Origin: a bacterium
GTDB taxonomy: Bacteria; SZUA-182; DTGQ01
Direction: 5' to 3'
Assembly: GCA_040755755.1 (NCBI GenBank)
Contig: JBFLZW010000033.1
Coordinates: forward strand, 124,001-188,000
DNA: 64,000 bases
A model generated the notes under the pieces. It saw only the letters and a list, made by a program, of their open reading frames with translations, was not told the origin of the DNA and made no database searches. The position numbers and the translations under genes were made by a program. Shown piece after piece: positions 1-64,000 of this stretch (within the stretch, counting starts at the first letter, position 1; the number at the start of each line of letters is the position of its first letter).

Positions 1-2
1 GA

Positions 3-140
3 CAGGCTCCTGGGGAGGAAATTCCGGAACGAGATATCTCTGGGGTTCAGATAACCAAGATTCGTGGACCCGGAACCTGCAATCATGGTATCTTTTATAC
101 TAAATACTCAGTAGCGGTAAGTACTGACAGAGGGAATTAA
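3..140 (+). CDS. 3' end of an upstream gene (partial, unknown)
   Basis: The frame beginning at base 3 stays open for 45 codons and stops at TAA 138-140, 28 bases before a strong terminator hairpin. It is the longest of the three forward frames at the window edge; the other two stop at about 54 and 103. The visible tail (…ISGVQITKIRGPG…) has the look of a secreted beta-rich domain, but no family is recognisable. The choice of frame rests on length and on the terminator position only. Confidence 0.35.
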   Translation, partial: QAPGEEIPERDISGVQITKIRGPGTCNHGIFYTKYSVAVSTDRGN

Positions 141-168
141 CCCGGCCAGTCAGTCATACTCTTACCAT

Positions 169-206
169 GATAGGCGGGGCCTTTCAACCCCGCCTATCGA
201 TTTTTT
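169..206 (+). terminator. Rho-independent terminator
   Basis: A perfect 11-bp stem (GATAGGCGGGG at 169-179 with CCCCGCCTATC at 188-198) encloses an 8-base loop and is followed by six T at 201-206. It ends the transcript entering from the left. An ATG at 167 lies in this hairpin, so that codon is not a credible start for the next gene. Confidence 0.9.
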
Positions 207-250
207 GTCTGGAAAAGGTAGAAGGCGATTCAGGTGATGAGGAAATGGGA

Positions 251-919
251 ATGAGATGGCAAAGCAGGATTCAATCATGGTCCGGATTAATTCTTACGAA
301 GTTGTCCCAGAGCTTGATTTCATCTGTACAGGCCGCCTGCTGCGAAGGTTTTGAGATATGCTCTCCGGCAGGCTGCCTCCTGTTGTTCACCCTGCTCATC
401 CTGCTTCCCGTGAGCCGGATAGCGGAAGCATCCCACTTTCAGGAGGTAACACCTACACCGACCTGGATGTATCTTTCCGGGCTTTTTACCATTGACGGCC
501 AGGATGCAGTTACCGGCGACGAGGTCGGTGTATTCGATGAACGGGGGCTCCTTGTAGGCCGCACTACCGTTACGGTCAGGGGAAGATATGGCGTGATGAA
601 AGTCTATGGGGATGACCCCGCCACTTCCAGGCACGATGGAGCAATTATCAACAGCAAGCTGACCCTTAAATTCTGGAAGGCAAGCTCAAGGACTGAGACC
701 ATCATTACCCGGGATGATATATCTTTAATAATCCGGGGACCTTTTGGCCCATCAGACTTTCCTCTGCGATGGACGGGGCACAGGGATAAGTATGTCGTCC
801 ATGTAGCGGCAAAGGAGAAAGCAACTCATGTCCCCCTTCTTTCAGGGTGGGGAGGGATTGCAGCCGCAGCCTTTCTGCTTCTCGTCCTGACTGTGTATGT
901 GGAGAGAAAGATCGGTTAG
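251..919 (+). CDS. Exported protein with C-terminal VPLLSGWGG-type anchor
   Basis: The start is placed at ATG 251, seven bases after an AGGA; ATG 245 is too close to that site and ATG 167 lies in the terminator. A long basic leader of about 40 residues precedes a hydrophobic segment (LLLFTLLILLPV), a typical export signal. The body contains GDEVGVFDERGLLVG and MKVYGDDP, which resembles a beta-sandwich module common in secreted proteins of Deltaproteobacteria. The last 29 residues read VPLLSGWGG, then about 17 hydrophobic residues, then ERK. That layout resembles IPTL/VPxP-CTERM sorting signals recognised by exosortases, an exosortase being encoded at 39.7 kb. No enzymatic function is apparent. 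The protein is probably exported and C-terminally processed or membrane-anchored. Confidence 0.65.
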   Translation: MRWQSRIQSWSGLILTKLSQSLISSVQAACCEGFEICSPAGCLLLFTLLILLPVSRIAEASHFQEVTPTPTWMYLSGLFTIDGQDAVTGDEVGVFDERGLLVGRTTVTVRGRYGVMKVYGDDPATSRHDGAIINSKLTLKFWKASSRTETIITRDDISLIIRGPFGPSDFPLRWTGHRDKYVVHVAAKEKATHVPLLSGWGGIAAAAFLLLVLTVYVERKIG

Positions 920-1248
920 TCTCCCGGCACAGGGCTCAGGAAGCGATGCACATCGACCAGGTTGGTGGACAAGTCCCACCAGCCATTTTTCAGGGAAGCG
1001 TAATCCGGCCCCTGCATGGCTGAAGCAAACCGCACGGAGTTAGCGAAGAAAAGCCATTGCCTTGTCCACCTTTGCTCGATTGCCTCGTCGAACGGATTGG
1101 TCCGGTCGGCTAACCCTCTCTGCCAGGCTCTGGAAAGGAGGACCGTAGCGGTCCTGGTCATTTTGTTGGTTTCCGAAACAGTGGAATCAAACCTGGCAAA
1201 GTGTCCATCTGTCCAGACAGAACCATGAACCCCATGATCCTCACCCAT
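916..1248 (-). pseudogene. C-terminal fragment, possibly of an octaheme HAO-like cytochrome
   Basis: This minus-strand fragment of 110 codons has the flavour of the C-terminal helical region of multiheme cytochromes of the hydroxylamine-oxidoreductase family, with phrases such as WLFFANSVRFASAM and PDYASLKNGWW. The assignment is from memory of the family and is tentative. The same frame stays similar in character for about 16 codons upstream of the ATG, then meets TGA near 1298. No CxxCH haem motif is present. A complete family member would carry several hundred more residues upstream, so this looks like a 3' remnant stranded beside the tRNA/integrase junction. It converges with the preceding gene, overlapping it by 4 bases. 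Confidence 0.4.
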
Positions 1249-1366
1249 AACCGTATTCGTTCTGGGGGCAACACATTCATCACCAATAGCGGAGGAGAAT
1301 CAATTTATCCTGGGTCCTGATTGCTAACCATTGACACAAGAAATGGAATATGTTAAAAGATATTGT

Positions 1367-2332
1367 TTAGTTTATGCGCCCGTAGCTCAGTAATGGATAG
1401 AGCAAGGGATTCCTAATCCCTGTGCCGGAGGTTCGAGTCCTCTCGGGCGCACTCAAATAATTCAGAGGGTTCAGGAAAATCATCTTTTCATGGCTCAGGA
1501 TTTTCTGAATAGCCCCAGTCGGCACTCCTTTGTGTTTCATAATTGAGGCACCGAAATGCCGGAGAGCATGAAACCGAAAATAGGTAACCCCTGCCTTCCT
1601 ACATAAAGTACGTAAGATCCTCTTGCGATCTATGTATGGCCCTTCTATCATTGCCCCTGTCTTGGAGCTCCGGCATCTTTGCCAGAATACCCAGGATTTG
1701 GTTTTATCCCTGGCCTTATACCTTTGGGAAAGGATGTCGTATACTCTTTTAGTCATTACCACCTTACGGCCGGTTAAGTGGCCTCCCTTTTTCTTCCTGG
1801 TATACAGGGTAATGGCCTTTTCCTCGAAATGAACATCGTCCCACGTCAGTTTGTTGATCTCTCCCACTCTTGCCACAGTATCCAGAATCATATACAGGTA
1901 ATCACGGGTATCTGAATCCGCGGCCATGACTACTTTCAATACATCTTCTTTGGATGGGATATACTTCCTTCTTTTTTCGATAGGGAGTTTTTTAATTTTA
2001 GCAGCCGGATTTTCTGAAATGAGCTCTTGTTCTATTCCCCAGCCAAATACCGCCTTGAGATATCGAAGGTCTTTGTTGGCCGCATGGCTTGAAATAAGAC
2101 TTCGGTCTAAGATAAACTCCTCAACCATGTTTCTGGCAATTGCGTCACAAGGGATATGATCCCATTTATCAATCCATCGGCGAGCCATATAAATATAAGC
2201 ATCATAATAGATCTTTGTATGATGAGCCTTCACATAGTCCAGTCTTTTATCTACGAGGTCGCCGAAGGTTATGGCGATCTTCTCCTTTACTGCCGGAGTG
2301 GGGTTCCTTACCTCTTCTTTGTGGACTAACAT
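1367..2332 (-). pseudogene. int: Tyrosine recombinase (integrase), decaying at both ends
   Basis: The protein has a SAM-like core-binding region (about residues 20-115) and a phage-integrase catalytic domain: Arg155 in ARVGEIN, a beta-hairpin Lys near 181, HxxR at 255-258 (HALRH), and His281 in ILSHEK. The expected nucleophile motif nine residues after that His is replaced; a Tyr occurs at 292. Residues 294-319 are simply the antisense reading of tRNA-Arg. On the 5' side the frame continues upstream as WFKTKSEAKKA, typical of an integrase arm-binding domain, but is cut by TAA at 2372-2374. ATG 2332 is therefore a fallback start. It may keep activity only if the C-terminal Tyr is functional; a defunct integration module is more likely. 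Confidence 0.8.
1376..1451 (+). tRNA. tRNA-Arg (anticodon CCT)
   Basis: The acceptor arms GCGCCCG (1376-1382) and CGGGCGC (1444-1450) pair perfectly. The D arm starts GCTC…GAGC. The anticodon stem AGGGA/TCCCT encloses the loop TTCCTAA, giving anticodon CCT. The T arm carries TTCGAGT. The discriminator base is A1451 and CCA is not encoded. The gene is entirely antisense to the 3' end of an integrase frame, the usual arrangement at an attachment site. Confidence 0.93.
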
Positions 2333-2805
2333 TGCCTTTTTGGCTTCGCTCTTTGTTTTGAACCATATAAATTAACTTGGTAAAATTTTTCTCTTCTTCG
2401 CCTATTTTTATAGGCACATGTTCAGCTAATAGTTAAAAGTGTGAATTTTATATTGTTGTTTTGTGAGCAACGCCTTTTTCAGAATCAGAGAGCAGGGACT
2501 TACTCGAACCCCCGACCTACGGATCCGTAGGCAGTTTCCCGGCTAATTCATCTATCATAAGAAACAACTAACTAATTGTAACCTTGTACTTTTGCCTGTC
2601 ACAACTTATCATTGTTTATCTTGATTTTTCTCTGCCTGGACACAAAAGCGCACACAAATGCGCACACAGATAAGTGCGAATTCATGAGGAGAAAAGAACC
2701 AGGAGACAGGAGGCTGAGTCAGAGCTTACCAAGATCAAGGGGGAATTGAAACAAAAATCCATGCAGTTAGACAGTAATCTTTCCTCCTGATTCTTTTCCT
2801 TCTTT
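2333..2805. other. Intergenic stretch with integration debris
   Basis: This 470-base stretch holds no convincing gene. It contains the decayed 5' end of the integrase (2333-2400), a tRNA-like remnant with a 16-bp palindrome (2502-2534), two copies of GCGCACACA twelve bases apart (2648-2656 and 2660-2668), and a short charged frame on the plus strand (2674-2790) that resembles a coiled-coil tail (RRQEAESELTKIKGELKQ). That frame begins with GTG just after a stop, lacks a clear ribosome site, and may be a remnant of a larger gene. Confidence 0.5.
2502..2534 (-). repeat. tRNA-Arg-like 3'-half remnant with 16-bp palindrome
   Basis: On the minus strand the sequence CTACGGATCCGTAGG is followed by TCGGGGGTTCGAGT. 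It looks like the anticodon loop (CTACGGA, anticodon ACG), variable region and T loop of a tRNA-Arg(ACG). Both acceptor strands, the 5' half and a paired T stem are absent. The core CCTACGGATCCGTAGG (2516-2531) is a perfect palindrome. It may be an old attachment-site copy; it is not a working tRNA. Confidence 0.4.
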
Positions 2806-3237
2806 TTAGCTATAGTGCCTTTTTAGCCAGGCACTAATGGTTTGGTCAATCTGATCACGGACCTGACGGAATTTCACCAACTTTTCCTCATCTGATCCCT
2901 GACAGGTTGCCGGATCCTCAAATGGCCAGTGCATCCTCTGGCTGGCAACCGGGAAAGCAGCAGCGGGGCATTTTTCATCAGCATCGCCGCAGAGAGTAAT
3001 CAGATAATCAAAACGTATCCTCCCCATATATTCATGGATACTTTTCGAATACTGACCACTCAGATCAATACCGACCTCTGCCAGAACCTGCTTCGCATAA
3101 GGATTGATGCCTTTTGGCTCAATACCGGCACTATATACCTCAAACCGGTCACCGGCAGAGGTTCTGAGCAAAGCCTCAGCCATCTGGCTGCGTGCCGAAT
3201 TGCCAATGCAGAAAAAGAGAATTTTTATTTTACCCAT
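2806..3237 (-). CDS. arsC: Arsenate reductase, thioredoxin-coupled (ArsC)
   Basis: This 143-residue cytoplasmic enzyme of the low-molecular-weight phosphatase fold reduces arsenate to arsenite. The P-loop CIGNSAR (Cys10, Arg16) near the N-terminus is the nucleophile site. Cys83 and Cys90 sit where the second and third redox cysteines of thioredoxin-coupled ArsC enzymes lie, and the DP pair near 108-109 supplies the general acid. Length is normal for the family. It stands alone: no arsR regulator, efflux pump or arsA/arsB is visible next to it, so it may depend on exporters elsewhere. Its start has GGAGG about 5 bases upstream (minus strand). Confidence 0.92.
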   Translation of the reverse strand: MGKIKILFFCIGNSARSQMAEALLRTSAGDRFEVYSAGIEPKGINPYAKQVLAEVGIDLSGQYSKSIHEYMGRIRFDYLITLCGDADEKCPAAAFPVASQRMHWPFEDPATCQGSDEEKLVKFRQVRDQIDQTISAWLKRHYS

Positions 3238-3751
3238 AATAAACCTCCTGCTATTGAGTGTGTTGCCTTGGTGATTCCAGACCGATCCTCCTTCAGGTTG
3301 AACTATACCATCATACTAATAAAATCGGCGAGAGACAAGAGTGGCAAGTCGTGCCGGTAATGCCTTTACATAATACGTAACGTCCTTACCTGATACTTAA
3401 CTCTTCTCATGCAAAACCGTCTCAGGGGCAGAAATTTACCTTGCCCCGAGTACCAAGATTCACATGATTAATTGTCTAACAAAAAAATAACACTTTCTTG
3501 ATATTTCCCTAGCAAAGGCTGTTTATCATACTAACAGTGTTTGACTCTCAGAATTTCCCCGATCGATCTTGATTGCGCTGACCATAGTACCAAACACAAC
3601 TCTGAACGAAGAGCCGATCACACGGTTTATATCTTACCATTGGTATTCCAAAATTTTCACGGCCACCATGCGTTGGGAATTTACGGGGCGAAGCTTTATT
3701 TTCAAGAGCAGGCAGGAAAAAATGGCCACACAAAGTAATGAGAGGCAGAAA
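3238..3751. promoter_or_regulatory. Divergent intergenic region between arsC and prsT-like gene
   Basis: About 510 bases separate the two divergent genes. A hairpin at 3421-3450 pairs CTC-A-GGGGCA with TGCCCCGAG (one bulged A) but has no T-run, so it may be regulatory rather than a terminator. The segment 3480-3535 is AT-rich and contains TTGATA and TATCAT-like words about 20 bases apart, a weak promoter candidate for the plus-strand gene. No riboswitch was recognised. Confidence 0.3.
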
Positions 3752-6133
3752 ATGAAGAGAATTTCCAGGAAAGAGCAGGCATATATCGTTATTATCCTAT
3801 TCATGAGTCTTTGGATTACCCACTGTTCCTCTCCAAAGGAGATGAAGGATAAGTTCCATACCAGAGGTATGGAATTATTAAAAAAATCGAATTATCCAAA
3901 AGCCAAGCTGGAATTCAAAAACGCCCTGAAAATCGATCCTCAGTTTGACAAAGGGTACTATGGCCTGGCTTACTGTGAATTTTACCAGCATGATTTTAAG
4001 AAAGCCTTTGCCCTGGCCAGTAAGGCGGTTGAGCTGAATCCGGGGTATCTGGATGCCCATAATCTCCTGGGCCGGATATATTTTATGGCCGGAAGATTGG
4101 ATGAAGCCGGGGAAAAGGCTGACATCGTATTGAAAAAGGAACCCTCGAACACTGAAGCTCTTCTTCTCCAATCCTCTCTCTTCCTTGCCAGGAAAAAGTA
4201 TCCCCAGGCAGAGGAAATGCTCAGAAAAGTCATTGCCCGTGAAGACAAACGGGGGGAAGCCTATTTATTGCTTTCCGAGGTTTATTTCCAGCAGAAAGAC
4301 TTGAACAGGGCAAAGGGTATATTACGGGAGGGGATAGCAAAGAATAAGGACAATCAGACACTCTCAATCGCCCTGGCAGATTTTTACATCCAGGAGAATA
4401 ACTTAGCGGCAGCGGAGAAAATATATCAGGATAATGGCCATCAGCTTCTCCTTGCCCGGTTTTATTTTGAAGTTGCCAAATCACCGGCTAAGGGGACAGC
4501 AGTCTTACGGAAGCTGATCGATGAAAAACCGGATAACGAGGAATATCGGATTCTGTTAGCCCGGACATACGCTGCTCATAAAAAAGAGGCTCAAGCCGAG
4601 CAGACCTTGCAGGAGGGGATCAGGAAGATATCTCCGGGGTACAAGCTGCGACTCGCTCTGGCAGAATTTTATCGAGGTCATCGGCAGGTGGAAAAAGCCA
4701 TTGAGCTTTTGAAAGAATCATCGGCCATTGAACCGGAGAGTGTGGATTCTCTGGGAATATCGAATCGTCTTGCCCGGCTCTATTGTGATCAGAATAGAGC
4801 CGATTTAGCTTTATCGGAACTGAACCGGGTAATCAAGAAAAATCCCAAGGATTTCCAGGCCCATTTCCTGCGGGGGGAGATATTTCTGAACGACAAAAAG
4901 GGGCTTGAGGCCGTCGGAGAGTTTAACCATTGCCTTAACCAGGAGCCTGATTACGCCCCGGCCTATGACCGGCTGGCCAGAGCCCATCTCATCAACCACG
5001 AAGAGAAACTTGCGGTGGACTACCTCAAGAAAGCTCTCAGCCTGAATCCCGGACTGTACTCGTCTCTTGATGTACTGCTTGCCATCTACCGGAGACAGGG
5101 GGCGGTAGAGGATATCATCGCCCAGCTCAAGGCACTGGAAGAAAAAAATCCCAAGGATATTAATATCCTTGGCAAACTTGGGGATACCTTTTCGAGAACC
5201 GGTGACCTGAAGAATGCCGAAAGCTACTATCAAAAGGTTCTGGACATAGATCCGAACAATCATATTGCCTGGTATCAATCAGGATTATTGTCCATAAAGC
5301 GGAAAAACAATCAGGAGGCAAAAACAAGGTTTCAGAAGGCACTTGCAGCTAATCCAGGCTTTTTCAGTGCATTCGAGGGCATGGTCATCTGTCTTCTCGA
5401 AGAGAAAAAAACCGATGAGGCCCTTGCACTCTGTTCCCAAAATCTCCAGAAGTTTCCAAGCCAGGCCGTGCATGCCCTGATAGGCCGTATCCATATCGCC
5501 AGACAGGATGGAGAGCAGGCGAAAAAATCCTTTACCCAGGCTATCATGGCCCAGCCGGCCTGGATGCTCCCCTATTCATACCTGGTCGAGCTGTTCTGCC
5601 GGGAGGGAAAGCAAAGTGAGGGTCTGACGTATTTTCAGGAGCTGAAAAAGAAGTATCCCCACCAGCCCCTGGCAGATTTTTCCCGCGGGATGCTGCATGT
5701 AAAAAGTAAAGAATATGATAAGGCCAGGCAGGTCTTTGAGCAGGTTCTGGCGGAGGACCCCAAGTTCACGCTGGCTGCCAATAACCTGGCTTACCTGTAT
5801 GCTGAATATTTCCCCTCACAAGAAAACCTGGAGAAGGGGCGGCAACTGGCCGCTCAGGTCATTCAGGATGATCCTTATCAATATAATACCATGGATACGT
5901 TAGCCTGGATTTACTGTAAGCAGGGTGATTACAAAAAGGGAATAGATATTTACCAGAAGTTTGGACAATCGCGCCTGAGTAATCCCGTGTATGCCTATCA
6001 CCTGGGAGTATGCTATCTGAAAAAAGGTGATAAAGACAATGCCTGTCTCTACCTGAAAAAGGCTGCCGCCTCCCCGGCGAATGTCGTTGAAACCCGGGAG
6101 GCGAAGAAAGAACTGGAGAAGCTCAGGCTGTAG
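3752..6133 (+). CDS. prsT: PrsT-like TPR lipoprotein of PEP-CTERM/EPS loci
   Basis: The start is ATG 3752, preceded by GAGAGG at the correct distance; the open frame extends 61 codons further upstream but with no signal or ribosome site. Residues 1-25 form a lipoprotein-type signal ending in ITHC (Cys25). The rest of the 793 residues is a nearly continuous array of tetratricopeptide repeats (for example YPKAKLEFKNALKIDP, AYYGLAYC-type pairs). Long TPR proteins with this architecture are the PrsT family that accompanies exosortase/exopolysaccharide loci; their biochemical role is not settled, but they probably scaffold periplasmic export or assembly. A second copy lies at 30.0 kb. It is followed 24 bases later by a small DUF2292-like gene, probably cotranscribed. 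Confidence 0.8.
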   Translation: MKRISRKEQAYIVIILFMSLWITHCSSPKEMKDKFHTRGMELLKKSNYPKAKLEFKNALKIDPQFDKGYYGLAYCEFYQHDFKKAFALASKAVELNPGYLDAHNLLGRIYFMAGRLDEAGEKADIVLKKEPSNTEALLLQSSLFLARKKYPQAEEMLRKVIAREDKRGEAYLLLSEVYFQQKDLNRAKGILREGIAKNKDNQTLSIALADFYIQENNLAAAEKIYQDNGHQLLLARFYFEVAKSPAKGTAVLRKLIDEKPDNEEYRILLARTYAAHKKEAQAEQTLQEGIRKISPGYKLRLALAEFYRGHRQVEKAIELLKESSAIEPESVDSLGISNRLARLYCDQNRADLALSELNRVIKKNPKDFQAHFLRGEIFLNDKKGLEAVGEFNHCLNQEPDYAPAYDRLARAHLINHEEKLAVDYLKKALSLNPGLYSSLDVLLAIYRRQGAVEDIIAQLKALEEKNPKDINILGKLGDTFSRTGDLKNAESYYQKVLDIDPNNHIAWYQSGLLSIKRKNNQEAKTRFQKALAANPGFFSAFEGMVICLLEEKKTDEALALCSQNLQKFPSQAVHALIGRIHIARQDGEQAKKSFTQAIMAQPAWMLPYSYLVELFCREGKQSEGLTYFQELKKKYPHQPLADFSRGMLHVKSKEYDKARQVFEQVLAEDPKFTLAANNLAYLYAEYFPSQENLEKGRQLAAQVIQDDPYQYNTMDTLAWIYCKQGDYKKGIDIYQKFGQSRLSNPVYAYHLGVCYLKKGDKDNACLYLKKAAASPANVVETREAKKELEKLRL

Positions 6134-6157
6134 TCTGGACCATTGGAGGATTTCAGG

Positions 6158-6379
6158 GTGACAGAACAAGGTAATAACAGAAAACCAAAAAATACCAGTG
6201 AGAAAAACCAAAACATGGATGCCCGGAAAAGCAGAATGGACAGCACAAAAAAATTCACCACTCTTTTAGAGTACCTCAGGGGATTATCTGAGGAAAAGTT
6301 CACCGGCTATATCAAGATAAATTTTACCCAAGGGAGCATAGCAAAGGTCGAAAAATTTGAAGAGGTGTTAAAACATTAA
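6158..6379 (+). CDS. Small DUF2292 (YezD)-like protein
   Basis: The start chosen is GTG 6158, seven bases after GGAGGA; an in-frame TTG at 6143 overlaps that ribosome site. The 73-residue product has a charged, lysine- and asparagine-rich first half and a second half (FTGYIKINFTQGSIAKVEKFEEV) matching the pattern of the small DUF2292/YezD proteins, which end in a beta-hairpin plus VQIEKTEK-like segment. Function of that family is unknown. It lies between the TPR lipoprotein gene and the large secreted protein gene, in probable cotranscription. Confidence 0.55.
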   Translation: MTEQGNNRKPKNTSEKNQNMDARKSRMDSTKKFTTLLEYLRGLSEEKFTGYIKINFTQGSIAKVEKFEEVLKH

Positions 6380-6404
6380 CCACCAAATATTGGATAAGGT
6401 AACG

Positions 6405-8630
6405 ATGAGAAACAAAATAACATTTTTAGTCTGTCTTGTCCTGGCAGCAGTTACGAGTATCGTTTTTCCCTCTCAGTCTATGGCGGGCTTTGGAAGTCAT
6501 CATCTGATTCAGGTAATCTATCGGGACGGTGATAATGAGGTAGGTGTTGATTTAGGGGATATCGAGGACCCGAACATCTCCAAGAAGGATAACCTGCTGG
6601 TAAAGTCTGGCGAAGGCTTTAAAATTAACTACCTTAACAATAATAGCTGGGAAAATGTATACCTGGGTATTTTCTCCTACAGCAAGAATGAAAGTGGCGA
6701 GTTCGCCTATTTTATAACCACGAAGCCGACAGAGCCCAGTATTAACCAGAAAAGCTTCACTTCTTTCATGAATGCCTATAAGACTACGGTGCTTAACTAT
6801 TATGGACTCCGGGAGGTAACCCATCTGAGCGACAGGCTGGTTCAGGGTATTGCTCAACACTCTTGCTCATATTGGACAAAAATGGATTCACAGAGCGCAC
6901 CGGGACAATATGCCGGACTGTTGAAGCAACTGGATGGAATAATAGGTGAAAAACATTTAGGTGAAACACCGGGTCAAATACTGGTAACGGACGGTTTTGA
7001 TTTTGATACGGGTCCGAATCCTTATTTCGATGTATACCTTTATAAAGTTAAAAAAACAGGAAGTCAAACTGCTGTAATTATTCCCGGTGAGAATACACCG
7101 TATGTTGCTACGATTCGCATTTATGCCGACGGCTGCACCGTAATGAATCCTTACGTTCCCTTGACCTTAACCCTGACTTTAACTATCAACGGACAGGGGA
7201 GCGTCAGGCTTGGCCACCCCCTGAATCAAACTTATACCCAAAACACTGCCATTAATCTCCTTGAAGGTACCCGGTTCGATCTTGAAGCCATAGCGGCTGA
7301 AGGATGGACATTTGAAGTATGGGGAGGGGGTCTTGAAGGGATTAGCATTCCAGCCACCACCCTGGAGATGGATATGCACAAAGAGGTAATCGCCTCCTTC
7401 AGGGAAAATACTCTCGATAATCAATGCTGGGGAGGGGATTTTGACAATGACGGGGATGTCGATGGAAAAGATCTGGTCAAATATCGTAACTGTAAGGCTG
7501 ATTTAAACGGCGACGGTAAGCTGGATGATGAGGATGCGGCACTGTTTGCTCTATCGTTCGGGAGAACCGGCTGTCCGGATAACTCCACTCCTCCCCCATT
7601 TAATCAATATATCGCCTCAGTCACCACCGAAGGTAATGGCAAGGTACTGGAAAACCAGATAAGCTGCGATGAGATCGAGCTTACAGCCCAGCCTGATTCA
7701 GGCTGGGCATTTACAGGATGGAGTGGCGATCTGTCAGGCACCGACAGCAGCGCAACATTAACCATGAATGGCCATAAGTCGATCACAGCGATATTTGTCA
7801 AATTGCCGTACAAATTAACTATCCGGGTGGAGGGCAGGGGAACGGTAACGCCGATTGAGGGAACCTATTTTGACACCGCCACGGTCATGCTGACAGCGGC
7901 CCCGGACAGCGGGTATCAGATACATTCCTGGTGTGGAACGGACAATGACGCTACGACAGCCAATACCAATGCAGTAACCGTGTCTGGGAATCGTCTGGTG
8001 ACAGTGAAATTTTCCCCGATACCTGTTTTGAATTTCGATGGAGACTTTGTGCCTGATGACGAAGAAAAAGGGCCGGGCAAAGATAACCCCAATTATGATG
8101 GTAATGGCGACGGCATTGCAGATTACCGGCAAGAAAATGTTGCTTCGATGTATACCTGGGATGACCAGTATTACGTCACTCTTGCCTCCCCAACCTTAAT
8201 CCAGTCCCCGGAAATGATGGCTGTAGACCTTAACTCTCTTGCCGAAGGATATCCCCCTGGTGTTAATATCTTCTGTTTATTTCAACTGAACTTTCCGCTC
8301 GGCAATTTAAATACCGATGGATCGACAACAGTAACTCTCTATCTTCCTGCAGGAGTAACTCCCAATACGTATTATAAATATGGCCCCACATCCGATAATC
8401 CCAAGCCCCATTGGTATGAATTCTTATACGACGGCCAGACAGGAGCGCAAATTCAGGGGAATATTGTCACCCTGCATTTTATCGATGGGGCGAGGGGGGA
8501 TGACGATCTCTCGGCTAATGGAGAGATTATTGATATCGGTGGTCCGGCTACTGTACCAGGGACTTCTTCCAAGGGAAGTGGTTCAGGTGGCTGTTTCGTG
8601 ACTATCCTGAAAAAATTAATGAAAAATTAA
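6405..8630 (+). CDS. Large secreted protein with InlB-type repeats, EF-hand and choice-of-anchor U domain
   Basis: The start is ATG 6405, with AAGGT just upstream; TTG 6390 is a less likely alternative. After a signal peptide (about 1-27) comes a 200-residue domain shared with the protein at 8994. It is followed by one divergent InlB B-repeat (about 250-335), two Ca-binding dockerin-like loops (DFDNDGDVDGKD and DLNGDGKLDDED, about 343-385), two more InlB-type repeats (about 400-545, with WAFTGWSG and YQIHSWCG), another DxDxDG-rich stretch, and a domain resembling choice-of-anchor U (YYKYG, HWYEFLYDG, LHFIDGARGDDD). The tail GSGSGGCFVTILKK resembles a clipped CFI-box rather than an exosortase signal. 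Role: probably a calcium-stabilised cell-surface or matrix protein; no catalytic motif seen. Confidence 0.75.
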   Translation: MRNKITFLVCLVLAAVTSIVFPSQSMAGFGSHHLIQVIYRDGDNEVGVDLGDIEDPNISKKDNLLVKSGEGFKINYLNNNSWENVYLGIFSYSKNESGEFAYFITTKPTEPSINQKSFTSFMNAYKTTVLNYYGLREVTHLSDRLVQGIAQHSCSYWTKMDSQSAPGQYAGLLKQLDGIIGEKHLGETPGQILVTDGFDFDTGPNPYFDVYLYKVKKTGSQTAVIIPGENTPYVATIRIYADGCTVMNPYVPLTLTLTLTINGQGSVRLGHPLNQTYTQNTAINLLEGTRFDLEAIAAEGWTFEVWGGGLEGISIPATTLEMDMHKEVIASFRENTLDNQCWGGDFDNDGDVDGKDLVKYRNCKADLNGDGKLDDEDAALFALSFGRTGCPDNSTPPPFNQYIASVTTEGNGKVLENQISCDEIELTAQPDSGWAFTGWSGDLSGTDSSATLTMNGHKSITAIFVKLPYKLTIRVEGRGTVTPIEGTYFDTATVMLTAAPDSGYQIHSWCGTDNDATTANTNAVTVSGNRLVTVKFSPIPVLNFDGDFVPDDEEKGPGKDNPNYDGNGDGIADYRQENVASMYTWDDQYYVTLASPTLIQSPEMMAVDLNSLAEGYPPGVNIFCLFQLNFPLGNLNTDGSTTVTLYLPAGVTPNTYYKYGPTSDNPKPHWYEFLYDGQTGAQIQGNIVTLHFIDGARGDDDLSANGEIIDIGGPATVPGTSSKGSGSGGCFVTILKKLMKN

Positions 8631-8993
8631 TAAACCGATAATAACCTCATCATAAATACGATCTATAATCTCCTCCGTAGAGTAAAAGATAGATGAATTA
8701 ATAATTTGTGTAATCCATAGGGGTACTTTGCTGACTTCTCTGTTATTCAAGGACCAGGAAGCCCCATCTAAGACCGAGAGAGCGCTCTTGGATAAGCCCG
8801 ATAACAAACAGTAACCACGGGGCTGTTCGAGAGCAGAGGCTATCGGGAAAGGGGGTGATAACAAAGGAAGAGAAAGTCAGTAACGGTCAGGTAACGGTAA
8901 ACTAAGCTAAGATTAGGCATTTCAGGTTAGGAGTATAGGATAAATCTCAGAGGCCGTGATTAAGAACGGGCCGAAAAACATGGAGATGAAAGA
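8631..8993. promoter_or_regulatory. Structured leader/promoter region upstream of VPIPG-CTERM gene
   Basis: This 363-base gap has no gene. At 8797-8847 CCCGATA pairs with TATCGGG around an inner AACAG/CTGTT pairing, which could be a leader hairpin. At 8880-8898 the octamer GTAACGGT occurs twice in the same orientation 11 bases apart, roughly one helical turn, as expected for a tandem activator site. A palindrome AGAGCGCTCT lies near 8780. No known riboswitch consensus was recognised and no clear sigma-54 site was found. Confidence 0.35.
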
Positions 8994-9695
8994 ATGAAGA
9001 AAATTGCCAGTATTTTATTTGCGGTATGTTTATTGTTTGCCCTGAGCAGCAAGGTTAACGCTTATTGGGAAAGCGGGAATCTTATTGAGGTTATCTACAA
9101 TGAGGTTTCCGGGTGGGAGATAGGAAGGGATCTTGGCGCGATCAGCTCAATGGGATCCGCAATACATGTACCTATTGCGGCGCAGCCGGGTGCCTGGGTA
9201 GCTTTTTTCGGGTATGATGGTGTGAGTGATGCTGACGGTATTAATTACTACTTTGCCACTACTGAAGATATGGTACCGTCAGTCAAGGGATCGGCCCAAT
9301 CTTCCTTTGTAAGCGGCTATAATGGTTGTGTTCTTAACAACTATAAGCTCGGCGACGTACCCGCGGATGGTATAACTGAGACCTTAACGAGTTTGTCGAA
9401 CTCTTATTGGGCAAAAATGGATTCATCGACTACCCGTGGTCAGTTTGCCGGTTTTAACAACGGATACGCTGAGGGTAAATTGGGTGAGGCTGCACTTACT
9501 GAGGCTGATCCCACCATGTACCTCTATCAGTTCAAAAAAACAGGGTCTACCACTGTTACGTTAATTCCAGGGCAGGGGACGGATTACCGGCTCGTGATTA
9601 ATCCTGTCAATCCTGTTCCAATTCCCGGCGGTTTCCTGCTTCTCGCTTCCGGCATTCTTGGCCTTGTCGGCATTAAAAGAAGATATTCTGCCTAA
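8994..9695 (+). CDS. VPIPG-CTERM exosortase substrate, paralogue of the 6405 gene product
   Basis: The 233-residue protein begins after GGAGATGAAAGA with a 23-residue signal peptide ending at VNA. Its body aligns with the first domain of the large protein upstream: LIEVIY, DLGAI, YFATTE, SYWAKMDS…GQFAGF, YQFKKTGS and LIPGQGT recur in the same order. The C-terminus is a textbook sorting signal: VPIPGG, a hydrophobic stretch of about 17 residues, then KRRYSA. Exosortases remove such tails after secretion, so this is a predicted client of the exosortase at 39.7 kb and is probably attached to or released into the exopolysaccharide matrix. The ligand or role of the shared domain is unknown. Confidence 0.85.
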   Translation: MKKIASILFAVCLLFALSSKVNAYWESGNLIEVIYNEVSGWEIGRDLGAISSMGSAIHVPIAAQPGAWVAFFGYDGVSDADGINYYFATTEDMVPSVKGSAQSSFVSGYNGCVLNNYKLGDVPADGITETLTSLSNSYWAKMDSSTTRGQFAGFNNGYAEGKLGEAALTEADPTMYLYQFKKTGSTTVTLIPGQGTDYRLVINPVNPVPIPGGFLLLASGILGLVGIKRRYSA

Positions 9696-9794
9696 GCTTT
9701 CAGCAATTTTAATTAACCTCATCACAATTTTTATTTTTCTTTGTAACTTTACCATAGCATCACTTTAATATCAGGTTAAAACAAGGAGATTAAC

Positions 9795-11000
9795 ATGTCT
9801 AAGCGATGTTTGCAGGTATTGGTTATCGTCATGGCCATTTTAGCTATGGCTGGCAGATCAGGTGCCGCTACCATCAATATTAATATTTACGGCGCTTCAG
9901 CTCAGTACCTTTTCTGGAACGATGCTGCTGATAACTTTCTGGCCAGCATCGGCTGCACCAACATCCAGCAGGCTGAGGACAGCAGTAAAAAACATGGTAT
10001 AACCAAGGGCACCAAGGGTGCCGATACCTACTACATCCGGTATTCTTCCAAGGCATCCTTTGACGGAATTTATTCTTGCAAAGGTCAGGTGCCTCCTCCG
10101 GAAGTAGGCGGACAGCCTTCATGTGCAGGCAACCCCCGCAACCGTGAGATGGCAGACGAGAATAATACCAACTGGGCAACCAAGCTGGTAAATGGCCTTA
10201 AATGTGTTGAAGTGACCATTGGTGCTTCAGATGTTGGCGGTGAGTGCTTTGGCCAATATACCGAAGGTAAATTGAAAGGTCATTACGATAGAGCCAACCA
10301 GCCTTATGTTTACCGTAACGTCGGGCCAATTGATACAACCGGCATGACCATTTACAAGCCTCTGGTTGTACCGTTTGGCTTCTTTGCCAATACAGCTATT
10401 GAGACCGAGGTTTCCAACCTGACCAGGCTGCAGGCCGTACTGATTTTCGCCCGTAAGGCTTTTGTGTGGAGTGACTTTGGTCCAACCACCTACCCGGTAA
10501 AGGATATTGTTGCCTGTCTGCGCCATGCAGGTTCCGGAACCCATGCAACTCTGGATAATGTGGTCTTCAGGACAGATACCTGGCCTCTGGCCACCACTGA
10601 AGATGATTGGGGAGTGTGGTTCAATGACGGATCGTCCGACATGATGAGGTGCATCGAGCAAAATGGCGGATTTAGCACGGATACCGCTGCTGCGGTTGGT
10701 TATGCCGATGCAGACCAACTGGTTGGCACATCAAGCTATCCCCATGTCTATGCTCTGAATTATATGGGCGCATCCGCTGCCAAAGAAAACATCACCAACT
10801 GCGTCTATGATTTCTGGGCAGAACAGCATCTGTATGAATGCAATCCCAATGATTCGGTTACACATCCTATCGTTTTACAACTGATTGCTTATGCTTCCAA
10901 TCCAGCCAACCTTCCCGCCAGCAAAGCCGCTTACTGGGCAACCCAGTCTGAAATGCTCTGCGAGAAGGCAAACTGCCGCGCTTATCCTCAATTCAAATAA
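9795..11000 (+). CDS. Cysteine-rich PstS-like periplasmic binding protein
   Basis: A 24-residue signal peptide ending GAA precedes a domain that begins INIYGASAQ and contains RHAGSGTHATLD, matching the ligand loop style of the phosphate-binding (PstS-like) superfamily, although the canonical GAGATFP start is altered. The mature part carries eleven cysteines, unusual for PstS, which suggests disulfides. Ligand is uncertain; phosphate or another oxyanion is possible. No ABC permease or ATPase genes follow, so a role other than transport is plausible. A ribosome site AAGGAGA precedes the start. A hairpin lies downstream at 11045. Confidence 0.65.
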   Translation: MSKRCLQVLVIVMAILAMAGRSGAATININIYGASAQYLFWNDAADNFLASIGCTNIQQAEDSSKKHGITKGTKGADTYYIRYSSKASFDGIYSCKGQVPPPEVGGQPSCAGNPRNREMADENNTNWATKLVNGLKCVEVTIGASDVGGECFGQYTEGKLKGHYDRANQPYVYRNVGPIDTTGMTIYKPLVVPFGFFANTAIETEVSNLTRLQAVLIFARKAFVWSDFGPTTYPVKDIVACLRHAGSGTHATLDNVVFRTDTWPLATTEDDWGVWFNDGSSDMMRCIEQNGGFSTDTAAAVGYADADQLVGTSSYPHVYALNYMGASAAKENITNCVYDFWAEQHLYECNPNDSVTHPIVLQLIAYASNPANLPASKAAYWATQSEMLCEKANCRAYPQFK

Positions 11001-11044
11001 TTACTGCGCCTGAAAACATCAGCACTGAATTAAACTCATCAGGG

Positions 11045-11075
11045 TCAGGGCCTCTCCTCACGGGAGAGGCCCTGA
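11045..11075 (+). terminator. Strong hairpin after the binding-protein gene
   Basis: TCAGGGCCTCTCC at 11045-11057 pairs perfectly with GGAGAGGCCCTGA at 11063-11075 around a five-base loop. No T-run follows on either strand, so it may act as an mRNA-stabilising or attenuating stem rather than a classical terminator. It separates the binding-protein gene from the TPS operon. Confidence 0.5.
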
Positions 11076-11129
11076 TGATATATTCATAAGCGTTATATTC
11101 ATAACGCGATTCATTGACGAGGGACTGGC

Positions 11130-13127
11130 ATGACAGACCGAAAGAAAAAATTTTCTGCCCCCGTTTTTCCACTCTTCCTAATCGCCTCCCTTTTCCCCTT
11201 CTTCTCTGGCTGCAGCGGTGCTCATCAGCACCTGATCGTAAAAAAGGGTGACCTTGCCCGGGTGAATTACACCTGCCGGGTCCCTGATGGCGACGTAGTT
11301 GCCACCACTTCAAAAAGAATCGCCGAGGATAACACCTCGTATCCGAAATCCCCGGTTTTTACCCATCGCCAGGTGTATGGCCCTTCCGTCCTCACGGGTG
11401 GCCAGGAGATTGTAACTTCGGAAGACGGTTTTCTCAAGGAGTTTGAGAAAACCATTGAAGCCAGGCTCTCTCAGTTGATTGTCGGGACTGAAGTGGGAAA
11501 GGAATACAGTTTTGAGATTGACGCTAACACGCCAGCCAATCTGAAAGATGAGGACCGGTTCCTGCAGATGGCCAGAGTCAGAAAAAGGCCGAAAGAGAAG
11601 CGGATGCCCAGGGATTATTATCTGAAACTCAGCAAGGGTCTTGAGCCTGAAGCGGGCCAGCGGGTCGAGGTGGAGCCGGGGCTTTGGGGAAAGGTAATCT
11701 CTCTGGACGGGAAAGATGTCCTCGTTAAGATTCTGGCTCAGCCAGGCTCCCGCATCCCCACACCTCCCTTTGGCCAGGGACTGGTCAGCGAGAAGGAGGA
11801 TTATTACGAGATCGAAATTGAAGCCCGGGTTGGAGACCTGATAAAAGCCGGGCCGTATACAGGAAGAGTCGTTGAGGTAAACGATCAGGTCATTATTTCC
11901 GACTTTGCTCATCCCTTTGGCGGGGAAATGTTGACCTGTGAGGTCAAAGTGGAGGCTGTCGATCCCCCCGGCGCATCCGGGAGAGCACTGCAAGCACTCC
12001 AGCAGGCGGTCGATAAGGCGCGGCAGAGTGAAACAGGAAATGCTGATATACATCTGAATCAAAGTGGCCTTCCGGAAGACCCGAACAGGGTGCAGCCGGG
12101 AGATCTGATTCTGGCTGATTATACCATTTCCCTGGAAGACGGACAGGTTTACCGTACGAGCCGGGAATCGGTCGCTCATGATCCAAACAGGGTAAAAATG
12201 CCGGAGTATCAGGAACCCAGACAGTTTCTTCCGCTGGAAATCATTGCCGGTGAGCCATCCGATATTCCGGGTTTATCCGAAGCCTCGGTGGGGTTGCCCG
12301 TTCATGGGAAAAAAACAATAACCATACCGGCTGATAAGGCTTTTGGTCCTCCCGGCAGTCAGGAGATAAAAAAATTTCCGCTGAACAAACGCCTTCCCCG
12401 GACCATGAACCTGTCTCCGGAGCAGTACGTTCAAAAATTCAAGATGTTTCCCAGCCTCGATGCCCGTGTTCCCCTGACTCCCTACTTCGAGGCGGTCGTA
12501 ACCGAGGTTACTCCTCAATATGCCCGGCTTTCGGCGGTTATTGAAGACGGGAAGCAGTACGAAGACCCCTTTGGGACAACCGGAGTCTTTCTGGATGGAA
12601 ATCAGGTCGTAATTTCCCTGCAGCCCCGAATAGGCGCGACTTTCGAAATGGAAGGGAAGAAAGGGATAATCACGGAGGCGGATGAGGATAATTTTACCGT
12701 CGATTTCCGGCACCCTCTGGCTGGCAGGAACATCGTGCTTGATTTTGAAGTAACTTCTCTCACCAAAGCATCGAAACTGAAAAAAGAAGAACTGCCCTGG
12801 CAGGAGAACCACGATCAGGGTCTTGACACTGCCGGGCGGGAAAATAAACCTATTGTACTGTTTCTGTACGCAGACTGGTGTCCCTGGTGCCAGAAGATGC
12901 TCCAGGAAACCTACCGGCATCCCCTGATGAAAACCCTGGCTGATAAATTCGTCTGGCTGAAGATTAATTCTGAGAAGGAAAGCAAATATAAAGCTCTGTA
13001 TCAGCAGGACGGGTTTCCTCTGACTGTCCTTTTGGACTCACAGGGGAAAATGGTAAAAAAATTTGATGGCTTTATTCCAGCAACTGCATTGAGGAGGGAA
13101 CTGGATAATTGTTTAGAGGGGTACTAA
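11130..13127 (+). CDS. Lipoprotein with two SlyD-like FKBP domains and a CPWC thioredoxin domain
   Basis: Residues 1-28 form a lipoprotein signal (FFSGC, Cys28). Two tandem segments (about 35-270 and 320-560) each look like an SlyD-type FKBP prolyl isomerase with its inserted chaperone flap: they share KKGDLARVNY/QPGDLILADY, a VGTEVGKEY/VGLPVHGKK turn, and DFAHPFGGEMLTCEV/DFRHPLAGRNIVLDFEV endings. Residues about 575-660 are a thioredoxin-like domain with WCPWC (Cys584, Cys587) and cis-proline motif GFPL. This suggests a membrane-tethered periplasmic folding factor combining proline isomerisation with disulfide chemistry. Its frame overlaps the TpsB gene by 19 bases, so it probably serves the giant TpsA protein of the same operon. 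Confidence 0.78.
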   Translation: MTDRKKKFSAPVFPLFLIASLFPFFSGCSGAHQHLIVKKGDLARVNYTCRVPDGDVVATTSKRIAEDNTSYPKSPVFTHRQVYGPSVLTGGQEIVTSEDGFLKEFEKTIEARLSQLIVGTEVGKEYSFEIDANTPANLKDEDRFLQMARVRKRPKEKRMPRDYYLKLSKGLEPEAGQRVEVEPGLWGKVISLDGKDVLVKILAQPGSRIPTPPFGQGLVSEKEDYYEIEIEARVGDLIKAGPYTGRVVEVNDQVIISDFAHPFGGEMLTCEVKVEAVDPPGASGRALQALQQAVDKARQSETGNADIHLNQSGLPEDPNRVQPGDLILADYTISLEDGQVYRTSRESVAHDPNRVKMPEYQEPRQFLPLEIIAGEPSDIPGLSEASVGLPVHGKKTITIPADKAFGPPGSQEIKKFPLNKRLPRTMNLSPEQYVQKFKMFPSLDARVPLTPYFEAVVTEVTPQYARLSAVIEDGKQYEDPFGTTGVFLDGNQVVISLQPRIGATFEMEGKKGIITEADEDNFTVDFRHPLAGRNIVLDFEVTSLTKASKLKKEELPWQENHDQGLDTAGRENKPIVLFLYADWCPWCQKMLQETYRHPLMKTLADKFVWLKINSEKESKYKALYQQDGFPLTVLLDSQGKMVKKFDGFIPATALRRELDNCLEGY

Positions 13128-14761
13128 AAATCATCGGTAAGACCCTGCTCCTCCTGTTCATCGTCATGATTATTGGCGGCACATCTTCAGGAGCGGGTGC
13201 AGAGGTGCAGGAGGATGCTCTTCCGGAGGAAGAGAAGGTTACTTTTCAGATCAGGGAATTCAGCATTGAGGGGAACACGCTTTTGGATGACAGTGAGATC
13301 GAACGTGCAATTTCAATATATAAGGGAAAAAACAAAACCGATGAAGATGTAGAACGGGCAAGGTCAGACCTCGAAAGCCTCTATCACCGGAAAGGGTATC
13401 CGACCGTACTGGTAAATATCCCGGAACAAACCGTAGAGAAAGGAGTAATCAGGATCGAGGTTATTGAAAGCAGGATCGGCACGGTGACAATCACCGGAAA
13501 CGAGTACGTCACCAAAAAGAAGATCCTGAGGCAATTATCCGGTTTCCATCCCGGCGCTATCCTGTATATGCCCACGGTGCAGGAGCAATTGGGCCGCATC
13601 AGCAGCAATCCTGACCTTCAGGTGAAACCGGTCCTGATACCGACAAGGGAATTAGACATTATCGATGTCGAGCTGAAAGTGCAAGACCGGCTTCCTGTTC
13701 ACGGGTCTTTCGAGCTGAATAACCGCTCGACTCATACCACTCCCGATTTACGGACCACGGCATCGCTTCGGTACGACAATCTCTGGCAGCAGGACCATTC
13801 CCTGGCTGTTCAATACCAGACCTCACCGGAAGAGCCGGATGAGGTTCAGTCCGTCTATATTTCCTATGTCCTTTCACCTCCCTGGGATTACCGGCAGGGA
13901 ATGGCCTTCTACCATATAAAATCAGACAGCGAGACAACCACGGCAGGGGATATTCAGGTTCTCGGAAAAGGGAGGATTACCGGATTCAGATATCTCATAC
14001 CCTTCCCTGCCTCCGAGCGCTGCCAGCACACAGCTTCCCTGGGGATCGATTATAAGGATTTTGACGAGACCATAGGCTTTAAAAATAACGACAATAATTT
14101 GAAAACTCCTATCCAGTATGCTCCCCTCTTCTTATCCTACAGTGCATCGCTCCCGGATTCGCATGGCTCAACGACCCTGAGCACTTCGTTTAACATGGTC
14201 TTCCGGGGGCTTTTGACCGAACAAAAAGAATTCGAAGCCAAACGCTATCAGGCAAAAGGCAACTATCTGTTTCTGACCGCCAAAGCCGAGCGGTCTTCCA
14301 AATTGCCCGGGGATGCCGGTCTCCTGCTCAGGCTGGATGGACAACTGGCCAATCAGCCATTGATTTCCAACGAACAATATCCTGCCGGAGGAGTTGATAA
14401 CCTCCGGGGGTATAAGGAAAGCGAAGAGCTTGGTGATAATGCGATTCATTTCACCCTGGAGATGCAAAGTCCCAACCTTTTTCAACGGCTGGGATTCCGG
14501 AAAGCGGGTAATCTCACGCTCCACGCTTTCTATGACGGAGCGATTCTGCAGGTGCTTGACCGGTTGAGCGAGGATAGCGAAGGAAGCACCGTGAAAAGTA
14601 AAAATGCGGGCATTACCCTTCAGGGTGTGGGTGCCGGTTTGCGGGGTGGGATTGGTAATCACTTCAAGTATGGTTTTGACTGGGGAGTGGCTCTCAATGA
14701 TACGGATTTGACTGAAAAGGGAGATACCCGGATGTACTTTAATCTCCTGTATCAATTTTAA
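13109..14761 (+). CDS. TpsB outer-membrane transporter (ShlB/FhaC family)
   Basis: This 550-residue Omp85-superfamily two-partner secretion pore has a signal peptide (about 1-31), two POTRA-type domains (FQIREFSIEGNTLL from about 46, and VTITGNEYVTKKKILRQL from about 125), and a C-terminal beta-barrel ending in a terminal aromatic (LLYQF). The conserved barrel-lumen motif appears as LRGY near residue 431. Start: TTG 13109, inside the 3' end of the preceding gene and 12 bases after GGAGG; the next ATG would cut through the signal sequence. The cognate exoprotein gene follows 12 bases downstream. Confidence 0.88.
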   Translation: MFRGVLKIIGKTLLLLFIVMIIGGTSSGAGAEVQEDALPEEEKVTFQIREFSIEGNTLLDDSEIERAISIYKGKNKTDEDVERARSDLESLYHRKGYPTVLVNIPEQTVEKGVIRIEVIESRIGTVTITGNEYVTKKKILRQLSGFHPGAILYMPTVQEQLGRISSNPDLQVKPVLIPTRELDIIDVELKVQDRLPVHGSFELNNRSTHTTPDLRTTASLRYDNLWQQDHSLAVQYQTSPEEPDEVQSVYISYVLSPPWDYRQGMAFYHIKSDSETTTAGDIQVLGKGRITGFRYLIPFPASERCQHTASLGIDYKDFDETIGFKNNDNNLKTPIQYAPLFLSYSASLPDSHGSTTLSTSFNMVFRGLLTEQKEFEAKRYQAKGNYLFLTAKAERSSKLPGDAGLLLRLDGQLANQPLISNEQYPAGGVDNLRGYKESEELGDNAIHFTLEMQSPNLFQRLGFRKAGNLTLHAFYDGAILQVLDRLSEDSEGSTVKSKNAGITLQGVGAGLRGGIGNHFKYGFDWGVALNDTDLTEKGDTRMYFNLLYQF

Positions 14762-14773
14762 AGGAAATCCTGA

Positions 14774-17700
14774 ATGATGACAGATTTCAGACAGAAAAAG
14801 TTCAGAAAAAAATCTCTGGTTTTTCTCATGATTTTCCATCTCTGCCTCCTGCACCTTCCCGCCTTTGGAGAGCCTTTGATTCCCGGTTACTACGGCGATC
14901 CGGTGAAATTCACGCCCCGTCCTCCCGATCCTGTTTGCGTGCCCCGAGGTATCATACAAACAGAAGGTGTATCCGGCGTGGAGTATCCGGCTGACAATCA
15001 GGCTATCATCCACCAGAATGACAAAAAAGCTATTATCGATTGGGAGACCTTCAATATCGGCAGGGAATCGTATACGCATTTCGATCAGCAGGGACAGACC
15101 GGCTGGGCGATTTTGAACCGTATTCATGATAATAAACCCAGTCAGATTTTCGGACAGCTTACCGCGGATGGAAAGGTATACTTGATCAACCAGAACGGTA
15201 TTCTCTTTGGACCCGGGTCCCGGGTTAATGTCCATTCTCTGATAGCCTCCTCGTTAAATATCAATGATGAAGATTTCCGGCAGGGCATATTGAAATTCAA
15301 CGCTGATCCTTCTTCTAAAGCCGTTGTTTCCAATCATGGGAATATAGAAACACCTGATGGAGGCTCTGTTTTCTTATTCGGGACATCAGTTGAAAACAGC
15401 GGGACCATCGATTGTCCGATGGGACAAGTTGGCCTTGCAGCCGGAACGGCGATTGAGCTTGTTACCCCATCCGGCCTGGATACATCGCGGCCTGGCAAGA
15501 TAGTAAAAAATTCTGGCGTCAATCCGGGTACGGCGGTGAATTTCGAGAATGGCCGGATCAGTGCGGATCTTGGCCTGGCAGGTATGTATGGCAAGACAAT
15601 CAACCAGCAGGGCTTAATACGGTCTGTAACCGCGGTGAAGAGAAATGGAAACATCGAATTGCTGGCTACTGATAAAGTAGCCACCGGGGCGAAAAGTATC
15701 ACTGCCTGTCCGGTGAGTGATTCATCGGAAAAGGTTCATCAATCTTTCCCTTTCATGAAAAGCAGTATCACCATTGGAGGCTGGGACCCATCCATCGATT
15801 CAGCCAGCGGGAGCGGAATGGCACGGGTCAACACGGTCGAACATCTGGGGAGTATCGAAGCCCCGGCAGGACAGGTGAATATCACCGCAGATACGAGAGT
15901 TTACCTGGGGGAGGAGAGCATGATCGATGTCAGTGGCCAGTGGGTCGGACGTCCGGGTGAAACGAACCTGATCGAGACAAAACTGAACAGTGTCGAATTG
16001 AGGGATGATTTTGGGCAAAAGACCGGCCCGCTCAAGGGAGAAACGATCACCTTCAATGCCAACAGCGGCTCATCGATCGGCAATGTTTCCGGCTCCCTGA
16101 GCTCTGAAGAGCAGACAGCTCTTGAGCGCTGTTCAATGGGCGGGGATATCTCCATAGAATCCTTTTCAGGGGATATTATCTTGAGAAAGGGATCCCTGGT
16201 CGATTTTTCCGGGGGCGGAACTCTGTATAGCCGGAGCTTTGGAGAGACCACGAAATTGTTAGCCGGGCATACTGTCTACGATATCAGCACTGCTCCCCAA
16301 TGGATTCAATATGACAAAGTGCTGGGATTTTTCCGCAAGGAGTATCCACGATTTGGAGTCTGGAAGGACTATCAGGGCCTCTATTATGGCGGGATTGCAC
16401 CCGTTATGGAATACCAGCCCTCTTACATCGAAGGTGGTAATGCAGGATCGTTAATTCTGAAAGCCAGAAGACTGGTTTTAGATGGACAGTTGCATGGTTC
16501 AGCCTTCAGGGGAATTTTTCAGACCGAGTTTTCCCAACCCCTGGATGAATTCGGTTTTACCACCACCAGAGGAGTGGTCCAGCCCAAAGGAGGAACCCTT
16601 GAGATTGGCTATTATGATTTTAAGACCGGTATCGACAACAGGGATCTGTATACGGATGAAATCGTTGTCCAGTCCCAGGTGCAGCCCCTGGCGGAGGATT
16701 TCGCGCCAGGCGACTCCCTGTCCGGGACTTTTTCCACTACGTATATCCCGGAATACCTGTTGAACACTGCCGGATTGGCGGATATTAAACTTTACAGCAA
16801 TACTGGCATAACTACCGGGAAAGACACCCGCATCACCCTTCCTCCCGGCGGAAGTTTCCAGGCCGCGGCGCGAAGCATTGTCCATCAGGGGGAAATAACC
16901 GCCCCCGGAGGTTTTATCCGTTTCGACAATGACGATAACATTACCTCATTTGAAACCACCGCCTTGGGTCAGCCCAATAATCACTATATCCCTTTGCCGG
17001 GCCATCTGCCCGAAGGGATTCATCTGAAAGAGGGAAGTATCGTAACTGCGGCTGGAGAGAAGATCGATTATCTGCTTCCACCAGCCCTGAGCGGCTTACC
17101 GGAGGGTGGAGACATCCGGATTTTTGATAAAACAAGCTCTCAGGGCGGTATCCATATCGATCGGGGAGCCCTCCTCGATGTCAGCGGCGGATATGTCACC
17201 TCCCCGAAAGGAGAGATTTCCGGCGGCGGGGCCGGGCTTTTGGATTTGCGGAGCCTGCATCTTTCCCTGGCGGGTGATTTGCGGGGGCACGCTCTGTACG
17301 GTCAGACCGGCGGTACTCTTTCTCTCCACACCGGTGATATCCGGGTAGTTCCGAATACCAGTTCCCAACAGGAAAGTACAGACCATCAGGAAAATACCGG
17401 AGAGGAATGCATCCTGCCGGATAATTTTTGGGCTTCCACAGGCTTTACCCATATCGGCCTGATCAGCGAAAACGATATTCATATTCAGGAGGGATCGATT
17501 CTTGCTCCCTCACAGGTAAAACTGGCACAGCCTCTGCCGAGAATAACTCCTTTTTCCCCTGAGGCATCTATTATCGGAACGGTGAACAAACCTGATCTCA
17601 CTCCATTGTCCTTTATCACCGTACCCTTCGATGAGCTTGGTTCATCTTCCGTGACCTGTAAAGCCGGTGTGCCGGTGGATAGAACCGGCATCACCGGTGA

Positions 17701-20700
17701 TATCAATCTCGAGGCTGCCGTCTCGGTGGATTCAGGGGCGAAGATACAGACCTCGATCGGCGGGAAGGTCGAGGTAAAAGCTCCCTCGATCACCATAGCG
17801 GGGAGCCTGGAAGCCCCGGCAGGCACTATCTCTGCTTCGGCCAATGACCTTGTCATCGGTGAGACCGGCCGGATTACCGCCGCCGGTTTTAATAAACCGG
17901 ATAAAAAACCCCGCGCCCAGGGTCTGCCGACAGGATTTACTTCGCTCTCCGGCGGAAGTGTCAAACTGGAGGCAACCGGGAACCTGATCCTGGAGGATGG
18001 ATGTCTGATCGATGTTTCAGGACCATCACCTGCCTTTACGCTGATACAAAACGCTGACGGGTCTTTTACAACTGTGCCCACTGCCGGTGATGCCGGAAGC
18101 CTTACCCTGTCCTTTGGCGGATACCTGAATCCCCGGATAGATTCCGAAGAAAAAACCGTGCAGGGCAGGCTGGATGGCGTGACACTGCTCGGACACGGGA
18201 AAATGGATGGAGCAGCCGGGGGGAAATTCATCATCGAGCGAAAGGACGTTACGGGCGGGTTGAACATTTATGCTGATGACATGAAACGCATCGTGCAGAA
18301 AAGCTCTCCCGATCAAAGCGGCGGATTTGATGCCCTTGAATTGAGGAGCTGGAGCGGGATCGAGTTTGCCGAATCACTGAATCTGACCCCGGAGCGAAGC
18401 CTTACCCTCGATGCTCCGCTGATCAAGGCAGCAGGAGCGGAGCAGGTCTATCTGCGTGCTCCCTGGCTTCGCCTGGTGAACAGCGCTCAATATAATTTTC
18501 AGCCCTCACAAACGGGAGAGGCAATGATACAATGTTCAGCCAACTGGATCGACACCGAGGGCGACATTCAGTTTTCCGGCTTCCAGGATGTCCAATTGAA
18601 CGCCGAACATGATTTGACCTTGAGCGACAGGCATACCGTTTTCCTGGGATTTGACCTCGGCTGGAAGGGGGAATTGAATACCGCCGGTAATCTGACCCTG
18701 CGGGCTGAGCGGATTTATCCGACCACTCTTTCCCAGGTTACCATTCATTCAGACCGCAAAGTTACCATCCTGCCCGGAGAAAACACTCCTTCCAGTACTA
18801 TCTATTCTGCCGGGGGAAAACTGACGATCGAAGCGGACAGTATCGAGCACAGGGGAACACTGGCTGCGCCGATGGGTGAAATTGCCCTCTGTCAGAATGG
18901 AGAGACAGGGGAGATCTCTCAGTCCCGGATATACCTGGCGGCAGGAAGCAAAATCACCACAACGGGTGAAGCTTCGGTTAATTACGGAGACCTCAGCAAT
19001 ACCTCATGGACTATTCCCGACAAGAGCGATAAGAACGAACCGAGTAAGAAACAGGCTGCAACCCTGCCGCATAACTCAGTATCCCTGAACAGCTCGGAGA
19101 TTATTTTCGACAAGGACGCTCTGATCTCAGCCGATGGCGGGGGGGAAATCTTTGCCTATCAGTTTTTGCCGGGTATCGAGGGTTCCCGTAATCCCTTATC
19201 AGCGAGCGGGCGTTCTGTCATTCTCCCTGACAATAGCATTGTGCTGCCGGGAAAGGCCGTATACCTTGAGGGTGTCGAGGGAGTGCCGCAAGGGATATAT
19301 TCCCTGCTGCCGGAGCAGTTTGCCTTTATGCCCGGTGCTCTGGTTATCACGGATCTTGGTCCGCATTACACCATCGATACCTTGATGCTGTCCAAAGAAG
19401 GAAGTCCGGTAACCAGGGGATTTACGACTATCCGGGACACCGGCTTCACAGCAACGGTCCCGCATATCTACTCGATAAGGCCGGCAGAAAAGGTAGTGCA
19501 GGAGGGTAATTTTACTCTCGCTCACCTGACAGCCGGAAATGCCGGTGAAGTAACGATCAGGGGGAATACGTCGGTTCTGGAAGGAACAGTGAGTGGAAAA
19601 CCGCTCCCTGGTTTTGAAGGAAACCGGATAGAACTGGGCGGCAAAACGGTATTCGTCGGGCAGTTCTCCGAGGCGCTTCTGCCTGGATTCTCCTTTGACG
19701 AAGATATGCCTGCGTTTTTGAAGGACAAACTCTACATCGATGCCGGGGGGCTGTCAGGAAAGGGATTTAAAGAAATCGTCCTGGGCGGTGTGGAACTGAA
19801 CGGGAAGGAATACCAGGGAACTGCTAATATCACGATCCAGGATGGGGCGCACCTTGCGGGAACGAATCTTACCCTGGCGGCAACGCAGGACATTACGGTT
19901 CAGTCAGGCGCACTGCTTCAGGCTGAAGGAGAGATTTCGAAAGGTGAAGGCTCTATAAGTTTGATATCCCCCAAGGGCAGGGTGACTATCGAGGAGAACG
20001 CCAGCGTGCATGCCAGTAATGTCCTCAACCTGGAATGTAAAAATATCGCCTCCTCAGGCGATATTCAGGTGGATAACAGCACGCTGAACCTGATGGGAGA
20101 GCGGATCGAGGTTACGGCTGACCCGCTTAACCCGCAGAATGAGTCAAGCCTGGTCTTCACTCCCCAGGAGCTTGCCGATATTACCAGGGGTTTTACTCAC
20201 CTGAGCCTTACCGGCCGCAGGGAGGTGGTTTTTCACACTGCGCTCGACCTTGATTTCGGTGACGCTTTCCTCATTCTGAACACGCCAAGGATGAGTGGCC
20301 GGGGGCTGAGTGAAGGCGATGCCGTTTCTCTCACCTCCTCGAAAAGAATCAGCCTTTTGAATACCGGGCTGCCAGGCGAAGAGAGCGAGCTGCCGGATAC
20401 CGCTACCCTGTCCCTTACGGCTGACGAGCTCGTTATCGGGCAGGGAGATATCTCTTTTGACGGTTTTCGGAAAATCAATCTTACCAGTGGAACGGACCTG
20501 GTCTTCAGCGGAAAGGGCTCCCTTGCAGCCAGCGGAGATGAATTGAATATCAAAGCCGCACGGGTGACTGCATCTTCCTCCCAGGCCGGGGAACCAGATT
20601 CCCCGAATAACACCGGCGTACCTTACGAAGTTGCCCGGTTCACGGTCAACGCCCCGGACAGCCGGGTAGCGATAACCAGGAACGGTCAGGGCACAGCCGG

Positions 20701-23700
20701 GGAGAACACCACTCCAGGGGGAAGCCTGAGCGTTGCAGCTCAGAATATCATCCTGGATGGCCTTATCGAGGTTCAAAGCGGCCAGATTGCCCTTGATAGC
20801 AGGGGAGAAGCCGGTGGAATTTTCCTCAACCAGGGATCTCAGATTCTGGCTCAGGGAAGCGATTATGCTCCGGGGGGAAAGGTTTCCCTCTCCACCGAAG
20901 CGGGGCAAATAGATATTGCGGATGGCGCACTCGTCGATGTCTCGGCAGGTGATCAGGGCGATGCGGGAACTATCAGCCTGTATGCACCCCAGGGGAAAGT
21001 CGTTCTGGATGGTGAAATCAAAGGAAATGCCAGGGATTCCGAGGCCAGGCGCGGTCGCGGCGGCAGGTTCACACTCGATACCACCCGGTACGGTCAAGAG
21101 GATGGGCCGGTGAATCTTGCCCAACTGAACGGCAAGCTAAAACGAGGCGGATTCGACCGGGCGATTGACCTTCGTTTCCGGGCTGGCGATATAGCGCTGC
21201 CGGAGAACGAGCAACTTTCCGCCCATTCGGTCAAGCTCGTGGCCGATGGCGGCAACCTCGATATTTTTGGCATTATCGAGGCCCCTGCCGGGAACACGGA
21301 AACCGGAAGGGTGGAATTGTACAGCCGTGATAACCTTACCCTGCATGCCAGTAACCAGGTTGGCGATGAAGTAACCGGGATATACGCTCCGGCTGGGGAG
21401 GTCATCCTCGGCACGGCCCGAGGGACAGTGATTCTGGGAGGGGTTGAACCAGGGGAAAAAGCTCTGATCGATGTAGGCGGTGAGGATGATGGAGAGAAGA
21501 GCGGTGGCACGGTTACCATCCGTGTTCCCCGGGAGAACCTGGATAACCTGCTGAACAGCCAGGCGACGGTACAGGGAGCCTCAGAAGTCATAGTCGAGGC
21601 TGTCAAGGCGTATGACTTCGCTTCCGGCGTTATCGGTGCCGGGGATATCGACAAGATGCGTGAAGATACGGCAACCTTCATGTCAGGCTTGTCCCTCGAA
21701 GATGGCGGCACGCTTCATATTCGCCCCGGCATCGAAATATCCCATCAAGGTTCGTTATCCCTTTCTTCAGACTGGGATTTTACTGCCTGGCGGTATAATG
21801 GTGAGCCGGGCAGTCTCTCTTTGCGGGCGGGCAATGATCTGAACATCGCCGGTCATCTCCTGGATAAAGGGAATGATTCCACCTGGCGGTTTGATCTGGC
21901 AGCAGGATCCGATCGGGACAGCGCAGATCCTCTGGCGGTTATCAAAGGAACGGGGAACCTGAACGTTACCGATAATACAGCAGTTTACACGGAAAACGCA
22001 CCCATTTCCTTTGCCTCGGGCAATAATACCACCATAGGGCATTTAAGCAGCAGTTATGCAGTATTCAAAGACATTGAAGTAGAGAAAATTCCCTTCAATA
22101 GGATTCCGTTTAATATGGCTTCAGAAAGTGGCCGGATACAGGGCACAGTGGAAGGCTCGCTGATTCTGAAAGGCGGGGCCATTCAAACCGGAACGGGTGA
22201 TATTCAGGTTGAAATCGGGAACGATCTCGATCTGGATTCATATTTTGACACCAAAGGTAAAACGGTCTTAGGTTCAATCCGTACTCTGGGAGAGCATCCT
22301 TCACCTGCTCCAAGCCAGGCATATTGGGAATATACCAATGGAGGCGGTATCAGCATCGAGGCAGGCGGAACTGTCGGAGCTCTCCAATTGATTAATAAAG
22401 ACGCATGGGATTGGGCAAACAATTATATCGTTATCGATGATAACGGAGACAAGGTAACCAGGACAGCGTGGTCGGCAAGTTACGAGAGAGACCTGCCCAC
22501 CCAGGGGCTGGCGGCCATGGCCGGGGGGGATGTAAAAGTCTTTGCGGGCAGCGACCTGTATTGTCAGATTGGAACGTTCGGCAGCGGGGATTGTGAAGTT
22601 TTTTCAGGGGGAGATATCGACGGAAAGTTTCTGGTGAAAGAGGGACGAGGGTATTTCTCCGCAATGGGAAATGTCGGTGGCAACATCCAGGATCTGACTT
22701 TTGAAGTTTTCGATTCCCAAATATCAGTAACCTCTCAGGGGAATATCCACCTGGGTACAATTGTCAATCCCACTACCGTGAGGGATGGTTTCAATGTTGA
22801 TTCTCTCTGGAACCTTACCTATTCTCCTGATGCGCGGGTTACCCTGAGAGCTGAGAGCGGGGATGTAAGCATTTCCGGGAAAACCGGCAACCTGTCGATA
22901 ACATATCCCACCGATAAATCGAAAAAACCTCTTCTTCCCCCTACCCTCAAGGTGTATGCCGGAAGGGACATTCATTTATCAGGCAACGTTACGCTGACAC
23001 CTTCGGAAACGGGGAATCTCGAAATGATAGCCGGAAGAGATATCGATGGATTATATTCCACAGGGGATACTTTCACCCGGTCATCGATTCTCCTCTCGGA
23101 CCTTGAACCATCAACGGTATACGGCGAACAATCAGGAGAGGAAGGTATCAATATCGGCAGCGTTATACTCAATAATCTCGTCAACTCTCATTTACATGCG
23201 GCCAATCCGGTTCATCGAAACGATACTGCTGCGGTCACTATCCATGCTGGCCGTGACCTTAAGGACATGAGTTTGTATTTGCCGAAAAAAGCGGACATTT
23301 TTGCCTCCGGGGATATCAGAGACATCGAGTATATCGGCCAGAGCATTCTGCCAACTGATGCAACCCGCATCAGGGCAGGAGAGGATATCTTGTTCAGTAC
23401 ATCGTCGCTTGTTACCGGCAGCACGGGGATCGAGCATGGCGGTCCGGGATTTCTGCTGGTCCAGGCGGGAAACAGCATCGATCTGGGAGCCAGTAAAGGG
23501 ATTCAGTCTGTGGGGCACTATTATAACCCTGCTCTTGGTCTGGGAAAGAGCTCACTGGCTGTTGTCTCCGGGTATTCCCTGGATCTGGATAACGATAAAA
23601 TCAGTACCTTTTTCCAGGATTTAAAAACCAAGGCTACCGAGTATTGCAGGCTGCTCAATGAGGAGGGAAGTAATCGGGCTGCCCTGAAGCTGGAGGAAAT

Positions 23701-24592
23701 ACGGCAAGGACTTATCGATCCCTTCCTGCAATCGGCCAAGCCAGGAGATGGTCATATTAACATGTTTGACTCACAGATCAATGCAAGCGGAGAAATGGGA
23801 GATCTGGCCATCATAGCCAGGGGAGATATTAATATAGGCAGAACAACCTTTCCCACTGATAACCAAAGCACAAAGAATTCCGGTATCTATACGGCAGCAG
23901 GTGGCATGATCAATATTTTTGCCGGGGGTGATGTTAATGTCAATGAATCCCGGTTAATGACCTTCAGGGGAGGAGATATCCTGGCCTGGAGTGATCTGGG
24001 AAATATCAATGCCGGAAGGGGCTCGAAGACGGCGATCAATACCGAACCGCCGAAACTCGATATCGACGAAAACGGTGAAATCATTGGAGTAAAATTCGAG
24101 CCTCCCGCAGTCGGGAGTGGTATCCGCACTTTAACTTATGATCCCGATGGATTTGAAGGCCCCCTTGAAGCGCCGCTTGCCGGAGATGTCTTCCTGTTTG
24201 CCCCGACCGGTGAAATCGATGCCGGTGAGGCTGAAATTGTGGGCAGAAACATCAGCATGGCAGCACGAAGCTATAAGAACGTGCAGAATATCAGCTTTTC
24301 CGAGGGCTCGATAGGAGTTCCATCGACAGGAGAAAGCTCTGCCAACATCGGTGCTCTGACCGGGGCCGGGAATCTTGCACCTCAAACAAAGCTCAGCGAA
24401 GAGTCCTCGGTTACGGATTCGCCTGCCCAAAGGCTGGCGAGCAGTATAAAGCAGGCAGAGGAGGCTTTCTCCTTCAATAAAGATATCGACGTGGAAGTTA
24501 TCGGATTTGAAGAGGGATCGGAAGGGAAAAAAGAGAAAAAGGATAAGGAAGAAGATAAGGATGACAGAAAGGAACAGAAAGGTGGCAAGTAG
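14774..24592 (+). CDS. Giant TpsA exoprotein, filamentous-haemagglutinin type
   Basis: This 3,272-residue secreted adhesin-like protein is exported by the TpsB encoded just upstream. After a basic signal peptide (about 1-33) comes the TPS/haemagglutination domain (about 55-300) with INQNGILFGPGSRVNV, the usual NxNG-type motif near 140. The rest is dominated by short beta-helix turns of the GGxIxIxA kind. A charged helical insert (about 2940-2990) interrupts the helix near the C-terminus, followed by an RGD at about 3015. The C-terminal 27 residues are almost entirely Lys, Glu and Asp. Such proteins usually act in adhesion, biofilm or contact-dependent functions. No toxin domain or exosortase tail was seen. 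The start has AAGGAAAT upstream; ATG 14777 is an equal alternative. Confidence 0.88.
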   Translation: MMTDFRQKKFRKKSLVFLMIFHLCLLHLPAFGEPLIPGYYGDPVKFTPRPPDPVCVPRGIIQTEGVSGVEYPADNQAIIHQNDKKAIIDWETFNIGRESYTHFDQQGQTGWAILNRIHDNKPSQIFGQLTADGKVYLINQNGILFGPGSRVNVHSLIASSLNINDEDFRQGILKFNADPSSKAVVSNHGNIETPDGGSVFLFGTSVENSGTIDCPMGQVGLAAGTAIELVTPSGLDTSRPGKIVKNSGVNPGTAVNFENGRISADLGLAGMYGKTINQQGLIRSVTAVKRNGNIELLATDKVATGAKSITACPVSDSSEKVHQSFPFMKSSITIGGWDPSIDSASGSGMARVNTVEHLGSIEAPAGQVNITADTRVYLGEESMIDVSGQWVGRPGETNLIETKLNSVELRDDFGQKTGPLKGETITFNANSGSSIGNVSGSLSSEEQTALERCSMGGDISIESFSGDIILRKGSLVDFSGGGTLYSRSFGETTKLLAGHTVYDISTAPQWIQYDKVLGFFRKEYPRFGVWKDYQGLYYGGIAPVMEYQPSYIEGGNAGSLILKARRLVLDGQLHGSAFRGIFQTEFSQPLDEFGFTTTRGVVQPKGGTLEIGYYDFKTGIDNRDLYTDEIVVQSQVQPLAEDFAPGDSLSGTFSTTYIPEYLLNTAGLADIKLYSNTGITTGKDTRITLPPGGSFQAAARSIVHQGEITAPGGFIRFDNDDNITSFETTALGQPNNHYIPLPGHLPEGIHLKEGSIVTAAGEKIDYLLPPALSGLPEGGDIRIFDKTSSQGGIHIDRGALLDVSGGYVTSPKGEISGGGAGLLDLRSLHLSLAGDLRGHALYGQTGGTLSLHTGDIRVVPNTSSQQESTDHQENTGEECILPDNFWASTGFTHIGLISENDIHIQEGSILAPSQVKLAQPLPRITPFSPEASIIGTVNKPDLTPLSFITVPFDELGSSSVTCKAGVPVDRTGITGDINLEAAVSVDSGAKIQTSIGGKVEVKAPSITIAGSLEAPAGTISASANDLVIGETGRITAAGFNKPDKKPRAQGLPTGFTSLSGGSVKLEATGNLILEDGCLIDVSGPSPAFTLIQNADGSFTTVPTAGDAGSLTLSFGGYLNPRIDSEEKTVQGRLDGVTLLGHGKMDGAAGGKFIIERKDVTGGLNIYADDMKRIVQKSSPDQSGGFDALELRSWSGIEFAESLNLTPERSLTLDAPLIKAAGAEQVYLRAPWLRLVNSAQYNFQPSQTGEAMIQCSANWIDTEGDIQFSGFQDVQLNAEHDLTLSDRHTVFLGFDLGWKGELNTAGNLTLRAERIYPTTLSQVTIHSDRKVTILPGENTPSSTIYSAGGKLTIEADSIEHRGTLAAPMGEIALCQNGETGEISQSRIYLAAGSKITTTGEASVNYGDLSNTSWTIPDKSDKNEPSKKQAATLPHNSVSLNSSEIIFDKDALISADGGGEIFAYQFLPGIEGSRNPLSASGRSVILPDNSIVLPGKAVYLEGVEGVPQGIYSLLPEQFAFMPGALVITDLGPHYTIDTLMLSKEGSPVTRGFTTIRDTGFTATVPHIYSIRPAEKVVQEGNFTLAHLTAGNAGEVTIRGNTSVLEGTVSGKPLPGFEGNRIELGGKTVFVGQFSEALLPGFSFDEDMPAFLKDKLYIDAGGLSGKGFKEIVLGGVELNGKEYQGTANITIQDGAHLAGTNLTLAATQDITVQSGALLQAEGEISKGEGSISLISPKGRVTIEENASVHASNVLNLECKNIASSGDIQVDNSTLNLMGERIEVTADPLNPQNESSLVFTPQELADITRGFTHLSLTGRREVVFHTALDLDFGDAFLILNTPRMSGRGLSEGDAVSLTSSKRISLLNTGLPGEESELPDTATLSLTADELVIGQGDISFDGFRKINLTSGTDLVFSGKGSLAASGDELNIKAARVTASSSQAGEPDSPNNTGVPYEVARFTVNAPDSRVAITRNGQGTAGENTTPGGSLSVAAQNIILDGLIEVQSGQIALDSRGEAGGIFLNQGSQILAQGSDYAPGGKVSLSTEAGQIDIADGALVDVSAGDQGDAGTISLYAPQGKVVLDGEIKGNARDSEARRGRGGRFTLDTTRYGQEDGPVNLAQLNGKLKRGGFDRAIDLRFRAGDIALPENEQLSAHSVKLVADGGNLDIFGIIEAPAGNTETGRVELYSRDNLTLHASNQVGDEVTGIYAPAGEVILGTARGTVILGGVEPGEKALIDVGGEDDGEKSGGTVTIRVPRENLDNLLNSQATVQGASEVIVEAVKAYDFASGVIGAGDIDKMREDTATFMSGLSLEDGGTLHIRPGIEISHQGSLSLSSDWDFTAWRYNGEPGSLSLRAGNDLNIAGHLLDKGNDSTWRFDLAAGSDRDSADPLAVIKGTGNLNVTDNTAVYTENAPISFASGNNTTIGHLSSSYAVFKDIEVEKIPFNRIPFNMASESGRIQGTVEGSLILKGGAIQTGTGDIQVEIGNDLDLDSYFDTKGKTVLGSIRTLGEHPSPAPSQAYWEYTNGGGISIEAGGTVGALQLINKDAWDWANNYIVIDDNGDKVTRTAWSASYERDLPTQGLAAMAGGDVKVFAGSDLYCQIGTFGSGDCEVFSGGDIDGKFLVKEGRGYFSAMGNVGGNIQDLTFEVFDSQISVTSQGNIHLGTIVNPTTVRDGFNVDSLWNLTYSPDARVTLRAESGDVSISGKTGNLSITYPTDKSKKPLLPPTLKVYAGRDIHLSGNVTLTPSETGNLEMIAGRDIDGLYSTGDTFTRSSILLSDLEPSTVYGEQSGEEGINIGSVILNNLVNSHLHAANPVHRNDTAAVTIHAGRDLKDMSLYLPKKADIFASGDIRDIEYIGQSILPTDATRIRAGEDILFSTSSLVTGSTGIEHGGPGFLLVQAGNSIDLGASKGIQSVGHYYNPALGLGKSSLAVVSGYSLDLDNDKISTFFQDLKTKATEYCRLLNEEGSNRAALKLEEIRQGLIDPFLQSAKPGDGHINMFDSQINASGEMGDLAIIARGDINIGRTTFPTDNQSTKNSGIYTAAGGMINIFAGGDVNVNESRLMTFRGGDILAWSDLGNINAGRGSKTAINTEPPKLDIDENGEIIGVKFEPPAVGSGIRTLTYDPDGFEGPLEAPLAGDVFLFAPTGEIDAGEAEIVGRNISMAARSYKNVQNISFSEGSIGVPSTGESSANIGALTGAGNLAPQTKLSEESSVTDSPAQRLASSIKQAEEAFSFNKDIDVEVIGFEEGSEGKKEKKDKEEDKDDRKEQKGGK

Positions 24593-24602
24593 GAAAAGGT
24601 AC

Positions 24603-26069
24603 ATGAAACGACGAAAGGGTTTGGGAATAATCGTTGCTTTGACTTTCATCTGCTTATCGACGGGCACGGGATTCTGTACCGACAAAAATTCACCACCGGC
24701 GTATGCTGACAGTGGCGATGAATCGACTGCCGAACAGGGTGAAAACCTTTCTGAGAGGCTGAAAAGTATCGAGCTCAAGCTGGAGGCTCAGGAGAAGATT
24801 ATGTTAGCGGAAGAGCAGATACTGGCGGATCAGGGGAGTCTGCTGAACACGATGATCAATGAAGGCAAGTTGCCGGAGTGGGTCAAAAAGGTGAAATTGA
24901 GCGGTGATTTTCGCCTGCGCTATCAAAGCGATATGTTTGGCCAGGATAATCCTGAGCTGCTCAAACCGGATGATCCCCGCACCATTATGAACACCCAGGA
25001 GGACCGGGACCGGCTCCGCATCCGTTTCCGGTTGGGATTGACAGCCAAGGTGAACGATCGGATGGAGATCGGCGCCCGGCTGACGACCGGTAACGAAAAA
25101 GAGCCTGTCTCGACCAATGAGACACTCGGAGATTACTCCAACAAAGACGGCCTGGTCATTGACAGGGCTTATCTGCAGATACGGCCGGTCAACAGGGCGG
25201 CATTCTGGTTTGGAAGAATGCCAAACCCATTCGACTCCACTGATCTTGTCTGGGATAAGGATCTTAATCTGGAGGGGTTGGCTCTTACCGCTACTGCCAA
25301 TGACCCGAAAGCCCTGGTTGAAAAAAATTGGGACCTTTCTGTCACCGCCGGTTTTTTCCCGCTCCAGGAACTGGAATACTTCTCGGATGACAAGTACCTG
25401 TATGGAGGTCAGATCGGAGCGAAGTACAAGCCGGTAACAGCCCTGGGATTGAAGCTTGCCGTTGCCTATTATGATTACCGGAATATCGAAGGTAAGTTCA
25501 ACGATCCCGCAGGTCCTGGCGATGAGACGGATTACACCCTGCCCGCCTTCCAGCAGAAAGGGAATACCCTGTTTAATATCAATACGAAAATGAATGACAA
25601 AGGCGAGATTGCGAAGAAACTCGCCCTGGCCTCCGATTTCAATCAACTGGACATCAATTCCTCGATCGAGATTGCCATAAAAACTATTGCTGTCCAGCTC
25701 ATGGCTGATTATGTCAAAAACCTTGGATTTGACAAGGACAAAGTACGGGAGAGAACCGGGGTCGAGGTTCCTGAAGAGACCGAAGGATACCAGGTTGGCG
25801 TAGCCGTTGGACACCGGGAAGTGAAAGACCTGTGGCAATGGAACGGTTCTTTGTCTTTCAGGCATCTGGAAGCTGACGCCGTGATTGACGCCTTTACCGA
25901 CTCCGATTTCCATCTTGGCGGAACCAATGCCGAGGGCTGGATCCTGGGAGTCCAACTGGGAGTTGGGAAGAATGCATGGTTATCCTTCAACTGGCTGACC
26001 GCGGATGAGATCGGCGGCCCGCCCCTGGCAGTTGATGTAATGCAGATCGATTTGAATGCCGCTTTCTAG
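24603..26069 (+). CDS. Putative outer-membrane porin
   Basis: The start is ATG 24603, following AGGAAAAGG; ATG 24561 and 24507 lie inside the TpsA gene and would add a very basic leader. The 488-residue product has a signal peptide (about 1-27), a coiled-coil (LSERLKSIELKLEAQEKIML) and then a barrel of alternating beta strands (VKLSGDFRLRYQSD, DRLRIRFRLGL, MEIGARLTTGN) ending in a C-terminal Phe (IDLNAAF). It fits the putative porin family widespread in Deltaproteobacteria. It follows TpsA by ten bases and may contribute an additional outer-membrane pore to the same operon. Substrate unknown. Confidence 0.8.
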   Translation: MKRRKGLGIIVALTFICLSTGTGFCTDKNSPPAYADSGDESTAEQGENLSERLKSIELKLEAQEKIMLAEEQILADQGSLLNTMINEGKLPEWVKKVKLSGDFRLRYQSDMFGQDNPELLKPDDPRTIMNTQEDRDRLRIRFRLGLTAKVNDRMEIGARLTTGNEKEPVSTNETLGDYSNKDGLVIDRAYLQIRPVNRAAFWFGRMPNPFDSTDLVWDKDLNLEGLALTATANDPKALVEKNWDLSVTAGFFPLQELEYFSDDKYLYGGQIGAKYKPVTALGLKLAVAYYDYRNIEGKFNDPAGPGDETDYTLPAFQQKGNTLFNINTKMNDKGEIAKKLALASDFNQLDINSSIEIAIKTIAVQLMADYVKNLGFDKDKVRERTGVEVPEETEGYQVGVAVGHREVKDLWQWNGSLSFRHLEADAVIDAFTDSDFHLGGTNAEGWILGVQLGVGKNAWLSFNWLTADEIGGPPLAVDVMQIDLNAAF

Positions 26070-26138
26070 GAGGCAGGGCATGATCTGCCTGAAGCAGTAT
26101 AGAGTTAACAGGTGAAATAAGGGAGAACGAAGAGAAAG

Positions 26139-26909
26139 ATGAGAACGAACATACAAAGGCAGGATTGTGCAGTTCTGGCAGGATGTCTGATAGGATTGTG
26201 GCTTGTCAGTACCTTCATGCTGACTCGCTCTGCATGGTCAGCGGAATTCAAGGTGTTTGTCGAGGGGGCATATACGGACGATACTCTTATTGTGCAGATA
26301 TACGCGAATACCGATACTTTCAAGATGGCAAGTGCCGGGGTGAAACTCTCCTACGATCTAACCCGATTAACCGTGATCAGGGTTACAAAAAATGAGAGCC
26401 TTTGGTCCATCAGTGATGGAGGAGCAAAATTTCCTTATATGGAGCCCGATATCAGTAAGCCCGGCGAGGTGATTATCATTGCAGGGAAGCTCGATCTTTC
26501 AAACCCCTCCCAGGGGGTCTGCGGAGAAAGAGTGCTTTTGGCTGAAGTCGAGTTTGAACGGAATGAACATCCCAAGGTGCCACCGATTCTGGATGTATCA
26601 ACGGTCAGTCTCGATTACGCACGAAGCGGGAGTTACTGTAATTTTGTTACGGTTGAGGGAAAAGTATTGGACCATGATTGTGTCACCTTCGGATCTTTTC
26701 ACGTGGGGCCAGTGGGGCTTGGCGGCAACATTGTGCAGCGTGGTGATGCCAATGGCAATGGGAGTATTGAAGCCACTGATATAGATGCCATTACCCGGTA
26801 TCAGAAGGATGGAGGAAATGCCCACGAGTGGATGGACTGCAATAATGATGGAAGAGTTAATGTCCTTGATATTGCCTGTATTCAAAATAAACTGACGAAT
26901 GCGAGGTAA
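26139..26909 (+). CDS. Secreted protein with cohesin-like and dockerin domains
   Basis: A signal peptide (about 1-34) precedes a cohesin-like beta sandwich (about 36-175; FKVFVEG, ASAGVKLSYDLTRL). The C-terminus is a type-I dockerin of two EF-hand-like calcium loops (GDANGNGSIEATD and DCNNDGRVNVLD, about 205-250). Having both partner domains on one polypeptide suggests self-assembly or assembly with other dockerin/cohesin-bearing proteins, one of which (6405) carries similar loops. The start follows GGGAGAACGAAGAGAAAG. It is followed at 5 bases by a VPLP-CTERM gene, so the two are likely cotranscribed. Confidence 0.75.
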   Translation: MRTNIQRQDCAVLAGCLIGLWLVSTFMLTRSAWSAEFKVFVEGAYTDDTLIVQIYANTDTFKMASAGVKLSYDLTRLTVIRVTKNESLWSISDGGAKFPYMEPDISKPGEVIIIAGKLDLSNPSQGVCGERVLLAEVEFERNEHPKVPPILDVSTVSLDYARSGSYCNFVTVEGKVLDHDCVTFGSFHVGPVGLGGNIVQRGDANGNGSIEATDIDAITRYQKDGGNAHEWMDCNNDGRVNVLDIACIQNKLTNAR

Positions 26910-26914
26910 CAACT

Positions 26915-27565
26915 ATGAAGAGAACAGTAAGAAAGGGACCAATGCGGATGAAAGGCAAAATTTGGTATAGTATCCTGTCGCTTCTGGTAATTCTTGCCTT
27001 GAGAGTATTGCCGGTACATGCCTATTCCGTTTATCTTGGGGTGGACAATTCCTTTGATTTTTCCAGGCTGAGTGCTTTTGAATTCAGTGTGACAGGCATG
27101 AACGTGGATGATATCGCTTCGTCGACTATTCATCAGTCAGAGTCGGTAACCATAGATGGGATTACCATGAATGGCAGCATCCCGCATCCTTCCTCGCCAG
27201 GAGATGAATACTGGGAGATTTACAAGACTGCATCGTCAAACGGCGTGGCTGGTTATTGCACAAATTATGCGGCTCTCACGCCACTGACACCGGGACTGCT
27301 GATGTCATTGGAAGCTGAAAGCCCGTTCGGTATTACCGATCCTCTTCTGGGATCTTTGTATGATTCAGATGGCAGCTACCCTCATCCCTACCGGATGGTT
27401 TCGCAGGAAATTCCGCAGGGCATGCTGTATACGTATACCACGAATCCTGTCCCCCTCCCCTCAAGCCTCATTCTTCTTGGTTTAGGGCTGACCTGTCTTG
27501 CCATCTTCCGCTACTGTGCTTTGAAAATCCGGTGCTGTATGGCACCTAACAGGAAAAGGTCTTAG
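26915..27565 (+). CDS. VPLPS-CTERM protein, predicted exosortase client
   Basis: The 216-residue protein has a signal peptide ending VHA (about residue 36 from the first ATG), an uncharacterised body rich in Ser/Thr/Tyr, and a C-terminal NPVPLPSS motif followed by a hydrophobic stretch (LILLGLGLTCLAIF) and a basic tail. This fits the VPxP variant of PEP-CTERM signals, although the tail after the membrane stretch is longer and contains cysteines. Ribosome site GAGG lies 9 bases upstream of the start. No function recognised for the body. Confidence 0.72.
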   Translation: MKRTVRKGPMRMKGKIWYSILSLLVILALRVLPVHAYSVYLGVDNSFDFSRLSAFEFSVTGMNVDDIASSTIHQSESVTIDGITMNGSIPHPSSPGDEYWEIYKTASSNGVAGYCTNYAALTPLTPGLLMSLEAESPFGITDPLLGSLYDSDGSYPHPYRMVSQEIPQGMLYTYTTNPVPLPSSLILLGLGLTCLAIFRYCALKIRCCMAPNRKRS

Positions 27566-27583
27566 GTAAGAAGCAGTATCTCC

Positions 27584-29347
27584 ATGTCTACTGCCATCGA
27601 AGAACAGCAGGAATTCTCCCGGCTGCTCACGATCCTTGTCCGGCGCAAATGGTGGTTCATTCTCCCCATTTTCTGGGTAAGCGCTCTCGGTGTGATCATC
27701 GCCCTGGTACTGCCCGATATCTTTCTGTCCCGCTCGACCATTCTGATAGAGAATCAAGCCATCCCTCAATCCTTTGTGTCATCGCCGGTAACGAGCTATG
27801 CAGAGCAGCGCATTCAGACTATTACCCAGGAAGTCATGTCCCGTTCCCGGATCTTGGGTCTCATTCGAAACTACGACCTTTTTCCGAAGAAACGCAAATA
27901 TCTCACTACAGACACCCTCATTGAAAAAATCAGAAACCGGATTTCCATTGAACCCATCAATGCCGAGATCCACCATCAGGCCCAAAACCGTCCATTTCTG
28001 CTGACGATCGCCTTCAGCCTTTCTTTTCAGGATGAAGATCCTAGAAAGGCCCAGGCAGTGGCCAATGAAATTTCCTCCTATTACCTGGAGAAGAATCTGG
28101 AATCACGGGAAAAACATGTTCAGAGCACGACCAAATTCCTCGATGAACAACTCAGGGAAGCAAAGGCTGAATTGTCTGATTTGCAGGCCCAGATAGCCAG
28201 ATTTCAGCAGGAGCACCTTGAGGAACTGCCTGAATTCATGACCCTTAACATGCAAAAGATAGAAAAGCTCAACGATGAACTGCGCCGGATCAATATGCAA
28301 ATCCATTCACTCGAAAATCAGAAAGTTCCCTTGAAAAGCCGGATAACCCTGCTCAAATCCCAGGGGAGTGAAAAAATCATAAGCTCTGAAGAAAGACTCT
28401 CGCAGTTGGAGCTTGAGCGGGCGCAACTGCTTGCTCAATATTCTGAAAACCATCCGCTCGTCAGAGCAAAAAACCGCGAGATAGATATCCTGAAGGAAAG
28501 GAACCGGACAGCAGCACCGGGAGCAGGGAAGGATGGGGACCGGTTAACAGAGCTTGAAAGAAAGCTTATCGAGCTCAAGTCGGCATATTCTCCGCAGCAC
28601 CCGGCAGTGAAAGAGCTGGAAAAAGAAATCGAAACCCTGCACCAGAACACCGGGGAAAGCCGGAACAATAATGAACCCTCGGACACGGAAGACGACTTTG
28701 CGGCAGCCGCAGCCAATCCGGGCTCCATTTCTCTCCAGGCGGAGCTGGAGCGCATAGATGCCACTATTGGCTCTCTGAAGGCTGAAAGGATCGAGATCGA
28801 AAAAACGATCAGAGACATCGAGGGGAAAATGCGCTCAATGCCTTCGGTGGCGAAAAGGTTCAATGAGCTTGACAGGGATTACCAGGCTGCCAGGGCCAGC
28901 TACCGTGAAATCACCGAGAAGCTCTCAGCCGCGAAGATCTCTCAGGGTATGGAAGAAGAGCAGCTCGGAGAGAAGTTTACCGTTGTTGAACCGGCCTTCC
29001 TTCCTGACAAGCCGTATAAACCGAATCGAACGGTAATTATAGCTCTCGGGTTTCTGATAGGATGCGGGCTTTCTCTCTTCCTGGTCACGTTCCGTGAATA
29101 TACTGATGAAAATATCAGAGACAGTGCCGCCCTTGAGGATGTAACCGGCATACCGGTGCTGGCCACTATTGCAGCCATGAAATCACCAGCGGATATTGCT
29201 CATGAGAGACAAAGGAAAGTGATGGCGGCGGTCATGGTTTTCTGCTCCCTGGCCCTTGCCGCATACCTTGCTCATCATTATCTGATTGATTTTTATATTG
29301 TATATTCCAGGCTTGCTTATTTTTTGAGATCAAATTTCATTTTCTGA
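27584..29347 (+). CDS. Polysaccharide co-polymerase (Wzz/GumC type), module 1
   Basis: The inner-membrane chain-length determinant of 587 residues has transmembrane helix 1 near 24-46. A periplasmic Wzz domain follows (PQSFVSSPVTSYAEQRI). Next come long coiled-coil segments around 180-330, and the proline-rich motif PYKPNRT before transmembrane helix 2. A third hydrophobic segment follows near the C-terminus (about 545-570). Such proteins set polymer length and gate export together with a cytoplasmic ATPase. That partner begins six bases downstream. A paralogous module lies at 34.3 kb. Confidence 0.85.
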   Translation: MSTAIEEQQEFSRLLTILVRRKWWFILPIFWVSALGVIIALVLPDIFLSRSTILIENQAIPQSFVSSPVTSYAEQRIQTITQEVMSRSRILGLIRNYDLFPKKRKYLTTDTLIEKIRNRISIEPINAEIHHQAQNRPFLLTIAFSLSFQDEDPRKAQAVANEISSYYLEKNLESREKHVQSTTKFLDEQLREAKAELSDLQAQIARFQQEHLEELPEFMTLNMQKIEKLNDELRRINMQIHSLENQKVPLKSRITLLKSQGSEKIISSEERLSQLELERAQLLAQYSENHPLVRAKNREIDILKERNRTAAPGAGKDGDRLTELERKLIELKSAYSPQHPAVKELEKEIETLHQNTGESRNNNEPSDTEDDFAAAAANPGSISLQAELERIDATIGSLKAERIEIEKTIRDIEGKMRSMPSVAKRFNELDRDYQAARASYREITEKLSAAKISQGMEEEQLGEKFTVVEPAFLPDKPYKPNRTVIIALGFLIGCGLSLFLVTFREYTDENIRDSAALEDVTGIPVLATIAAMKSPADIAHERQRKVMAAVMVFCSLALAAYLAHHYLIDFYIVYSRLAYFLRSNFIF

Positions 29348-29353
29348 CATCAT

Positions 29354-30019
29354 ATGTTTCCAACTCGGCCAACTCCTGAAACCCTTATCAGCCATAAGAT
29401 CATGGCCATAGAAGAGAACCATGCAGTCAGTGATGAATTCAGGCTGCTTCGAACCCGCATCGTGCAGCGGTTCAGTCAAAATGGCTGGAGCAGTCTGATG
29501 ATAACCGGATTCAGCGCCGGCGATGGGAAAAGCACCATCGCGCTCAATTTAGCAATTACTTTTTCCAAAGACACAAGCCATACGACCCTGCTGGTCGATC
29601 TGGACCTGCGAAAGCCCGCGATCCAGAAGACCCTGGGGCTGGAACCCGAAGTCCCTGGCACCGGACTGAATTCTTATTTTCTCGGCAAAAAATCATGGGA
29701 GGAGATTATCATACATCCTGGCATCAATAACCTTGCCATCCTGCCTGCCGGCAGCGGAGCTTCCCCTGGCCTGGAGGTTTTCGGCTCTTCGCTCATGAAG
29801 ACGCTGATAAAAGAACTGAAGGGGAAATATGGAGATTGCTTCATGATTTTTGACGTTCCATCCGTCTCCTTATACCCTGATCCCCTGATCCTCTCTGAAT
29901 ATGTCGATGCGATTCTCCTGGTAGCCAGAAGAGGCAGGATACCCCGCGGGAAAGTAAAGAGAGCCATCAGTCTGCTGCCCCGCGAAAAACTGTTGGGGAT
30001 TGTGTTTAATGACGGGTGA
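29354..30019 (+). CDS. CpsD/CapB-type ATPase (BY-kinase-like), module 1
   Basis: The cytoplasmic 221-residue P-loop protein has Walker A GFSAGDGKST, Walker A' LLVDLDLRKP, and Walker B FMIFDVPSV. It matches the ATPase of bacterial tyrosine kinases that pair with Wzz-type proteins. There is no tyrosine-rich C-terminal cluster, and the usual DxPP after Walker B is altered to DVPS. It may therefore act as an ATP-dependent regulator rather than a classical autokinase. The stop overlaps the GTG start of the next gene (GTGA), indicating translational coupling. Confidence 0.78.
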   Translation: MFPTRPTPETLISHKIMAIEENHAVSDEFRLLRTRIVQRFSQNGWSSLMITGFSAGDGKSTIALNLAITFSKDTSHTTLLVDLDLRKPAIQKTLGLEPEVPGTGLNSYFLGKKSWEEIIIHPGINNLAILPAGSGASPGLEVFGSSLMKTLIKELKGKYGDCFMIFDVPSVSLYPDPLILSEYVDAILLVARRGRIPRGKVKRAISLLPREKLLGIVFNDG

Positions 30020-32454
30020 GAGGCCGAGCTCCTGAACCTATGTCTATGTCTTACTCCCCAAAACTCAAAATATCGATGACCCTGAGCATACTCTGTCCCC
30101 TGGTGATCCTCGGATGCATGAGTAGAGCTGACCGGGTGAGCAGCTACCTGGCCAAAGGGGACCGGCTCATGGCTGAGGGAGATCCGACACGGGCTATTCT
30201 GCAATATAAAAACGCTTTGCAGCTTGATCCAAAGAGTGTGCGAGTCAGGTTATCCCTGGGGAGGTGCTATTGTGCTCAGCAGCAGTATCCAGAAGGTTAT
30301 CGGCAATTTACCGCTGCCCTTGAGCTTGATCCTGAATCTGATGAAGCCCGGCTTGAAACAGCCGCTTTACTGGCCAGAGGCAACCAGGAACAGGCACGTA
30401 AAGCCCTGAGCGAGTTGGCCCGGTTGAAAAAACCTCAAGATTATGAACCGCGCTTCAGTATTGTCAAAGCAGAGTCTTGCTTCAACCTTGGGCAGATCAG
30501 GGATGCTCTTGCTATCCTTTCTCCCCTCCGGGATAAAGAAAAAAACCTGGATATCCAGCGCCTGTTAACCTTTTGTTACCGGAAAACAGGAGACTTCGAG
30601 AAGATGAAGAAGGCAGCCCAAAAGTGGCAGGCGCTCGATCCTTCGGAAGCCTTGCCCTATATCTTTATGGCCCGGTATTTCCACCAGGTGAAAGATAACC
30701 GGCAGGCCCTTCGGGAGCTGGATGCTATGGTGAAAAAAAATACTGCGAATCAGGCTGACTTCGCCTTACTGCGGGCCAGAACACTGGAACAGCTTGGAAT
30801 GCTGAAAGAAGCGCAAGCTGCCTTTGAAGCGCTTCCCCGCGAGCCTGAATTGCTCCGGGAGAAAGCGGATTTTTTCCTCAGGCACGGAAATGAGGAAAAT
30901 GCCGAGCGGATTTTGCGGCAAATTATTGCCGACAAACCACAGGATGGAGATGCTGTCATCCAATTGAGCCGGATGCTCGGATTCAGGCGTCGTTTTGACC
31001 AGGCACTTGAGCTTTTAGATACAACGATTGCCCTCGATTTACCCGATTCCGATCAGGAGCGCATGGTGCTCGAAAAAGCCACCCTGACCGCCCTTCAGGG
31101 AAAACTCAAAACAGCAAAAACCATCTGCACAACAGTATTGCAGGGCAATCAGAGCAATGTGGACGCTCGTTTTCTCCTCGGTAAGATCCTGCTGAAGCTT
31201 GGGGAGATGGAACAGGCGGAGCTTCACCTCAACCAGGTTGTTGTGGCGCGCCCTGAGCTTGGGGAAGCCCAGGTTCTCCTGGCTCAATGTCAGCTCTCCA
31301 GCAGGAAAGATTCCCTGGCGGAAGAAACGCTCCGGAAATCTCTTCGATTCAACCCATCTGATCTTACCGTGAGGATGGAGCTTGCCGATGTTTATCTCCA
31401 GAGGGAAAATCCTCAGAAGGCAATAAAGGTTTTGGATGATGGCCTGGCCCTGAAACCGGATGAGGCCAATCTTCTCGGCAAGCGGGGTGCAATCAAGAGA
31501 GCGCAAAAAGATTATACCGGGGCGGAGAAAGACTTTAATCAGGTCATCCGGGTGCTGCCTGCATCTTTCCTGGGATATCTGGAAATGGGCCATTTGCGGT
31601 ATATGCAGTCCAGGCCCGATGAAGCGATTGATTGGTATAAACAGGCCATGACACGGAAAGGCGGCCTGGAACAGGCTCTCCCGCCCTTGTTGAAAGTTTG
31701 CCATGAAAAAAAAGAGCTTGATACCATGACCACCCTGGTAAAAACCCGGCTGCACGATACCCCTTCAGACCCCATCCTCCACTATTATCTTGGAATAGCC
31801 TTCATGGCCCAAAAGTCATGGGAAAATGGCGAATGGGAATTATTGACTGCCAGGAGACTGGCTCCCCAGTGGAGCACCCCTTGTCTGGCCCTGGCAAAAT
31901 TGTACATCAGGCAGCGAAAACCGGATAAGGCGTTGGATGAGCTCAAAATGGCCTATGAGAATCACCCGGCTTTGCCGGTTGGCCTGCAATTGGCAGCGCT
32001 GTATGAATCCCGCGGCAATTGGAAAGACGGGGTGGCCGTATACCAGGATATGCTCGAAAGAAATGGCGACCTGCCCGTGTTGCTGAACAATCTGGCCTTT
32101 TCCTATGCAGAATATTATCCGGATGAGGTGCGGATGAAAGAAGCGGCGCAGATGGCAGCCCGATGCCTTGCCCTGAAGCCGGAAAATCCTACTTATAAAG
32201 ATACCGCTGCCTGGGTAGCTTATAAGCAGGGCAAAATGGATGCTGCCTGGAATTATATTCAGGAAGCCCTGGCCATCGCTCCCGATGAGGGTGTTTGTAA
32301 CCTGCACGCAGCCATAATTCTCCATACGAGGGGTGAAACGGCACAAGCGCTCCACTATCTGGAAAAAGCGGTAAGATGTCAATTAGACCCTCCCGCACGT
32401 GATAAGGCTGTCTTATTACGGAAAGAATGGAACAAACAGGGTAAGAAATCATAA
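30016..32454 (+). CDS. prsT: Second PrsT-like TPR lipoprotein
   Basis: The start is taken as GTG 30016, overlapping the preceding stop; ATG 30040 or 30046 are reasonable alternatives. A lipoprotein signal ends VILGC, and about 770 residues of TPR units follow (DPTRAILQYKNALQLDPKS, ALRELDAMVKKN). The protein is similar in size and layout to the one at 3752, making two copies in one window. Its position between the ATPase and the export protein places it in the polysaccharide machinery, probably as a periplasmic or outer-membrane scaffold. Paralogy is judged by eye. Confidence 0.8.
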   Translation: MRGRAPEPMSMSYSPKLKISMTLSILCPLVILGCMSRADRVSSYLAKGDRLMAEGDPTRAILQYKNALQLDPKSVRVRLSLGRCYCAQQQYPEGYRQFTAALELDPESDEARLETAALLARGNQEQARKALSELARLKKPQDYEPRFSIVKAESCFNLGQIRDALAILSPLRDKEKNLDIQRLLTFCYRKTGDFEKMKKAAQKWQALDPSEALPYIFMARYFHQVKDNRQALRELDAMVKKNTANQADFALLRARTLEQLGMLKEAQAAFEALPREPELLREKADFFLRHGNEENAERILRQIIADKPQDGDAVIQLSRMLGFRRRFDQALELLDTTIALDLPDSDQERMVLEKATLTALQGKLKTAKTICTTVLQGNQSNVDARFLLGKILLKLGEMEQAELHLNQVVVARPELGEAQVLLAQCQLSSRKDSLAEETLRKSLRFNPSDLTVRMELADVYLQRENPQKAIKVLDDGLALKPDEANLLGKRGAIKRAQKDYTGAEKDFNQVIRVLPASFLGYLEMGHLRYMQSRPDEAIDWYKQAMTRKGGLEQALPPLLKVCHEKKELDTMTTLVKTRLHDTPSDPILHYYLGIAFMAQKSWENGEWELLTARRLAPQWSTPCLALAKLYIRQRKPDKALDELKMAYENHPALPVGLQLAALYESRGNWKDGVAVYQDMLERNGDLPVLLNNLAFSYAEYYPDEVRMKEAAQMAARCLALKPENPTYKDTAAWVAYKQGKMDAAWNYIQEALAIAPDEGVCNLHAAIILHTRGETAQALHYLEKAVRCQLDPPARDKAVLLRKEWNKQGKKS

Positions 32455-32478
32455 TTTTTTTGAGGTTGAGGATTGCTT

Positions 32479-33072
32479 ATGTTTCCGATAAAAAAATTCC
32501 CCGTATTTTTTATTTTTGCTGCTTTGCATCTTTTGCTCTTTTCTCCGGTATTGTCTGCGCAGGAGGCTGGAAGCGAGGACCGGCGCGATCAGCCCTATTA
32601 CCTTGGACCTGAAGATATCCTGGAAGTCTCTGTCTGGAAGGAACCGAACCTGACCCGGCAGGTGGTGGTAACGCCGGACGGGAAAATTTCTTTCCCGTTT
32701 GTGGGCGAAATATCGGCCAAAGGTGCCACGGTCAAAGAACTGGAGGAGAAAATAAAGAAAGCCATCAGCAGCTATATTCCCGAAGCAGTGGTTACGGTCA
32801 TGCTTGTGCAGGCAAAAAGCATGAATGTCTATGTTCTCGGCGCGGTTGCCCGGCCTGGGGTCTACACTCTGGGAAGATCGATCAACGTGCTTCAGGCACT
32901 CGCCCTGGCTGGCGGGCTTACTCCCTTTGCCCGGGAAGACAGAATTACCATCATTCGAGACAATGAAGGCCGGACTGCGAAATTAGCGTTCGACTACCGG
33001 AAGATCAGGAAAGGAAAATCCCTTGAACAGAATATCCTCCTGAAAAGCGGTGACGTAATCCTGGTGCCATGA
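32479..33072 (+). CDS. Short polysaccharide export (OPX/Wza-like) protein
   Basis: ATG 32479 lies 8 bases after GAGG; the TTG at 32473 is less likely. The signal peptide (about 1-28, cleaving at SAQ) is followed by a Poly_export domain (YYLGPEDILEVSVWKEP) and an SLBB domain (VYVLGAVARPGVYTL). At about 197 residues it lacks the extra domains and outer-membrane helix that let full-length Wza form a pore. The next gene encodes a beta-barrel protein, so the OPX protein may deliver polymer to that barrel. No lipobox Cys is visible. Confidence 0.86.
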   Translation: MFPIKKFPVFFIFAALHLLLFSPVLSAQEAGSEDRRDQPYYLGPEDILEVSVWKEPNLTRQVVVTPDGKISFPFVGEISAKGATVKELEEKIKKAISSYIPEAVVTVMLVQAKSMNVYVLGAVARPGVYTLGRSINVLQALALAGGLTPFAREDRITIIRDNEGRTAKLAFDYRKIRKGKSLEQNILLKSGDVILVP

Positions 33073-33085
33073 AGTTGAGCTGGAA

Positions 33086-34303
33086 GTGAAATTTAAGGGA
33101 TATCAAAGAGTAGTCACTATCTTCTGGATGGTGGTTTTCTGCGGGGCATTCTCTCCTTATCAGAGTTCCGGAAGCAAACACAGCCTGCATAGCCGTTTTC
33201 TGATGGGAGAAGAATATAACAGCAATGTCTTTTGGACAAGCCGGAATCCCCAAAAAGACCGGGTGTTCTCGTTCTCTCCCTCGTTCACGTGGGAGAAGAG
33301 ATTTCCCCGCGATGCAGTGAGTGCGCAGGCAGGATTGAATTTCATTCGATACCGGCGAAATGACGAGCTCGATAGCCGCTCAGAGCACTATTGGATAGCC
33401 TACGATACGGACCTGACACCTCGTTTCCAGGGAAATCTGACCGGGACTTACTTCAAGGATACCACACTTGAAAGCGATCTTGAGGAAACCGGCATCGTTT
33501 ACAGCCACGCTGCCCGGGAAAAATACACGGTCAGTCCCCGGTTAACCTGGCTTCTTTCAGAAAAATCTCGAGCTTCCCTCTCCTATAATTACTCCGGAAT
33601 TTTCTATACCAGCTCCAGCTATATCGAATACGATGTCAATGAAGGAGCCCTCCTTATTTCTCACCGGATGCACGATGGAAGGGTTAATTTCAGGTGGAAA
33701 AATGGTTATACACGGTATGATTATTACTCCCGAGACCGGCATTTTACGGACAATTATCATTCTCTTCTTGGAGCGGATTATCGGTTCAGTGAGCTTATTA
33801 CTATTTCGGCTGATGGAGGTATCCGCTTCAGTAAGACCGGGACAGCAGAGGGTGATGACCTTCAGCAGAATGACCATACCACCGAGAGGAGCAGATTTGG
33901 CCAGGTGAGTTTTCAGTATCAGCATTCGCGGGGCACCATCACCAGCGGTTTGAGCAAAGACATTACTCCCTCCGGAACGTATGGAGTAATAACGCAGGAT
34001 AAGCTCTACCTCACTGCTGACTATCAATTCCTCCGAACCCTGAGCTGCAAGGTCAACCTGACGAGGAACAGCTCGAAAACAGATAATTATGTTTTCAATC
34101 TATCTCAGAAACATACCATAAATTATTATGAATGGGCTGTCTCTCTTATGTATAGGTTCAGGAAACACGCCTTTATTGAGCTGATGTACAGGCCTCAATT
34201 CAGCAGCCGTACCATACAGGCATCGGACATCGAGATCGAGGAAGAACGAAAGCGAACGAGCATTTTCTTCAGGCTGGGAGTCGATCATGGCATTAAACTC
34301 TAA
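33086..34303 (+). CDS. Outer-membrane beta-barrel protein paired with OPX
   Basis: GTG start 33086, with GAGCTGGAA upstream. A signal-like N-terminus precedes a 380-residue run of amphipathic beta strands with many aromatic residues at strand ends (YWIAYDTDLTPR, RASLSYNYSGIFY, HAFIELMYRPQF). No plug, POTRA or enzymatic motif is visible. Homologous barrel genes accompany short OPX proteins in exosortase-linked EPS loci and in Myxococcus-type export. An outer-membrane polysaccharide pore is the most likely role. Strand counting by eye is approximate. Confidence 0.7.
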   Translation: MKFKGYQRVVTIFWMVVFCGAFSPYQSSGSKHSLHSRFLMGEEYNSNVFWTSRNPQKDRVFSFSPSFTWEKRFPRDAVSAQAGLNFIRYRRNDELDSRSEHYWIAYDTDLTPRFQGNLTGTYFKDTTLESDLEETGIVYSHAAREKYTVSPRLTWLLSEKSRASLSYNYSGIFYTSSSYIEYDVNEGALLISHRMHDGRVNFRWKNGYTRYDYYSRDRHFTDNYHSLLGADYRFSELITISADGGIRFSKTGTAEGDDLQQNDHTTERSRFGQVSFQYQHSRGTITSGLSKDITPSGTYGVITQDKLYLTADYQFLRTLSCKVNLTRNSSKTDNYVFNLSQKHTINYYEWAVSLMYRFRKHAFIELMYRPQFSSRTIQASDIEIEEERKRTSIFFRLGVDHGIKL

Positions 34304-34318
34304 AGTATAAGGGCATCT

Positions 34319-36103
34319 ATGGAAGAAGTTATTGACAAAAATACATTTGACTATTCAGCGATTATCAAGCGCAGGAAAAAATTTCTGTTTATCCCTTTAA
34401 TCAGCATTTTTCTGCTATCGAGCCTGCTGGCTTTTCTCCTCCCCCCGGTATACCGGACCAGTTGTACTGTTCTTATCGAGGGACAGCAGGTCCCTTCTGA
34501 TCTCATCCGCAGCACCGTTACCTCCTATGCCGAGCAGACCATAGAAATGCTGAACCAGCAGATTACCAGCCGAAACAGGCTCCTTGAGATCATCAACCGG
34601 CTGGATTTATACCCGATGCTGCGAAAGAGGAAAACTGCTGAGGAAATCATCGAAATAATGAGAAAAAGCATTTCCCTCCAGATGATCAGTGCAGATGTCG
34701 CTGACCAGCGAACCGGGAGATCGAGCACGGTCACGATTGCCTTTAAGCTGTTTTATGAGGGAAGGGACCCGGAAAAAGTCCAGAAAGTAGTTAACCTGCT
34801 GGCTTCTTTATATCTGGAAGAAAATCTGAAAATACGGGAAAAGAAAGCACAGACAACCTCCGTTTTCCTTGAAGGAGAGCTGAAAAGGCTCACCGAAACC
34901 ATTTCCCGGTCGGAAATGAAAATCGCCCAGTTTAAATCAAAGTATTTAACCAGCCTGCCTGAGATGAGTCAGGTTAATATGCAGGCCCTTGATCGGCTTA
35001 CGGCAGAGATGGACAATATCGACAGACGGATAGAGAGTTTGAAGGAGCGGGAGGTTTATTTGCAGGGCCAGCTCAATGTGACTGATCCGCATCTGCCGGG
35101 GCTCAGGACAAAAACCGGCCGCTCGGTTGCCCTTCAGGAAAGGCTGGCCCAGCTCGATGTCGAGTATCAAATGATGAAGGCTTCGTATGCAGCAAACCAT
35201 CCGGATCTGATTAAACTGGAGAAGGAGATCCGGCTGCTGAACGAAGAAGCAGAGGTAAGCCTTCAGGAGAACCGGAGGATCAAGGAAGGGGAACTTCAGG
35301 AGATGAAAGCCTCACTCAAAGAAAAGGAGGCCTTATTCTCGGATCAGCATCAGGATGTTATTCGCCTCAAAAAAGCCATCGCCTACCTGGAAGAGGATAT
35401 TGCCGATATGGAGAAGAAAGCCGCTGCTTCGAAAGAATCGGAGGAAAGACCGGATAATCCTGCCTACATTAATATCAGCACTCAAATCGAAACTCTGCAT
35501 CTTGAGCTGGAAGCGCTGAAAGCTGATAAAGCCGACCTCAAGGACAGGCTCGTTCATTACCAGCAGAGAGTGGAACTGTCACCCCAGATAGAGCAGGAGT
35601 ATAAGCTGCTCACCCGTGACTATGACAACGCTCTGGCCCGCTACCGCGAAACAACGCAAAAACTCATGGAAGCAAAAGCGGCCGAGGCTCTGGAAAAAGA
35701 ACAGATAGGTGAAAGGTTTACGATCATAGACCCGGGGATTTTTCCCGAAGAGCCTTACAAGCCGAACAGACTGGCGATCCTTTTGATAGGGGCTGTTTTA
35801 GCCTCTGCAATGGGCCTGGGATGTGCCTGCATCAGAGAGTTTACCGATAAGTCCATTCTTTCCGAAGCGGCCTTGAGCACGATCACTCATGTGCCGGTTC
35901 TGACAACTATTCCCCTGATCGAGAATGAAGCGGACAGAAGGAAAAGGCGGCTAAATTATGCACTGGCAGCTTTCGCGGCCCTGAGCATGATCGCTCTCTG
36001 TACCGTGCTTACCCATCTGTTTGTTATCCACCTCGACATATTGTGGGTAAAAGTGCTCCGCTTCGCAGAGAAGACCCTGTCCTCCCTGACATTCAGGGAG
36101 TAA
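34319..36103 (+). CDS. Polysaccharide co-polymerase (Wzz/GumC type), module 2
   Basis: The 594-residue paralogue of the 27.6-kb protein shares the first transmembrane segment (about 21-42) with the VIEGQQVPSDLIRSTVTSYAEQ-style Wzz region, long coiled-coils (about 180-450), and the YKPNRLAIL motif before the second transmembrane helix. A third hydrophobic segment (about 545-575) follows. The repetition of the module suggests either two polymers or hetero-oligomeric co-polymerases. The start has AAGGG upstream. The cognate ATPase gene follows. Confidence 0.85.
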   Translation: MEEVIDKNTFDYSAIIKRRKKFLFIPLISIFLLSSLLAFLLPPVYRTSCTVLIEGQQVPSDLIRSTVTSYAEQTIEMLNQQITSRNRLLEIINRLDLYPMLRKRKTAEEIIEIMRKSISLQMISADVADQRTGRSSTVTIAFKLFYEGRDPEKVQKVVNLLASLYLEENLKIREKKAQTTSVFLEGELKRLTETISRSEMKIAQFKSKYLTSLPEMSQVNMQALDRLTAEMDNIDRRIESLKEREVYLQGQLNVTDPHLPGLRTKTGRSVALQERLAQLDVEYQMMKASYAANHPDLIKLEKEIRLLNEEAEVSLQENRRIKEGELQEMKASLKEKEALFSDQHQDVIRLKKAIAYLEEDIADMEKKAAASKESEERPDNPAYINISTQIETLHLELEALKADKADLKDRLVHYQQRVELSPQIEQEYKLLTRDYDNALARYRETTQKLMEAKAAEALEKEQIGERFTIIDPGIFPEEPYKPNRLAILLIGAVLASAMGLGCACIREFTDKSILSEAALSTITHVPVLTTIPLIENEADRRKRRLNYALAAFAALSMIALCTVLTHLFVIHLDILWVKVLRFAEKTLSSLTFRE

Positions 36104-36135
36104 CTGAAAAAGATACCAGGAGGACAAACAATATC

Positions 36136-36825
36136 ATGATTGAACCATCCTGCCGTGAACAGACCAGGAGAGTTGAAATACCCCAGGATATCCTGAAAGA
36201 GAAAAGGCTCATAGCTCTTTTCGATGACTCACCAGTGGCCAGCCGATACAAGGTACTCAAAACTCAAATCCTCCAGAGAGTAAAACCCCCAGGGTTGAAT
36301 ACCCTGCTGGTGACCAGCGCTATCGAAGGAGAGGGAAAAAGTCTTACGGCAGCCAACCTGGCCATCAGTCTGGCAAAGGAGCTGTACCATACGGTCCTGC
36401 TCGTGGATGCTGATTTGCGGATGCCGTCCCTGCGCTCTCTTTTCGGTCTCCATCAGGTCAAGGGGCTGTCCGATTTCTTTCTCGAAGGAGCGCCGCTCGC
36501 CGAACTGCTCATTTCACCCGGCATCGATAAATTGACGCTGCTTCCCGGACATGAGAGCCTCGATAATTCCGCCGAGGTAATCAACTCCCCGAAAATGAAA
36601 CACCTGGTGGAGGAGATGAAGAGCCGCTATGGCGACAGATATATCATTTTTGATTCAGCTCCCCTCATCGGTTATGCCGATTCCCTGGTCCTCTCCCGGT
36701 ACGTCGATGGGGTTATTCTGGTTGTAGAGTATGGGAAAACCGTTCGCGATCAACTGGAAAAAGCCCTTCAGCTTCTTCAGGGAAGCAATTTGATCGGTAC
36801 CGTGTTGAATAAGGCTGTCATTTAA
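36136..36825 (+). CDS. CpsD/CapB-type ATPase (BY-kinase-like), module 2
   Basis: ATG 36136 is preceded by AGGAGG at 12 bases; the frame is open from 36043, within the preceding gene, but that start has no site. The 229-residue P-loop ATPase has Walker A SAIEGEGKS, A' LLVDADLRMP and B YIIFDSAPLIGYAD. Like the first copy it lacks a C-terminal tyrosine cluster (ends GTVLNKAVI). It pairs with the adjacent co-polymerase to control chain length or export. Confidence 0.8.
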   Translation: MIEPSCREQTRRVEIPQDILKEKRLIALFDDSPVASRYKVLKTQILQRVKPPGLNTLLVTSAIEGEGKSLTAANLAISLAKELYHTVLLVDADLRMPSLRSLFGLHQVKGLSDFFLEGAPLAELLISPGIDKLTLLPGHESLDNSAEVINSPKMKHLVEEMKSRYGDRYIIFDSAPLIGYADSLVLSRYVDGVILVVEYGKTVRDQLEKALQLLQGSNLIGTVLNKAVI

Positions 36826-36847
36826 GAAGTTATAAGAAGTTCCCGAA

Positions 36848-37975
36848 TTGGCAATCTTATCGATTTTCTATAAGCATAAAGAGGGAGGATTCACCCGGAG
36901 GCTCTACTCCCTCTACCGGGCTCTGGCCCAGGAAGGGCATGACCTGTATTATCTTTCCTCCGAAGAATTACCCGTCATTCATCAGCACATTAAACCCTGC
37001 CTTGTGTCGTCTCCTCTCACCGGCAAGGGAAATAAACCTTTTTGGCTGTATTTTATCTTCGGATCGCTCCTTGCGAGCTACCGGATAACGAAGAAACACC
37101 ATGTCCGGACCATTGTCAATTTCGGGCCTTTTTACACCTTTCTCTGCCTTGTGCCCATCAAACTGAGGCGGATTCCGGCCATAACTTTTGTACGGGCGGA
37201 TAACATGAAACACAGCCGGAATGCGGTGAGAAATTTGTTCTTTTACGGTCTTGACTGGGCCGGGATACGAATCAGCCACAAGGTGGTTTTTAACAGTCAC
37301 ACCCTGATCAAGACCTATCAGGCACGATATGGCATTCCTGAAGACAAGATTCACTTTATCCCCAATAATATTACCGGTCGATACTCCATCAGTCAGGAAG
37401 CAAAACAAGATATCCGGCAATCGATGGGAGTTCATTCACGGGAATTTCTGGTATCCACCGCCGGTGTATTCAATCCGGGCAAGAACTTCAGCTATCTTAT
37501 CGAAGCGATGGAAGCACTTCATCGATATGGCATCAAGCTCCTGATTATCGGGGACGAGGTTGTGCCAAACGGTGAAAGGATACGGCTGAAAAACCTCACC
37601 CATCGACTGGGGCTCGATCGATCCGTCATATTTTGCGGATGGCAGAGCGACCCATCTGCCCTGGTGGCAAGTTCCGATGCGTTTGTTTTCCCCAGCAGAT
37701 TCGAAGGCTCTCCCAATGCCCTGCTCGAGGCCCTCGGATGCGGCGTCGCCTGCCTGGGCGCTCGGATTGACGAGATAGCTGAGGTCTTGCACTACGAGGA
37801 ACTGCTTTTCCCCCTCGATCACCATGAGGTTCTTGTCGGCAAGATAAAGCGCCTGAGATTCGATGCTGCCTTCAGGAGGAGGGTTGCGATATTATCCCAA
37901 AAACGCTGTGAGCATTTCCTCTTTGACTGGGAGCAGGAAGTGCTGAAGATCATCGACCAGGATGGGGGCAGGTAG
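36848..37975 (+). CDS. Glycosyltransferase family 4-like
   Basis: The 375-residue GT-B fold protein opens with LSIFYKHKEGGFTRRLYSLYRAL (N-domain) and has the C-domain nucleotide-sugar signature VFPSRFEGSPNALLEALGCG, with the EGxxNxxLEA pattern typical of retaining GT4 enzymes. It probably transfers a sugar to the lipid-linked repeat unit. Start TTG 36848 has only a weak ribosome site, so the exact N-terminus is uncertain. The next glycosyltransferase gene begins 3 bases after the stop. Confidence 0.78.
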   Translation: MAILSIFYKHKEGGFTRRLYSLYRALAQEGHDLYYLSSEELPVIHQHIKPCLVSSPLTGKGNKPFWLYFIFGSLLASYRITKKHHVRTIVNFGPFYTFLCLVPIKLRRIPAITFVRADNMKHSRNAVRNLFFYGLDWAGIRISHKVVFNSHTLIKTYQARYGIPEDKIHFIPNNITGRYSISQEAKQDIRQSMGVHSREFLVSTAGVFNPGKNFSYLIEAMEALHRYGIKLLIIGDEVVPNGERIRLKNLTHRLGLDRSVIFCGWQSDPSALVASSDAFVFPSRFEGSPNALLEALGCGVACLGARIDEIAEVLHYEELLFPLDHHEVLVGKIKRLRFDAAFRRRVAILSQKRCEHFLFDWEQEVLKIIDQDGGR

Positions 37976-37978
37976 CTT

Positions 37979-39139
37979 ATGGGCAGGATGCGGATCGCCA
38001 TGATAGGCACCAAGGGGATCCCTGCCAAATGGGGCGGGATCGAAAAATATATTGAAGAGGTGGGGGCACGGCTGGTCGAGCGCGGACACGAGGTAACGGT
38101 TTTTGGCTCACGATGGTTTTGCCGCGATCATGGCGGAACAACCTGCAACGGGATCCTGATTAAGGCTCTTCCCGTTATTCCCCTCAAAGCGACAGCCGCA
38201 TTGCAGAACGCCTTCCTGGCCAGCATGCTCGTTGCTCTGGGAGATTACGATATTGCCAATTTTCATGGCTATGCTTCCTACGTATTCCTTCCTGCCATCC
38301 GGCGGACGGGAAAAGTCACGGTCGTGACGGCTCATGGTGTCGAATCAGGGTGGATGAATCCCAAGTACGGTTCTTTGGAGCGCTCGGTTATCAGGCAGGC
38401 TTTTAAGGTGGGTGTCACGCAGGCGGATTCCGTGACTACGGTTGCCGACCACCTGAGAATGAAGCTGAGGAAGGATTTTGCCGTTGACGCCCAGGTAATG
38501 CCGAGCGGCCTGGACGATGTTGTGGCGTGTCCCGCTCAGATAATACAAGAAAAATACCGGCTCGATGGGCTCGATTATCTCCTGTTTCTCGGCCGGATCG
38601 ATCCAATAAAACGAGTGGACTGGCTTTTGGATTTACCGCAGGTATTACCGAAAGAGGTGAAAATAGTCATTGCCGGCGGTGCGCAGGATCCTGCCACCAA
38701 AGCTTATTTCCAGAGCCTCAGGCAGAGATCCGCCGCCTGTTCTCAGGTTATTTTCACCGGGCCGGTTTCGGGCCGGGAAAAGGCGGAATTACTCAGCAAC
38801 TGTCTGGCCCTCCTGGCACCCTCACAGGATGAAGGGCTGCCTATTACGCTCCTTGAAGCTTTATCCTATGAAAGGTTTTGCATCGCATCCCGTATTCCGG
38901 CGCATAACGAGGTTATCGAGAGCGGGATCAGCGGATTTCTTTTCCCCAGAGATAATAAGGATGCCTTTATGGATATCGTGAAGCAGGTGATCCAGAAGCC
39001 AAAAGAATCGATAACTGCCGCCGGTGCCCAGGCAAAAATGCATGTCGCGGAAAAGTTTAACTGGGCAAGAACCGCAGAGAGGCTGGAAGCCCTCTTTGAA
39101 AACCTGTCAGGCAACAGGAACCGACCAGGTGACCAGTGA
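37979..39139 (+). CDS. Glycosyltransferase family 4 (DUF1972-type)
   Basis: The 386-residue GT-B enzyme opens with MIGTKGIPAKWGGIEKYIEEV, the signature of DUF1972/rhamnosyltransferase-type family 4 enzymes. Its C-domain carries LLAPSQDEGLPITLLEALSY with the usual catalytic Glu pair. It probably adds a sugar in repeat-unit assembly at the inner membrane. The start follows AGGTAGCTT. The stop overlaps the next open frame. Confidence 0.85.
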   Translation: MGRMRIAMIGTKGIPAKWGGIEKYIEEVGARLVERGHEVTVFGSRWFCRDHGGTTCNGILIKALPVIPLKATAALQNAFLASMLVALGDYDIANFHGYASYVFLPAIRRTGKVTVVTAHGVESGWMNPKYGSLERSVIRQAFKVGVTQADSVTTVADHLRMKLRKDFAVDAQVMPSGLDDVVACPAQIIQEKYRLDGLDYLLFLGRIDPIKRVDWLLDLPQVLPKEVKIVIAGGAQDPATKAYFQSLRQRSAACSQVIFTGPVSGREKAELLSNCLALLAPSQDEGLPITLLEALSYERFCIASRIPAHNEVIESGISGFLFPRDNKDAFMDIVKQVIQKPKESITAAGAQAKMHVAEKFNWARTAERLEALFENLSGNRNRPGDQ

Positions 39140-39153
39140 AAGGAAGAAGTACC

Positions 39154-39687
39154 ATGATCAAATCGAATTTAATGGGCCCGATCCCGCTTGAAGAGGAGTT
39201 CAGGGGCCTGGGAGCAGTCCATTCGGTCGCAAAAAGGCTGCTGCATGCCGGGGCCAGGCACCTTCCCATGTTCCCCGCCTGGAGGGTAGCCCTTCATCGG
39301 ATGCGCGGGGTGCAAATCGGGGAGGGAGTCTTTATCGGCTCGGATGTATTTATCGATAATACCTATCCGGAAAGTATCGTGATCGAGGATTGGGTAACCA
39401 TCATTTCCCGGACATTTATTATCGGCCATACCTTTATTCCACGGCATCTGCAGAAGGTTTTGGAAAAAGATGACATGGCCAGATCCGGCGTTCTCCTCAA
39501 AAAAGGGTGCTATATCGGGGGCCAATGCATCATCATGCCGGGTGTGACGATAGGAGAATGCTCAATCGTTGGCGCCGGTTCGGTGGTGACCAGGGATATT
39601 CCCGGGTACTCGATCGCCATGGGAATTCCCGCCCGGGTTACCAGAGCGTTCAGTGAAAAAGAGGTTATTTTCAATACCCAGAGATAA
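39154..39687 (+). CDS. Left-handed beta-helix acyltransferase
   Basis: ATG 39154 follows AAGGAAG. The 177-residue product carries hexapeptide repeats (IGEGVFIGSDVFI, YIGGQCIIMPGVTIGECSIVGAGSVVT) and the ending IPARVTR typical of sugar O-acetyltransferases. It probably acetylates a residue of the polysaccharide. The donor is presumably acetyl-CoA (family knowledge). The gene slightly overlaps the open frame of the following exosortase, whose own start is downstream. Confidence 0.82.
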   Translation: MIKSNLMGPIPLEEEFRGLGAVHSVAKRLLHAGARHLPMFPAWRVALHRMRGVQIGEGVFIGSDVFIDNTYPESIVIEDWVTIISRTFIIGHTFIPRHLQKVLEKDDMARSGVLLKKGCYIGGQCIIMPGVTIGECSIVGAGSVVTRDIPGYSIAMGIPARVTRAFSEKEVIFNTQR

Positions 39688-39700
39688 AGGGAATACTATC

Positions 39701-41302
39701 ATGGAAATCTCTCCCCCACTTCGTGGTACCAGGAAGCTGTTCATCGGCTTCCTGCTCGTAACCATCGCTTTTTTTGCCTGCTATCTCCCGACACTCAAGG
39801 GCCTGTGGAGTATCTGGCTTCAGGAAGGGGATTATTCCTATGCCCTGCTGATCCCCTTCATTACCGGCTATCTCCTGTGGGAGAAAAGGGAAAAGCTTGC
39901 CACGACACCCATAAGCACCTGGTGGCCGGGTGGAGTGCTGTTCGTGCTCTTTTTTCTGGCAGGCATCTATGGGGTCCTGGGCTCAAGCCCTTCTGCCGTG
40001 AGGATGGCGCTCCCTTGTGTGATTCTGTCGATAGCCCTGTTCTGTACCGGCAGGGTGATGTTTCGCAATCTCGCTTTTCCCTTATCGCTGTTCTTTTTCA
40101 TGGTTCCCCTGCCAACCATGTTCCATTCCCTGGTCGGGGTACATCTCAAGCGGGTATCTACCATGCTTGGGGTATTGATTCTGCGAATCTTCTCGATACC
40201 GGTATTTGTCGAGGGTAATATCATCGATCTTGGCTCTACCAAGCTTGAGGTGGTCGATGCCTGCAGCGGGCTTCGCTACATATTACCCCTTCTTACCATC
40301 GGGGTCCTGTTTGCCTATTTTTTTGAGAAGAACACACTCAAGCGGATACCGCTGGTGGCAATTACAGTCCCTGTTGCCATCATAGTCAATGGTATACGGA
40401 TTGGTTTAACCGGTATTCTTGCTGATAAATGGGGGCCGGAAGTAGCACAGGGTTTTTTTCACGGATTCTCCGGATGGATTGTATTTATGTTTGCTCTGGT
40501 CGTTTTGGTTGTTTTCCATCGGATACTGAAGGTATTTTTTCACCGGCCAGCGAAAATAGAAGTCCCGTCCCCGGTCACAGAAGATAACAGCCGGAGCACA
40601 GAAGAACACAACGGGAACACGCCCGGCTCAAAGTGCAGCCTGCTCCCGGCAGTCCTGACCGCAGCTTTGCTTTCTATCGGAGCAATGCTCGGATTTGCGG
40701 CCGCAGCACTCCCAAGACTCGCTATCCGGAATGGCCTCTCCTCGTTTCCGCTTTCCATTCAGGAATGGCACGGCAGAATGGATTATATCGAACCTGAGAT
40801 CGAGGAGAAATCCGGGGCTGAAGATTCTTTCAGTGGAACGTATCGATCACCGGAGGGAAATATCGTTTCCCTCTATCTCGGCTATCGTGGATCTCCTTTC
40901 ACTGAAAATGAAAACTTCTTTCACAGCCCTGATGTCTGTTTACCCTCTTCAGGATGGAAAGTCCTCGCCAGTAGCATTCATACGATCACTGATGTCCCGC
41001 AATTCGGCTCCATTGCAGTTCGCAAGATGCTGATTGAGAAAATGAACGAGCGATGTCTGGTGTATTACTGGTTCCAGACCAGGAGCCGTACTGCATGCGA
41101 CGTGAACATTAACCGCTGGCATCTTACGCTGCACGCTCTGGCCAGAGATAACACCCATGATATTTTTTTCAGGCTGATATCCCCGCTGAGGCATGACCAG
41201 AAACCGGAGGATGCGCAGCAGTATCTCGATGGATTTACCAGAAAAACGATCACAACTCTTGGCCGGTTTCTCGCTGCGAACCAGACCGAGAGCAGGACAT
41301 AG
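39701..41302 (+). CDS. xrtD: Exosortase fused to EpsI domain (XrtD-like)
   Basis: ATG 39701 follows AAAGGG. The first 290 residues form a polytopic membrane cysteine protease/transpeptidase with the exosortase catalytic triad: Cys in VVDACSGLRY, Arg in VNGIRIGL, His in FFHGFSGW. The last 200 residues are a periplasmic EpsI (DUF3485) domain (FFHSPDVCLPSSGW, RTACDVNINRWHL). A 530-residue exosortase-EpsI fusion is the layout described for the VPLPA-CTERM-specific exosortase, and VPxP-tailed proteins occur in this window at 251, 8994, 26915 and 52506. It cleaves those tails at the membrane and may couple the proteins to polysaccharide. The subtype is inferred from architecture. Confidence 0.85.
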   Translation: MEISPPLRGTRKLFIGFLLVTIAFFACYLPTLKGLWSIWLQEGDYSYALLIPFITGYLLWEKREKLATTPISTWWPGGVLFVLFFLAGIYGVLGSSPSAVRMALPCVILSIALFCTGRVMFRNLAFPLSLFFFMVPLPTMFHSLVGVHLKRVSTMLGVLILRIFSIPVFVEGNIIDLGSTKLEVVDACSGLRYILPLLTIGVLFAYFFEKNTLKRIPLVAITVPVAIIVNGIRIGLTGILADKWGPEVAQGFFHGFSGWIVFMFALVVLVVFHRILKVFFHRPAKIEVPSPVTEDNSRSTEEHNGNTPGSKCSLLPAVLTAALLSIGAMLGFAAAALPRLAIRNGLSSFPLSIQEWHGRMDYIEPEIEEKSGAEDSFSGTYRSPEGNIVSLYLGYRGSPFTENENFFHSPDVCLPSSGWKVLASSIHTITDVPQFGSIAVRKMLIEKMNERCLVYYWFQTRSRTACDVNINRWHLTLHALARDNTHDIFFRLISPLRHDQKPEDAQQYLDGFTRKTITTLGRFLAANQTESRT

Positions 41303-41304
41303 AC

Positions 41305-42933
41305 ATGGACTGCTTCATACTCCTATCCTTCGCCTTCCTCCTGACCACGGTCCTTGTCCCGCTCTTTATAAAGACAGGGAAAAAATACGGGATAATCGAC
41401 AAGCCGACCGCACGAAAAGTGCATACCAATCCGATCGCGCGAACCGGCGGGTTCGCGGTCTTTTTCGGAAGCATGATACCCTTTGCCCTATATGCCCCCA
41501 AGAACCGGCTGCTGCTGGGTATAGCCTTGGGGGCAGGCTGCATTTTCGTTGTCGGAGCAATAGACGATATCCGGGAGCTTAACTGCCGGTGGAAATTTTT
41601 GGGGCAGTTGGTTGCAGTATGTATCACGCTCCTGGTGTTTCGGATCAGGACCCCTATCAGCATCCAGCTCCGGTCCGGGCTGAGCATAAATTTCCGGCTG
41701 TTGAGTCTTCCCTTCTATTTTCTGTTCCTGGTTTCATCGATCAATATCATCAACCTGGCCGATGGACTGGATGGTCTGGCCAGCGGTATCTGCCTGCTTA
41801 TCTTCTGCTGTACGGCGTTTTTTGCCTTCATTTCAGAAAACTACCTGGTCGTTGTTTTGTGCATGTGCATGATGGGCGGGCTGATTGGATTCATGCGCTA
41901 CAATACCTATCCGGCCATTGTCTTTCTCGGTGATACCGGGAGCTTATTTCTCGGCTATGCCGTGGGTGTGAGCATGATCCTGCTGTATGCAATCGATAGA
42001 ATAACCAGTCCCATCACCCCGCTATTCATCATCGGTGTTCCCATTATCGATACTTCCCTGGTAATTCTCGACCGATACATGGACAAGCGGCCAATTTTTC
42101 AGCCTGACAAGAACCACCTCCACCACAGGTTGTTAAAAATCGGGTTCAAACATAACGAGGCTGTCATGATCATCTATGGAATGCAGCTTCTTATGATCGT
42201 TCTGGCCTGGCTCCTGTGGATGACCCCGGATGGAGTCATGCTCGGTATTTACCTTTTCCTGATTACTACGGCCGTCCTCTTTCTGCTGGCATTTAAAAAA
42301 AAAGAGATCACCATTCCCCGGATACACGGGAAGCAGGAGCAGGTACAGAAGCAGGAGCACAGGAATCATCAATTACTCTCAAGGAATACCGTAAGTTCCG
42401 TGGCCTGGCATGCGCTCATCGGCGGGATGTTCCTGTTTTGCCTGTCAGCTCTTCTGGCAGTGAGATCGAGTATACCCAAAGATATCGGATTCATATCCTT
42501 GGGCCTTATTCCTGGTATTCTCTTCCTCAACCGGATGAATTCAAAATATATTCGACAGCTTTTGAAGCTGTCAGCTTATTTTATCTGTCTGTATCTTGTT
42601 TACGCACTGGATTGCCAGACCAGGCCCATGCTGTCTCTCTATAATACCCTGTTTATGGGAATGGGCATCTGTTACCTCGTGTATATTATCGCCTCTGTGG
42701 AGAGCATCCCCTTTTTTAATATGGATTGCCTGTTTTTCGGGGTGATAATTCTGGTCTTCTTCCTCTCGAAAACCTTTCCCTGGCTCGCTGGTGTTGAGAG
42801 CATTGTAAACCATACGCTTTTTACCTTCTTTTTCATTGAATTAATATTTAGTAAGTACAAGGAACGAAAGCTGCTGTGGCCTATCTGCCTGACTCTCATG
42901 GCAACAGGTACCCTGGCCTTCTGTTTTTCATGA
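41305..42933 (+). CDS. Undecaprenyl-phosphate sugar-1-phosphate transferase (WecA/TagO-like)
   Basis: The polytopic enzyme begins repeat-unit synthesis by adding a sugar-phosphate (probably HexNAc-1-P) to undecaprenyl phosphate. The hallmark motifs are present: DDIRELNCRWKFLGQ, NLADGLDGLA, FLGDTGS, and DKNHLHHRL. Length 542 exceeds the family norm of about 350; the extra C-terminal 190 residues are further hydrophobic segments of unknown role. The start follows AGGA, two bases after the exosortase stop. Confidence 0.88.
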   Translation: MDCFILLSFAFLLTTVLVPLFIKTGKKYGIIDKPTARKVHTNPIARTGGFAVFFGSMIPFALYAPKNRLLLGIALGAGCIFVVGAIDDIRELNCRWKFLGQLVAVCITLLVFRIRTPISIQLRSGLSINFRLLSLPFYFLFLVSSINIINLADGLDGLASGICLLIFCCTAFFAFISENYLVVVLCMCMMGGLIGFMRYNTYPAIVFLGDTGSLFLGYAVGVSMILLYAIDRITSPITPLFIIGVPIIDTSLVILDRYMDKRPIFQPDKNHLHHRLLKIGFKHNEAVMIIYGMQLLMIVLAWLLWMTPDGVMLGIYLFLITTAVLFLLAFKKKEITIPRIHGKQEQVQKQEHRNHQLLSRNTVSSVAWHALIGGMFLFCLSALLAVRSSIPKDIGFISLGLIPGILFLNRMNSKYIRQLLKLSAYFICLYLVYALDCQTRPMLSLYNTLFMGMGICYLVYIIASVESIPFFNMDCLFFGVIILVFFLSKTFPWLAGVESIVNHTLFTFFFIELIFSKYKERKLLWPICLTLMATGTLAFCFS

Positions 42934-42946
42934 TAGGGAGTAATCA

Positions 42947-44431
42947 ATGCGGCAATCGACAAAGTCTACCTTCAGTGATCTGATTCGATATATTCCATCG
43001 GTAGTTATTCCTTCTTTTTTGGGATTTATCGGAGTTACCCTGTATACGAGGCTCTTATCTCCCGATGAATATGGACTTTACAGCCTCATTTTTACTACGG
43101 TTATATTTGTTGAAACGTTTTCATTCAGTTGGCTCGATCAGTCATCGTTACGGTATTATGAGCGGTACAAAAAAGACAATGTTCAAACTTACTTTTCGAG
43201 CTGCCTGTCTGGATTTCTTTCGATCGCTTCTGGAGTTTCAATTGCCTGGCTGGTAATTCTCCGGGTCTTTGCAAACTATTTCGATCTGAGGTTCTGGAAA
43301 TTACTTTTCCTCGGTCCGGTTGTAATCTTTTTTGATTCGGGCAGCAACCTGATGTATACCCTGTTGCGGGCGCAGAGAGAGAGCTTGCGATATTCTTTTC
43401 AAAAGTCGATCGATGCCCTGATACGACTGCTCTGTGGTGTAGGGCTTATTTACTTTTTCGGATTTGGCGCAGAGGGTATTCTCCTGGGCATTACCGCAGC
43501 AGGAGCTTTTGTTTTCACCATTGAGCTTTTCCGGTTATCGAAAAGCTGGCGGCCGCATTTGAGATATTGCAACAGAGATATTTTAAAGTCCTTTGCCCTC
43601 TATGGACTTCCTATTGTCGGTTTTGCCGGAGGCAATATTATCCTCTCATCATCCGACCGATACTTCATTAATTTTTTCCATGGGCCATCTGCTGTCGGTG
43701 TATATTCAGCCGGCTATAGATTTACCGAAACGAGTGTCTTTCTCTTTATTTCGTTTCTCATGTTAGCTTCTTTTCCGGTACTCATTAAGACATTTGAACA
43801 GGAGGGGGAATTGGAAACCAAGGCATTGATGAAAGACCTCCTGAGCTGCTTTCTGGTTTTGATGCTGCCGATTGTCTTTGGAATATCGACCTTATCCAGG
43901 GACATCGTCAAAGTTGTAATGGGAGGAAAATACCTCGACGCATATTTAATTATTCCCTGGGTATCGGCCGGGATATTTTTTGAGGGACTCGGGTTGTATT
44001 TTAATAAAAGCTTTGAGCTTAAAGAAAAAAACCTCAAGCTACTCTATTTGTTAATCGTGGCTTCACTGGTGAATATTCTGTTAAACTTCCTCTTAATACC
44101 ATCCCTGGGGAATAAAGGCGCAGGAGTCGCCACCTGTGCCGCATATTTTGTCAGCTTATTACTATCCGTAAAGTTCGGACGGAAACTAATAGCATGGGAG
44201 TTTCCGTGGGGAATCGGCTCCAGGGCCATCATCGCCTGTTGTATCATGAGCCTGGTCATTTACTTCCTGCCTGGCCTGAAGTGGAACGCTCTATCACTTG
44301 TCTATAAAATTTGTATCGGATTTTTTGTCTATGTATTTTCAATTTCAATCCTGGAAAGAAGAATCCTCATGTTGGCCAATACACTGATACCCAGGAAAAT
44401 GCGCACTCGAAGAGTAATGAGTGAAGGGTGA
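42947..44431 (+). CDS. Wzx-type polysaccharide flippase
   Basis: The 494-residue membrane protein of the MOP/MurJ superfamily has about 12-14 hydrophobic segments. The N-terminus SVVIPSFLGFIGVTLYTRLLSPDEYGLYSL is typical of Wzx/RfbX transporters. It moves lipid-linked repeat units to the periplasm. AGGGAG lies upstream. Its stop abuts the next gene, which begins two bases after the stop. Confidence 0.85.
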   Translation: MRQSTKSTFSDLIRYIPSVVIPSFLGFIGVTLYTRLLSPDEYGLYSLIFTTVIFVETFSFSWLDQSSLRYYERYKKDNVQTYFSSCLSGFLSIASGVSIAWLVILRVFANYFDLRFWKLLFLGPVVIFFDSGSNLMYTLLRAQRESLRYSFQKSIDALIRLLCGVGLIYFFGFGAEGILLGITAAGAFVFTIELFRLSKSWRPHLRYCNRDILKSFALYGLPIVGFAGGNIILSSSDRYFINFFHGPSAVGVYSAGYRFTETSVFLFISFLMLASFPVLIKTFEQEGELETKALMKDLLSCFLVLMLPIVFGISTLSRDIVKVVMGGKYLDAYLIIPWVSAGIFFEGLGLYFNKSFELKEKNLKLLYLLIVASLVNILLNFLLIPSLGNKGAGVATCAAYFVSLLLSVKFGRKLIAWEFPWGIGSRAIIACCIMSLVIYFLPGLKWNALSLVYKICIGFFVYVFSISILERRILMLANTLIPRKMRTRRVMSEG

Positions 44432-44433
44432 AT

Positions 44434-45735
44434 ATGAAAAAACTCCTGATGGTACTCTACCAGTTTCCCCCCTGCAATGATGTAGGCTCGTACCGCCCGG
44501 TAAAGTTTATCAAAAACCTGGAAACGTTTGGATGGTATCCAATTGTCCTCACCCCTCGCAACGGAGTGTATTTTTCTTACGATAGCAAGGCGGAGAATGC
44601 CGTAAGAAAAAAGTGTACCGTTTACCGGTCATCTTTCCTGCTGCCCTTTAATTTCCTGAGAGAATTGCCTATGGAAAAATCCCAAAAGTTGCATAAACTT
44701 CTCTGGCGTGTATGGAACCGGATAGCTCTCCCGGACGGTGCTGCTTCCTGGATTCCAAGTGCAACTTTAGAGGGTTTACGCCTGGTCGAAAAAGAAGGGG
44801 TAGAAGTAGTTTTTGCCTCGGGCCAGCCATTTTCGACCTTTATTATCGCCTGTCTTATCAAAAGGCTATCGCAGAACAGGGATCTTAAATTAATCCTTGA
44901 TTATCGGGATCCATGGATATTGAACCCTTTTTATAAAGGGTCGAAAATACGGCGGGAATGTGAAAGGAGACTTGAAGAAGCCGTACTCAGGCAGGCGGAT
45001 GCTGTCGTGGCAGTATCTGACGAAGCCCTTGATTTTCAATATCATGGGTTTAAAAACAGTATCGGGAGAGATAAGCTGCATGTCATTACGAATTCTTTCG
45101 AAGGAAATTCTCTTAAACACCAGGCAGACATTCAAACAGACACTCAGGCAGATACGCAGAGGGAAAAATTTGTTATTGTTCATGCAGGTAATTTTTATGG
45201 TACCAGAAATCCGGAAATATTCCTCAAGGGTCTTTCGTTAGCTGCAACACGGAATAAAAATTTTGCTCACCGGGTAAAGGTCTACTTCTATGGGAATTAT
45301 GACCATCAGGGTGTACAAAAAATCATTCATGAATTACAGATCACTTCCCTGGTCAACCTCTGCCCCAGAATCCCTCAGAACGAATTAGTGCAAAGGCTTC
45401 TTGAAGCTGACCTGCTTTTACTGATAAATTCCTACGGTCCTGGCCATGATATATTCATCCCCGCTAAGTTCTTCGATTATTTAAAAATACGCAAACCAAT
45501 CCTCTGTCTTGCAGAGGATGGAGCACTCAAAAGAGCAGTTCAAAAAACTCATGCAGGCACGACTGTTGATCCTCGGGATCATAACCAGGCAGCCCGGACC
45601 CTGGAGGAGCTTTATAATCGGATCTCTGTTCAAAAAATCCCCTATACCTTATCCGAAGATAACATCAGGGAGTATGAATCATACTTTACAACTGGAAAGC
45701 TTGCAGCACTGTGCGACCGACTGCTGACTCATTGA
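44434..45735 (+). CDS. Glycosyltransferase family 4-like
   Basis: ATG 44434 follows GAAGGGTGAAT; GTG 44428 is a less likely alternative. The 433-residue GT-B protein has the N-terminus LLMVLYQFPPCNDVGSYRP, a central ILDYRDPW and QADAVVAVSDE, and a C-domain loop with HDIFIPAKFFDYL. It resembles family-4 transferases of exopolysaccharide clusters; donor and acceptor are not predictable. An internal Q/T/D-rich stretch (DIQTDTQADTQ) is a likely flexible linker. Confidence 0.75.
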   Translation: MKKLLMVLYQFPPCNDVGSYRPVKFIKNLETFGWYPIVLTPRNGVYFSYDSKAENAVRKKCTVYRSSFLLPFNFLRELPMEKSQKLHKLLWRVWNRIALPDGAASWIPSATLEGLRLVEKEGVEVVFASGQPFSTFIIACLIKRLSQNRDLKLILDYRDPWILNPFYKGSKIRRECERRLEEAVLRQADAVVAVSDEALDFQYHGFKNSIGRDKLHVITNSFEGNSLKHQADIQTDTQADTQREKFVIVHAGNFYGTRNPEIFLKGLSLAATRNKNFAHRVKVYFYGNYDHQGVQKIIHELQITSLVNLCPRIPQNELVQRLLEADLLLLINSYGPGHDIFIPAKFFDYLKIRKPILCLAEDGALKRAVQKTHAGTTVDPRDHNQAARTLEELYNRISVQKIPYTLSEDNIREYESYFTTGKLAALCDRLLTH

Positions 45736-45738
45736 TTA

Positions 45739-47079
45739 TTGAGATACCTAGATAAGAACCGGCAGGCATTCAAAGTGCAAAATATACTTTTGCTCATATT
45801 TTTATTCATCTCTATTATTCCTCCTTTTCTCTACGTCATCAAAAGGAAATATTACTATTACTCGACTATCGTCATCTATCCCATTATAGGTCAATCGATG
45901 AATGCCAAGGTCGATATACTGGGTTTATCGTTAAACCCATCCATGATTTTCGGGTTTATCGTTCTTGGCGTAACGGCTGTTGATTTTTTCCTGTATTCTT
46001 CAAAAAATTCCTGGCTGGAGATCGCAGGTATATTGTTTGTGGTGTATTCTCTGGTAATTTGCATTTTTTCTCCCATACCTCTTGAAAGCATATCGTGGAG
46101 TTTGAAAATTGCCACCTGGCTTTTTGTATTATTATCCGCATCAAAAATCTTCAAAAAAGAAAAGGAAATAGGTGAGATTGGCAACGCTGTCGCCATTGCT
46201 GCGATGCTGGTAATAGTGTCCTTTATCCTGTCAAGATCAGGTTTTTTCGGGAAACAGGTGACTTACGAAACAGGCGTTCAATCATATTCCGGCGGGTTTG
46301 CTAATGTGAAGGTAATTGGGTATTACCTGGCGTTTGCCATACCAGTCATTGCGGTAAAAAATGTAAGTAACTCATTTATTGACAAATTTATCTCAAAGCT
46401 GTTGATATTTTTATCTTTGGTGGTAATCATTCTCAATTTCACCCGAGCGCCGATCTTTGCTCTCTTAATAGGATATGTTGCCTATCAATATTATAGTGCA
46501 CGTTATGGGAAAAAAAGCTCCCTGATGGCACTAGCGCTGTTATTTTTATTAACATCCAGTGTCTTTTTACTATTTAAATTTTTTCATGAATCTCCCTATA
46601 TGAGCCGCTGGGTTGAAATAAGCAAAAATTATTCAGAAGGACAGATTGAAAAGATAGGTTCTGGCCGGGTTGGCGGATTGATGAGTTTTCATGACTATTT
46701 TTTCCACAAGGCCTCGAAAGCGCAAATAATTTTTGGAGCGGGTCTGGGATCAACATATTCCTTTCTGGGAACCCGGAAATTCGTCCATAACGACTTTGCG
46801 GAAATACTGACCGGATGTGGAATCGTCGGCTTTTTAATCTATGTATCAATCTTATTCAGTATCTTCAGGCTTTTGCAGCATAGAGTAAAAAAGGCCCAGA
46901 GCTCAGACTTGATAGCTTATAATTTGCTTGCAATAAGCGGGTTTTTTATTTTTTTAAGCCTCAATATGGCAAATGTTTCGTCATGCATCATTGCCCTGGT
47001 GCCCTGGGCGCTTTTAACCGGGGCAGTTATTGGTGTAGGGGAAAGTCATTTGAAAGAGATAAGGAAAGGAAATTCCTGA
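45739..47079 (+). CDS. Wzy-type O-antigen/EPS polymerase
   Basis: The 446-residue polytopic protein has about a dozen membrane spans and a large periplasmic loop around residues 290-350 containing GSGRVGGLMSFHDYFF and HNDFAEILTGCGIVG, the latter characteristic of the Wzy/WaaL (O-antigen ligase) superfamily. It probably polymerises the flipped repeat units. Start TTG 45739 lacks a convincing ribosome site, so the N-terminus is uncertain. Confidence 0.8.
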   Translation: MRYLDKNRQAFKVQNILLLIFLFISIIPPFLYVIKRKYYYYSTIVIYPIIGQSMNAKVDILGLSLNPSMIFGFIVLGVTAVDFFLYSSKNSWLEIAGILFVVYSLVICIFSPIPLESISWSLKIATWLFVLLSASKIFKKEKEIGEIGNAVAIAAMLVIVSFILSRSGFFGKQVTYETGVQSYSGGFANVKVIGYYLAFAIPVIAVKNVSNSFIDKFISKLLIFLSLVVIILNFTRAPIFALLIGYVAYQYYSARYGKKSSLMALALLFLLTSSVFLLFKFFHESPYMSRWVEISKNYSEGQIEKIGSGRVGGLMSFHDYFFHKASKAQIIFGAGLGSTYSFLGTRKFVHNDFAEILTGCGIVGFLIYVSILFSIFRLLQHRVKKAQSSDLIAYNLLAISGFFIFLSLNMANVSSCIIALVPWALLTGAVIGVGESHLKEIRKGNS

Positions 47080-47127
47080 GCACCTTGACGGAAGTTTGCG
47101 CTCAATAACAAGAAGTGAGGAGCCATC

Positions 47128-47844
47128 GTGCATTCTGAATCTATAAATAATACAACAGCATACGATGCCTATTTTAAGGCAGTAATGGGCACTGAGCGGG
47201 CAAGACATACATATCTGCGCAGATTGGAAACAATTGAAAACCTGGCAGAGGGGCTTGAAGGGAAAAGTGTACTGGATATCGGATGCGGTATGGGTTTCAG
47301 GACAGCAGGTATTGCGAAAAAAGGAGTAAAATCGATTGTCGGGATCGATGTGGATTACGAACGCATTCGGAACGCAAACAATTTTGCCGGTAGTCTCGGC
47401 ATCAATAACATCAGCTTTTTACCCATGAGCGCTCAATTTCTTGCTTTTCCGGATGGAAGTTTTGATCTTGTCATAGCTGATGAAATGATACATCACCTTG
47501 AGGATCTGCCAGCGGTGCTCAGAGAAGTATTTCGGGTCATAAAGAGGGGTGGCACAATAGTAATCTCTGACCATAATAAATTGAGTTTCTTTTCCGAACT
47601 TGTGAGATTTATATATTTCGGATCCAAGAGAGAGAAGCTCTACAGCGTGTACCAGATCCGGAGACTATTCAAAGAGACTGACTTTCGAGATATCAGGCAT
47701 AAACATATCCTATTTACTTCTCCCTTTTCCCATACCCCTCACTTTCTCCTCAAAGTGAATTATATGATGGAAGCTCTTATCGAGATAATCCCATTATTAA
47801 ATCTCCAATGCGGTGTATATGTGATACGAGGAGTTAAAAAGTAA
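47128..47844 (+). CDS. SAM-dependent methyltransferase (class I)
   Basis: The 238-residue protein starts at GTG 47128, six bases after GAGGAG. It carries the SAM-binding motif VLDIGCGMGFRT and the acidic strand-2 residue in VGIDVDYERI, followed by FDLVIADEMIHHL and RVIKRGGTIVISD. It probably methylates a sugar or a lipid-linked precursor in the EPS pathway, given its position as the last intact gene of the block. Confidence 0.82.
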   Translation: MHSESINNTTAYDAYFKAVMGTERARHTYLRRLETIENLAEGLEGKSVLDIGCGMGFRTAGIAKKGVKSIVGIDVDYERIRNANNFAGSLGINNISFLPMSAQFLAFPDGSFDLVIADEMIHHLEDLPAVLREVFRVIKRGGTIVISDHNKLSFFSELVRFIYFGSKREKLYSVYQIRRLFKETDFRDIRHKHILFTSPFSHTPHFLLKVNYMMEALIEIIPLLNLQCGVYVIRGVKK

Positions 47845-48140
47845 TTTTGCTAACGTGCAGAGTGACGTGTCAACATATTACGCTTAAGGAGAATGGCACT
47901 TACATAAGAATTAGTAATTCTCCCGCAGAGACGCTGAGACGCAGAGGATATCATTGAAAAGTAAAAGTAAAATAAGTTCCTCCTTGTGCCTTTTTACTTT
48001 TTGCTTGCTTCCAGGCCGTTGACACATCGATATATCCCGACTTTCATCAGGACCTTGCCGGATTGGTTGTTCTCTGCGTCTCTGCGTCTCTGCGGGAGAT
48101 CTTTTTTCCCTGTGTGCTTTGTGTCCTCTCTATATTATAG
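47845..48140. other. Gap between methyltransferase and broken wecB
   Basis: No gene is supported here. The stretch is filled mainly by the inverted-repeat element at 47919-48099. Inside it AAAAGTAAAAG near 47955 faces a CTTTTTACTTTTT segment near 47990, giving a nested weaker pairing. The epimerase homology starts directly after a TAG at 48138-48140. Confidence 0.5.
47919..48099. repeat. Inverted-repeat element of the CGCAGAGACGCAGAG type
   Basis: Two 28-base arms (47919-47946 and 48072-48099) are reverse complements with one mismatch. Their core is the iterated GACGCAGAGACGCAGAG-like motif, and they flank about 125 bases. Six T at 48102-48107 follow the right arm. The layout suggests a small non-autonomous mobile element or intergenic repeat that can form a long hairpin. 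The downstream wecB fragment begins only 41 bases further on. Confidence 0.7.
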
Positions 48141-48722
48141 ATTGACACGCTGCTGAGGCTTTTGCCAAAAGCGGATAATGAAGTAGTGCTGAATGAACTT
48201 GCCCTGAATGGATCATCCTGTTGTCCTGGCTCTTATGCCCTGGTCACTCTGCATCGGCCCTCAAATGTTGATGAGCCTGATATGCTGGCTAATATCATGA
48301 AGACTCTTCAGGAGATCAGCCAGTCCCTTTTCGTCATTTTTCCAATTCATCCCCGAACTCAGCACAGGCTGCAGGGCCTGGGTATTACCATTGACAGTCC
48401 GCGTCTTAAACTGATTGAGCCGATCGGCTATGTGCAGTTTTTGGCTTTGCAGCGGCAGGCACGGCTAGTTATTACCGACTCAGGAGGGATCCAGGAGGAG
48501 ACAACTTTCCTTGGTGTACCTTGTCTGACAGTCAGGGAGAATACTGAGCGTCCGGTTACTATCACCATTGGCACAAACGTACTGGTAGGACAGAACATGA
48601 GCCGTCTTAAGGAGGAGGTGGAGAGAATTTTATCCGGGACAGGTAGAAAAGGTTCGGTGCCTCCACTGTGGGATGGCAAGGCGAGTGAGCGCATTGCCGC
48701 CATTGTCGAACAATGGGCATGA
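48141..48722 (+). pseudogene. wecB: Truncated UDP-GlcNAc 2-epimerase (WecB), C-terminal half
   Basis: Homology begins at IDTLLRLLPKAD right after an in-frame TAG and runs to the natural C-terminus. Conserved features of the second Rossmann domain are intact: VTLHRPSNVDEP, PIHPRT, LIEPIGYVQFL, ITDSGGIQEE, VPCLTVRENTERPVTI. A functional epimerase is about 360-380 residues; the N-terminal UDP-sugar domain is missing. Translation could start at TTG 48162, but the product would lack half the active site. Truncation near the inverted-repeat element suggests the element caused or followed the deletion. Confidence 0.82.
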
Positions 48723-48815
48723 TGACATTTTCAAGGATCCCGCTCATGCAGGCAGAAACACAGCTCCACAAATGATCGTTTTTACCTGCACCCAACGATA
48801 CTCTTTCTGTCAAGC

Positions 48816-50876
48816 TCAATGAAGCCGTCTTTGCAGATATCTCAGGATAACGTTTTTGGGCCTGTCAGGTGGAATTGGTAATTTGTTTAATTCATCAATA
48901 AGGTTATCCTTGCATCCAAGAAAATCGATGCCCCCATTCCAGGGGACATAATCACTTTTTTCTAATTGATAAAAGGCTTGTTCTCCTTTATTGAGTAAAT
49001 CCAATATTTTGAACTTTTCGGACCTGGCCGCATCCATTACATTTTCATTCAAATACTTATTAATATTATAGAGCCCGATTCTGACTTGAGCAAAGCACTG
49101 GCAAGCAGTACTATTCGCTTTATGTGCTCCATAGAAATCTTTTGATTCGGCTGGTATTTTACTTTCCACGGTTTTGAGAATTTCCAATGCGCGATTTGCT
49201 TTTTCAAGTTGTTCCTGGCAGTATTCCCGGGTTAACCACGGTTGGGGATTTACCATGAGATAAGGGCTTAAATTAAAAGATACTACTTCTGCCATCTCAT
49301 TTGAAGCATTATCAAAAAGAATTTTGCAGGCACGGGGCAAAAAACCTTTATCGATTTCTTCTGGATTATCCGCTACCTGTTTCCAGAGTGGAGGGTTCTC
49401 TAAATTCAGTAAGTATTCACTCCCCGGAGCCTCAATATTCCAGGAATATTCTGCTGTACCCATGACCTGAATTTTTGACATTACCCTGTAGGCTGTATTC
49501 CAGTAAATGTTATCTTTGCCTTCAGCATAAAATGTTCTCGCAAACCTGAAGGAAGTAATATAAGGCCTCTGGATGTCCCAATCTTTTGGTTCAGTTGCAT
49601 GGTATGCAAATGATGGCTGCCTTATCATCCGGCACCAGCGGGAGATATCGTCCGCAGTACCTTCACGGACAACAAGAAAAACATCCTGGGGAATAAGCCG
49701 GGTCAATTTTCCCAGCCAATTGACAATATTGGGATAGCTTGAAGCAGTATATTTCGCCACATAAGGATAAACTACCGTTATGAAGAGAGTGTCCTGGGAT
49801 GCTTTTTTAATTTTATTATAAAATGTATTTATTACATGAGCATCAGCCAGTGCCCGATCTTCACCAAATCGTGTTCGGCATCTGTCACATTTTTTACTCC
49901 ACAATTCCGGATCATTGACACCGCCACTATCAATGCAATGGAGATAAATTGCCTTAGCGCCAGTGTTTTGGATAAAATTGGAAAGATCATCTCCTTTTTT
50001 CGATAACAACTCATCATTACTCCAACAGAAAAGCATTCCTCTATGACCGATCATTCCTGAATAAGGATAATAATACTGATTTGCCCCTTGGGGTACCGGA
50101 GCTTCCCCAATATTCCACCAGCCGTCATACACTATCCGGATGCCCCGTTCCCATGCGTAGTCATTGATATTTTTAAACCATTCTTTATCGCTGGTCAAGG
50201 TATCATGATTGTACGAAAAACCAGACCAGATCATATTGATTTTATGGCGCAAAGCAAAATCGATGGTTGCTTTTGCCTGAGCACGGCAAGCGATAATACT
50301 GTCTGCCGTCCGGTACGTAAAATCCGGCTTATCCCATATATCATACCTGGCAATACAGAGAGAATCGCCAGCCTTTTTGAGTAAGCTTCGGAGTGTGATG
50401 CAGCCATACAAAGTGCCTTGATCACCTCCCCCGCCGATGAGAATCAATTGCTTGGTTCCACGAGTAAAAAACTTGATGACATAGCCCTGTTCACCCGGAT
50501 CTTGATACTCGAGGTTATGAGAGTGGCAAAGCTCTTGAATCCAGGGTGATTTTAAATTACCTACAATTATTGAATTATCGCTTACTTCATTGATACTGGC
50601 GTATATTTTTTCTGGTAATGCCGCGCCTCCAAGTGACTTTACCTGAGCATTTACCTCTTCTATTCCTATTTGATGCTTTCTATTGGCAATATTTTCAACT
50701 ACAAAAGCAGAAGCAGCCGTGACAGGTATCGATCCCGATAGTTCTGTAACCTTTTTCGGCAGTGGAATAAGCAACAAGTCATTTACCTGGGATTGAGCAT
50801 GGGCAGGCTGAATTATTACGATGACAATAAGGATGACAATAGCCAGATGAGTTTTGGCGAGTAACGGTTTATCCAT
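48816..50876 (-). CDS. Secreted glycoside hydrolase, GH20/GH67-like N-domain
   Basis: The 686-residue exported protein has a signal peptide (about 1-28, AHA). The N-domain LIPLPKKVTELSG matches the Glyco_hydro_20b/alpha-glucuronidase N-terminal fold. A barrel-like middle follows (YDIWDKPDFTYRTADS, KINMIWSGFSYNH, YLHCIDSGGVNDPELW). A CxxC pair (KKCDRCRTRFG) resembles that of DUF4838-type hydrolases. It probably cleaves an N-acetylhexosamine- or uronate-containing polymer, perhaps the locus's own EPS. It runs against the surrounding operon and has its own divergent promoter region. Catalytic residues cannot be fixed by eye. Confidence 0.65.
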   Translation of the reverse strand: MDKPLLAKTHLAIVILIVIVIIQPAHAQSQVNDLLLIPLPKKVTELSGSIPVTAASAFVVENIANRKHQIGIEEVNAQVKSLGGAALPEKIYASINEVSDNSIIVGNLKSPWIQELCHSHNLEYQDPGEQGYVIKFFTRGTKQLILIGGGGDQGTLYGCITLRSLLKKAGDSLCIARYDIWDKPDFTYRTADSIIACRAQAKATIDFALRHKINMIWSGFSYNHDTLTSDKEWFKNINDYAWERGIRIVYDGWWNIGEAPVPQGANQYYYPYSGMIGHRGMLFCWSNDELLSKKGDDLSNFIQNTGAKAIYLHCIDSGGVNDPELWSKKCDRCRTRFGEDRALADAHVINTFYNKIKKASQDTLFITVVYPYVAKYTASSYPNIVNWLGKLTRLIPQDVFLVVREGTADDISRWCRMIRQPSFAYHATEPKDWDIQRPYITSFRFARTFYAEGKDNIYWNTAYRVMSKIQVMGTAEYSWNIEAPGSEYLLNLENPPLWKQVADNPEEIDKGFLPRACKILFDNASNEMAEVVSFNLSPYLMVNPQPWLTREYCQEQLEKANRALEILKTVESKIPAESKDFYGAHKANSTACQCFAQVRIGLYNINKYLNENVMDAARSEKFKILDLLNKGEQAFYQLEKSDYVPWNGGIDFLGCKDNLIDELNKLPIPPDRPKNVILRYLQRRLH

Positions 50877-51184
50877 ATAGCTGCGAATCTCTCTTAAAAC
50901 CTGTTGTTATGAATATTGAGGCTGCTTAATTTTAGAGACAAAGAGATAAAGGCACAAGAGCCGAATTTGCGGCTTTCGTATTGAGTGCCTTTGTTCCTGA
51001 TATAACGCTTCATTTTTTTATTCGGAAGATACATACCAATTCAACGACTGATGAACGACAACCGCTTATGGTACGAAGCCGCATTTGAGAGATCAATAAA
51101 ATAAAATCAGGCATAAGATTAATATTTAATATTATTATATCCTAATATTAAATTCAAGGGAAATAAAATATCGAAAGGGGAAAT
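50877..51184. promoter_or_regulatory. Divergent promoter region, glycosidase / sugar dehydrogenase
   Basis: Just over 300 bases separate the two divergent genes. The right part is strongly AT-rich and contains an inverted repeat TTAATATT (51119-51126) / AATATTAA (51144-51151) with a 17-base spacer, 34 bases before the dehydrogenase start. It may be an operator. No terminator, small gene or RNA motif was recognised in the rest. Confidence 0.4.
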
Positions 51185-52489
51185 ATGCTACTTGAAAAAA
51201 TTAAAAACAGAACAGCCCAGATAGGGATAATCGGCCTTGGCTATGTCGGTCTGCCCTTGGTCAGAGAGTTTTATCGAAGCGGCTTTTCAGTAACCGGCTT
51301 TGATGTGGATCAGGCCAAGGTGGATATGCTTAGATCCGGAAGGAGTTATATCAGGCACATTCCTTCAGAAATGATCAGGGAAATGGTCACCGACGGACGA
51401 TTTCAGGCCACGACGGATTTTTCCCGATTAACCGGGCAGGATGCGATCATTATTTGTGTTCCAACTCCTCTCAACGTTAACCGGGAGCCTGATATGTTTT
51501 ATGTCTTTGGTACAACCAGAACAATCGCCAGATATCTGAAGAAGGGGCAATTGATTGTTCTGGAAAGCACCACTTATCCGGGGACCACGGATGAAGATAT
51601 GCGGGCCATTCTGGAAAATACGGACCTTCATGCCGGATATGACTTTTATCTGGCCTTCTCCCCCGAACGGGAGGACCCGAATAATTCCAAATACTCGACC
51701 AGAACCATTCCCAAGGTCGTGGGAGGCTATACGCCGCAGTGCCTTGAGGTTGCCCTTGCCCTGTACAATTGCATCGTCGAGAGAACCATTCCGGTTTCCT
51801 CAACCAGGGTGGCCGAAGCGACAAAATTGCTCGAAAATATTTTCCGGGCGGTGAATATTGCCCTGGTCAATGAGATGAAGATGCTGTTTGACCGGATGGG
51901 GATAGATGTCTGGGAGGTCATCAATGCCGCGGCCACCAAGCCCTTTGGCTACACGCCCTTTTATCCGGGACCGGGTCTTGGGGGACACTGCATCCCGATC
52001 GATCCCTTTTATCTGACCTGGAAGGCACGGGAGTATGACTTCAATACCCGATTTATCGAGCTTGCCGGAGAAGTAAATACCGGAATGCCCTACTATGTCG
52101 TCCAAAAGACCATGGATGCCCTGAATGAGCGTGGCAAAAGCCTGAAAGGGGCACGGGTGCTGGTTCTGGGGATTGCCTACAAAAAAGATGTTGACGACCC
52201 GCGGGAATCCCCATCCTTCAAGGTAATCGAGCTGTACCAGAGCAAGGGAGCTGTCGTGGACTACAACGACCCGTATGTTCCTGCACTTCCCCAAATGCGG
52301 CATCATGCCCTGAGCATGAAATCCGTTCCGCTCACCGAGCACACGGTCTCTTCCTATGATGCCGTGGTCATCGTGACCGACCATTCTGATTATGACTACA
52401 AGTGGCTGTATTCCAGAGCCAATCTGATTATCGATACCAGAAACGCCATGGGCGTCTCGTTGAATGATGAAAAGGTTGTAAAAGCATAA
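51185..52489 (+). CDS. Nucleotide-sugar 6-dehydrogenase (WecC/WbpA type)
   Basis: The 434-residue NAD-dependent enzyme oxidises UDP-HexNAc (or UDP-Glc) to the uronic acid. It shows a Rossmann start ([13 protein letters not shown]), the STTYPGTT loop, a helix with [20 protein letters not shown], and the catalytic Cys in GGHCIPIDP. The length and IPIDPFYL ending fit UDP-N-acetylglucosamine/mannosamine 6-dehydrogenases better than UDP-glucose ones. It follows the broken wecB that would normally precede it in a ManNAcA pathway, so the substrate may instead be UDP-GlcNAc. GAAAGGGG precedes the ATG. Confidence 0.88.
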
Positions 52490-52505
52490 TAAAGGGGGAA
52501 AGTAT

Positions 52506-52529
52506 ATGGTTATGGTTATGGTTATGGTT
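52506..52529 (+). repeat. (ATGGTT)4 hexanucleotide repeat at start codon
   Basis: Four perfect hexamers supply ATG at 52506, 52512, 52518 and 52524. Gain or loss of units would not shift frame but would change the distance from the GGGGGAAAG ribosome site to the next ATG and the length of the signal peptide's start. Confidence 0.9.
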
Positions 52530-53177
52530 AAGACACTGGCTTTTTTGTGCATTTTATTATTGCTTGGAGGAGTGGTTGAAACAGCGAGGGCTGATTGCAT
52601 TGAATTTTCTGAAATATTTTTAGGCACAGCCCATGACGCCGATTTTTTTAGCCTTGAACGAGGTTGGCGTGGAGAATTCCAGTTTGATTTAACAGCAGCC
52701 GGAAATCCGGCGAAATTGTATAACCAGAACGGTGAGGAATTAGTCTCGGTTCAGGCAGGCATAGATGAAGCGGGTTATAACATGAGCCTCTATAACCCTC
52801 CCTGCGAGGGAGAGTTGAGTTTTGTCTTTTCCGATAATGATCCCCAGCGTGAATTAATTACTATATACACCGGGCTGTACGATGGCAGCGACCTTGTTTA
52901 TTCAATGGTATACAACCTAGGCAGAAAGGGAGGAGCAAGGCAATATGCCCCACTGAGGATCGATTTGGCATCGGAAGGGCTGCTGGACTACCTGGCAGAT
53001 GGTCAATTCGCATCTTTCGTAATTTGCCCGATAATTCCCGGTATAGAGGACAATGATATCCGAATCGACCAGGCTGCTTTAACCGTGAGCGCAACTCCCG
53101 TGCCGATACCTTCTGCCTGTCTGCTGTTTTTTTCGGGGTTAATCGGACTGGCAGGGATCAGGAGGAAATTTGCTTAA
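52506..53177 (+). CDS. VPIPS-CTERM protein with ATGGTT-repeat start
   Basis: The 223-residue secreted protein has a signal peptide ending ARA. Its body is beta-rich and uncharacterised (LYDGSDLVYSMVYNLG), and its tail VPIPSACLLFFSGLIGL is followed by RRKFA, an exosortase sorting signal. The start region is four tandem ATGGTT units (52506-52529), each providing an in-frame ATG, after a GGGGGAAAG site; the repeat encodes MVMVMVMV. It ends 8 bases before the convergent HPt gene. Confidence 0.8.
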   Translation: MVMVMVMVKTLAFLCILLLLGGVVETARADCIEFSEIFLGTAHDADFFSLERGWRGEFQFDLTAAGNPAKLYNQNGEELVSVQAGIDEAGYNMSLYNPPCEGELSFVFSDNDPQRELITIYTGLYDGSDLVYSMVYNLGRKGGARQYAPLRIDLASEGLLDYLADGQFASFVICPIIPGIEDNDIRIDQAALTVSATPVPIPSACLLFFSGLIGLAGIRRKFA

Positions 53178-53185
53178 GTTTCCTG

Positions 53186-53509
53186 TCACGGCATATGCTG
53201 CTCAAGCTCGCTCAGTGCTTCTTTCAGCCTGTCTACATCCGCCTCGGCAGCAAGTCTGTTTTTATCGTTTTTGCAGCCAAGCTCCAGAGACTTGGCGATA
53301 GTTTGAATCTTCTCTATTCTGAGATTTCCCGCCATGCCTTTCAGAGCGTGGGCAGTTCTGGCTGCCTGATCGAAATCATCCAGGCTGATCGCCTTATGCA
53401 GCTCTTCGATTGATTCTTTTACCTGGATAATGAGGTAGTCAAGAAGCTCATGGTAGGATGCCTTATCGATTCCAAGCTCTGCCAGAGTTTTTTGCTCATC
53501 TGGTTGCAT
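53186..53509 (-). CDS. Stand-alone HPt phosphotransfer protein
   Basis: The 107-residue four-helix protein has the phosphorylatable His in AARTAHALKGMAGNL. It probably relays phosphate from the hybrid kinase encoded upstream on the same strand, which has two receiver domains but no HPt of its own. The start follows GGAGG. It is the last gene of the four-gene minus-strand unit. Confidence 0.88.
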   Translation of the reverse strand: MQPDEQKTLAELGIDKASYHELLDYLIIQVKESIEELHKAISLDDFDQAARTAHALKGMAGNLRIEKIQTIAKSLELGCKNDKNRLAAEADVDRLKEALSELEQHMP

Positions 53510-53556
53510 GCTGCATTCTCCTCCTTCCGATTCGATCCAATCTACTTTAACCCAAT

Positions 53557-54600
53557 CTACTTCAATATAGGTTCACCATTATACGTAACCGATTTGATGT
53601 TCGCTTCGGCCTTGACTAAGGCAGCCTTGGGCAGCGTTGCATATTTCAGAGGTCCGGCATATTCCTGCCCCCCATGGATCATCCACCACAGCAGCTTCAC
53701 GGTCCGGTCGGCCTGCTCCCGTGATCTTCCCTGGTAATTCTGCTCCTTATACAGGAGCAGCCAGGTAAAACTGCTGATCGGATACCCGTCAGGAGCGTCG
53801 GTGTCGGTGATCGATACCCTGGTATCATCCGGTATGGCGATATTGGCAGCCAGGCTTGTTGACTGAAGACCCGCCTTGACGAACACTCCATGTTTATTTT
53901 GAACAGAATCTACCGGCATACCATGCGCTAGGGCATAAGCCAATTCGACATAGCCGATACTCCCTAAAAACTGCTTCAGCAAACCGGCAACTCCGCCGTT
54001 TCCTTTGGCACCCACTCCTGTCGGCCAGTCAACGGCTTTGCCTCTGCCAATCTTTTCTTTCCACTCCCGACTTACCTTTGACAGGTAATCGGTGAAGATA
54101 AAGGTAGTTCCGCTTTCCTCGGACCGATGCACCACGACGATATTGAGGGCCGGGAGTTTTACTCCAGGATTTATGGCCTGTATGGCGGGATCATCCCATC
54201 GGGTGATTTTCCCGATGAATATATCTGAAAGTAAAGCGGGAGTGAATTTCAGAGCAGGATTTCCCGGCAGGTTATGCGTTACCGAGACTGCACCCAGACA
54301 TATGGGTATATGGAGGATATGGGAAGGGGTCTCCTTCATTTTCTCATCGCTGAGGAAGGCATCGGATGCTGCAAAGTCTACGTTTTGTTCAAAGAGATGC
54401 TTCTGCCCGGCACCCGATCCGACAGCCTGATAATTGATTCTGACCTGGAATTTTTGATAATATGCATCGAACATCTTTTCATAGAGAGGATGAGGGAAGG
54501 TTGCTCCTGCCCCGGCTAACTCCTGGCTTTGCGCTCCGGCCAACGGATATCCGCTGGTCAAAAGAGCTCCGAAAAGGAAAATCAGGAATATTCTTCTCAT
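53557..54600 (-). CDS. pstS: Phosphate-binding protein PstS
   Basis: The start is ATG 54600, six bases after GGAGG; the frame is open a further 19 codons. After a signal peptide (about 1-25) the mature protein begins [18 protein letters not shown], the classic phosphate-binding opening. [14 protein letters not shown] and [12 protein letters not shown] supply the other ligand loops. It binds inorganic phosphate in the periplasm. Unusually, no pstC, pstA or pstB follows; it sits between a hybrid sensor kinase and an HPt gene, so it may serve sensing rather than transport. The kinase frame overlaps its first 40 codons. Confidence 0.87.
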
Positions 54601-57406
54601 CTTTCGCCTCCAGTTTATCGGATTGAGACCTGCACACTTCGATAGTGGTGTATACACTGACCGGTTTTCCCCATCTGAGGATCTTTTCTTTCAACCGGTT
54701 TGGATTAACCGGCTTTGACAGATAGTCATTCATCCCGGCAGCCAGGACTCTTTCCTTATCCTCTTTCATGGCATCGGCTGTCAGGGCAATAATGGGAAGT
54801 TCCCTGTTTCCGCTGTCACGGATTTCCCGGACAGCGGAAAGCCCATCCATAACAGGCATCTGGATATCCATCAAAACCAGGTTGTACTGATTTGCTTTTG
54901 CCTTTGCAACGGCCTCCTGTCCATTCGATACTAAATCCACCTCACAGCCCCAATTTTTCAGTAATATCTCGATGAGTTTTTGATTAACGACAATGTCTTC
55001 AGCTACAAGAATCTTCAGGCCATTGAGAAGTGCATCATCGGGCTGGCCTTCAGGTGCCCCCTGAGTTCCCTGAGGTTTGATTCCCAGTGTTGTTTGCATA
55101 GTCCTGAGAAGGTCTGATCTCAGAATTGGCTTGGATAGATAGGCATCGAATCCTGATTCAGTGAGCTTCCTGACATTTTCCGATCCCACATCGGATGGCA
55201 GGGCAATAAGCTTTATGCCCTGGTATTTGTCTTGTTTTCGTATCCTTTTGGCAAGCTCATAACCATCCATATCCGGCATCATAATGTCGGAAAGAATGAT
55301 ATCAGGCATTTCGGACTGGCTGGATAAATAGTCCAATGCCTCTCTGGCCGAAGATGTCCTGGCGGGAACTGTCATCCGGGCATCCCGGCAATACATTTCC
55401 AGGATGTAACGGGAATGATCATTGTCATCAACAATAAGAACCCTTTTATCCTGAAGCTGCTCCAGGCAGGGTACCCCCTCGGCAGCATCAGGAGCACAGG
55501 CAGCTTCCTGAAGCTTGAGAGTGATGATAAATTCACTCCCTTTCCCTTCTTCCGAAATAAGCTGGATACTTCCTCCCATAAGTTCAACCAGAGCCTTGGC
55601 AATGGCCAGGCCCAGCCCGGTTCCTCCGTATCTTCTGGTAGTGGAAGAGTCAGCCTGGGTGAAAGGGCGAAAGATGAGCTGCTGCTTACCCTTGGAAATG
55701 CCGATGCCGGTATCTTTGACCGATAACCGCACGGTCTTTGTCCCCCCGGTCGTTGCAGCTTCACAACCTACCTCCAGCCCGATCTCACCCTTTGGGGTAA
55801 ACTTTATGGCATTACTTAAAAGGTTTAATAATATCTGCCGTATCCGGGTTGGATCACCCCGAAGACCCTTCGGAGTGTTTTTTTCAACGTTGCAGTAAAG
55901 CTCCACGCTATTGCCCTTCAGCATGGGTCTTACTATCTTTAGTACCTGCCTGATCAAAGCCTCCGGATCGAAATTTACATTTTCAAGCTCGATTTCTCCA
56001 GCCTCGATTTTGGAAATATCCAGAATATCATTGATAAGGCACAGGAGTACTTCCCCGCTTTTGCGGATCGTGTCTACATAATCCTTCTGTAAATCATCCA
56101 GTGAGGTATTACTGAGGAGGTCGGAAAAACCGATAACCGCATTCATGGGAGTACGGATTTCATGGGACATATTGGCCAGAAATTCGCTTTTGGCCTGACT
56201 GGAAATTTCCGCTTTTTCCCTGGCGTGTTCAAGCTCCTCGGTTTTCATGTAATAGTAGCCCCCGGCCATGAAAATTAAACACAGGAGGACCAGTGCCATG
56301 AAAAGGTTTCTTGAGTGCTTTTTGATCGGTGCTGCGATTTCATCATAGTCCAGAGTGGCATCTATTGACCAGAAAGTATTGCCAACCATGACAGGAGCAT
56401 AGGCTATTAACTTTTTCGTAACCTGGCCGCTGCCTGCTTTTGAGCCGCTCAGAAGGGTCCTCCCCCTGAAAAAGCTCCCCAAAGGAGCAAGTAATCCCTT
56501 GCTTTTATTCTGACTTTCACCGGAGAGGTTCACCCCTCTTGGGTTGAGAGTGCTATAAATGCTCACTCCCTTCTCTCCCTGGCTCGCTTTTTGTATGAGG
56601 GTCCTTACCTCTGGCCAGTTGTCAGCCGGAACCATCTCTTCTCTCAAGGCCATAACATTTCTGCCAATGTATTCGGAATTGGGATGGCTGATGATCAGGC
56701 CGCGATCATTAACGACTTCAACCGTGGTTTTTTCACGTCCCCTGGCCTGACTTACGAGATTATCGATTACGTAAACATAGATTACCGCCCGAAGCATGCC
56801 GATAAACTTTTCCCCTTCAAAAACAGGAAAACAAATAGAAAAGGACTGTATCCCTGCTTCTTCGGAAGACAGATTACTGATATGAGGCTGGTGCCTCTCC
56901 GCAACAAATTTCACGTCCGGTTTTTGAGCATAATTATTACCAAGCTCACTTTTGACGTAAGGAGCTATATTCCTGACCGTTCCTTCAGCATCAAGCAGGT
57001 AAAGCACACGGACCCATCCTCTAAAATTTATGAAAGTATACTCAAGGGGGGAATAATTATGCAGGGAAGGAGCGATATCTGTCAGGTTCTGTGAAACGCT
57101 CTTTTGAATCGTGGGATTCAGAGACAGGATTTCCAGCTCATCCTGAATATGATTAACAATCGCCTGAAGTGCTTGTGCTTCTGATTGTGCAAGAGCCAAC
57201 AGGTGATGCTGGGTTATTTCTATAATTGACCTTTCAAATTCTTCCGTGTCAGACTTGGCCAGATAGATGACACTGGCTATAACCGCAACCAAAGTAACGG
57301 CCATGGCCCGATATTTCCAGGTAGTTTTTTTATTCATCAGTGACTCTGCTCTCGAAGAGCAGTCCCGCTTACCAGGTTTTTCCAGTCTTCCACTTTCCTT
57401 CTTCAT
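54479..57406 (-). CDS. Hybrid sensor histidine kinase with Cache domain and two receivers
   Basis: ATG 57406 overlaps the stop of the preceding gene (ATGA), a coupling that favours it over TTG 57418. A transmembrane helix near 37-55 is followed by a double-Cache-like periplasmic sensor (about 60-365), a second helix ([19 protein letters not shown]), HisKA (His in [11 protein letters not shown]), HATPase ([24 protein letters not shown]), REC1 (Asp in [14 protein letters not shown]) and REC2 (Asp in [13 protein letters not shown]). There is no fused HPt; the separate HPt protein at 53186 is the natural partner. The final 40 residues are the out-of-frame reading of the pstS start and have no domain. 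Confidence 0.88.
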
Positions 57407-58902
57407 GCCAGCCTGCAATTACTCCCGCCAGTCATTTTCCATAAACACACGACCACACTTTTATCCAGCTTTCCCTGATCAGCTTCTTTGAAGAGAATGG
57501 CAAAAGCCTCCTGTTTCGGCATTCCTTTCCGGTAAGGCCGGTCAGTGAGCAGAGCGTCATAGATATCGGCTACGCACATGATCCTGCTGGCAAGAGAGAT
57601 ATCATCCCCTTTTAGGGCATCGGGATAGCCGCTGCCGTCAAGTTTTTCATGGTGATGACGGATTGCCTCCAGGGCAGGTCCGAGCGTTCTTTTGAGAGGC
57701 AGACACATCTTATAGCCGATATCGGCGTGACTCTTCATGATTTCCCACTCTTTGGCGTCCAGTGGACCGGGTTTATTCAGGATATGTCCGGGAATGGCGA
57801 TCTTGCCGATATCGTGTAAAATACCCCCAAGCCGTATGGCCTCGTTTTCCCGTGCAGACAGGCCCATCCTTTTTCCCAGATCCACGGCCATGCTGGAAAC
57901 CCGCTGAATATGTCCCTGAGTATAAGCATCCTTGGCCTCGACCATGTTGGCCAGGGAAATCAGGACATCCTCGATGCTGATCAGGTTGCTGTTCAGGGTT
58001 TTGACCTTGATCAGCGATCGCGTCCTTGCCAGAAGCTCCACCCTGTTCAGCGGCTTATGGATGAAGTCATCGGCCCCTGCTTCTATGCCCTTGATTTTAG
58101 CTTCCGTCTCATCCAGCGAGGTGACCATGATTACGGGAATAAGCCGGGTAGCTTCACCCTCCTTCAACCGGCGGCAGACTTCATAGCCATCAAGGCCGGG
58201 CATGAGGATATCCAGGAGCACCAGATCGATATCCACATTATTGACTATATAAAGAGCCTCCTCCCCGCTATGGGCTTGAAATACCTCATAATTTAAGGGA
58301 AGGAGCATATGTTCCAGGAGCATGATATTGAGCTGCTTATCGTCAACCACCAGTACCTTCGGCTTCTGGATATCGGAAGGAGTCTCTTCCTTTTTATAGA
58401 AATACAGCTTGTTTTTCCCCCTGATTTTGGCCTGGAACAATGCGTCCTGTGCTTTTTTAATCAGGCACTCTTTATTTGCGGCATCTTGGGGGAACGAGGC
58501 GATGCCCACGCTGACGGTAAGCTCTCCCCGGTAAGCTTCCCTGACAGCGGCTCTGATTCTTTCCATCGAAGAGAACAGGTTGTCGGACCTGGTGAGAAGA
58601 ACGGCAAATCGGTCATTGGCATACCGTGCCGCCAGATCGGATTGCCGGATGTTCTCTCTGATCAGCCCGGCCAATTCTCTGAGCACGCGGTCCCCCTGCA
58701 TCGGACCATGCTGCTTGTTGTAGCTGGCATAGGAATCTACATCGATAAAGGCCAGGGTGAGCGGCTCTCCATACCGCTGTGATTTCTTAATTTCCCAATC
58801 CAGACATGCCTGGAAAAAACCATGATTAAACAAACCGGTCAGGCTGTCGATGAAAGGGGCATGAGTTTGTTTTTCATAGTCTTGCTCAAGCTGCTGATCC
58901 AT
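57403..58902 (-). CDS. Degenerate GGDEF - receiver - HD-GYP response regulator
   Basis: The 499-residue cytoplasmic protein is built in the order GGDEF (about 15-170), REC (about 182-300; phosphoacceptor Asp in [10 protein letters not shown]) and HD-GYP (about 320-490; LHDIGK and [12 protein letters not shown] intact). The GGDEF signature is replaced by ANDRF, so cyclase activity is improbable. However RQSD, the RxxD inhibitory c-di-GMP site, lies exactly where expected. The protein is therefore probably a phosphorylation-controlled c-di-GMP phosphodiesterase with an allosteric c-di-GMP sensor. A GGAGGG site precedes the start. It is the first gene of the minus-strand operon. Confidence 0.85.
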
Positions 58903-59094
58903 TCAGCCCTCCATAACGGTTGAGATTAGGCATCTTCTCCTTTTTTCATCGGTAGCCTTGCGGATGGACTTCAGAAGTCTTGCCGGAGAGCGATCTTCGG
59001 CCATCGTCTTATTAATTTCTAACACTCTTCTTATAAAAGCCCAACATTCATATGGAATAATATTGATGTAACCAACAATGGAGGTACGAATACT
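58903..59094. promoter_or_regulatory. Divergent promoter region between signalling operon and 807-aa gene
   Basis: These 192 bases carry the start signals of both genes: GGAGGG for the minus-strand regulator near 58907, and GGAGG at about 59080 for the plus-strand gene. The AT-rich segment 59005-59070 could hold promoters but no clear -35/-10 pair was identified. Confidence 0.4.
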
Positions 59095-61518
59095 ATGGCT
59101 ATCCCCCTGAGAAGAGAGAGTGAAGACAGTGAAATTGGTGCTCCCTATGGTCTAACGAGGATTCTGAACATCTTGCAGATAAACCGCAGGTCACCGCAGG
59201 CATTTGCAGAATCTCTCCCCTTTTCACTCAACGATACTACCGCAGGCTCAGAGAACGAGCTACAGGCCGTGGTCATGGGGAAGAAGGATGATGTCGATCT
59301 TCCCATATCCATCGAAGAATCCAATTATTACCAGAACATCGTCAAGCGCATCAAGGCAGGCGAGACGCCCCGGAGGATAATCACCGAGCTGGAAAAATAC
59401 CTGAGTGATAACCGGGAGGATGTATGGGAGAATAGCTGGGTCAGGTTTCCCCGCTCACGGTTAAGCCATTATGCCAATAAAACTTTCAACCGTGACCTTC
59501 TGGCTGACAAAAGCAATCCATCCGCCGGCAGGCGGACGGATGCGGACAGATTCATCTTGTATCGAAACGGGGAAGAGCATATCAGGATTCCCGTAAGCTA
59601 CCTTCTGAAACTGGCCCTGGCTGACGCTGTCAGCTCCGGCCCTGATTTTCACCTTACGGTACGGGCAACCGGTGAGCGGATCATGCACCATTTCCTGAAT
59701 GACAACACCTCACCGGAAACCTTTTCTTTTCAAGCGGTCCTGCTCAACCCGCGATCCGGGATGGGCAGGGAGATAGCCAGAGAGACGGCCAAGCGCTTTC
59801 TGTTGACTCAGTTTCTCCTCATGTACGCCAACCGCAGCTTTCAGCTTGTATCGACCGGGCAGCGGGCGTTAGTCTATTTTGCACCTCACCCACCTGTCCG
59901 GCAGCGGCACCTGAACGATCTCATATCGGATGCCTTCTACCGGGAGCTTTTCATGAGCCCCTGCCTTTCCGGGTGGGACAAGGGCGAAGCCAAGTATCAA
60001 TATATGATTCTCTGCCATCAGGTTTTGTCCCGAAGCCATCTGAATACCCTGGTCAAACTCAAGGATGCGGGCATTATCACCAGAAACCTGGTGGTGCTTC
60101 CCAACCTTTCCAATATCAGCCTGGCGAATAACGGAACCCACATCAGCCTTGGCAGCCGCAAGCTGACTGGACTCCTTGGCGATGCGGCCTCCGGATTCGG
60201 GGCCAGGGAGGAAAAGTACTTTGGCGATCTGGTGATAAAAATTGCCGAACACTTTCTGCCTCTCTTTGTCAATGCCTACAGCGCCGCTCCCTACCGGCTC
60301 GATTTCTGGGACTTTCATCCTGAAAGGGCGCTGGGGTATTTACCGCATGAGCTTGATTTCACGCATCTTCGCATGATCTGGCGAAGATGGAAGGGAAAGG
60401 CCAGGCTGAAAATTTTCGGCAATCCCATCACCCCTTTCGGACCGAAATGGCTCGATGTGCTGATCAGCAGGATTTTCGAGCTGAAGGGAGACTTCATTCT
60501 GGATTTCCGGCTTATAGACTATCTGGTGGCCCTGATGAGCACCGATCAGAGCCCGGCCCTGGATGGCAGGCTGGGGAATGACAAGAGATTGAAAAAGGAC
60601 CTGGCCGACCTTGGTGTGTTCGACACCCATATGTCGATCTATCTTCTCTACCGGCTCCGTGAATTCTGGGCTATGGGCTTTTCGGGGTTCGAGGGCCGCC
60701 ACTACAGCCTGTTCGAAAGCCTTATGGATGACCTGGGGCAGGCAGCCGGTCTCCAGACTCTGATCACGGCCCTGGCTTTTCACTATATCCTGAAAGGCGA
60801 GATAACCCATGACCATATACCGGACGATCCTTCCGTGGAAAGCGAGCGCCGCCAGATATTCTTCGGAACGGCAATCGGGATCCCGACCTTTTATGTCCGC
60901 AAGAACACGAAAAACCAATTCATGATGAAAATTTTGAAAAAAGTCCAGGGAATCCGCCTGAGCCACCGCTATCCCAATTATCTGCGGGTTCATAACCTCG
61001 AATACCGAAAAGCCCTCATCGAGGTCATCAGGGAAGATGCCCCGGACCTGATCGAGCTTATGGAACTGTCCGGAACTCTGACTGACCTTGAGCGCAGGAT
61101 CATTAATCCTGAGCTGTACTCGGCTGGCGGAAAACTCACCCGGGATATCTTGGGCGAAGCCAATGCCCCGACGCCGATGCACCTTGCCGGCAGGGAGTTT
61201 AACCTGGCTGCCGAGCGGTATTACCGGAACACGTTAAGGATCCGGCACGTGAAGGAAGCCCTCAGCCTGCTTGAAGAGGATGTAAGGAAAATCGAGACTT
61301 GCGCTGAAGACAGCGCTGGCTCCTGTGGGGAAAGCCTGACAGCTATACTCGGCGGAAAGAACCCCTTGGAGTTTCTGGCAGCCATCCAGGGCGATCTCAT
61401 CAGTGAAACCGCATCCCCCGATGTCTTGAGGAAACTCATCCATCTCACGCTCCTGACCATCCATGACGACAGGGAAAAGGGCAGGAAAGAGCAGCAACGT
61501 CAAAGGACTTCGGTATGA
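59095..61518 (+). CDS. Uncharacterised 807-residue protein
   Basis: I do not recognise this family. There is no signal peptide or strong membrane segment, so it is probably cytoplasmic or peripherally associated. The composition is enriched in Leu, Arg and aromatic residues, with many basic-aromatic clusters (LDFWDFHPERALGYLPHELDF, MIWRRWKGKARLKIFG). The frame is long, with good codon use and a GGAGG ribosome site. The stop overlaps the ATG of a phosphatidylserine decarboxylase-like gene (ATGA), so the two are translationally coupled, which hints at a lipid- or membrane-linked role. That is inference only. Confidence 0.75.
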   Translation: MAIPLRRESEDSEIGAPYGLTRILNILQINRRSPQAFAESLPFSLNDTTAGSENELQAVVMGKKDDVDLPISIEESNYYQNIVKRIKAGETPRRIITELEKYLSDNREDVWENSWVRFPRSRLSHYANKTFNRDLLADKSNPSAGRRTDADRFILYRNGEEHIRIPVSYLLKLALADAVSSGPDFHLTVRATGERIMHHFLNDNTSPETFSFQAVLLNPRSGMGREIARETAKRFLLTQFLLMYANRSFQLVSTGQRALVYFAPHPPVRQRHLNDLISDAFYRELFMSPCLSGWDKGEAKYQYMILCHQVLSRSHLNTLVKLKDAGIITRNLVVLPNLSNISLANNGTHISLGSRKLTGLLGDAASGFGAREEKYFGDLVIKIAEHFLPLFVNAYSAAPYRLDFWDFHPERALGYLPHELDFTHLRMIWRRWKGKARLKIFGNPITPFGPKWLDVLISRIFELKGDFILDFRLIDYLVALMSTDQSPALDGRLGNDKRLKKDLADLGVFDTHMSIYLLYRLREFWAMGFSGFEGRHYSLFESLMDDLGQAAGLQTLITALAFHYILKGEITHDHIPDDPSVESERRQIFFGTAIGIPTFYVRKNTKNQFMMKILKKVQGIRLSHRYPNYLRVHNLEYRKALIEVIREDAPDLIELMELSGTLTDLERRIINPELYSAGGKLTRDILGEANAPTPMHLAGREFNLAAERYYRNTLRIRHVKEALSLLEEDVRKIETCAEDSAGSCGESLTAILGGKNPLEFLAAIQGDLISETASPDVLRKLIHLTLLTIHDDREKGRKEQQRQRTSV

Positions 61519-61949
61519 TTTCGCTTCCCAAACACCAATACATCGAGCGTGAAACCGGCCGGATCAAAACGGAACGGCTCTGCGGCGACCGGCTGATCGG
61601 TGCGCTCTACCTGACTGCACGGGAAAATTCCGCGGCTCTTTTCCGGGCGCTGACCGGCGGACGGATGTCCAGCCTGCAGAATGCCTCGATCCTCTTCGAG
61701 GAGCTTTTCGGGATAGATAAAACATCCTGGCTCAGGGCCTTCGAGGGAGGGGATTTTGCCATTTTTCGGCTGACTCCTGATAAGTATCACTATAACCATA
61801 CTCCTGTGGCCGGAAAAATTGTGGACATTTACCCGATTGGCGGGGAGTATCACTCCTGCAATCCGACTGCGGTCACTGCTATTCCCGGGTTGAACAAGGG
61901 GGTTGATAGGGATACCCACCCCAAAAAGCTATCACACTTCCCCCCGTGA
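61515..61949 (+). pseudogene. psd: Truncated phosphatidylserine decarboxylase
   Basis: The first 120 codons match the family: a helical start, then FAIFRLTPDKYHYNHTPVAGKI and GGEYHSCNPTAV, which are the DYHRxHxPVxG and SVNP regions. After that the sequence diverges (LNKGVDRDTH…) and stops. The C-terminal third with the LGST/GGST self-cleavage motif that makes the pyruvoyl group is absent, so no active enzyme can form. A GAGGGCC/GGCCCTC hairpin (61948-61965) lies at the stop. Confidence 0.8.
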
Positions 61950-61965
61950 GGGCCTCCGGGCCCTC
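61948..61965 (+). other. Small GC-rich hairpin at the end of the psd fragment
   Basis: GAGGGCC (61948-61954) pairs with GGCCCTC (61959-61965) around TCCG. It has no T-run. It lies on the boundary of the truncated psd frame and may be part of inserted or scrambled sequence. Confidence 0.4.
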
Positions 61966-62103
61966 CAGCCCCGGTGAAACCGTCCTAACGAATATTTAAC
62001 AATAACTTCAAAATTATTTAACATTTCCCCTTTAATATTTATATGAATTTAGTCTTCATCTATTTCAACAAGTTGCCAAAAAGTTAAAAATTTTGGGGAT
62101 TAG

Positions 62104-63915
62104 ATGCGCAAAAATCGAAACTACATACTCGCTTGGCTGTGTACTTTTATCTTGATGATGTTATTCATGCTTCTGGCCAAGATATCAACGGCATCAGCCT
62201 GGTGGCATGAGCAGTGGTTATACCGCAGGCAGATTGTTTTTGATACTTCCTCTGCAGGGATCGATCTCAGGGAAAATCCTGGCCCGGTGGTGATCCTCCT
62301 GAGGCTTCATTCGGGCAATCTCGACTTTTCCCGGGTGAAAGAGAAAGGAGAGGATATTCGCTTTGTGAGCAGTAGTGATAAAACGCTCCTCAAACACCAC
62401 TTCGACAGCTATGAACCGGTAGATGAGATTGCTCTTGTCTGGGTGCAGGTACCTGCGCTTTCGAGCGGGCCGGATGGAAACTTCATTTGGATGTACTATG
62501 GAAACAAAGCTGCCGAGGATAGTCAAGATACCAAGGGGACCTACGATGTGAATCAGGTGGCTGTGTACCATTTTGGAGAGACTGAAGGCCAGCCCAGGGA
62601 CTGGACGGCTTATAATAACCCTGTATCAGGCTTCAGCGGTGGGCTGGGCTTACCTGCGGTAATTGGCAATGGGGTTTCCTTTAACGGTGTCTCCGATATG
62701 ATAACCATCCCTCAATCACCCTCCCTGAACTTTTCCAATGGGTTCACCTTTTCCACCTGGATCAGGATCAACGCTCCGCAGCAGGATGCATATCTGTTTT
62801 CCCGAGAAGAGAAAGACCGGTCCCTGGTGATCGGCGTCAACCAGAGCAGGGTCTATTGCCGGCTGAGGGCCGACGGTCAAACGTCCGAGGTTGAATCGAA
62901 TACGGATCTTCCTTCCGGGAGCTGGCATAATGTGGCAGTCTCGGTTGATCAAAACCGCAAAGCAGTTATCTACGTTGATGGTACCGAGACCGGTTCCGGG
63001 GATTTCCCATCGGATTTGTCCGAATTGACCGGAAATCTTACCCTGGGAGGTTCAGCCAATGGCGGACATTTCCTCGCAGGTGATGTGGACGAGGTCCGGA
63101 TATCCAACATAGCAAGACCAGTGGCATCGATACGGCTGGCAGCCGTTAATCAGGGAGAAGGCAGCACATTCTGCTCCTATACGGAAGAGGAAAAAAACGA
63201 GGGACAGGGATTCATCGCCAAGCTTGCAGAATATGGGGAATATACCAAGACGGTTATTCGATACACCACGCTCGATGGGTGGGCCATCAATATTACCCTG
63301 TTGATCATACTTGCCCTGAGCTGGATTGTTTTGCTGGTTAAAACCCTCACGCTTTTCTTGGTGGAAAAAGAGAACAGGGTATTTCTGGAATCGTTCAGGC
63401 AGAATAACGATATTCTTGCACTTCCGGAAGAAGATGCCGGTTTTCCAAATTCATCCCTGTACCAGGTTTACCGGGAAGGGAAGCGGGACTTGAAGGAACG
63501 CCTCGGGAACCAGGCAACTCATCAGAAAAATAAAACCCTTCATCCCAAGGAACTCAGCTCGTTCAAAGCCAAGCTGGAAAAGGGGACTACCAGGGAGGAG
63601 CAGAAGCTCAACAGATGGCTGCTCATTTTAACCCTGGCCATCAGCGGAGGCCCTTTCCTCGGGCTTTTGGGTACGGTCTGGGGGATCATGAACACCTTTG
63701 CCGCTATGGCCCTGGCAGGTGAGGCAGATATCGTGGTTATCGCTCCGGGTATAGCCTCGGCACTGTCTACGACAGTCCTTGGGCTTATCGTCGGCATACC
63801 GGCCCTGTTCGGCTACAATTACCTGGTTGGAAAAATACGAAACATAACCGCTGACATGTATTTGTTCGTGGATGAACTTACCTGTAAAGTGGATGAAACC
63901 TATGGAGAGCAATAG
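62104..63915 (+). CDS. DUF2341-LamG-ExbB (MotA/TolQ-type) fusion
   Basis: The 603-residue inner-membrane protein starts at ATG 62104, after GGGGATTAG. A signal-anchor (about 8-30) precedes a DUF2341 domain (WWHEQWLYRRQIVFD, FIWMYYGNKAA; about 33-150), a LamG/concanavalin-like sandwich (FNGVSDMITIPQSPSLNFSNGFTFSTWI; about 155-365), and then the ExbB/TolQ channel: helix at about 396-422 and paired helices around 505-575 with GGPFLGLLGTVWGIMNTF and GIASALSTTVLGLIVGIPA. The core residues of the proton channel are present. The periplasmic carbohydrate-binding module joined to a motor subunit suggests force or energy applied to envelope glycans. An ExbD-like partner would be expected next. Confidence 0.85.
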   Translation: MRKNRNYILAWLCTFILMMLFMLLAKISTASAWWHEQWLYRRQIVFDTSSAGIDLRENPGPVVILLRLHSGNLDFSRVKEKGEDIRFVSSSDKTLLKHHFDSYEPVDEIALVWVQVPALSSGPDGNFIWMYYGNKAAEDSQDTKGTYDVNQVAVYHFGETEGQPRDWTAYNNPVSGFSGGLGLPAVIGNGVSFNGVSDMITIPQSPSLNFSNGFTFSTWIRINAPQQDAYLFSREEKDRSLVIGVNQSRVYCRLRADGQTSEVESNTDLPSGSWHNVAVSVDQNRKAVIYVDGTETGSGDFPSDLSELTGNLTLGGSANGGHFLAGDVDEVRISNIARPVASIRLAAVNQGEGSTFCSYTEEEKNEGQGFIAKLAEYGEYTKTVIRYTTLDGWAINITLLIILALSWIVLLVKTLTLFLVEKENRVFLESFRQNNDILALPEEDAGFPNSSLYQVYREGKRDLKERLGNQATHQKNKTLHPKELSSFKAKLEKGTTREEQKLNRWLLILTLAISGGPFLGLLGTVWGIMNTFAAMALAGEADIVVIAPGIASALSTTVLGLIVGIPALFGYNYLVGKIRNITADMYLFVDELTCKVDETYGEQ

Positions 63916-63984
63916 CATGAAACCGAAGGAGAGCATGGAGATCAGGGAGAGCATGGAGACCTTGGAAACCAGGGAGACCAGGGT

Positions 63985-64000
63985 ATGAAAAGAAATATTT
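63985..64000 (+). CDS. Probable start of an ExbD/TolR-like partner (partial)
   Basis: ATG 63985 begins MKRNI and runs off the window. It follows a purine-rich stretch with several GGAG/GGGAG sites (63925-63980). Identity is inferred only from the preceding ExbB-type gene, since exbD customarily follows. Confidence 0.25.

Follow-up and report, generated by a model that had tools for sequence, protein, structure and literature searches.

A lipoprotein that combines two SlyD-type units with a thioredoxin domain is encoded directly in front of the transporter gene of a DUF3739-type two-partner secretion (TPS) system in a 64,000-nucleotide stretch of bacterial DNA, here called the window. Computation established which domains it has and how they fold, in which order the genes lie, that it is tightly coupled to tpsB and co-occurs with a DUF3739 TpsA, and that the catalytic aspartate has been lost. 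The lipoprotein probably (at a rough probability of 0.6) acts as a dedicated periplasmic holdase of this TPS system and hands TpsA to TpsB. The genes and domains concerned are as follows:

8994–9695, + strand: VPLPA/PEP-CTERM surface protein, conserved upstream partner (NCBIfam; synteny)
9795–11000, + strand: Cys-rich PstS-like (PBP-like) protein, conserved upstream partner (weak matches to PF12849 and TIGR02136; its homologues lie immediately upstream in loci of Desulfobacterota)
11130–13127, + strand: SlyD-SlyD-thioredoxin lipoprotein gene, 665 aa (ORF, Pfam, models, orthologues in 11 loci)
11130–11213, + strand: predicted lipoprotein signal peptide with lipobox Cys28 (FFSGC; Cys kept in 10 of 11 first units)
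11235–11969, + strand: enlarged SlyD-type unit 1, residues 36–280 (AlphaFold, Foldseek, PDB profile search)
12087–12770, + strand: enlarged SlyD-type unit 2, residues 320–547, with a DF(N/R)HPLAG motif (Pfam FKBP_C, PDB profile, AlphaFold, Foldseek)
12783–13112, + strand: thioredoxin domain, residues 552–661 (Pfam Thioredoxin_7; Foldseek matches to Trx3 and DsbD-gamma)
12879–12890, + strand: active-site motif C584-P-W-C587 (invariant Cys584; Ser in place of Cys587 in 3 of 10)
13109–14761, + strand: TpsB transporter (POTRA_2, ShlB), 550 aa, TTG start (ORF, Pfam; 19-base overlap with the lipoprotein gene)
14774–24592, + strand: TpsA exoprotein, 3272 aa, with the TPS domain at residues 73–297 and DUF3739 at residues 3066–3183 (ORF, Pfam)
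24603–26069, + strand: putative outer-membrane porin (Porin_5, 1e-126), conserved cassette member, start placed at the ATG that follows the TpsA stop
62104–63915, + strand: DUF2341-LamG-ExbB proton-channel fusion (Pfam), adjoining TpsA in other genomes and displaced here

The genes following the lipoprotein form a two-partner secretion (type Vb) pair, in which a TPS-domain TpsA (PF05860, 7e-26; DUF3739, 2.5e-29) adjoins a TpsB with POTRA_2 (PF08479) and a ShlB barrel (PF03865). The three reading frames, the lengths of the lipoprotein and TpsA, the 19-base overlap with tpsB, and the 12 bases between the TpsB stop and the TpsA start were all found as given in the preliminary description. The two FKBP/SlyD-like units and the WCPWC thioredoxin domain named there were likewise recovered, with Pfam (unit 2 and thioredoxin), PDB profiles (both units), and AlphaFold/Foldseek (all three). 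Structure modelling returned an FKBP fold for both units, and neither came out without it; the top Foldseek matches were MjFKBP26, SlpA, and SlyD with a probability of 1.00.

The AlphaFold models represent halves of the lipoprotein that were built separately. Although unit 1 is too diverged to give a Pfam match, three tests agree that it is FKBP/SlyD-like. A profile search against PDB sequences matched SlpA (4dt4, 3.5e-8), the model (pLDDT 86.7) had MjFKBP26 as best Foldseek match (1.1e-8), followed by SlpA and SlyD, and hhalign aligned unit 1 with unit 2 over the whole length of unit 1 (99.9%, E 5.6e-35, 227 columns). Unit 2 was recognized by Pfam (FKBP_C at residues 319–413, 1e-7) and by the PDB profile search (3pr9, 1.9e-23), and the model of unit 2 together with the thioredoxin domain (pLDDT 88.1) matched MjFKBP26/SlpA/SlyD and thioredoxins/DsbD-gamma. 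The Foldseek TM-scores to the query were low (0.25–0.34), because each unit has a longer insert and the second model an extra domain, and the FKBP assignments rest on E-value and probability. In both units, two-part profile matches flank an insertion, the flap insert before the DFNHPLAG strand, which is about 75 residues longer than that of MjFKBP. Weak hints of an internal duplication inside the insert domain (60% in a profile comparison of unit 1 IFa with unit 2 IFb, none within unit 2) are not claimed as such. The C-terminal domain (Thioredoxin_7 at residues 557–636, 2.7e-12) has a thioredoxin fold with a cis-proline (Foldseek TMt 0.7–0.8 to thioredoxin and DsbD-gamma; Pro630 invariant). 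C49 and C270, located on the first and last strands of unit 1, are invariant in all 11 unit 1 sequences and are likely to form a structural disulfide.

SlyD-type inserts are established as chaperone domains for SlyD, SlpA, and FKBP26. As in these proteins, which gave the best Foldseek and profile matches, an FKBP core is combined with an inserted chaperone domain. Unlike them, the units described here are larger, occur in tandem, and are fused to a thioredoxin domain in a predicted secreted lipoprotein that has lost the catalytic Asp and has no His-rich tail.

The isomerase role that had been proposed earlier is doubtful, since this Asp is missing in every unit 2. At the position of FKBP12 Asp37 (SlyD Asp23), the ten unit 2 sequences have R, R, A, Y, V, Y, S, a gap, L, and Y; unit 1 is degenerate, with Asp in one of 11 sequences. 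We therefore regard it as improbable that the lipoprotein is an active prolyl isomerase, equivalent to PpiC/PA0699 and catalytically needed for the proline-rich TpsA (148 prolines), even though unit 2 keeps several FKBP pocket positions, such as Tyr331, Phe526, and Gly406, and PPIase-family genes of two unrelated folds recur in the cassette. A redox function towards TpsA, also part of the preliminary description, found no support as a general role. The second thioredoxin Cys is present in the window (CPWC) and replaced by Ser in G004, Desulfosarcina cetonica, and G339. In G315, TpsA is free of Cys, yet its partner lipoprotein retains CPWC; conversely, the TpsA of G004 has 15 Cys and its partner carries CQWS.

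A full-length lipoprotein, 49% identical, occurs in a genome of the same order (G004; JAFGSM010000210.1), where the next genes encode, in order, TpsB, a TpsA of 3292 aa, a Porin_5-like protein, and proteins with a coiled coil and a dockerin, respectively. Scanning genome contigs with two peptide patterns yielded relatives in D. cetonica and in three MAGs, two of Desulfobacula and one of another deltaproteobacterium, and a search of 395 Desulfobacterota genomes added G120 (two copies), G216, G315, and G339. In all 11 loci, the window included, the SlyD pair is located directly before tpsB; the architecture was thus not found mostly away from tps genes. Where both ends were measurable, the gap between the lipoprotein and TpsB genes was −43 to +16 bases, even when tpsB and tpsA are 237–315 bases apart. 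Contig ends truncate several loci, and the assemblies contain interruptions in tpsA and tpsB of D. cetonica and in one SlyD2 of Desulfobacula. No relative of the lipoprotein was found in viral contigs and phages, and plasmids had partial single-domain matches only.

The SlyD pair is fused in four of these loci (the window, G004, G216, and contig C118 of G120) and split into adjacent genes for SlyD1 and SlyD2-thioredoxin in the other seven. A joint alignment of fused and split proteins was discarded as it placed the second half of SlyD1 onto SlyD2, and the units were modelled separately. In FastTree phylogenies, both forms were interleaved: the window/G004 pair is fused, and the clade of G216, G120, and G339 has both. 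The fusion is therefore labile, and the halves act as partners. This pattern rules out the fusion itself as the novelty. Distances of the SlyD units correlated modestly with those of TpsB (r 0.35–0.40).

Strong SlyD1 matches (E < 1e-50) were obtained in exactly five of the 395 Desulfobacterota genomes (G060, G120, G216, G315, and G339). DUF3739 was detected in six, namely the same five and G426, in which it is a contig-end fragment with the contig stopping inside TpsA. The hypergeometric probability of this co-occurrence is about 8e-11 among the 395 genomes, a value not corrected for phylogeny. Among 386 wider genomes, lipoprotein and DUF3739 both occurred only in the window genome (G000) and G004, and three genus or family mates of the window genome (G001–G003) had neither. 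Hence, in about 780 sampled genomes the lipoprotein was never observed without a DUF3739 TpsA; the one apparent case of the reverse is the truncated G426 fragment. Other TpsA loci in G002, G004, G062, G216, G315, and G339 (for G062, its own loci only) had no such lipoprotein, indicating that the factor belongs to the DUF3739-type TPS and not to TPS systems generally. The lipoprotein was absent from the plasmids searched by tblastn and from the cassette stretches read for Pseudomonadota. Taken together, the adjacency in 11 of 11 loci, the matching phylogenetic profiles, and the absence from other TPS loci strongly support the earlier proposal of a lipoprotein dedicated to this one type of TPS system.

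The main rival explanation holds that the lipoprotein aids outer-membrane protein assembly, with the TpsB barrel or the Porin_5 protein of the cassette, and not TpsA, as client. It would account for a coupling to tpsB that is always tight, also where tpsA is set further apart, and a Porin_5-like gene is present in the loci visible far enough downstream. However, other TPS loci of the same genomes have no such factor, so that TpsB generally folds without need of it, and we consider this explanation rather unlikely.

A larger cassette of the Pdt type, equipped with a Ton motor of its own, has the TPS operon at one end, a context that could not be seen in the first reading. Downstream of tpsA in G061 and G315, genes for DUF2341-LamG-ExbB, ExbD, TonB, Porin_5, and a coiled-coil protein follow in that order and contiguously, and the same array is present in part in G060, G062, G063, G216, G339, and the G120 contig. 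The Pdt-type members DUF3739 TpsA, TpsB, DUF2341-ExbB, ExbD, TonB, and Porin_5 all occur in the window genome. Here, Porin_5 directly follows TpsA, and an exosortase/exopolysaccharide locus separates this part from the ExbB fusion about 37 kb away. Genes for ExbD, TonB, and the coiled-coil protein follow the fusion just beyond the window (contig C33 of G000, approximately 187.9–190.0 kb; L074 3914–6000). In G216, an open frame of 5,682 residues contains four DUF2341 domains (contig C4, 142758–152975). The cassette of that genome, which includes the FKBP-thioredoxin lipoprotein, also has a SurA N-terminal-domain protein without rotamase domain directly after the Porin_5-like gene (L077 6717–7406, − strand).

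A described counterpart is the PdtA/PdtB cassette of P. aeruginosa (PA0690–PA0699), which belongs to the PUMA3/PhoB regulon and comprises pdtA, pdtB, exbB2-exbD2-tonB4, PA0696 (porin), PA0697, PA0698 (YbjN), and PA0699 (PpiC-type PPIase) under VreI/PhoB control (PMC2729926, PMC4971064, PMC7035377). In both systems, a TPS pair is accompanied by ExbB, ExbD, TonB, and additional envelope proteins that include a putative porin, and the Pdt operon also has a PPIase gene. Plasmid relatives in Pseudomonadota share the DUF3739 TpsA and DUF2341-ExbB seen here. In contrast to the lipoprotein, the Pdt PPIase is a PpiC-type parvulin, not an FKBP, and has no thioredoxin part; further differences are the distance of the Ton genes in the window and that no ECF/FecR regulator was seen near its operon. 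The window contains a genuine PstS gene (53557–54657, − strand). Another PstS-like gene and a regulator of the OmpR/PhoB type are located about 3–5 kb past the ExbB gene (L074 6946–8896). By analogy, these genes may point to a link to phosphate as in Pseudomonas Pdt. A candidate pho box upstream did not score above chance.

Cassettes of the same type were found in Pseudomonadota, including plasmids. According to Pfam, the cassettes of Methylosinus, Klebsiella, and Cupriavidus have a parvulin as PPIase; in Cupriavidus, its gene stands directly before tpsB. The cassette of the window has no PpiC-type PPIase gene and carries the FKBP-thioredoxin lipoprotein instead, which is most simply explained as a non-homologous occupant, of different fold, of a recurring chaperone/PPIase slot. 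No PPIase was present in the stretches read of the Aquabacterium and Methylomagnum cassettes.

A dedicated holdase is the best reading of the two SlyD-type units with their longer inserts, the lipobox, the coupling to tpsB, and the Foldseek matches to chaperone FKBPs. The analogous position of an unrelated PpiC isomerase in Pseudomonadota cassettes (Cupriavidus; PA0699) points the same way. According to this holdase model, the lipoprotein would be made in step with TpsB and be anchored by its predicted lipid, most likely at the outer membrane. Its two SlyD-type units would bind the long unfolded TpsA chain emerging from Sec, stop it from folding or aggregating, and pass it on to TpsB at the POTRA domains. 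The working part would be the insert-in-flap chaperone domain rather than proline isomerization. The thioredoxin domain may mainly be a binding or scaffold module, or may serve another client, for example the C49–C270 pair of the lipoprotein itself. Counting against a holdase, the Aquabacterium and Methylomagnum stretches indicate that the system can do without such a factor, and coupling that is tighter to TpsB than to TpsA could mean that TpsB is the client. The modest distance correlation between SlyD units and TpsB weighs on the same side. Also against the need for a holdase, secretion of FHA was unaffected in a par27 mutant of B. pertussis and required no chaperones when reconstituted in vitro (PMC8151025).

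Par27 of Bordetella pertussis is a parvulin chaperone that binds FHA (PMC8151025). By description, it resembles our proposal for the lipoprotein as a PPIase-family chaperone of a periplasmic TpsA, but differs in its parvulin fold and is dispensable for FHA secretion in the mutant. BcpO, an accessory predicted periplasmic lipoprotein of Burkholderia bcpAIOB loci (PMC5422565), is likewise encoded in a TPS operon but, as described, comes from a different (CDI) system.

A further explanation assigns the lipoprotein to the upstream genes, as a redox or isomerase folding enzyme for the Cys-rich PstS-like and VPLPA-CTERM proteins and not for TpsA. Both are conserved upstream partners in Desulfobacterota loci, the PstS-like protein is visibly rich in Cys, and the first thioredoxin Cys is invariant. 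However, a strong hairpin (11045–11075, z-score −5.8) lies between the upstream genes and the lipoprotein gene in the window, both upstream genes are on the opposite strand in G216, and Aquabacterium has a PEP-CTERM gene and a 426-aa gene at the same position without a lipoprotein. With the second thioredoxin Cys lost in three of ten sequences in addition, this explanation is distinctly unlikely. The hairpin (TCAGGGCCTCTCC...GGGAGAGGCCCTGA) is very stable and has no T run; it may serve in mRNA processing or attenuation.

Accessory genes in TPS operons are already known, as is a PPIase within this cassette type, whereas the tandem SlyD-thioredoxin lipoprotein as a factor in the chaperone slot of a TPS system appears to be new. 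No FKBP/SlyD factor in a TPS operon was described in titles or abstracts of the open-access literature. Reviews of type Vb secretion note that very few systems have been studied and that there is no clear energy source (PMC5422565, PMC8151025). The unfolded state of TpsA in the periplasm and the driving force of export are general questions of type Vb secretion. It is conceivable, if unlikely, that the system is an energized TPS in which the tandem-SlyD holdase loads unfolded TpsA onto TpsB and the dedicated ExbB-ExbD-TonB motor drives outer-membrane translocation or surface assembly with proton-motive energy. If true, this would add a proton-motive drive missing from the known two-component TPS model. 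Selection ties the putative tandem chaperone to a single transporter, and in other phyla the same slot is taken by a PPIase of different fold. The cassette offers a defined candidate for the holdase, occurs naturally in both split and fused form, and comes with a Ton motor, which makes the questions of holdase function and energetics testable.

Some further features of the region were noted. The Cys-rich PstS-like family, with its 'NLYGASAQYEFWTAAAPGFL' start, recurs near a VPLPA/PEP-CTERM protein and the TPS operon, and the exosortase of the window passes the NCBIfam cut-off for the VPLPA-specific XrtD. The 3' end of a XerA/XerC-like tyrosine recombinase gene (1367–2332, − strand) overlaps an opposite-strand tRNA-Arg(CCT) gene (1376–1452), likely marking the edge of an integrated element. 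Beyond the window, a CRISPR array of about 42 repeats (L074 13074–16700) lies beside a Cas1 gene (17051–18142; contig C33 of G000, approximately 197–202 kb).
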